Source of the DNA: an uncultured Oscillospiraceae bacterium
Lineage (GTDB): Bacteria; Bacillota; Clostridia; Oscillospirales; Oscillospiraceae
Direction: 5' to 3'
Length of the DNA: 24,197 bases
Assembly: GCA_934659475.1 (NCBI GenBank)
Contig: CAKUHX010000007.1
Location: forward strand, 1-24,197
In this document: piece after piece, positions 1 to 24,197 of the stretch
How positions within the stretch are numbered: position 1 is the stretch's first letter
Layout: every line of letters starts with the position of its first letter
Notes under the pieces: model-generated
Seen by the model: the letters and a program-made list of their open reading frames with translations, nothing else
Databases searched by the model: none
What the model was told of the DNA's origin: nothing
Translations under genes and position numbers: made by a program

Positions 1-261
1 AAGGAAGACTACCAGACTCTGATGGTGTACAACGACATCATTGTCAACAAGGATCTGGATGACGATCTGGTGTATGATATGCTGACGGCTCTGTACGATG
101 CGCATGATGAAATGGTCACAGCACATGCCACCGCAAAGGATACTCTTGCTGAGAATATTGTCAATGTGGCTCTGCCGCTACACCCCGGCGCTATTCGCTA
201 CTATGAGGAACATGGAATTCAGCTGAATCCGGAGCAGTATCCCCCGGAGTACCAGAAATAA
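1..261 (+). CDS. TAXI-family TRAP transporter solute-binding protein, C-terminal fragment (5' end outside window)
   Basis: The reading frame is open from base 1 and ends at TAA 259-261, so only the last 86 residues are visible. The segment HPGAIRYYEEHGI near the end is typical of the C-terminus of TAXI (TRAP-associated extracytoplasmic immunogenic) receptors, where it follows an alpha-helical closing region. It would capture an organic acid substrate outside the membrane and hand it to the fused TRAP permease encoded next, from which it is separated by 91 bases holding a strong hairpin. The N-terminal lipobox or signal peptide cannot be checked because it lies off the left edge. Family assignment rests on this motif and on the adjoining fused permease, which is the usual TAXI partner. 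Confidence 0.85.
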   Translation, partial: KEDYQTLMVYNDIIVNKDLDDDLVYDMLTALYDAHDEMVTAHATAKDTLAENIVNVALPLHPGAIRYYEEHGIQLNPEQYPPEYQK

Positions 262-289
262 TCGCCTTGGACAGGAATTAAAAAGACAG

Positions 290-325
290 GTTGGCGGGGA
301 ATGGCTTACGCCATCCCCCGCCAAC
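290..325 (+). promoter_or_regulatory. Intercistronic hairpin between TRAP receptor and permease genes
   Basis: Arms 290-305 and 310-325 form a 16-bp stem with a single A.C mismatch and a TTAC loop. No T-run follows, so it is not a classical terminator. It sits between a binding-protein gene and its permease gene, where such structures commonly protect the upstream message from 3' decay and so raise the receptor-to-permease ratio. That role is inference here. Confidence 0.75.
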
Positions 326-352
326 GGGAGAATGTTGATAGAGGAGTAGAAA

Positions 353-2233
353 ATGAGCTTTGAAGACGGGCGTAAAAGGTTATTGATGGTACTGGCGGTG
401 TTTACTTCCCTGTTCCATATCTATTTCCTTGGCTTTTCGACCATGAATACTTGGTCTTTCAGAATTTGCCATGTTGCATTTGCGATGGCAATCATTATCC
501 TTTTGAAACCGCTGAAAACTAACATTAGAGCTTTGAATGTAATTATCGATAGTGTGCTTTTATTGGCGATTATTGCGACGACAGCATATTTGATTGCGAA
601 CATTGGACGATTGGCAATGTTTCTGCAATTCAAGCCAATGCAGATGGATGTCGTTGTTTGCATTATCGGTGTAATTCTTGTTTTGGAAACCACCAGACGA
701 ATCAATGGCAACACAATGGTCATTCTTGCGGTCATCTTTATTCTGTATGGTCTTTTTGGGAATCTGCTGCCGCAGATGTTTGGGCATCGAGGATATACGC
801 CGACAAGGCTTTTTGCCTATCTGTATTCAATCGATGGCGTTTTCGGGACGTCGGTCAATGTATCGTCTACCTATATGATCCTCTTTGTACTCTTTGGCGC
901 TGTGCTTGAGGGGACAGGCGGAGGCAGATTGTTTATTGAGGCATCAATTGCCGGATTTGGCCGTTATCGCGGCGGTCCGGCTAAAGCAGCTGTTCTGGCC
1001 AGCGCTGGTATGGGAATGATCTCGGGAAGCTCTGCGGGTAATGTTGTGACCACCGGCTCGTTTACGATCCCGCTGATGAAAAAAGTGGGTTACCGCCCGC
1101 AATTTGCCGGCGCGGTAGAAGCGGTCGCTTCTACCGGGGGACAGATCATGCCGCCGATTATGGGAGCTGCGGCATTTGTTTTGGCTGAGACGTTGGGTAT
1201 GCCCTACAGAGAGGTCGCGATCGCCGCAATTCTTCCGGCAATTCTTTATTTCTTGTCCGTTTTCATTATGGTCGACTGCGAAGCGCGAAAAGTGAATCTG
1301 GTCCCTCTGAAGAAGGACGAGCTTCCGGATATGCGTAAGGTGATGACCGAGGTCGGTCATCTAATCATTCCTATTTTGGTATTGCTTTATGTTCTGCTGA
1401 TTCAGAACTCTACTCCAATCAAGGCAGGACTGTACGGGATTTATTCCAGTCTGATTGTTGCCCTTTTCAAGAAATCGACTCGTTATAACTGGAGAAAACT
1501 ACTGGAAATGCTTGCAGAGGGTTCAAAAAGCGCCGTGGGCGTTGCCTCTGCTTGTGCATGTGCGGGCGTTATTGTGGGTGTGTTGTCGCTGACAGGGTTA
1601 GGTACCCGCCTGGTTGGTATCATCACGACTTTGTCCGGCGGAAGCATGATTTTGTGCCTGATACTGACGATGATCGTAACGCTGATTCTGGGCATGGGAC
1701 TTCCCACCACGGCATCGTATATTGTTTGCTCATCCGTTGTGGCTCCTGCTCTTATTGAGTTTGGCTTGGAGCCGTTGGTGGCCCACTTCTTCATTTTCTA
1801 CTTCGCTTGTCTGTCTGCAATCACCCCTCCGGTCGCGATTGCGTCTTATGCTGCGGCAGGACTTGCTGATGCAAATCCCAATAGCACAGGATGGGAAGCA
1901 TTCAAACTCGGCTTGGCGGCTTTCATTGTCCCCTATATGTTTGTGTTTAGTAATGCGTTGCTCCTGATTGGTTCTATCGGGACGATTATTCAGGCGGCGA
2001 TCACATCCGTCATTGGTGTGATGTTCTTTGGAATGGCAGTTTCTGGGTGGATCCTGCATAAGGCAAATCCTTTGATTCGTACTGCGGCGTTTATCGCATC
2101 GCTGCTGCTGATCGACCAGGGCGTAGTAACAGACATTGCAGGTTTTGCCCTGATTGTTACTGTGTTTGCTCTGCAGAAGTTTGTCTTTAAGGGAAATGGA
2201 ATGACTTCTGCAAAAGAAAATGGACAGGAATAA
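353..2233 (+). CDS. TRAP transporter permease, fused DctQM (4TM/12TM) type
   Basis: This 626-residue polytopic membrane protein has the length expected for TRAP permeases in which the small DctQ-like and large DctM-like subunits are fused, the form that works with TAXI receptors. The N-terminal ~130 residues hold the DctQ-like helices; the rest is DctM-like, with glycine-rich conserved segments such as SGSSAGNVVTTGSF around residue 225, GGQIMPPIMGAAAF around 260 and LGMGLPTTASYIV around 450. It would drive Na+- or H+-coupled uptake of an organic acid across the cytoplasmic membrane. The ATG at 353 follows GAGGAG with good spacing. Its base composition is visibly more AT-rich than the genes that follow. 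Transported substrate is unknown; the downstream enzymes point to a branched di- or tricarboxylate. Confidence 0.93.
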   Translation: MSFEDGRKRLLMVLAVFTSLFHIYFLGFSTMNTWSFRICHVAFAMAIIILLKPLKTNIRALNVIIDSVLLLAIIATTAYLIANIGRLAMFLQFKPMQMDVVVCIIGVILVLETTRRINGNTMVILAVIFILYGLFGNLLPQMFGHRGYTPTRLFAYLYSIDGVFGTSVNVSSTYMILFVLFGAVLEGTGGGRLFIEASIAGFGRYRGGPAKAAVLASAGMGMISGSSAGNVVTTGSFTIPLMKKVGYRPQFAGAVEAVASTGGQIMPPIMGAAAFVLAETLGMPYREVAIAAILPAILYFLSVFIMVDCEARKVNLVPLKKDELPDMRKVMTEVGHLIIPILVLLYVLLIQNSTPIKAGLYGIYSSLIVALFKKSTRYNWRKLLEMLAEGSKSAVGVASACACAGVIVGVLSLTGLGTRLVGIITTLSGGSMILCLILTMIVTLILGMGLPTTASYIVCSSVVAPALIEFGLEPLVAHFFIFYFACLSAITPPVAIASYAAAGLADANPNSTGWEAFKLGLAAFIVPYMFVFSNALLLIGSIGTIIQAAITSVIGVMFFGMAVSGWILHKANPLIRTAAFIASLLLIDQGVVTDIAGFALIVTVFALQKFVFKGNGMTSAKENGQE

Positions 2234-2261
2234 GAGCAATAGGATACCGGAGGAATCACCC

Positions 2262-3611
2262 ATGACACTTGCGGAGAAGTTGGTAAAACCAATCTATGAA
2301 ATGACGTATGAGAAGTTGCCTGCGGAAGTCGTTGAGAAGGTCAAGCTGTGCGTTCTCCACTCACTGGCGTGCGCGTACGCGGGAATAGACGAGAGATGGT
2401 CTAAGGCTGCCCGTGAAATGACAGCAGCTCTGCACCCTGCAGGAAACGCGTCTATTTGGTTTTCGACGCAGAAGTCCAATATGGCGGATGCGGCGTTTAC
2501 GAACGCGGTCTATGCCCAGAGCATTCTGTATGAGGACATTCACCGAGACAGCAATGCCCACCCAGGCGTGATCATCATTCCAGCTGCGCTGGCCGTTGCG
2601 GAGGAGACCGGAGCGCCCATGACGGAAGTTGTGACGTCTATCGTGGCCGGCTATGAGATGATGGCCCGCATCGGGCGAGGCACCGCCTGCCCGGAGTTCG
2701 GCCGCCGGGGCTTCCGGCCTACTTCGATCATCGGTACCTTTGGCAGCTGCATGACGGCGGGCCGACTTCTAAAGCTGACCTACGAACAGCAGCTTACCGC
2801 CTTCGCGCTGTCTGCCAGTTTTACATCCGGTATCAATCAGTGGGCAATCGAAGGAACCGACGACCTCTATTTCCAGAACGGAACTGCGGCCCGCGGAGGT
2901 ATCATTGCCGCCCAGCTGGCAAAGCGCGGCGTTACAGCACCGGTGGAGATCGTGGAAGGCAGTGCCGGGATCTGTGCGGCATTCGGCTTCTCTCAGGAGA
3001 ATCTGGAGGCGCTGAACTGTGAGGATGGGCATTACTCCATTCTGGATGTGCTGTTCAAGCCCGCTCCGGCCTGCGCGTTGGTACAGACAACGGCCCAGGC
3101 GGCTTTGGACGCCGTAAAGCAGGGCATCCGGCCAGAAGATATTGCATCGGGCGTCATCTACACGTTCCAGCTTGGAAAGACCTATGCCGGCTGCGATAAT
3201 CAAGGGCCCTTCGACGCCCTTTTGCAGGCGCGGATGAGCAACCATTTTAATTTCGCGGCATCGATGGTGAATCGGCGCATTGCCAATGTAAACTATTACG
3301 ACTTTAGAAATCCTGAGGTCACACGGCTTGCGGGCGTTATGAGACTGGAAGTTGATCCTGAGTATACGGAGAAATTCCCGGTCAAGCAGCCTGTCCGTGT
3401 GGAACTAAAGTTGAAGAACGGTGAAGTAAAGACTATTTACCGGGAAGAGCCGGTCTATTTGCAGCCGAAGGATAACATCGCAAAGCTCTATGAGCACTGC
3501 GGTGAGCATCTGAGTGAGGCGCAGATCGCACAGATCGTGGATACGGTGATGAAACTGGAAAACCTGAAGGGACCGCAGGAGCTGCTGGACCTGTTTGTTA
3601 AGGAGGACTGA
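2262..3611 (+). CDS. MmgE/PrpD family (de)hydratase
   Basis: The 449-residue product matches the MmgE/PrpD family, which includes 2-methylcitrate dehydratase and cis-aconitate decarboxylase. Conserved features are an N-terminal helical region (residues ~1-100), the segment DSNAHPGVIIIPAALAVAEE around residue 100 and GYEMMARIGRG shortly after it. An upstream in-frame ATG at 2220 overlaps the permease gene, but GGAGG at 2249-2253 precedes the ATG at 2262 with ideal spacing, so I use 2262. The family acts on tri- and dicarboxylic hydroxy acids by adding or removing water, or in some members by decarboxylation. With PrpF-like, aconitase-like and lyase genes downstream it would perform an early dehydration or hydration of the imported acid. 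The exact substrate is not deducible. Confidence 0.88.
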   Translation: MTLAEKLVKPIYEMTYEKLPAEVVEKVKLCVLHSLACAYAGIDERWSKAAREMTAALHPAGNASIWFSTQKSNMADAAFTNAVYAQSILYEDIHRDSNAHPGVIIIPAALAVAEETGAPMTEVVTSIVAGYEMMARIGRGTACPEFGRRGFRPTSIIGTFGSCMTAGRLLKLTYEQQLTAFALSASFTSGINQWAIEGTDDLYFQNGTAARGGIIAAQLAKRGVTAPVEIVEGSAGICAAFGFSQENLEALNCEDGHYSILDVLFKPAPACALVQTTAQAALDAVKQGIRPEDIASGVIYTFQLGKTYAGCDNQGPFDALLQARMSNHFNFAASMVNRRIANVNYYDFRNPEVTRLAGVMRLEVDPEYTEKFPVKQPVRVELKLKNGEVKTIYREEPVYLQPKDNIAKLYEHCGEHLSEAQIAQIVDTVMKLENLKGPQELLDLFVKED

Positions 3612-3613
3612 AC

Positions 3614-4339
3614 GTGGCCAATTTCAAGATCTATCCCCTTCATGTGGGCGACCTGAACCGGCAGAAATCCAATCTGGCGTTTATGCAGGCCCCGGGCGTG
3701 AAAATTGATTTCCCGCTTATCTGCTGGTACCTGACTGATGGGGTACACCACATTATGGTGGACACCGGCGGCGTTGCGCCGGATGGCCGCTGGCAACCCT
3801 ATACCCGTACACCGGAGCAGCATCCCGCGGCGGCGCTGAAGCGCATGGGCGTGGACCCGAAGGATATTACCACCGTGATCCTTACGCACCTGCACTGGGA
3901 TCATTCGGGCAACAACGATCTGTTCCCCAACGCAAAGTTCTATGTTCAGCGGCGGGAGATCGAGGAGGCGAAGAATCCTCCGGTGAAAATATTTGCCGGG
4001 TCCTATGACTCGGCGGAGGTATTCAAAACCCCCTATATCGCGCTGGAGGGCGACAGCCAGATCATGGATGGTATCCGTGTGATCACCACCCCGGGTCATA
4101 CCCTGGGCTCCCAGTCCGTTGTGGTGGATACGGAGGCCGGCCCCCACGTCATTGCCGGCGATCTGATCGGTCTGCTGGAGTGCTATGAGCACGACCCCAT
4201 GTTCGTCAACGGAATTCATATCGATCTGCGGGATTACTTTGCCAGCATGGAGCGTGTGAAGGCCATTGGCGGCGTCGTGTTGCCGGGACACGATTATTGT
4301 GTGTTTGAGCACAGTGCCTATCCTGTGCAGAAAGTGTGA
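3614..4339 (+). CDS. Metallo-beta-lactamase-fold hydrolase, N-acyl-homoserine-lactonase-like
   Basis: The 241-residue protein carries the full metal-binding set of the lactonase branch of the metallo-beta-lactamase fold: HLHWDH at 92-97, His162 in TPGHT, Asp183 in AGD and His226 in PGHDY, giving a dinuclear metal site. The GTG start at 3614 has AGGAGG at 3601-3606, inside the end of the preceding gene, so the two are translationally close. The family includes quorum-quenching lactonases but many members open other lactones. Located within a carboxylic acid catabolic operon, a role in opening a lactone form of the substrate or an intermediate is more likely than quorum quenching. That is inference from context. 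Confidence 0.85.
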   Translation: MANFKIYPLHVGDLNRQKSNLAFMQAPGVKIDFPLICWYLTDGVHHIMVDTGGVAPDGRWQPYTRTPEQHPAAALKRMGVDPKDITTVILTHLHWDHSGNNDLFPNAKFYVQRREIEEAKNPPVKIFAGSYDSAEVFKTPYIALEGDSQIMDGIRVITTPGHTLGSQSVVVDTEAGPHVIAGDLIGLLECYEHDPMFVNGIHIDLRDYFASMERVKAIGGVVLPGHDYCVFEHSAYPVQKV

Positions 4340-4379
4340 TTCGGCTATGATTAGGCCAAGATGTTAAAGGAAGTGCAGT

Positions 4380-5531
4380 ATGTACAGCCCTGAAATGGAA
4401 CGGATTCCCTGCGTGATCATGCGCAGCGGAACCAGTAAAGGCATTTACCTTCTCAGTAACGATCTGCCCGCGGATCCCGAGACCCGGGACAAGGTCATCC
4501 TTTCTATCTTCGGCAGTCCGGACAGCCGTCAGATCGACGGCCTGGGCGGGGCCGATCCCCTGACCAGCAAGTTAGCAGTGATCGGTGTATCCTCCCGCGA
4601 GGATGCCGACATTGACTATACCTTTGGTCAGGTGGAGATCAACGCCCCCCGCGTAGATTATTCCAGCAACTGCGGAAACATCTCCGCGGGAGTCGGCCCC
4701 TTCGCTATTCAGCAGGGACTGGTGAAGGCCGTGGAGCCGGTGACCACCGTGCGCATCTACAACACCAACACCCAGAAGGTGTTTGTGGCCGAGGTGCCCG
4801 TCAAGGACGGCAAGCCCCAGGCGAAGGGCGGCTATAAGATGGACGGCGCGCCCGGAACCGGCGCCCGCATCGGCATCAACATGGCCGGCACCATCGGTGC
4901 CAAGACCGGACGGCTGCTGCCCACAGGTAATCCCATGGATACACTGGAGATTAAGAGCTTTGGTTCCCTGTCCGTGTCCATGCTGGACGCCGGCAGTCCT
5001 ATGGTGTTCGTCCGGGCCAAGGATCTGGGCCTGGAGGGTACCGAATCTCCCCGCCAGATCGACGGCAACCCCCGGATGCTGGAACTGCTGGAGGAGATCC
5101 GCACCACTGCGGCGGTGGTCATGGGCATCGCTCCCGATCAGGAGACCGCCCGCACCAAGATCCGCGCGGTGCCCATGGTGGCGTTCGTCTCTCCTTCTCA
5201 GGACTACGCCAGCCATATTGACGGGGCTGCCGTCTCGGCGGACGAAATCGACTTCGTTTCCCGTGACATGTTCATGGGGATCATGCACAAGACCTATTCC
5301 GGCACGGCCACGGTCTGTACCGGCTGCGCCGCGGTGACCCCCGGCACCATCGTCAACGAGGCTATGGGCAGGACCATAACCGACGGTATGGTGCGGATCG
5401 GCCACCCAGGCGGCATCATTGAGTGCGATATGAGCGTCCGGGACGGAAAGATCGTCAAGGCGGCTTACGGCCGCACCGCCCGCAGGATCATGGAGGGCTA
5501 CGTCTACGTGCCCCGTGAGATCCTGGACTGA
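4380..5531 (+). CDS. PrpF/3-methylitaconate isomerase-like C=C isomerase
   Basis: This 383-residue protein belongs to the PrpF family (two diaminopimelate-epimerase-like halves). Members move a double bond: PrpF isomerises trans- to cis-aconitate-type acids, Mii of Eubacterium barkeri interconverts 3-methylitaconate and dimethylmaleate, and GalD tautomerises oxalomesaconate. The N-terminus RIPCVIMRSGTSKGIY and SSNCGNISAGVGPFAI are family hallmarks. Lys64 (TSKLAV) and Cys98 (SNCGN) are 34 residues apart, the same spacing as the catalytic Lys/Cys pairs described for PrpF and Mii. The ATG at 4380 follows AAAGGAAG. The lyase and aconitase-type hydratase genes downstream match the Mii-Dmd-Dml set, so an isomerisation of an itaconate- or aconitate-type acid is likely; the exact acid is not resolved. 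Confidence 0.88.
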   Translation: MYSPEMERIPCVIMRSGTSKGIYLLSNDLPADPETRDKVILSIFGSPDSRQIDGLGGADPLTSKLAVIGVSSREDADIDYTFGQVEINAPRVDYSSNCGNISAGVGPFAIQQGLVKAVEPVTTVRIYNTNTQKVFVAEVPVKDGKPQAKGGYKMDGAPGTGARIGINMAGTIGAKTGRLLPTGNPMDTLEIKSFGSLSVSMLDAGSPMVFVRAKDLGLEGTESPRQIDGNPRMLELLEEIRTTAAVVMGIAPDQETARTKIRAVPMVAFVSPSQDYASHIDGAAVSADEIDFVSRDMFMGIMHKTYSGTATVCTGCAAVTPGTIVNEAMGRTITDGMVRIGHPGGIIECDMSVRDGKIVKAAYGRTARRIMEGYVYVPREILD

Positions 5532-5562
5532 GGGCGGAACCATTGATCACAATGCCCTGACT

Positions 5563-5604
5563 CCCGTGTCGCTCCGCATTCCTTCGAAAGCGGAGCGATA
5601 CGGG
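5563..5604 (+). promoter_or_regulatory. Long hairpin inside the catabolic operon
   Basis: Arms 5563-5577 and 5590-5604 pair over 15 bp with one G.U wobble around a 12-base loop. No T-run follows, and the next gene has its own AAAGGAG site about 20 bases further on. It may be an mRNA processing or stabilising element between the isomerase and lyase cistrons, or a partial attenuator. Confidence 0.7.
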
Positions 5605-5639
5605 AAGATCGGGAGCAATGCAAAGGAGTGCTTTGAATT

Positions 5640-6554
5640 ATGAGAGCTACAAGTGGAAAGTCCGGCGCGCAGGTGCTGCGCGAGCGTCTGAAGAAGCCCG
5701 AGATCCTGGTGGCCCCCGGCGCCTATGACTGCCTGTCCGCCCGTCTGGTGGAGAAGATGGGCTTCGAGGCCGCGTTCATGACCGGCTTCGGCGCGTCTGC
5801 CTCCATTCTGGGTCAGCCCGACTACGGCCTGATGACCATGAACGAGATGGCCACCGTCTGCGCCAATATGAACTATTTTCTGAACATCCCCCTGATCGGC
5901 GACATCGACACCGGCTACGGCAACCCCTTGAACGTGTTCCGCACGGTTCGGGAGTTCGAACGCGCCGGCATGGCCGCCGTCCATCTGGAGGATCAGGTGT
6001 TCCCCAAGCGCTGCGGCCACATGGAGAAGAAGGCCGTTATCCCCATGGAGGAGCATGTGGAGAAGATCCGCGCCGCTGTGGAGGCCCGGGATGAGATGAT
6101 GATCATCGCCCGTACCGATGCCTATGCCACCCACGGCCTGGATGAGACCATGCGCCGTCTGGAGGCCTACCGCGATGCCGGTGCCGACATCATCTATGCT
6201 GACGGCCTGCCCACTGTGGAGGCCATGAAGGCTGTCTGCTCCATCCCCGGCGTCTACAAGTTCGGCAACCAGGTCGAGGGCGGAAAGTCCCCCACCCTGA
6301 GCTTCGAGGAACTGCAGGAGATCGGCTATGACATCGTGATTTACCCCGTGGGCACCGCCTTTGCCGCGGAGCGGGCCATTGAGAACTATCTCAAGAGTCT
6401 GAAGGAGACCCACTCCAACGGTGAGATCATCTCCTCCGGCTCCGTCCCCAGCTTTGCTGAGTTCAACGCCGTGGTTGGCATGGGCGCCCTGACCGACATG
6501 GAGAAGCAGTTCCAGGTGGACGTGTTCAAGAAGAAGCACAACGAGGAGAATTGA
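5640..6554 (+). CDS. Isocitrate lyase/PEP mutase superfamily lyase (methylisocitrate or 2,3-dimethylmalate lyase-like)
   Basis: The 304-residue protein has the compact length of the methylisocitrate lyase/dimethylmalate lyase/oxaloacetase branch. It has the metal-binding GDIDTGYG segment (87-94), HLEDQ at 115-119 and the mobile active-site loop KRCGH at 123-127 with the catalytic Cys125, which marks true C-C lyases rather than PEP mutases. Such enzymes retro-Claisen-cleave a 2-hydroxyacid into a 2-oxoacid plus a carboxylate. It lies between the isomerase and the aconitase-like subunits, as expected for the last carbon-cleaving step of one pathway. The Eubacterium barkeri Dml enzyme (2,3-dimethylmalate to pyruvate and propionate) is the best functional parallel; PrpB is the alternative. 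An AAAGGAG precedes ATG 5640. Confidence 0.88.
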
Positions 6555-6585
6555 TCCCAGCCCAAAGCAGAAGGGAGATCGTGCC

Positions 6586-7848
6586 ATGGGCATGACAATG
6601 ACACAGAAAATCTTCGCCCGGCACTGCGGTGCGGAAAGTGTGGCTGCGGGCGAACTGATCAATGCCAAGCTGGATCTGGTGATGGGCAGCGACGTGACCG
6701 CGCCCATCGCCATCCAGGCGATGGAGACCCACGGGCTTGACAAGGTGTTTGACCCAGACAGGATCGTGCTGGTCATGGATCACTTTGCCCCCAACAAGGA
6801 CATCCAGGCAGCGCGTAACTGCGCTACCTGCCGGGCCTTTGCACAGAAGCACGGGATCCGGAACTTCTATGACGGCGGTCGGATGGGCATCGAGCACGCG
6901 CTGCTGCCTGAGCAGGGCTTTGTGGCCCCCGGTGAGCTGATCATCGGCGCGGATTCCCACACCTGTACCTACGGGGCGCTGGGGGCGTTTTCCACCGGCA
7001 TCGGCTCTACGGACATGGCCGCCGGCATGTATGCCGGCGAGAGCTGGTTCAAGGTGCCCAAGGCTATTCAGGTGGAACTGACCGGTCGGTTCCCGGAGTT
7101 TGTGGGCGGTAAGGACGTGATCCTGACGCTGATCGGGATGATCGGCGTGGACGGCGCCCGATACATGAGCATTGAGTTCACCGGTGACGCCATTAAGGAC
7201 ATTTCCATTGACGACCGGTTTGCCATTTGCAACATGGCGATCGAGGCCGGCGCCAAGAACGCCATTTTCCCGGTGGATGAAGTTACCCTGGAGTATCTGA
7301 AGGGCCGTGTAGACCGCCCCTATACCCCGGTGGAGCCTGATCCCGACGCCGAGTATGAGAAGACCATCCGGATGGATCTTTCCCAGCTGAAGCCCGTGGT
7401 GGCCGCGCCCCACCTGCCCTCCAACGTCAAGCCGGTGGAGGAGTATGTGGGTCTGCCGGTGGATCAGGTGATCATCGGCTGCTGCACCAACGGCCATATC
7501 ACGGATCTGCGCCAGGCGGCTCAGATCCTGCGGGGCCACAAGGTGGCTCCCAGCGTGCGCTGCACCATCATTCCCGCCACACCAACCATTTACCTCCAGG
7601 CTATGGAGGAGGGGCTGCTGGAGCTGTTCATCCGCGCCGGCGCCACTGTGTCCATGCCCACCTGCGGCCCCTGCAACGGTGGCCATGTAGGCGTGCTGGC
7701 GGACTACGAGCGGTGCGTTTCCACCACCAACCGGAACTTTGTGGGTCGGATGGGGGCCAAGACCTCTGAGGTCTATCTGGCCAGTCCCGCCGTGGCGGCG
7801 GCCTGCGCCGTGGCCGGCGTGATCATTACGCCCGGGGAGGTGATCTGA
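6586..7848 (+). CDS. Aconitase-type hydratase large subunit (LeuC/HacA/DmdA-like)
   Basis: The 420-residue protein is a two-subunit-type aconitase-superfamily large subunit. [4Fe-4S] ligands are recognisable as Cys300 (CTNG), Cys360 and Cys363 (TCGPCNGG), and the [24 protein letters not shown] region is at 122-145. Members isomerise or hydrate isopropylmalate, homoaconitate, citramalate or dimethylmaleate. No other leucine gene is present (no leuA or leuB), and the neighbours are catabolic, so hydration of an unsaturated dicarboxylate made by the PrpF-like isomerase is more likely than leucine synthesis. ATG 6586 follows AAGGGAG; ATG 6592 is a possible alternative. The stop overlaps the start of the small subunit by one base (TGATG), indicating coupled translation of the heterodimer. 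Confidence 0.9.
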
Positions 7849-8327
7849 TGGCCGGAACTGTATTCAAGTATGGCAATAACGTGGACACGGACGTGATCCT
7901 GCCCGCGCGCTATCTGGCCCTGTATAAGGACGAGGATCTGGCGGCCCACTGCATGGAGGATCTGGACAGCGGCTTTGTGTCCGCGGTGCAGCCCGGTGAC
8001 TTCATCGTGGCCGGTGAGAACTTCGGCTGCGGCTCCTCCAGAGAGCATGCGCCCATCGCCATCAAGGCCAGCGGAATCCGTTGCGTGATCGCCGCGTCAT
8101 TTGCCCGGATCTTCTATCGCAACGCCATCAACATCGGACTGCCTATTGTGGAGAGCCCCGAGGCGGCCCGGGAGATCTGCGCCGGGGATCAGCTTGAGGT
8201 AGACATGGACGGCGGTGCAATCTATAATCGGACTCAGGACAAGTCGTACCGGTTCGGCGGCTTCCCCAAGTTCATTCAGGACATGGCGGACGCCGGCGGC
8301 CTGCTGGATTATCTGAGCAAGAAGTAA
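7848..8327 (+). CDS. Aconitase-type hydratase small subunit (LeuD/HacB/DmdB-like)
   Basis: This 159-residue swivelling-domain protein pairs with the preceding large subunit. The substrate-contacting segment [11 protein letters not shown] lies at 59-69 and the family opening [13 protein letters not shown] at 11-23. The loop that reads YLRT in typical isopropylmalate isomerases reads YLAL here (22-25), replacing the arginine position, which argues for a substrate other than isopropylmalate. Together the subunits should add water stereospecifically to the double bond of a maleate-, itaconate- or aconitate-type acid to give the hydroxy acid cut by the lyase encoded just upstream. Substrate is inferred, not shown. 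Confidence 0.9.
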
Positions 8328-8365
8328 GATCCCCGCACGGAGAAGCAGAGACTGGAGGAAACAAC

Positions 8366-9334
8366 ATGAAAATCGTGATTCTGGACGGGTATACGGAGAA
8401 TCCCGGCGATCTGAGCTGGGAGGGCCTGGAGGCTCTGGGCGAGCTGAAGGTATACGACCGGACGTCCTATGAGGAGTCCGACCTGATCGCCCAGCGCATC
8501 GGCGATGCGGACATCGTCCTGACCAACAAGACGCCCATCTCCAAAGCTACCATGGACAAGTGTCCCAACGTCAAAATGATCGCCGTTCTGGCCACGGGCT
8601 ATAACGTGGTGGACATCGCCTGCGCGAAGGAGAAGGGCATCCCCGTCTGCAACGTCCCCAACTACGGCGGCTATTCCGTCAGCCAGTTTGCCATAGCCCT
8701 GATGCTGGAGGCCTGCCTGCACATCGGCCATCACGACCAAACGGTGCACGAGGGCAAGTGGGCCAATAACATTGACTGGTGCTACTGGGATTACCCCCTG
8801 ATGGAGGTGGCCGGAAAGACTTACGGCCTGCTGGGCTGCGGCAAGATCGGCTATCACACGGCCGAGGCCGCGAAGGCCCTGGGCATGCATGTGATCGCCT
8901 TCGACAAATATCCATCTCAGGCTGCGAAGGATCTGGGCGTTGAGTTTGTGGAGCTGGACGACCTGTTTGCCCGGTCTGACGTTCTGGGACTTCAGATGCC
9001 CCTGATGGAGTTCAACACCGGCATCATCAACAAGGAGAACATCGCCAAGATGAAGGACGGCGTCATCATCATCAACAACAGCCGCGGCCAGATGGTGGTG
9101 GAGCAGGATCTGGCGGATGCCCTGAACAGCGGGAAGGTGGCCTTTGCCGGACTGGACGTGGTGTCCACCGAGCCCATCCGGGCGGACAACCCCCTGCTGA
9201 AGGCAAAGAACTGCATCATCACCCCCCATATGTCCTGGGGCTCCAGGAGCAGCCGCCAGCGCATCATGGACTGCACAGTGGATAACGTGAAAGCGTTCCT
9301 GGCCGGAAAGCCGGAAAATGTGGTCAACGGGTGA
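8366..9334 (+). CDS. D-2-hydroxyacid dehydrogenase (hydroxypyruvate/glyoxylate reductase-like)
   Basis: The 322-residue protein is a complete D-isomer-specific 2-hydroxyacid dehydrogenase. The nucleotide-binding GCGKIG motif is at 157-162 with Asp180 at the end of the second strand, suggesting NAD(H) preference. The catalytic triad is present: Arg240 (NNSRG), Glu269 (DVVSTEP) and His288 (TPHMSWGS). Such enzymes reduce 2-oxoacids such as hydroxypyruvate, glyoxylate or pyruvate to D-2-hydroxyacids. GGAGG precedes the ATG at 8366. The glycerate kinase gene follows after three bases, so the natural reading is hydroxypyruvate to D-glycerate followed by phosphorylation; pyruvate to D-lactate as an electron sink is the alternative. 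Confidence 0.92.
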   Translation: MKIVILDGYTENPGDLSWEGLEALGELKVYDRTSYEESDLIAQRIGDADIVLTNKTPISKATMDKCPNVKMIAVLATGYNVVDIACAKEKGIPVCNVPNYGGYSVSQFAIALMLEACLHIGHHDQTVHEGKWANNIDWCYWDYPLMEVAGKTYGLLGCGKIGYHTAEAAKALGMHVIAFDKYPSQAAKDLGVEFVELDDLFARSDVLGLQMPLMEFNTGIINKENIAKMKDGVIIINNSRGQMVVEQDLADALNSGKVAFAGLDVVSTEPIRADNPLLKAKNCIITPHMSWGSRSSRQRIMDCTVDNVKAFLAGKPENVVNG

Positions 9335-9337
9335 ACC

Positions 9338-10495
9338 ATGAAGAAGTGTATCGTGATTTCCGACTCCTTCAAGGGGTCGCTGTCCAGCGGCGAGATCTGT
9401 GACCTTGCCCGGGAGAGCTTTGCGCACATTCTGCCGGAGTGGCAGGTGGACTGTATCCCGGTAGCCGACGGCGGCGAGGGTACGGTGGCCTGCTTCCACG
9501 AGGTCTGCGGCGGAGAGCTGGTCACAGTGCCGGTGCGGGGCCCCCTGGGGCAGCCCATGACGGCGGACTATTTGCAGCTGTCGGGCGGACAGGCGGTCAT
9601 CGAGATGGCCTCCTGCGCCGGACTGCCCCTGATGGGGGATCGAAAGGACCCCTGCGGGGCCGGCACCTACGGGGTGGGGGAGCAGATTCGCCACGCCGTG
9701 GAGCGGGGGAACACCCGGATCCTGCTGGGCCTGGGCGGCAGCGCCACCAACGACGGCGGCTGCGGCTGCGCGGCGGCCCTTGGGGTGCGTTTTCTGGATG
9801 AGCGCGGGAGCACCTTTGTGCCCACGGGGGGCACGCTGGACCGCATCCGCACCGTGGATGTCTCCGCGGCCCGGGAGCTCTTGAAAAATGTGGAGCTGAC
9901 GGCCATGTGCGACATCGACAACCCCATGCACGGCCCCACCGGGGCGGCGTACATCTTCGGCCCCCAGAAGGGGGCGGATCCCGCCATGGTGGAGCTTCTG
10001 GACGGGCAGCTGAAGGCACTGGACCACATCTTCCAGAAGGCACTGGACAGGCAGGTGGCCGATGTGCCCGGCAGCGGCGCTGCCGGGGCCTTTGGGGCCG
10101 GCATACTGGCTCTGCTGGACGGGCGGCTGTGCCAGGGGATCCAGGCGGTGCTGGATCTGGTGGACTTTGACCGGCGGCTGGAGAGCTGCGAACTGGTGAT
10201 CACCGGCGAGGGGCGCTTTGACAGCCAGAGCATCCGGGGAAAGGTGATCAGCGGCGTGAGCGAACGGGCAAGGGTAAAGAAGGTGCCCGTTGTAGTGATC
10301 GCCGGAGGGATTGACCCGGAGATGGAGGCGGCCGCCGGGGGAGAACTGGGGATCTCCGCAGTGTTCTCCATCAACCGGCAGGCCATGGACTACTTCCAGT
10401 CCAGAGCCTTCAGCAGGGAGAACTACCGCTATACTCTGGACAATATCCTGCGGACACTGAAGCTCACCCGGACGGAGCGGATTACAACACTATAA
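9338..10495 (+). CDS. Glycerate kinase (GarK/GlxK family)
   Basis: The 385-residue product has the family signatures DSFKGSLSS at 9-17, PVADGGEGT at 41-49 and GLGGSATNDGG at 131-141. It phosphorylates D-glycerate with ATP; members of this two-domain family usually give 2-phosphoglycerate, which feeds directly into lower glycolysis. It begins three bases after the dehydrogenase stop without a clear ribosome binding site, so translational coupling is likely, and it is the last gene of the + strand cluster before a terminator-like hairpin. Its presence implies that the pathway makes glycerate. Confidence 0.93.
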   Translation: MKKCIVISDSFKGSLSSGEICDLARESFAHILPEWQVDCIPVADGGEGTVACFHEVCGGELVTVPVRGPLGQPMTADYLQLSGGQAVIEMASCAGLPLMGDRKDPCGAGTYGVGEQIRHAVERGNTRILLGLGGSATNDGGCGCAAALGVRFLDERGSTFVPTGGTLDRIRTVDVSAARELLKNVELTAMCDIDNPMHGPTGAAYIFGPQKGADPAMVELLDGQLKALDHIFQKALDRQVADVPGSGAAGAFGAGILALLDGRLCQGIQAVLDLVDFDRRLESCELVITGEGRFDSQSIRGKVISGVSERARVKKVPVVVIAGGIDPEMEAAAGGELGISAVFSINRQAMDYFQSRAFSRENYRYTLDNILRTLKLTRTERITTL

Positions 10496-10509
10496 CACAG
10501 ACAAAACAG

Positions 10510-10537
10510 CGGCGCCCCGACAAAAGCCGGGGCGCCG
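10510..10537. terminator. Bidirectional terminator-like hairpin between glycerate kinase and ddh
   Basis: A 9-bp perfect GC-rich stem (10510-10518 with 10529-10537) and a 10-base loop separate two convergent genes. On the - strand it is followed by TGTTTTGT; on the + strand only TT follows, so it looks stronger for the - strand ddh transcript. Confidence 0.7.
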
Positions 10538-10565
10538 TTGGGCGCTTGCGGGAGGAAATGGCGGC

Positions 10566-11459
10566 TCAGACCAGAGACTGGATCAGATCCTTCCGCTCAC
10601 CAGGCAGCATATCCATCACGGGGATCTCCAGCATGGTGCGGGCGCCGGGGCCCTGTCTGGTTGCGGCGCGGGCGCAGGAGACCATGATCTGAGAGGTCAG
10701 AGCGGGGTTGTTGATGTTCATGGAGAAGGACATGTTCTGGTTGTCGGTGGTGCCGGAAACGCCCTTGCGGGTGAGCAGGACGGAGTGGCCGCGGTCCATC
10801 AGCTGAGCCACATCGTCGACCTGGAACACGTGGGTCTCGTCATGGACAAAGTAGGCATCGGCCTTGATGGCGGCCTCGACCTGCTTGAAGTCGGCGCCCT
10901 CCTTCAGCTGGACGTAGACCATGCGGCGGTGGATGCCCTCGCCCAGGGGGATGGTCATGCTCAGGGCGTTGGCAACGCCGGGAACGGCCTTGGCAGCCAC
11001 GGTGTGGCCCATGCTCATGCCGGGGCCGAAGTTGGTGTGGGTGATGCCGCGGGGCACGCAGGCCAGCATCAGGCCGCGGACGATGCTGTCGGAGCCCGGA
11101 TCCCAGCCAGCGGAGATGATGGCGCAGGCATTACCCTTGCGGGCGTGGGCGTCCATCTCCTGCAGGGTGTCCCACACGCCGTGCACATCGTAGGGGTCCA
11201 CGGTGTTGATGCCCAGTTCCAGATACTTGGGGGCCACCTTGGTGACCAGACGGGAGGGCACGCAGAGGATGGCCACGTCGATCTTGGCGTTGCCCAGATC
11301 TTCCAGCTGCTCCACGACCTTGATGCCGGTGAGGGAGAGGGTCTTGGCCTCGGGGCAGATGATGCCCACCAAGTCCATGTCAGGGGAAGCCTGAACGGCC
11401 TGGGCGCAGAAGGACCCGATGTTGCCGTAGCCGACGATAGCGACCTGGATCTTACTCAT
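10566..11459 (-). CDS. ddh: meso-Diaminopimelate dehydrogenase
   Basis: The 297-residue protein starts with a Rossmann motif (VAIVGYGNIGSFC, GxGxxG) and contains GWDPGSDS around residue 115 and NFGPGMSMGHTVAAKAVPGV around 140-160, both characteristic of diaminopimelate dehydrogenases. The enzyme reversibly converts meso-diaminopimelate to L-2-amino-6-oxopimelate (which cyclises to tetrahydrodipicolinate) and ammonia with NADP(H), either as a one-step lysine route or as a deaminating catabolic step. A longer reading frame exists, but AAGGAG at about 11468-11473 precedes ATG 11459, so I start there. It is the last gene of the - strand block after dapF and a symporter. The terminator-like hairpin upstream suggests it is at least partly uncoupled from the symporter gene. 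Confidence 0.85.
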   Translation of the reverse strand: MSKIQVAIVGYGNIGSFCAQAVQASPDMDLVGIICPEAKTLSLTGIKVVEQLEDLGNAKIDVAILCVPSRLVTKVAPKYLELGINTVDPYDVHGVWDTLQEMDAHARKGNACAIISAGWDPGSDSIVRGLMLACVPRGITHTNFGPGMSMGHTVAAKAVPGVANALSMTIPLGEGIHRRMVYVQLKEGADFKQVEAAIKADAYFVHDETHVFQVDDVAQLMDRGHSVLLTRKGVSGTTDNQNMSFSMNINNPALTSQIMVSCARAATRQGPGARTMLEIPVMDMLPGERKDLIQSLV

Positions 11460-11547
11460 AATAAACGCTCCTTTTCTGTTTTGCACAAAAAATGTGGTCT
11501 GCTTTAGACAAAAATGACAAAGCTGGGGAGAAAAAAGGTCAAAAGGG

Positions 11548-11578
11548 GGGAGAGCGCGCCTGAAAGGGGCGCTCTCCC
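11548..11578 (-). terminator. Terminator-like hairpin between the symporter gene and ddh
   Basis: Arms 11548-11557 and 11569-11578 form a perfect 10-bp stem. Read on the - strand it is followed by CCC and then TTTTGACCTTTTTT, a reasonable though interrupted U-tract. It lies after the symporter stop and about 90 bases before the ddh start, so it should end or attenuate transcripts coming from dapF-symporter. Confidence 0.65.
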
Positions 11579-11604
11579 ATTTTCAGTTAAGGATAGGGAA
11601 GAGA

Positions 11605-12849
11605 TCAGTTCTTGCCAGCCATGATCTTCTGCAGCCAATCCTTGCCTTCCACGAAGCGCTCCACGATGTAGCACACAACGTAGTCGCCGGCGGAGTTGAT
11701 CATGGTTGCGGGAGGATCGACCAGGTTGCCGATGGCCACCAGGATGGGGAAGGCCAGCTCCATCTGAGTGGGGAAGAAGATGGAGCAGATGATGTACTCG
11801 CCGATGTAGCCGCCGCCGGGCACGCCAGACATACCAACGGAGGACAGAACGGCCACCAGAACGATGAAGGGCAGGCGGGACCAGCTGAGCTGCTCGCCGA
11901 ACACGCCCAGCACGAAGGCGATCTTCAGCACGCAGGAGAAGCAGGAGCCGTCCATGTGCATGGTAGCGCCCAGGGGCAGGACCATGCCGGAGATGTCCTT
12001 GTTGATGCCGGTCTCGTCAGCTTCCTCGATGTTGGTGGGGATGGTAGCCACGGAGGAGCAGGTGCCCAGAGAGACAACAGCGGGACGGGCGATGTGGCTG
12101 AACATCATCTTAACGGCGCCCTTGCCGCCGCCGAACCAGGCGAACAGGGGGAAGGCGGTGAAGATGTAGATGAAGCACAGGGGATAGTACACGATCATGG
12201 CGCGGCCATAGCCCTCGGCAACGCTGGAGCCGTAGGTGGCGACCAGGTCGGCAAAGATGGCGAAGTAGGCGAGGGGGGCGTTGTAGGTGACGAGGTTCAC
12301 GAACTTCAACATCACCTCGGTCAGGCCGCTCACCCCCTGGCCGATGACGGAGTTCTTGCCGCCGGTCATCTGGACGGAGAAGCCGAACAGGATGGAGAAC
12401 ACGATCAGGGGCAGCATGGCCCGGCGGGACAGCAGGCCCACGAAGTCGCTGGAGGTGAAGAAGTTGACGATCAGCTCGGTCATAGAGGCGTGCTCGCCGA
12501 TCTCCTCAGCGGCCAGATCGGCCCAGGGGGACAGAACGGGGGGGAAGACCTTCATCAGCACGAACATGATGACGGCGGCGATGGCACCGGTGACCACGAA
12601 GGTGCCCACGGTGTAGCCCATGATCTTGCCGGCGCGCTCCTTGCTCTCCATGTTGGCCACGGAGCCAGCGATGGAAGCGAACACCATGGGGACCACGATG
12701 CAGAACATCATGTTGATAAACACGGTGCCCAGGAATGCGATGCTGTGACCGAAGTCGGGGGCGAACCAACCGACCAGGGCGCCTGCTACCATGCAGGACA
12801 GCAGGATGGCCAGGAAGCGGTAGTTCTTAGCTACGGATTTCTTGTTCAC
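11605..12849 (-). CDS. Dicarboxylate/amino acid:cation symporter (DAACS/GltP-type fold)
   Basis: The 414-residue membrane protein has the DAACS architecture: eight helices plus two re-entrant hairpins, with the serine-rich tip CSSVATIP and the conserved PLGATMHMDGS segment (NMDGT in glutamate carriers). In the last transport helix the segment VDPPATMINSAGD aligns with LDMGRTMVNVTGD of GltPh: the aspartate that binds the substrate amino group is kept, but the arginine that binds the acidic side chain is Ala. It is therefore probably a Na+-coupled amino acid importer that does not handle glutamate or aspartate in the usual way. I chose GTG 12849 because AAAGGAG precedes it by seven bases; an upstream ATG gives an unlikely 36-residue extension. 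It lies between dapF and ddh, suggesting a diaminopimelate-like substrate. Confidence 0.9.
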   Translation of the reverse strand: MNKKSVAKNYRFLAILLSCMVAGALVGWFAPDFGHSIAFLGTVFINMMFCIVVPMVFASIAGSVANMESKERAGKIMGYTVGTFVVTGAIAAVIMFVLMKVFPPVLSPWADLAAEEIGEHASMTELIVNFFTSSDFVGLLSRRAMLPLIVFSILFGFSVQMTGGKNSVIGQGVSGLTEVMLKFVNLVTYNAPLAYFAIFADLVATYGSSVAEGYGRAMIVYYPLCFIYIFTAFPLFAWFGGGKGAVKMMFSHIARPAVVSLGTCSSVATIPTNIEEADETGINKDISGMVLPLGATMHMDGSCFSCVLKIAFVLGVFGEQLSWSRLPFIVLVAVLSSVGMSGVPGGGYIGEYIICSIFFPTQMELAFPILVAIGNLVDPPATMINSAGDYVVCYIVERFVEGKDWLQKIMAGKN

Positions 12850-12885
12850 GATTAGCGCTCCTTTACAATAACAGTTTATTCCTAC

Positions 12886-12901
12886 TCCGGCGTGAGCCGG
12901 A
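12886..12901 (-). other. Short intercistronic hairpin between dapF and the symporter gene
   Basis: TCCGGC and GCCGGA flank a GTGA loop, giving a perfect 6-bp stem. On the - strand no T-run follows it, so it does not look like a terminator and dapF-symporter readthrough is expected. Confidence 0.45.
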
Positions 12902-12969
12902 AAAAGAATACGGTTTGGAAGGGGTGTGCTTATAAAATATGCGGGGGTGGGAAACAAGGAAACAAATCG

Positions 12970-13800
12970 TTACAGCTTCAGGTTTTCGTCTGTGATCTCG
13001 CCTTTGCAGACGATGTTGGTGGGTCCAGTCAGGAACAGGTCGCGGATCTGACCGCCTTCCCGGACCACGTCAATGGTCAGGGTGCCGCCGGTCATATCCA
13101 CTTTGACGTTCTTTCCGCTGACCTGACCCAGCAGAGTCAAAATGGCGACCACGCTGCCGGTGCCCGTTCCGCAGGCGTAGGTGAAATCCTCCACGCCGCG
13201 CTCGAAGGTGCGCTCCAGCAGATGATCCTCACCAAGGACCTCATAGAAGTTTACGTTGGCGCCCCGGGGAAAGCCCTTGTACCACCGCAGCTTGCGGCCC
13301 AGCTCACGCAGCTCATGCTCGTCCGCCTGGGCAAGGCCCTGATAGGGGACAACGGCGTGGGGCACGCCCACCACTGTGTAGGCACAGGGGATGATCCGGC
13401 CGTCGATCTCGGCCTTCACGTCCAGATCCGTGTCCAGGGGATCGTTCAGGCGGATACGGTAATTGCGCTGGTCGATGCGCCGGCCGGTCACGATGCCGGC
13501 GGTGGTCTCGATGATCTGCGTCTCGCCGGCCAGGCCGTTTTCGTAGCCGTAGCGGCAGATGCACCGGGCGCCGTTGCCGCACATCTCGCCCAGAGTTCCG
13601 TCGGCGTTGTAGAAGAACATCCTGTAGTCGCCGCCCTCGGTGGGCTTGTCCACTACCATAAAGCCATCGGCCCCCACGGACAGATGCCGCTCACACAGGG
13701 TCTTGGCCAGGTAAGAGAAGGACTCCTGGGGCAGATGCTCCTCTAAATTGTTCAGGATCACAAAGTCGTTTCCTGCGCCATTCATTTTCCAAAACTTCAT
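12970..13800 (-). CDS. dapF: Diaminopimelate epimerase
   Basis: The 276-residue protein has the normal DapF length and the two catalytic cysteines in their usual contexts: MCGNGARC in the N-terminal half and YACGTGTGS in the C-terminal half, preceded by the conserved FERGVED. The opening MKFWKMNGAGNDFVIL is family-typical. It interconverts LL- and meso-diaminopimelate without cofactor. An upstream in-frame start at 13941 lies upstream of the sigma-54 promoter and cannot be on that transcript; ATG 13800 has AAAGGAGGAG just before it. Its placement behind a sigma-54 promoter, with a symporter and ddh following, is unusual for a housekeeping lysine gene and suggests inducible use. A related amino acid epimerase is a less likely alternative. 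Confidence 0.9.
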   Translation of the reverse strand: MKFWKMNGAGNDFVILNNLEEHLPQESFSYLAKTLCERHLSVGADGFMVVDKPTEGGDYRMFFYNADGTLGEMCGNGARCICRYGYENGLAGETQIIETTAGIVTGRRIDQRNYRIRLNDPLDTDLDVKAEIDGRIIPCAYTVVGVPHAVVPYQGLAQADEHELRELGRKLRWYKGFPRGANVNFYEVLGEDHLLERTFERGVEDFTYACGTGTGSVVAILTLLGQVSGKNVKVDMTGGTLTIDVVREGGQIRDLFLTGPTNIVCKGEITDENLKL

Positions 13801-13888
13801 ATCGTCTCCTCCTTTCCCGAAAGTCCACGTCCGGGATAAGGCTCCCGAATGGGAAGCTGGCGCCTGAACTGTGTCTAAATTATGAATA

Positions 13889-13904
13889 AGCAAGCGGCGT
13901 GCCA
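13889..13904 (-). promoter_or_regulatory. Sigma-54 (-24/-12) promoter for dapF
   Basis: Read on the - strand the sequence is TGGCACGCCGCTTGCT, a full match to the sigma-54 consensus TGGCACG-N4-TTGCW, with GG and GC elements correctly spaced. Transcription would start near 13878, giving a leader of about 78 bases before dapF ATG 13800. The adjacent upstream gene encodes a sigma-54 activator. Confidence 0.92.
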
Positions 13905-14028
13905 AAGTTGAAATTATAGATTTCGAGGCAAAGATACACAAAATACGGAGCCAGATCTGTATATATCAACAAAAACAGAAACTGCGTTTTGGAACAGCAC
14001 ACAAAGAATGGAAAAGCAGGCGAAATAT

Positions 14029-14059
14029 AATTGGTCAAAGATAAATGCAATTGGTCGAA
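14029..14059 (-). promoter_or_regulatory. Tandem upstream activator sites (putative)
   Basis: AATTGGTCRAA occurs at 14029-14039 and again at 14049-14059, in the same orientation and exactly 20 bp apart, about two helical turns. They lie about 125 bp upstream of the -24 element, just past the stop codon of the activator gene, with an AT-rich stretch in between. Position and phasing are as expected for enhancer sites of a sigma-54 activator. Binding by the neighbouring regulator is inference. Confidence 0.65.
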
Positions 14060-14071
14060 AATGGATATGCA

Positions 14072-16138
14072 TCAACCATTTTCCGCCAGTTTTCGACCCT
14101 CCGGCGTCAGCTGGCTGCCGCCCCGGCCGCGGCTGACCCGCACCAGCCCCTGCTGGGCCATTTCGGCCAGCATGGCCCTCAGCTCCTGCTGGGACAGGGG
14201 GAAATAGGCCGCCCTGGCCGCCTCCAGGATCTTTTCCCGTCCGATGGCCTGATGCTCTTGGGAGGCCTGGTACAGCTGCTCCAGCACAAAGTGGAAGGCG
14301 GGGGCCTGCTGAAGGGTGGGGGACTGCTGTGCCGCGGGATGCTGGGGGCCGGCAGCGGGAACGGGGGCGGTCATGGTCTGCTGCAGGGTAGGGGGCAGGT
14401 CGGCCAGCGTGATCTCCCGGCTGTCCGTGTAGATCAGATACTCCACCACGTTGCGCAGCTCCCGGATATTGCCGGGCCAGGAGTAGCGGCGGAACAGCTC
14501 GTGCACCTGGGGGGAGAGGACAAAATTGCCCCCCAGCTCCTGCCGGAAGTGATCGGCCAGCAGGAACAGGTCGTCTCCCCGCTGGGACAGGGGCGGGATG
14601 ACCACCGGCAGGGTGGACAGGCGGTAGTACAGGTCCCGGCGGAAGGTGCCCTGCCGCACCATTTCCTCCAGAGACTCGTTGGTGGCCGCGATGATGCGCA
14701 CATCCACATGGATGATGTGCTTGCCGCCCACGCGCATGATCTCGCGCTCCTGCAGGGCGCGCAGCAGCATCACCTGGAGGGAGGCGCTCATGCCCTCTAC
14801 CTCGTCCAAAAACAGGGTGCCCTTGTGGGCAAACTCGAACAGGCCGGGCTTGCCACCCTTCCGGGCGCCGGTAAAGGCGCCCTCCTCATAGCCGAACAGC
14901 TCGCTCTCCAGCAGATTTTCCGGGAACGCGGCCACGTTGATGGCCACGAAAGGGCCGGAGGCCCGCCGGGATTCCCGGTGGATGCCGTGGGCGAACAACT
15001 CCTTGCCGGTGCCCGTCTCGCCGATGAGCAGCACAGGGCTCTCGCTGCGGGCCATCCGCCGCAGCACCTGCTTGGTGTGCTGGATGGCGTCAGACTGGCC
15101 GATCACATCGTCGAAGCTGTATTTGGCGTAGTGCCCCTTCTTGAACAGCTGGCTGCGCAGCTCGTTCTGGCGCTCCTCCATCTCGTTGAAGCGCTGCAGG
15201 ATGGCGAAGGCACCGATGCACTCGCTGCGGCGGATGACAGGAACGACCTCGACGCTCAGGTTGGCCCCGTTCACCTTGACCAGCCGCACGGGCAGGGGCT
15301 GGGTGCTCTGCAGGCACTCGGCGAAGGGGATATAGGGGAACAACTCGGTGCAGCGCTTGTTGTCGTTGATGGCGAAGGGCACGCCGGTCATATCCTGGGC
15401 GTTCTGGTTGCAGGCAAAGACCACGCCCTTTTCATTGATGGCGATCACGCCGTCCCGCAGGTTTTCCATCAGGATGTGGAACTGGCTCTCCAGGCGGATG
15501 GAGCGGGCGAACATCTGGTCAAAGCCGTAGTTGCTGGTGGCGATGGAGCGGAAGTAGGTCTGGAAGGACTCCGTCTCCAGCGTGTAGTCCAGCCCTAAGC
15601 GCAGGGCCAGCTCCACCACCATGCTGGTAGTGCAGGAACGCTGGCCCAGATTGATGGTGGTGTCGATCCACTCGGGGACGTAGCGCTCCTCGTCGGGGGT
15701 GACGGCGATGCGGATGTCCTCGTGGTCGGGCAGCTGAAGGCCGGGGTAATAGGAGATCCACTTGACGTGGTTGATGCCCAGCTGCTCCAGCTGGGACACC
15801 GCCTCCCGGGCCATGGTGGGGGTCATGTTGACGAACAGCACCTTGCTGCCCGCGGGGATCTCCTTCAAGCGGTCCAGGGTGTCCCAGCGGAAGGATACCT
15901 CGATCCACATAGTCTGGCTGCCCGGGGGAACGTGGCGGGCGAACTCTGCGGCGGAGCCGTATGCGTCGGTGGTGGCAGCGTAGACGTCGTAGGGGGGCAG
16001 CATCCCCGTAGCCGTGCCGTCCCACACGGAGAAAGTGTCCACCTGGGCCTCGTCGCCGAACAGGGGGCGAATATCCTCGGCGTAGGATTCGGCGGCCAGA
16101 AGATCCATACAGATCACAGCGATTTTTTTCTGTCTCAC
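14072..16138 (-). CDS. Sigma-54-dependent enhancer-binding transcriptional activator with PAS domain
   Basis: The 688-residue protein has an N-terminal sensory region of about 200 residues that I cannot name with confidence, a PAS domain at about 215-315, and an AAA+ domain at about 340-570 with Walker A GETGTGKE (373-380), the sigma-54 contact loop GAFTGA (420-425), Walker B LFLDE (442-446) and arginine fingers near 500-506. A Pro/Gln-rich linker (585-612) leads to a C-terminal region that resembles a winged helix (615-688, ending [16 protein letters not shown]) rather than the usual Fis-type helix-turn-helix. GTG 16138 is chosen because AAGGAGG sits seven bases upstream. It probably binds the tandem repeats after its own stop codon and activates the dapF promoter. 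The ligand is unknown. Confidence 0.93.
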
Positions 16139-16265
16139 AAGGGCACCTCCTTCGGTGGGCTCCCGGGGCAAGGTCCCGCACCGTTCTCCCCGGCGGGACT
16201 ATGGGACCGGTTTCGATTTTTTGATCATTTGACCACTGTTTGCGGGATCGCGCAAGAGCAAAATG

Positions 16266-16294
16266 GCGGCCCCGGGAGAAAAAACAGGGGCCGC
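16266..16294 (-). terminator. Terminator-like hairpin after the alpha/beta hydrolase gene
   Basis: GCGGCCCC (16266-16273) pairs with GGGGCCGC (16287-16294). On the - strand it is followed by CCATTTTG. It lies about 110 bases downstream of the hydrolase stop and upstream of the sigma-54 regulator gene. The remaining part of the 16139-16403 gap shows no further gene. Confidence 0.55.
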
Positions 16295-16403
16295 GGAAGG
16301 GAAAAATGAAAGTGCGGGGAAGAGGATATGCAAAAGATCCACCGGTGAAAAACAGAGACGGGCGCGATCGTTTTTTGCTCCATGGCAAGCTGACGAAAAT
16401 ATT

Positions 16404-17339
16404 CTATTTCTGAGGAAGCTTTTTCTCCAGCCAATCCAGCAGATCCTGCTGCACCTCCGCCCGGTTGGTCTCGTTCAGGATCTCATGCCGGGCGCCGGGG
16501 TAGAGCTTGACGGTCACATCGCGGCAGCCGGCTTCCCGGAACAGCTTTTCCACCCTTCTGACGCCCCGGCCCATGGAGCCCACCGGGTCGCGGTCTCCGG
16601 ACAGAAAGAGCACAGGGGTGTATTGATCCATCCTTACCGCATTGACCGGGTCGCCGATATAGCGGATGCCCCCCAGCATATCCCGGAACATGCCCACAGT
16701 GGGCTGAAAGCCGCACAGGGGGTCGGCCAGAAAGGCGTCCACCGACGCCTGATCCCGGCTGAGCCAGTCGGAGTCGGTGCGGTTGGGGCGGAAGGCCCGG
16801 TCATAATTGCCCAGAGACAGCTGGTAGACCAGGGGGCTGACGTAGTCCGGCCCCTTGATCCGGCACAGCAGGGCGGACAGCTTCTGCCCGAAGGCCACCA
16901 GTGCCCCGGCCTCCTGTCCGGTGCCCGACAGGACGGCGCCGGTAACGGTGCCGGGCCAGCGGATCAGATAGGTGCGGGTGAGAAAGGAGCCCATGGAGTG
17001 CCCCAGGATGAAGTAGGGCAGCCCGGGGAAGCGCTCCCCCATGCGCTGCCGCAGCTGATGCACGTCCTGGACCACAGTGTCCCAGCCGTTTTTGGGGCCG
17101 AAATAGCCGAAGGTCCCGCCTTCGGCGGTCAGCCCGTGGCCCAGATGGTCCTCGCCGCACACGGCAAAGCCGTGCTCCGTCAGATAACGGGCGGTGTCCT
17201 CATAGCGGCCCATGTGCTCCGCCACGCCGTGGACGATCTGCACCACACCCCGGGGCGGCTGCTGGGGCAGCCACAGCCGGGCGTGGATCTGATGCATTCC
17301 GTCGCAGGACGGGAAGGAGAATTTTTCTGTTTCTGCCAT
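16404..17339 (-). CDS. Alpha/beta hydrolase, monoacylglycerol lipase/lysophospholipase-like
   Basis: The 311-residue protein has the serine hydrolase elbow GHSMG at 113-117 (nucleophile Ser115), the oxyanion-region motif VHGVAEHMGRY at 36-46, EDHLGHG at 63-69, an acid residue in SGDRDPVG and a terminal His in GARHEI. This pattern is that of the monoglyceride lipase/lysophospholipase branch, which cleaves acyl esters of glycerol. No signal peptide is seen, so it is likely cytoplasmic. AAGGAG precedes ATG 17339. It stands alone between two terminator-separated units; its physiological ester is unknown. Confidence 0.88.
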   Translation of the reverse strand: MAETEKFSFPSCDGMHQIHARLWLPQQPPRGVVQIVHGVAEHMGRYEDTARYLTEHGFAVCGEDHLGHGLTAEGGTFGYFGPKNGWDTVVQDVHQLRQRMGERFPGLPYFILGHSMGSFLTRTYLIRWPGTVTGAVLSGTGQEAGALVAFGQKLSALLCRIKGPDYVSPLVYQLSLGNYDRAFRPNRTDSDWLSRDQASVDAFLADPLCGFQPTVGMFRDMLGGIRYIGDPVNAVRMDQYTPVLFLSGDRDPVGSMGRGVRRVEKLFREAGCRDVTVKLYPGARHEILNETNRAEVQQDLLDWLEKKLPQK

Positions 17340-17413
17340 AGCAATCGCTCCTTATCTGTGGTAAAATGCGCAGGTATGCCGCCGGACGGGCAGAGCACCG
17401 ATCCTATTGGTCT

Positions 17414-17442
17414 ATTTTAGCACGGCTTTGACCAAAAAACAA
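17414..17442 (-). promoter_or_regulatory. Weak putative promoter for the alpha/beta hydrolase gene
   Basis: On the - strand TAAAAT (17414-17419) matches the -10 consensus in five of six bases; TTGTTT lies 17 bases upstream as a poor -35. The position, about 75 bases before the start codon, is sensible. Confidence 0.35.
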
Positions 17443-17453
17443 CGCCGTTTCTG

Positions 17454-17987
17454 TCACGCGGGGGACAGCCGCTGCAAAAGCCGGTACAGCTCATCCCCGG
17501 CGGCGGCCAGCTGCCGGGCCAGCTCCTGATACAGGGCGCCCTCCGGTCCGGCCTTCTGGCGGGAGGCGAGCTGTTCGTGCCAGTCCGCCAGCCGCAGCCA
17601 GCGCAGGCGCAAGGCCTGATCCCTTGGGGCGGCGGGCAGCGCGCTCTCCGCCGGACGGGCCCGGTGCCGCTGCCCCGTCATCAGGAAAAAGGCGGCATCT
17701 AGCCGGCGCAGCTGCTCCCGCAGGCGGGCGGCGTTGGCGCAGACAGTCTGCGCTGCGCAGCCGGGCCAGCGCCGGGCCAGAAGCCTGTCATCCCGGATGG
17801 CCCCGGCAAGGCGGTCCATCCAGAGGGCCAGCTCATCCCCTGCCGTCGGCGCGGGGGGCGGCGGCTGCACCGGCGCGGGGGTGATGGGGCTGTGCTCCTG
17901 TCCGGCAGTCACCCGGTCCCAGACCCGCTGAAAAGCTGCGCTGTCAAGGGCATCCGCCTGCGGGGCGGGCACGGCATCAAATTTCAT
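17454..17987 (-). CDS. Hypothetical helical protein
   Basis: I do not recognise this 177-residue protein. It has a short N-terminal segment, a Pro-rich linker at about residues 35-50 (PITPAPVQPPPPAPTAG) and then roughly 120 residues rich in Ala, Leu, Arg and Gln that look like amphipathic helices, compatible with a four-helix bundle. No signal peptide, membrane segment or catalytic motif is seen. GGAGGGG lies just before ATG 17987, better than the start five codons upstream. It is transcribed divergently from the thioesterase gene, about 80 bases away. Coding status is supported by the ribosome binding site and by the ordered composition, but the opposite strand is also open in places because of high GC. 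Confidence 0.6.
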   Translation of the reverse strand: MKFDAVPAPQADALDSAAFQRVWDRVTAGQEHSPITPAPVQPPPPAPTAGDELALWMDRLAGAIRDDRLLARRWPGCAAQTVCANAARLREQLRRLDAAFFLMTGQRHRARPAESALPAAPRDQALRLRWLRLADWHEQLASRQKAGPEGALYQELARQLAAAGDELYRLLQRLSPA

Positions 17988-18067
17988 AAAGATCCCCTCC
18001 AAATAGCGTTTCCCACCATTCTATGTGGGTAAACGGGGCGGGGGCAAGAGAAAGAGAGGAAAGACCC

Positions 18068-18532
18068 ATGGATGCCAGCGAGATCGAGGAGCGGCTGAAG
18101 GCGATGGTGAACGGACCCCACCAGTTTTCCGCCTATAACAGCATTTTTCTGGAGAAGGCCCGGGATGGCAGGGCCGAGGGACGGCTTTTTGTCACAGAAA
18201 ACAGCCTGAACCCCCACGGAATGGTCCACGGGGGGGCGCTGGTCACCCTGGCGGACACCGTGGCGGGCACCTGCGCCTGCTCCCGCTACGGCAACACCTG
18301 CGTCACCACCAACAGCACCATGGAGTATCTCCGCCCGGGCACCGCCCCATGGGTCCTGTGCCGGGCCGAGGCGGTGAAGATCGGCCGCACCCTGTCTGTG
18401 GTGCGGGTGGAGCTGACGGACAGCCGGGAGCAGCTCGTGGCCACGGGGACCTATACCTTCTGCATGATGGACGCGGGGGACGGGCGGCTGAAGGCAGATC
18501 GGGGGGAAAAGCCCCTTGACAAGCGGCCGTAA
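18068..18532 (+). CDS. PaaI-type hotdog-fold thioesterase
   Basis: The 154-residue protein contains NPHGMVHGGALVTLADTVAG (about 51-70), the PaaI/hotdog signature in which the HGG segment and the following helix acid form the active site. It should hydrolyse an acyl- or aryl-CoA thioester in the cytoplasm. The upstream GTG-type extension to 18023 is less likely because AGAGGAAAG precedes ATG 18068. The gene ends only a few bases into the promoter of the riboswitch-controlled transporter. Its substrate cannot be told from sequence. Confidence 0.87.
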   Translation: MDASEIEERLKAMVNGPHQFSAYNSIFLEKARDGRAEGRLFVTENSLNPHGMVHGGALVTLADTVAGTCACSRYGNTCVTTNSTMEYLRPGTAPWVLCRAEAVKIGRTLSVVRVELTDSREQLVATGTYTFCMMDAGDGRLKADRGEKPLDKRP

Positions 18533-18544
18533 GGGTGATAGACT
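18516..18544 (+). promoter_or_regulatory. Sigma-70-type promoter for the lysine riboswitch transcript
   Basis: TTGACA (18516-18521), a 17-base spacer and TAGACT (18539-18544) place a start site near 18551, just before the riboswitch. The -35 element overlaps the last codons of the thioesterase gene. Confidence 0.7.
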
Positions 18545-18574
18545 TTACCACATCTTAACAACTGAATCAGCAGA

Positions 18575-18734
18575 GATAGAGGCGCGGACTTCATGCGTAC
18601 TCCGGGATACAGGCCAGGCAGCCGTCCCGGGGGAGAGGGGAGCCCGCCGAAGGACGGCCGGGTGCCTGCCCGGCTGATCCTGGGCCGCGGGATAAGATCC
18701 CGCGGACTGTCACGGTCAAACGTGGAGAGCTGTC
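18575..18734 (+). ncRNA. Lysine riboswitch (L-box)
   Basis: The leader contains the conserved elements of the lysine aptamer in order: GAGGCGC followed by GACTTCA, GGGGAG followed by CGCCGAAG, GGCTG, a perfect hairpin CCGCGGGAT-AAG-ATCCCGCGG, ACTGTCAC and GGAGAGCTGTC. GATAG (18575-18579) pairs with CTGTC (18730-18734) to close P1. Length (about 160 bases) is normal. Lysine binding should stabilise P1 and favour the downstream terminator, lowering expression of the transporter. Confidence 0.93.
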
Positions 18735-18762
18735 CGCTTCAAGTCCCCGCTCAGGGGAGTAA

Positions 18763-18810
18763 GGCCATGGATGGCGTGCGTTTATGCCGCTTTCCGTGGC
18801 CCTTTTGTTT
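18763..18810 (+). terminator. Riboswitch expression platform: intrinsic terminator
   Basis: GGCCATGG (18763-18770) pairs with CCGTGGCC (18794-18801) over 8 bp including one wobble, with a smaller hairpin inside, and is followed by CTTTTGTTT. It lies between the aptamer and the transporter start codon, as expected for transcription attenuation by lysine. Confidence 0.8.
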
Positions 18811-18845
18811 CTGCTGGGTCGGGAAAACCGAGAGGAGAAAAAACC

Positions 18846-20462
18846 ATGACTGACCGCAGAGATCCCGTTCTTTTGGCTGCCGCCGGTGTGATCATCGCCG
18901 CCATGGCCATCCTTGTCCCCTTCACTGTAGAGAACACCTATGCCACCTTCTGGGCCCTGGTGCCCCCGGTGGTGGCCATCGGCCTGGCTCTGATCACCAA
19001 GGAGGTCTTTTCCTCCCTGTTCATCGGCATCGTGGTGGGCGGCATGTTCGCCTGCGGCGGCTCCGTGACCGCCGCCATCGACAACGTGGTCTCCACCGGC
19101 CTGATCAGCGCCGTAGAGGGCAGCGCCGGCATCTTTGTGTTCCTGGTCATCCTGGGCATCGCCGTGTCCCTGCTGAACCGGGCGGGGGGCTCCGCCGCCT
19201 TCGGCCGCTGGGCCAAGACCCATATCAGGACCCGGGTGGGCGCCCAGCTGGCCACCTTTGTGCTGGGCGTGCTGATCTTCATCGACGACTATTTCAACTG
19301 CCTGACCGTGGGCTCCGTCATGCTGCCGGTCACCGACGGACACCGGGTGTCCCGGGCCAAGCTGGCCTACCTCATCGACGCCACCGCCGCCCCCATCTGC
19401 ATGATCGCACCCATCAGCTCCTGGGCGGCCGCCGTGTCCAAGTTCACCGAGGGCACGGGACTGGACGGTCTGGGTCTGTTCATCAAGGCGATCCCCTATA
19501 ACTTCTACTCTCTGCTGACCTTTGTGTTCATCATCGGTCTGGTGGTGATGAACGCCGACTACGGCCCCATGGCTGTCCACGAGCGCAACGCCCAGGAGAA
19601 GGGCGACCTGTTCTCCACCAACGAGCGGGTGAGCGGTCAGGAGCTGGCGGCCAACCCCAAGGGCCGGGTGATCGACCTGGTGCTGCCCATCGTGGTGCTG
19701 GTGGCGGTGTCTGTGGTGGGCCTGATCTATGTGGGCGGCTTCTTCGGCGTGGACGCCTGGGGGGGCACCGAGTGTGCCGGTGATTTCGTGGCGGCCTTCG
19801 GCAACACCGACGCCTTCATCGGTCTGCCCTGGGGCGGCATTCTGGCTCTGGTGTTTATGATCGCCTATCTGATCTGCCGCCGTCTGCTTACCTTTAAGCA
19901 GGCCATGGACTGCGTGCCTCAGGGCTTTATCTCCATGGTGCCCGCCATCACCATTCTGACTCTGGCCACCTCCCTGAAGAACATCTCCAACGATCTGCTG
20001 GGCTCCGCCTCCTATGTCGAGGCCCTGATGCGCAGCGAGTTTGCCCAGAGTCTGGCCAACTTCCTGCCCGCGGTGATCTTCATCGTGGCCTGCCTGCTGG
20101 CCTTCGCCACGGGCACCAGCTGGGGCACCTTCGGCATCCTGATCCCCATCGTCTCCAATATGTTCGGGGCGGAGGACCCCCTGCTGTACATCGGTATGTC
20201 CGCCTGTCTGGCCGGCGCCGTGTGCGGCGACCACTGCTCCCCCATCTCCGACACCACCATCATGTCCTCTGCCGGCGCCCAGTGCGTCCATGTGATCCAT
20301 GTGTCCACCCAGCTGCCCTATGCTGTCACCGTGGCTGCGGTGAGCTTTGTGTGCTTCCTGCTGGCGGGCTTTGTGCAGAACGTGGTGCTCTGCCTGGCCG
20401 TGGGCGCGGCCCTGATCCTGGGCTTCCTGTTTCTGATGAAGCGCAGACAGGGAAAAGCGTAA
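18846..20462 (+). CDS. lysW: NhaC-family transporter under lysine riboswitch control (LysW-type lysine transporter)
   Basis: The 538-residue membrane protein has many hydrophobic segments and NhaC-family features such as SSLFIGIVVGGMF, FIDDYFNCLTVGSVM and ATAAPICMIAPISSWAA, and GDHCSPISDTTIMSSAG near residue 465. NhaC-like proteins are called Na+/H+ antiporters by default, but members preceded by an L-box, as here, were predicted by comparative genomics to be lysine transporters (LysW). The riboswitch therefore argues for lysine uptake; export or Na+/lysine antiport cannot be excluded. GAGGAG precedes ATG 18846; an in-frame ATG at 18771 lies inside the terminator stem and is unlikely to be used. 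Single-gene unit, ended by a 16-bp hairpin. Confidence 0.88.
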   Translation: MTDRRDPVLLAAAGVIIAAMAILVPFTVENTYATFWALVPPVVAIGLALITKEVFSSLFIGIVVGGMFACGGSVTAAIDNVVSTGLISAVEGSAGIFVFLVILGIAVSLLNRAGGSAAFGRWAKTHIRTRVGAQLATFVLGVLIFIDDYFNCLTVGSVMLPVTDGHRVSRAKLAYLIDATAAPICMIAPISSWAAAVSKFTEGTGLDGLGLFIKAIPYNFYSLLTFVFIIGLVVMNADYGPMAVHERNAQEKGDLFSTNERVSGQELAANPKGRVIDLVLPIVVLVAVSVVGLIYVGGFFGVDAWGGTECAGDFVAAFGNTDAFIGLPWGGILALVFMIAYLICRRLLTFKQAMDCVPQGFISMVPAITILTLATSLKNISNDLLGSASYVEALMRSEFAQSLANFLPAVIFIVACLLAFATGTSWGTFGILIPIVSNMFGAEDPLLYIGMSACLAGAVCGDHCSPISDTTIMSSAGAQCVHVIHVSTQLPYAVTVAAVSFVCFLLAGFVQNVVLCLAVGAALILGFLFLMKRRQGKA

Positions 20463-20485
20463 ACGCTTTACAGCTTATAACCGTA

Positions 20486-20520
20486 ACAGTGGGCCCCCGC
20501 CTTCGGCGGGGGCCCACTGT
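20486..20520. terminator. Strong bidirectional terminator hairpin
   Basis: ACAGTGGGCCCCCGCC (20486-20501) and its exact complement (20505-20520) form a 16-bp perfect stem around TTC. It separates the convergent lysW and ABC permease genes. T-runs are poor on both sides, so efficiency rests on the very stable stem. Confidence 0.75.
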
Positions 20521-20523
20521 GAT

Positions 20524-21174
20524 TCAGTATTCCTTTCGCTCTGCGATGCCGCAGGAGATGAGAAAGGAGACGAGCAGCGCTGCCAGTCCGGCCAGAGGGC
20601 ACAGAGCGAACAGTGCGGCGGCCTGAGCGTCCGTCATCGAGCGGAAGAAGGACAGGTCCAGCCAGTCGGGCAGCCCCAGCCTGGACAGGGCAAAGATCAC
20701 CAGCGCGCCGCCGATGACGATCACATACAGGAAGGGCTGGGCCCGCTCCCGCCCCAGCTTGTAGTTCAGGGGCAGCATGATGGCCGGGATCAGCATCCCC
20801 GCCCCCAGACAGGCCAGCGCGGAGGCTAGTCCCTCCAGAGGAGCGGCCCGGCCGGACAGGGCGAAAAAGACGCACAGCAGCCCGCTGAGGGCGGCGGACA
20901 CCAGTACCAGCAGCAGGAGGAAGCAGTACCGGGCCTTGACCACTGTCCGCCGGGACAGGGGCAGGGCCAGCACGCACTTGTCCCACCGGGCCATCTCGTC
21001 ATAGGCAAAGGCGGACAGGGGCAGTACCAGCAGGACCACCTCCAGAAAGCTCAGAGCAAAGGTGATGGGCAGGGCGCCGACCGCCCCCATGACCAGATAG
21101 AACAGCATAAGAAGCAGATAGGTCTTCAGCCCCTTCCGCATGACAAGAATATCCTTCAGGATCAGACCGGTCAC
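20524..21174 (-). CDS. ABC-2-type transporter permease
   Basis: The 216-residue protein has about six hydrophobic helices and the layout of small ABC-2 permeases linked to YtrA-type regulators, with YDEMARWDKCVLALPLSRR between helices, a segment widespread in Firmicutes ABC-2 permeases. GTG 21174 overlaps the stop of the ATPase gene (GTGA), and GGGGGAGG precedes it; the longer upstream reading frame runs through the ATPase gene in another frame and is a shadow. With the ATPase it would form an exporter, or a bacitracin/cell-wall-stress type sensor-exporter. Substrate unknown. Confidence 0.85.
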   Translation of the reverse strand: MTGLILKDILVMRKGLKTYLLLMLFYLVMGAVGALPITFALSFLEVVLLVLPLSAFAYDEMARWDKCVLALPLSRRTVVKARYCFLLLLVLVSAALSGLLCVFFALSGRAAPLEGLASALACLGAGMLIPAIMLPLNYKLGRERAQPFLYVIVIGGALVIFALSRLGLPDWLDLSFFRSMTDAQAAALFALCPLAGLAALLVSFLISCGIAERKEY

Positions 21175-22031
21175 AGGGCCTCCCCCCTTTCCATAAATAC
21201 CATGATGTCCTCCAGAGACAGGGGCTCCGCCAGCAGCTGGGGGTATTTCCGCTGAAATTCGGCCCGGTTGGCGGTCAGCCCCTCGCAGCCGAAGGCGCCC
21301 CGCCGCACCCGCAGCAGGTCGCCGGGCCCGAGCTGCTCCAGCTGCGCGGCGGTGCAGGCCACCCGGCCATAGCGGTCCCGGATGTCGTCCTTGCTGCCGC
21401 ACAGCGCCACCTGCCCCCGGTGGAGATAAGTGATGTAGTCCGCCGCCTTTTCCAAATCGCCGGTGATGTGGCTGGACATGAGGATGGCGTGCTCTTCATC
21501 TCCGATGAAGGCGAGGAACTCCTCTAAGATCTCCTCCCGCACCACGGGGTCCAGGCCGGCGGTGGCCTCGTCCAGCACCAGCAGACGGGGCCGGTGGGCC
21601 AGAGCGGCGGCCAGAGACAGCTTCATCTTCATCCCCCGTGAGAACTCTTTGATCAGTTTATTTTCCGGCAGACCGTAGCGGGCCAGACAGTCCCGGTACA
21701 GCTCTCTGTCCCAGCCGCGGTAGATGGGGGCAAGAATGGGGGACAGGTCCCGGGGGCGCAGGGTGTCGTGGTAGAAGCACTCGTCCAGCACCACGCCGAT
21801 GTCCTGCCTGATCTCCGCCCCGCAGGCCGCCATGTCCCGGCCCAATACGGTGATGGAGCCCCGGTCCGGCCGGGCGATGCCCAGCAGGCATTTGATGGTG
21901 GTGGTCTTGCCCGCGCCGTTTTCCCCGATCAGTCCCATGATGCTGCCGCCAGGGACGGTCAGGTCTACATCCCGCAGAGTAAAGTCTCCATAGGACTTAC
22001 ATAGCCCCTTGATCTCGATACAATTCGTCAT
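21171..22031 (-). CDS. ABC transporter ATP-binding protein
   Basis: The 286-residue ATPase has Walker A GENGAGKTT around residue 37-45, a degenerate signature EFSRGMKMKLSLA around 130, Walker B LLVLDEATAGLD around 150 and the switch histidine region MSSHITGDLE around 185. This is the BcrA/YtrB-like exporter ATPase family. Its start overlaps the GntR gene stop (ATGA) and its stop overlaps the permease start, so the three genes are tightly coupled. It supplies energy to the ABC-2 permease. Confidence 0.92.
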   Translation of the reverse strand: MTNCIEIKGLCKSYGDFTLRDVDLTVPGGSIMGLIGENGAGKTTTIKCLLGIARPDRGSITVLGRDMAACGAEIRQDIGVVLDECFYHDTLRPRDLSPILAPIYRGWDRELYRDCLARYGLPENKLIKEFSRGMKMKLSLAAALAHRPRLLVLDEATAGLDPVVREEILEEFLAFIGDEEHAILMSSHITGDLEKAADYITYLHRGQVALCGSKDDIRDRYGRVACTAAQLEQLGPGDLLRVRRGAFGCEGLTANRAEFQRKYPQLLAEPLSLEDIMVFMERGEAL

Positions 22032-22408
22032 AAATCATCACCTGAATACAAAATGTTTAGCATCTCCTGCAATTCCGCCAGAGAGAGGCCGCCCTTCCGG
22101 GCCTCCTCCACTGCCTGGGTCAGACGCTCCTCCACCCGGCGCAGCTGGGCCTCCCGCAGCAGCTCCCGGTTCTGGGGGGCTACGAAGCAGCCCTTGCCGG
22201 GCACGTTTTCCAGAAAACCGTCCCGCTCCAGATCCTCATAGGCCCGCTTGGTGGTGATGACGGAGATGCGCAGCTCCCGGGCCAGCAGCCGCATGGAGGG
22301 CAGGGCCTCTCCCGGGGCAAGGGCGCCGGACATGATCTGCTCCTTCACCTGGTCGGCGATCTGGGTGTAGATCGGCTTTCCGCTGGTGTTGCTTAAAATA
22401 ATATCCAT
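22028..22408 (-). CDS. GntR-family regulator, YtrA subfamily
   Basis: The 126-residue protein has an N-terminal winged helix (KPIYTQIADQVKEQIMSGAL through GFLENVPGKGCFV) and only a short C-terminal helical tail, the YtrA layout. YtrA-type repressors control adjacent ABC transporter genes and respond to cell-envelope stress or a transporter substrate. ATG 22408 is preferred over GTG 22417 because of the spacing to AGG. A 10-bp inverted repeat overlaps the promoter upstream and is the likely operator, implying autoregulation of the whole operon. Confidence 0.9.
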   Translation of the reverse strand: MDIILSNTSGKPIYTQIADQVKEQIMSGALAPGEALPSMRLLARELRISVITTKRAYEDLERDGFLENVPGKGCFVAPQNRELLREAQLRRVEERLTQAVEEARKGGLSLAELQEMLNILYSGDDL

Positions 22409-22468
22409 ATGGCGCACCTGTCAGTCAGAATTCGGCTGCCCGCCTGATCGGGGTCGGACGCCGGGGCC

Positions 22469-22503
22469 GTTATACTGTATATATAGTATATGCACAGTAT
22501 AAC
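22469..22503. promoter_or_regulatory. Putative GntR/YtrA operator
   Basis: GTTATACTGT (22469-22478) and ACAGTATAAC (22494-22503) form a perfect 10-bp inverted repeat with a 15-base AT-rich spacer, center-to-center 25 bp. One arm overlaps the -10 box of the - strand promoter, so occupation would block transcription of gntR-ABC. Confidence 0.75.
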
Positions 22504-22523
22504 ACAGGATCCGCCGCTGTCAA
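22496..22523 (-). promoter_or_regulatory. Sigma-70-type promoter of the GntR-ABC operon
   Basis: On the - strand TTGACA (22518-22523), a 16-base spacer and TATACT (22496-22501) form a near-consensus promoter. It is overlapped by the putative operator. Confidence 0.8.
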
Positions 22524-22557
22524 GGGGGAAAAGGAAGAAAATACATCGAACATAAGT

Positions 22558-22586
22558 TTGACACGGCGGCGGAGATGGGGTACAAT
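22558..22586 (+). promoter_or_regulatory. Sigma-70-type promoter of the DNA polymerase IV gene
   Basis: TTGACA (22558-22563), a 17-base spacer and TACAAT (22581-22586) form a near-consensus promoter, giving a start near 22593 and a short leader. The same 22558 TTG would otherwise be read as a start codon, but it is part of the promoter. Confidence 0.8.
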
Positions 22587-22614
22587 AGAGAAAACGGAGA
22601 GAGGGGGGCGGCCT

Positions 22615-23904
22615 GTGGAGCGGGTGATCTTTCACTGCGATCTGAACAGCTTTTACGCGTCAGTGGAGCTTTTGAGCCACCCGGAGCTGCGGCATCTGCC
22701 CGTGGCGGTGTGCGGCGACCCCAAGAGCCGCCACGGCATCATTCTGGCGAAAAATGAGCCCGCCAAGCGCTTCGACGTAAAAACGGCGGAAACGGTGTGG
22801 CAGGCAAAGAAAAAGTGCCCCGACCTGGTGCTGCTGCCCGCCCACCACGAGAAGTACCGGGAGTACTCCCGCCGGGTGAACGGGCTGTATCAGCAGTATA
22901 CCGACCTGGTGGAGCCCTTCGGCATCGACGAGAGCTGGCTGGACGTCACCGGCACCCTGCACTTGTTCGGCGGCGACCCAAAGGCCCTGGCGGATGAGAT
23001 CCGCAGCCGGGTGCGGCGGGAGCTGGGGCTGACCATCTCCGTGGGGGTGTCTTTCAACAAGGTGTTTGCAAAGCTGGGCAGCGACTATAAAAAGCCGGAT
23101 GCCACCACCGTGATCACGGAGGAGAGCTTCCGGGCCATGGTGTGGCCCCTGCCGGTCACCGACCTGCTGTATGTGGGCCGGGCGGCGGCATCCGCTTTTC
23201 AAAAGTTCGGTATCCGCACCATCGGGGATCTGGCCGCCTTTGACCGCCAGGCCCTGTTCACCCTGCTGGGGAAGAACGGCGCCCAGCTCCACGACTTTGC
23301 CAGCGGCCTTGACCGGGCCCCCGTGGCCCCGGCGGGACAGGCGGAGCCCCCCAAGTCCATCGGCAACGGCCTGACCTTTCCCCGGGATCTGCAGGGGGCG
23401 GAGGAGATCCGGGCGGGGATCGTCATGCTGGCCGACCAGGTGGCCGCCCGCCTGCGGCACCACGGGATGAAGTGCGGCGGGGTGGCCCTGGCCATCCGGG
23501 ACCCCGGATTCCGGGACATCAGCCGCCAGCAGCGGCTGACGGTGCCCACCTGCCTGGGCCGGGAGATCGCAGACAGTGCATGGCAGCTGGCCCGGAGCTG
23601 CTGGAGCATGGACAGCCCGGTGCGGGCCCTGACGGTGACTGCCCTGTATCTGCTGCCAGCGGAGGAGGCGGGGACCCAGCTGGACCTGTTCGGCGGGCAG
23701 GAGCAGGAGAAGCGGGAGCGGCTGGAGAAGCTGGCCGCGGCGCTTTACGGCAGGTCTCCACACTGCCGCACCGCCAGTCAGGCGGGATTCCTCCTTCAGT
23801 TGGCCTCCCGCTCCCTAAGGAGTGGAGTAGAGAACGGGGGTTTGTTTGGGGAACGCTCCTCATATTATACCACAGGGCGGAGAAAATGGGAAGCGGTTTT
23901 GTGA
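22615..23904 (+). CDS. dinB: DNA polymerase IV (Y-family, DinB)
   Basis: The 429-residue protein is a Y-family polymerase: catalytic Asp9 in FHCDLNSFYASVE, the DES active-site residues Asp105-Glu106 in GIDESWLDVTG, and SVGVSFNKVFAKLGSDYKKP in the palm. A helix-hairpin-helix-type TIGDLAAFDR follows, and the QLDLF clamp-binding motif is at 355-359. It performs translesion synthesis with the sliding clamp. GTG 22615, after a purine-rich GGAGAGAGGGGGG, is taken as the start because upstream codons lie in the promoter. After about residue 378 the tail no longer looks like DinB C-termini and is Ser/Arg-rich, suggesting a frameshift or replaced 3' end; the catalytic core is intact. Confidence 0.9.
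   Translation: MERVIFHCDLNSFYASVELLSHPELRHLPVAVCGDPKSRHGIILAKNEPAKRFDVKTAETVWQAKKKCPDLVLLPAHHEKYREYSRRVNGLYQQYTDLVEPFGIDESWLDVTGTLHLFGGDPKALADEIRSRVRRELGLTISVGVSFNKVFAKLGSDYKKPDATTVITEESFRAMVWPLPVTDLLYVGRAAASAFQKFGIRTIGDLAAFDRQALFTLLGKNGAQLHDFASGLDRAPVAPAGQAEPPKSIGNGLTFPRDLQGAEEIRAGIVMLADQVAARLRHHGMKCGGVALAIRDPGFRDISRQQRLTVPTCLGREIADSAWQLARSCWSMDSPVRALTVTALYLLPAEEAGTQLDLFGGQEQEKRERLEKLAAALYGRSPHCRTASQAGFLLQLASRSLRSGVENGGLFGERSSYYTTGRRKWEAVL
23864..23892 (-). promoter_or_regulatory. Possible promoter antisense to the dinB 3' end
   Basis: On the - strand TTCCCA (23887-23892), a 17-base spacer and a perfect TATAAT (23864-23869) are present. No recognisable gene follows on that strand; it could be an antisense RNA start or a leftover from an inserted sequence. 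Confidence 0.3.
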
Positions 23905-23917
23905 ATTTTCGCAAAAA

Positions 23918-23947
23918 GCCCCGCCCGAGAGAGGCCTCAGGCGGGGC
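23918..23947 (-). terminator. Intrinsic terminator of the YbaB/EbfC gene
   Basis: GCCCCGCC (23918-23925) pairs with GGCGGGGC (23940-23947); on the - strand the stem is followed directly by TTTTT (23917-23913). It sits 18 bases after the ebfC-like stop and marks the end of that transcript. Confidence 0.88.
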
Positions 23948-23965
23948 AGGGGGGACCTGTTCGGC

Positions 23966-24197
23966 TCAGAAGGGCAGGTTCAGTCCGCCGGTGAGCTTGG
24001 ACATGGTGTCGGCGGCATCGCTGTCGGCGGCGCGCATGGCCTCGTTCACAGCGGCCACGATCATGTCCTGCAGCAGCTCCACGTCCTCGGGGTCCACGGC
24101 CTCGGGGTCGATGGTCAGCTTTTTCAGCTCATGCTTGCCGTTCACCGTGGCGGACACCACGCCGCCGCCGGCCTTGGCCTCATATTCCTTCTCCTGC
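23966..24197 (-). CDS. YbaB/EbfC family nucleoid-associated protein, C-terminal part (5' end outside window)
   Basis: The frame is open to the right edge, giving 77 residues that begin QEKEYEAKAGGGVVSATVNG and continue with ELKKLTIDPEAVDPEDVELLQDMI and a final MSKLTGGLNLPF. This is the beta-strand plus C-terminal helix of the small dimeric YbaB/EbfC DNA-binding protein, whose full length is about 105-115 residues, so roughly 30-40 residues are missing. It is usually found between dnaX and recR; here a terminator and a convergent dinB follow, so recR is not directly downstream. Confidence 0.93.
   Translation of the reverse strand, partial: QEKEYEAKAGGGVVSATVNGKHELKKLTIDPEAVDPEDVELLQDMIVAAVNEAMRAADSDAADTMSKLTGGLNLPF

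Follow-up and report, generated by a model that had tools for sequence, protein, structure and literature searches.

Introduction

Genes for a diaminopimelate (DAP) epimerase (DapF) and a meso-diaminopimelate dehydrogenase (Ddh) might be expected to serve lysine and cell-wall synthesis, and their presence on either side of an amino acid:cation symporter gene, behind a sigma-54 activator (EBP), raises the question of what such a set is for. The question is posed by contig CAKUHX010000007.1 of an uncultured Oscillospiraceae bacterium, of which a stretch of 24,197 nucleotides (the window) was analyzed. In the initial annotation the set was read as a module that imports DAP, epimerises it and deaminates the meso form. 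Based on family assignments and on the gene neighborhoods of relatives, we favor with moderate confidence a related reading as the best one, namely that the module is an inducible DAP salvage operon.

Organization of the locus

In the order of transcription, on the minus strand, the EBP gene is followed by a -24/-12 site, dapF, the symporter gene and ddh, all in the same direction (Table 1), and the coordinates and family scores bear out the layout initially annotated. The SDF and sigma-54 domains, like DapF and Ddh, far exceed the curated cut-offs. The hairpin 3' of ddh is probably the end of the operon. No terminator-like hairpin is listed between dapF, the symporter gene and ddh, and the five terminator-like sites of the region do not exceed the number found in shuffled sequence (mean 4.5). 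A weak sigma-70-like match (9/12) lies before dapF, at 13969-13940, the region holding two such matches against 1.5 in shuffles. A search of Rfam gave no match inside the module, and a lysine riboswitch at 18569-18740 (+), outside it, precedes another transporter gene; the view that the module is not controlled by such an element therefore stands.

Table 1. Features of the module and their positions in the window
Feature	Position	Strand	Details
EBP gene	14072..16138	-	688 aa, GTG start; PF00158 229 bits
Tandem pair of 20-bp repeats that contain GACCAATT; candidate enhancer (UAS)	14023..14062	-	80% identical, spacing 20
-24/-12 (sigma-54) promoter TGGCACGCCGCTTGC	13890..13904	-	~90 bp before dapF
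dapF, module clade homologue	12970..13800	-	276 aa; TIGR00652 204 bits, cut-off 115
SDF (DAACS) amino acid:cation symporter, proposed DAP importer	11605..12849	-	414 aa, GTG start; PF00375 289 bits
ddh, short (type II-like) meso-diaminopimelate dehydrogenase	10566..11459	-	297 aa; TIGR01921 305 bits, cut-off 181
Intrinsic-terminator-like hairpin	10510..10537	-	12 pairs; 3' of ddh

Predicted sigma-54 control

The EBP comprises an N-terminal domain without a Pfam match (approximately residues 1-215), a PAS domain, the AAA+ sigma-54 domain and AAA_lid_14, and in its C-terminal part no Fis-type HTH match was found. Residues 1-330 are 58-66% identical in 118 of the 120 relatives listed. A structure model of the N-terminal domain (pLDDT 82) gave no match in the PDB at E <= 0.001 and consequently no hint of the ligand. 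The exact -24/-12 pattern, TGGCACGNNNNTTGC, is found once in the window and in four of 100 shuffles (mean 0.04). A looser version of the pattern was rejected as evidence by itself, since it also occurs once in the window but is matched by 46 of 100 shuffles; at this chance level, the case rests on the position of the site and on its conservation. The tandem repeats lie just past the EBP stop, at a distance of 119-158 bp upstream from the -24 element, and are a candidate enhancer located where an enhancer is expected; by eye, AACCTATT/AACCAATT repeats also adjoin related EBPs. The sigma-54 architecture first proposed for the module is supported by the AAA+ sigma-54 domain of the EBP and by the exact -24/-12 site.

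Conservation among related symporter loci

A profile of 13 close symporters was used to scan the GTDB genomes, and the best 80 of 486 relatives, corresponding to 79 loci, were kept, so that the counts describe close relatives only. Some of these loci end at contig edges, and L016/L048 and L019/L020 are near-copies. Genes were predicted with a codon-score caller, longest-ORF calling having been dropped because of spurious antisense genes. In 49 of the 79 loci dapF is located at most 400 bp upstream of the symporter gene on the same strand, which supports the pairing of the two genes, while it is further off in five, has no room in one and is absent in 24. Eight of these 24 carry, by eye, an AraC-like gene instead. 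The loci lacking dapF, and the AraC-like genes in some of them, are what could be expected if the symporter moved an unrelated amino acid and the pairing reflected loose co-regulation, but the directly adjoining dapF of the 49 loci and the lysA that accompanies one EBP type at all 18 of the loci described below make this explanation very improbable.

The lysA gene, rather than ddh, follows the symporter gene in 23 of the 79 loci. A second EBP type (602 aa, with a Fis HTH) is encoded upstream in 18 of the 79, and lysA comes after the symporter gene in all 18, the arrangement EBP-(dapF)-symporter-lysA being the commoner one under sigma-54 among the relatives. A strict -24/-12 site is present between the EBP and the first gene in 15 of these 18 loci (the exceptions being L019, L020 and L058). 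When all loci are counted alike, a strict site lies no more than 400 bp from the first gene in 13 of the 18 against two of the other 61, of which 59 offered at least 100 bp of sequence; of the two, L014 belongs to a contig that starts just before the site and in L072 the site is inside a called gene. A palindromic element also lies between the EBP stop and the first gene in 12 of the 18, with a pattern that was picked post hoc and has 528 matches in 1.05 Mb. In the 24 genomes of relatives described below, rpoN was found in 20, including each of the 14 that carry an upstream EBP of the second type at the locus, and was not matched in G001, G006 and G013, with no EBP at the locus, and in G021, whose locus (L060) has a second-type EBP downstream of lysA but no strict site.

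In contrast, ddh is near the symporter gene in a single locus of the 79 (L002, with the order ddh-dapF-YkuD-symporter and no EBP). The conservation of gene order and promoter that was initially named as a check on the module consequently holds for part of the relatives, as regards dapF, the symporter and the -24/-12 site, and fails for ddh. The window carries a conserved dapF-symporter core combined with a different EBP and a different last enzyme.

The last enzyme

Both LysA and Ddh use the D-centre of meso-DAP. Since the alternating last enzymes share this centre, the core reads as a system for DAP import and processing, with DAP as the simplest common substrate of enzymes acting on the same end. 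In a single synthesis route Ddh and DapF together are redundant, which argues against the possibility that these are lysine and cell-wall biosynthesis genes that merely came under sigma-54 control.

The window Ddh exceeds the curated family cut-off (Table 1) and has 3wb9, 8i78 and 8hp0 as its best PDB relatives. In length and best PDB match it resembles StDAPDH (PMC7084900; PDB 3wb9) and other meso-DAP dehydrogenases of type II, and by manual reading of the alignment it matches four of the seven type II cofactor residues listed, showing the type I letter in one of the remaining three positions and neither letter in the other two. Unlike type II enzymes such as StDAPDH, it is encoded in a predicted sigma-54 operon together with dapF and a transporter gene. 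The Ddh reaction is reversible (PMC7084900), so the deaminating direction is deduced from the neighboring genes.

In close relatives of the window ddh is kept beside the symporter gene: matches to the symporter and to Ddh at 95% identity or more share five exact contig sizes, two of them 2.5 and 3.0 kb. A sixth shared size, 1432 bp, was dropped as too short for both genes; jittered lists had a mean of 0.66 shared sizes and a maximum of five in 2000. In the family of G002, the short type II-like Ddh occurs in six of 400 genomes, and a more distant form (33-39% identity) alone in 45 of the 400. The next named Ddh matches come from Bacteroidales, at approximately 60% identity, and thus horizontal transfer of the window-type ddh is possible.

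DapF and the symporter

The window DapF passes the curated family test (Table 1) and has both catalytic cysteines, in MCGNG and ACGTG. GNPH is the substrate loop of DapF, in which the asparagine is given a role. This motif is found in all six other DapFs compared, but the window DapF reads GVPH, and in the DapFs of module relatives the loop is mostly GNPGIPH or GDPGLPH, longer and rearranged. A branch with 100/100 support separates the module DapFs from six others. The altered loop indicates that the specificity of the module DapF may differ from that of other DapFs.

The symporter is also distant from characterized members of its family, with 22% identity to the cystine importer TcyP and 23% to SstT. 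At a TM8 position where GltPh and TcyP have an arginine, it has an alanine, which removes a possible contact to the distal carboxylate of a substrate. One of the two cystine uptake systems of E. coli is shared with DAP, the protein not being specified in the part of PMC4383340 concerned. The cystine symporter TcyP/YdjN (PMC4383340) belongs to the same SDF family as the window symporter, which differs from it by the low identity and by the missing binding-site arginine. Given its neighbors, we propose that the window symporter imports DAP.

A different substrate is conceivable, either an analogue of DAP, a bis-amino acid that contains sulphur (lanthionine, cystathionine or cystine) or a mixture, with DapF epimerising the analogue and the DAP enzymes acting on part of it. 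The sharing of a cystine system with DAP in E. coli and the altered DapF loop are in line with such a substrate, and so is the presence, near the symporter gene in nine of the 79 loci, of a PLP enzyme of the D-cysteine-desulfhydrase family (PALP fold, below the curated cut-offs of named families). In addition, L050, L058 and L059 each encode a window EBP relative next to a PatB C-S lyase and to a divergent SDH_alpha gene that has a -24/-12 site of its own, and L050 also has a 47%-identical SDF paralogue and a RidA-like protein. This sister module of Flavonifractor resembles a system for the use of sulphur amino acids, which makes a lanthionine- or cystathionine-type substrate a real rival. Nevertheless, LysA (TIGR01048, approximately 400 bits) and Ddh are DAP enzymes and the window module has no C-S lyase gene, and we regard a substrate of this kind as distinctly improbable.

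DAP and lysine genes elsewhere in the genomes

The 24 genomes (G001-G024) behind 25 of the 79 loci, drafts that may be incomplete, were searched for further DAP and lysine genes. G017 (L042) has an EBP-dapF-symporter-lysA module and, apart from it, a glnA-like gene, dapF, dapL and another lysA; its DapL scores 626 bits with TIGR03542 and its separate DapF is 35% identical to the best module reference. Both gene sets are present in the cultured Flavonifractor An82. A separate dapF-dapL pair is also present in G020, but its module has no dapF, and G002 has dapL with its dapF in the module only. TIGR03542 singles out DapL; TIGR03540 was discarded as a marker because it does not. A separate housekeeping DAP route was found in G017 (via DapL) and in G018, which is F. 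plautii (via Ddh), and not in others. In 12 of the 24 genomes (G007, G008, G010, G011, G012, G014, G015, G016, G018, G019, G022 and G024) the sole dapF and lysA above the cut-offs are those of the module. The second, housekeeping dapF that was looked for following the initial annotation therefore exists in some relatives, such as G017, and does not appear above the cut-offs in these 12.

Six of the 12 have dapA (G007, G014, G015, G018, G022 and G024). A classical Ddh, which needs no DapF, is found in three of them (G015, G018 and G024), and in F. plautii, with an asd-dapA-dapB set and the classical Ddh in L167 and L164, meso-DAP can accordingly be made without DapF. In G007, G014 and G022 neither of the two enzymes searched for as alternatives, Ddh and DapL, was found, which suggests that the module DapF may do the housekeeping and serve the organism's own synthesis in these three genomes.

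Such genomes support a biosynthetic role of the module, in which DapF, LysA and Ddh would work for the cell's own synthesis and the symporter would move lysine, a precursor or an unrelated amino acid. Apart from the 12 genomes with a sole dapF and lysA, six of them with dapA, and from G002 with its dapL, the same role is hinted at in G001, where a module-type LysA (62% identical) is encoded beside ddh and what is, by eye, an aspartokinase-like gene. Yet G017 carries a separate dapF-dapL and lysA set in addition to its module, the lysine riboswitch of the window sits elsewhere, and seven module genomes gave neither dapA nor dapB, all of which, with the redundancy of Ddh and DapF, leads us to consider a biosynthetic role unlikely.

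In these seven (G008, G010, G011, G012, G013, G016 and G019; dapA at E 1e-15) DapL was found in none and Ddh above the cut-off only in G013, but every one retains the module dapF and six also retain the module lysA; an additional LysA-like match below the cut-off exists in G010 and G011. If DAP cannot be made there, LysA would need an external supply. In four of the seven, G010-G013, all of a single genus, MurE carries the DNPR motif, which we take to denote the DAP type; G008 and G016 gave no MurE above the cut-off, and the MurE of G019 is without the motif. A dapA match was obtained in just eight of 32 genomes of the genus of G010 (G011-G013 included), two of them above the cut-off, and hence the gap extends beyond a single assembly. 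The search for dapB under-reports and is too insensitive to be used alone, since it gave no dapB in 11 of the 24 genomes, two of which, G001 and G024, carry dapA and ddh.

Proposed function

In the DAP salvage operon that we favor, the EBP would bind the tandem repeats, sense DAP or a related compound and open the -24/-12 promoter. The SDF symporter would then take up DAP shed by other bacteria and DapF, as its family assignment predicts, would balance the LL- and meso-forms. In the window, Ddh would oxidatively deaminate the D-centre of meso-DAP to give ammonia, NADPH and L-2-amino-6-oxopimelate/tetrahydrodipicolinate, the latter either returning to lysine/DAP synthesis or being broken down by a further route, and in most sigma-54 relatives LysA would take the place of Ddh and yield lysine and CO2. 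As lysA is the usual partner in the sigma-54 relatives, the general output of the module is probably lysine, with the ammonia, NADPH and tetrahydrodipicolinate from Ddh as a local variant. The scheme of import, epimerisation and deamination initially put forward is in this way retained in its sigma-54 set-up and dapF-symporter pairing and revised in its last step.

Several observations count against DAP salvage, namely the 24 symporter loci without dapF, the three of 18 sigma-54 loci without a strict site, the EBP of G021 in a genome with no rpoN match, the occurrence of ddh beside the pair in L002 alone, the distance of the symporter from TcyP and SstT with its TM8 substitution, and the altered DapF loop; furthermore, a housekeeping use is possible in the genomes where no dapF or lysA apart from those of the module exceeds the cut-offs.

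More tentatively, we may hypothesize that a sigma-54-controlled system for DAP uptake and use, with LysA and Ddh as interchangeable last enzymes, is widespread in gut-associated Clostridia, and that in at least one genus it could be the sole source of DAP, synthesis having been lost and DAP peptidoglycan kept, so that these bacteria would live on DAP shed by their neighbors. If true, the use of peptidoglycan-derived DAP as a nutrient would be regulated and would have a named importer family, DAP auxotrophy would tie the cell-wall synthesis of some bacteria to their neighbors, and a new group of clostridial EBPs would have a testable inducer.

Comparison with known systems

The module shares an EBP gene, a -24/-12 site, an upstream enhancer (here a candidate) and genes for amino acid use with the EBP/sigma-54 amino acid catabolic operons of Clostridiales, for which Nie et al. 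(2019; PMC6615313) listed 39 clostridial EBP groups in their Table 1. Of these, the CdsR-cdsB and XcyR-malY groups resemble the neighbor module of F. plautii, but dapF, ddh and lysA are not among the targets given in that table, and the terms 'symporter' and 'diaminopimel' are absent from the main text. No description of the present operon was found among the open-licence papers searched, and it is probably new as an EBP-controlled amino acid operon of an already known kind with a new substrate. From the lysine side, Ashniev et al. (2022; PMC9026213) described in the human gut a 'LysA only' lysine variant (A1), comprising 14 genomes without DAP synthesis, and proposed DAP salvage for it. An importer, an epimerase and a regulator are not named in the account of that variant, and the present module, if our reading is true, would supply all three, including the missing transporter of the 'LysA only' genomes.

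Gene neighbourhoods of the module and its relatives

At two of the symporter loci in related genomes, the gene immediately before the SDF symporter encodes a single protein combining a Cu_amine_oxidN1 domain with a YkuD L,D-transpeptidase domain, and this proximity raises a possible link between the transporter and peptidoglycan. One of the two loci, L058, belongs with L050 and L059 to the loci in which a relative of the window's sigma-54 activator (EBP) is accompanied by a PatB C-S lyase. The set in L050 has an SDF paralogue and a RidA-like protein as extra members, and at these sister EBP loci a divergent SDH_alpha gene carries its own -24/-12 site.

CarB and DapF form a single protein of 1343-1345 aa in three of the genomes searched (G001, G003 and G023). 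In the DapF part of these fusions, two of which were covered by the NCBIfam scan, the first catalytic Cys is replaced by Ala (MAGNALRC).

In the window itself, the plus-strand row beside the module comprises genes for a TRAP transporter subunit, PrpD/MmgE, a lactonase-like hydrolase, a PrpF-like isomerase and a glycerate kinase, together with PrpB-like, LeuC/LeuD-like and hydroxyacid dehydrogenase genes, these last three names being assigned by eye; the row has the look of an operon that would break down a tricarboxylate or sugar acid. The malK-I RNA match lies antisense to the end of a gene named by eye as DinB-like. The lysine riboswitch stands upstream of a Na+/H+ antiporter-family gene, which perhaps encodes a lysine transporter.

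Coordinates of the features in the window and in loci of related genomes (L-numbers)
Feature	Location	Strand	Remark
CarB-DapF fusion gene	L161:892-4923		
CarB-DapF fusion gene	L162:1130-5167		
CarB-DapF fusion gene	L163:848-4885		
Cu_amine_oxidN1/YkuD protein gene	L127:4490-5329	-	
Cu_amine_oxidN1/YkuD protein gene	L058:7073-7921	+	
Sister EBP gene set	L050:11090-17242		related sets in L058, L059
Row of neighbouring genes	window 353-10495	+	partly domain/family matches, partly by eye
Lysine riboswitch	window 18569-18740	+	87 bits
Na+/H+ antiporter-family gene	window 18846-20462		
malK-I RNA match	window 23640-23845	-	78 bits
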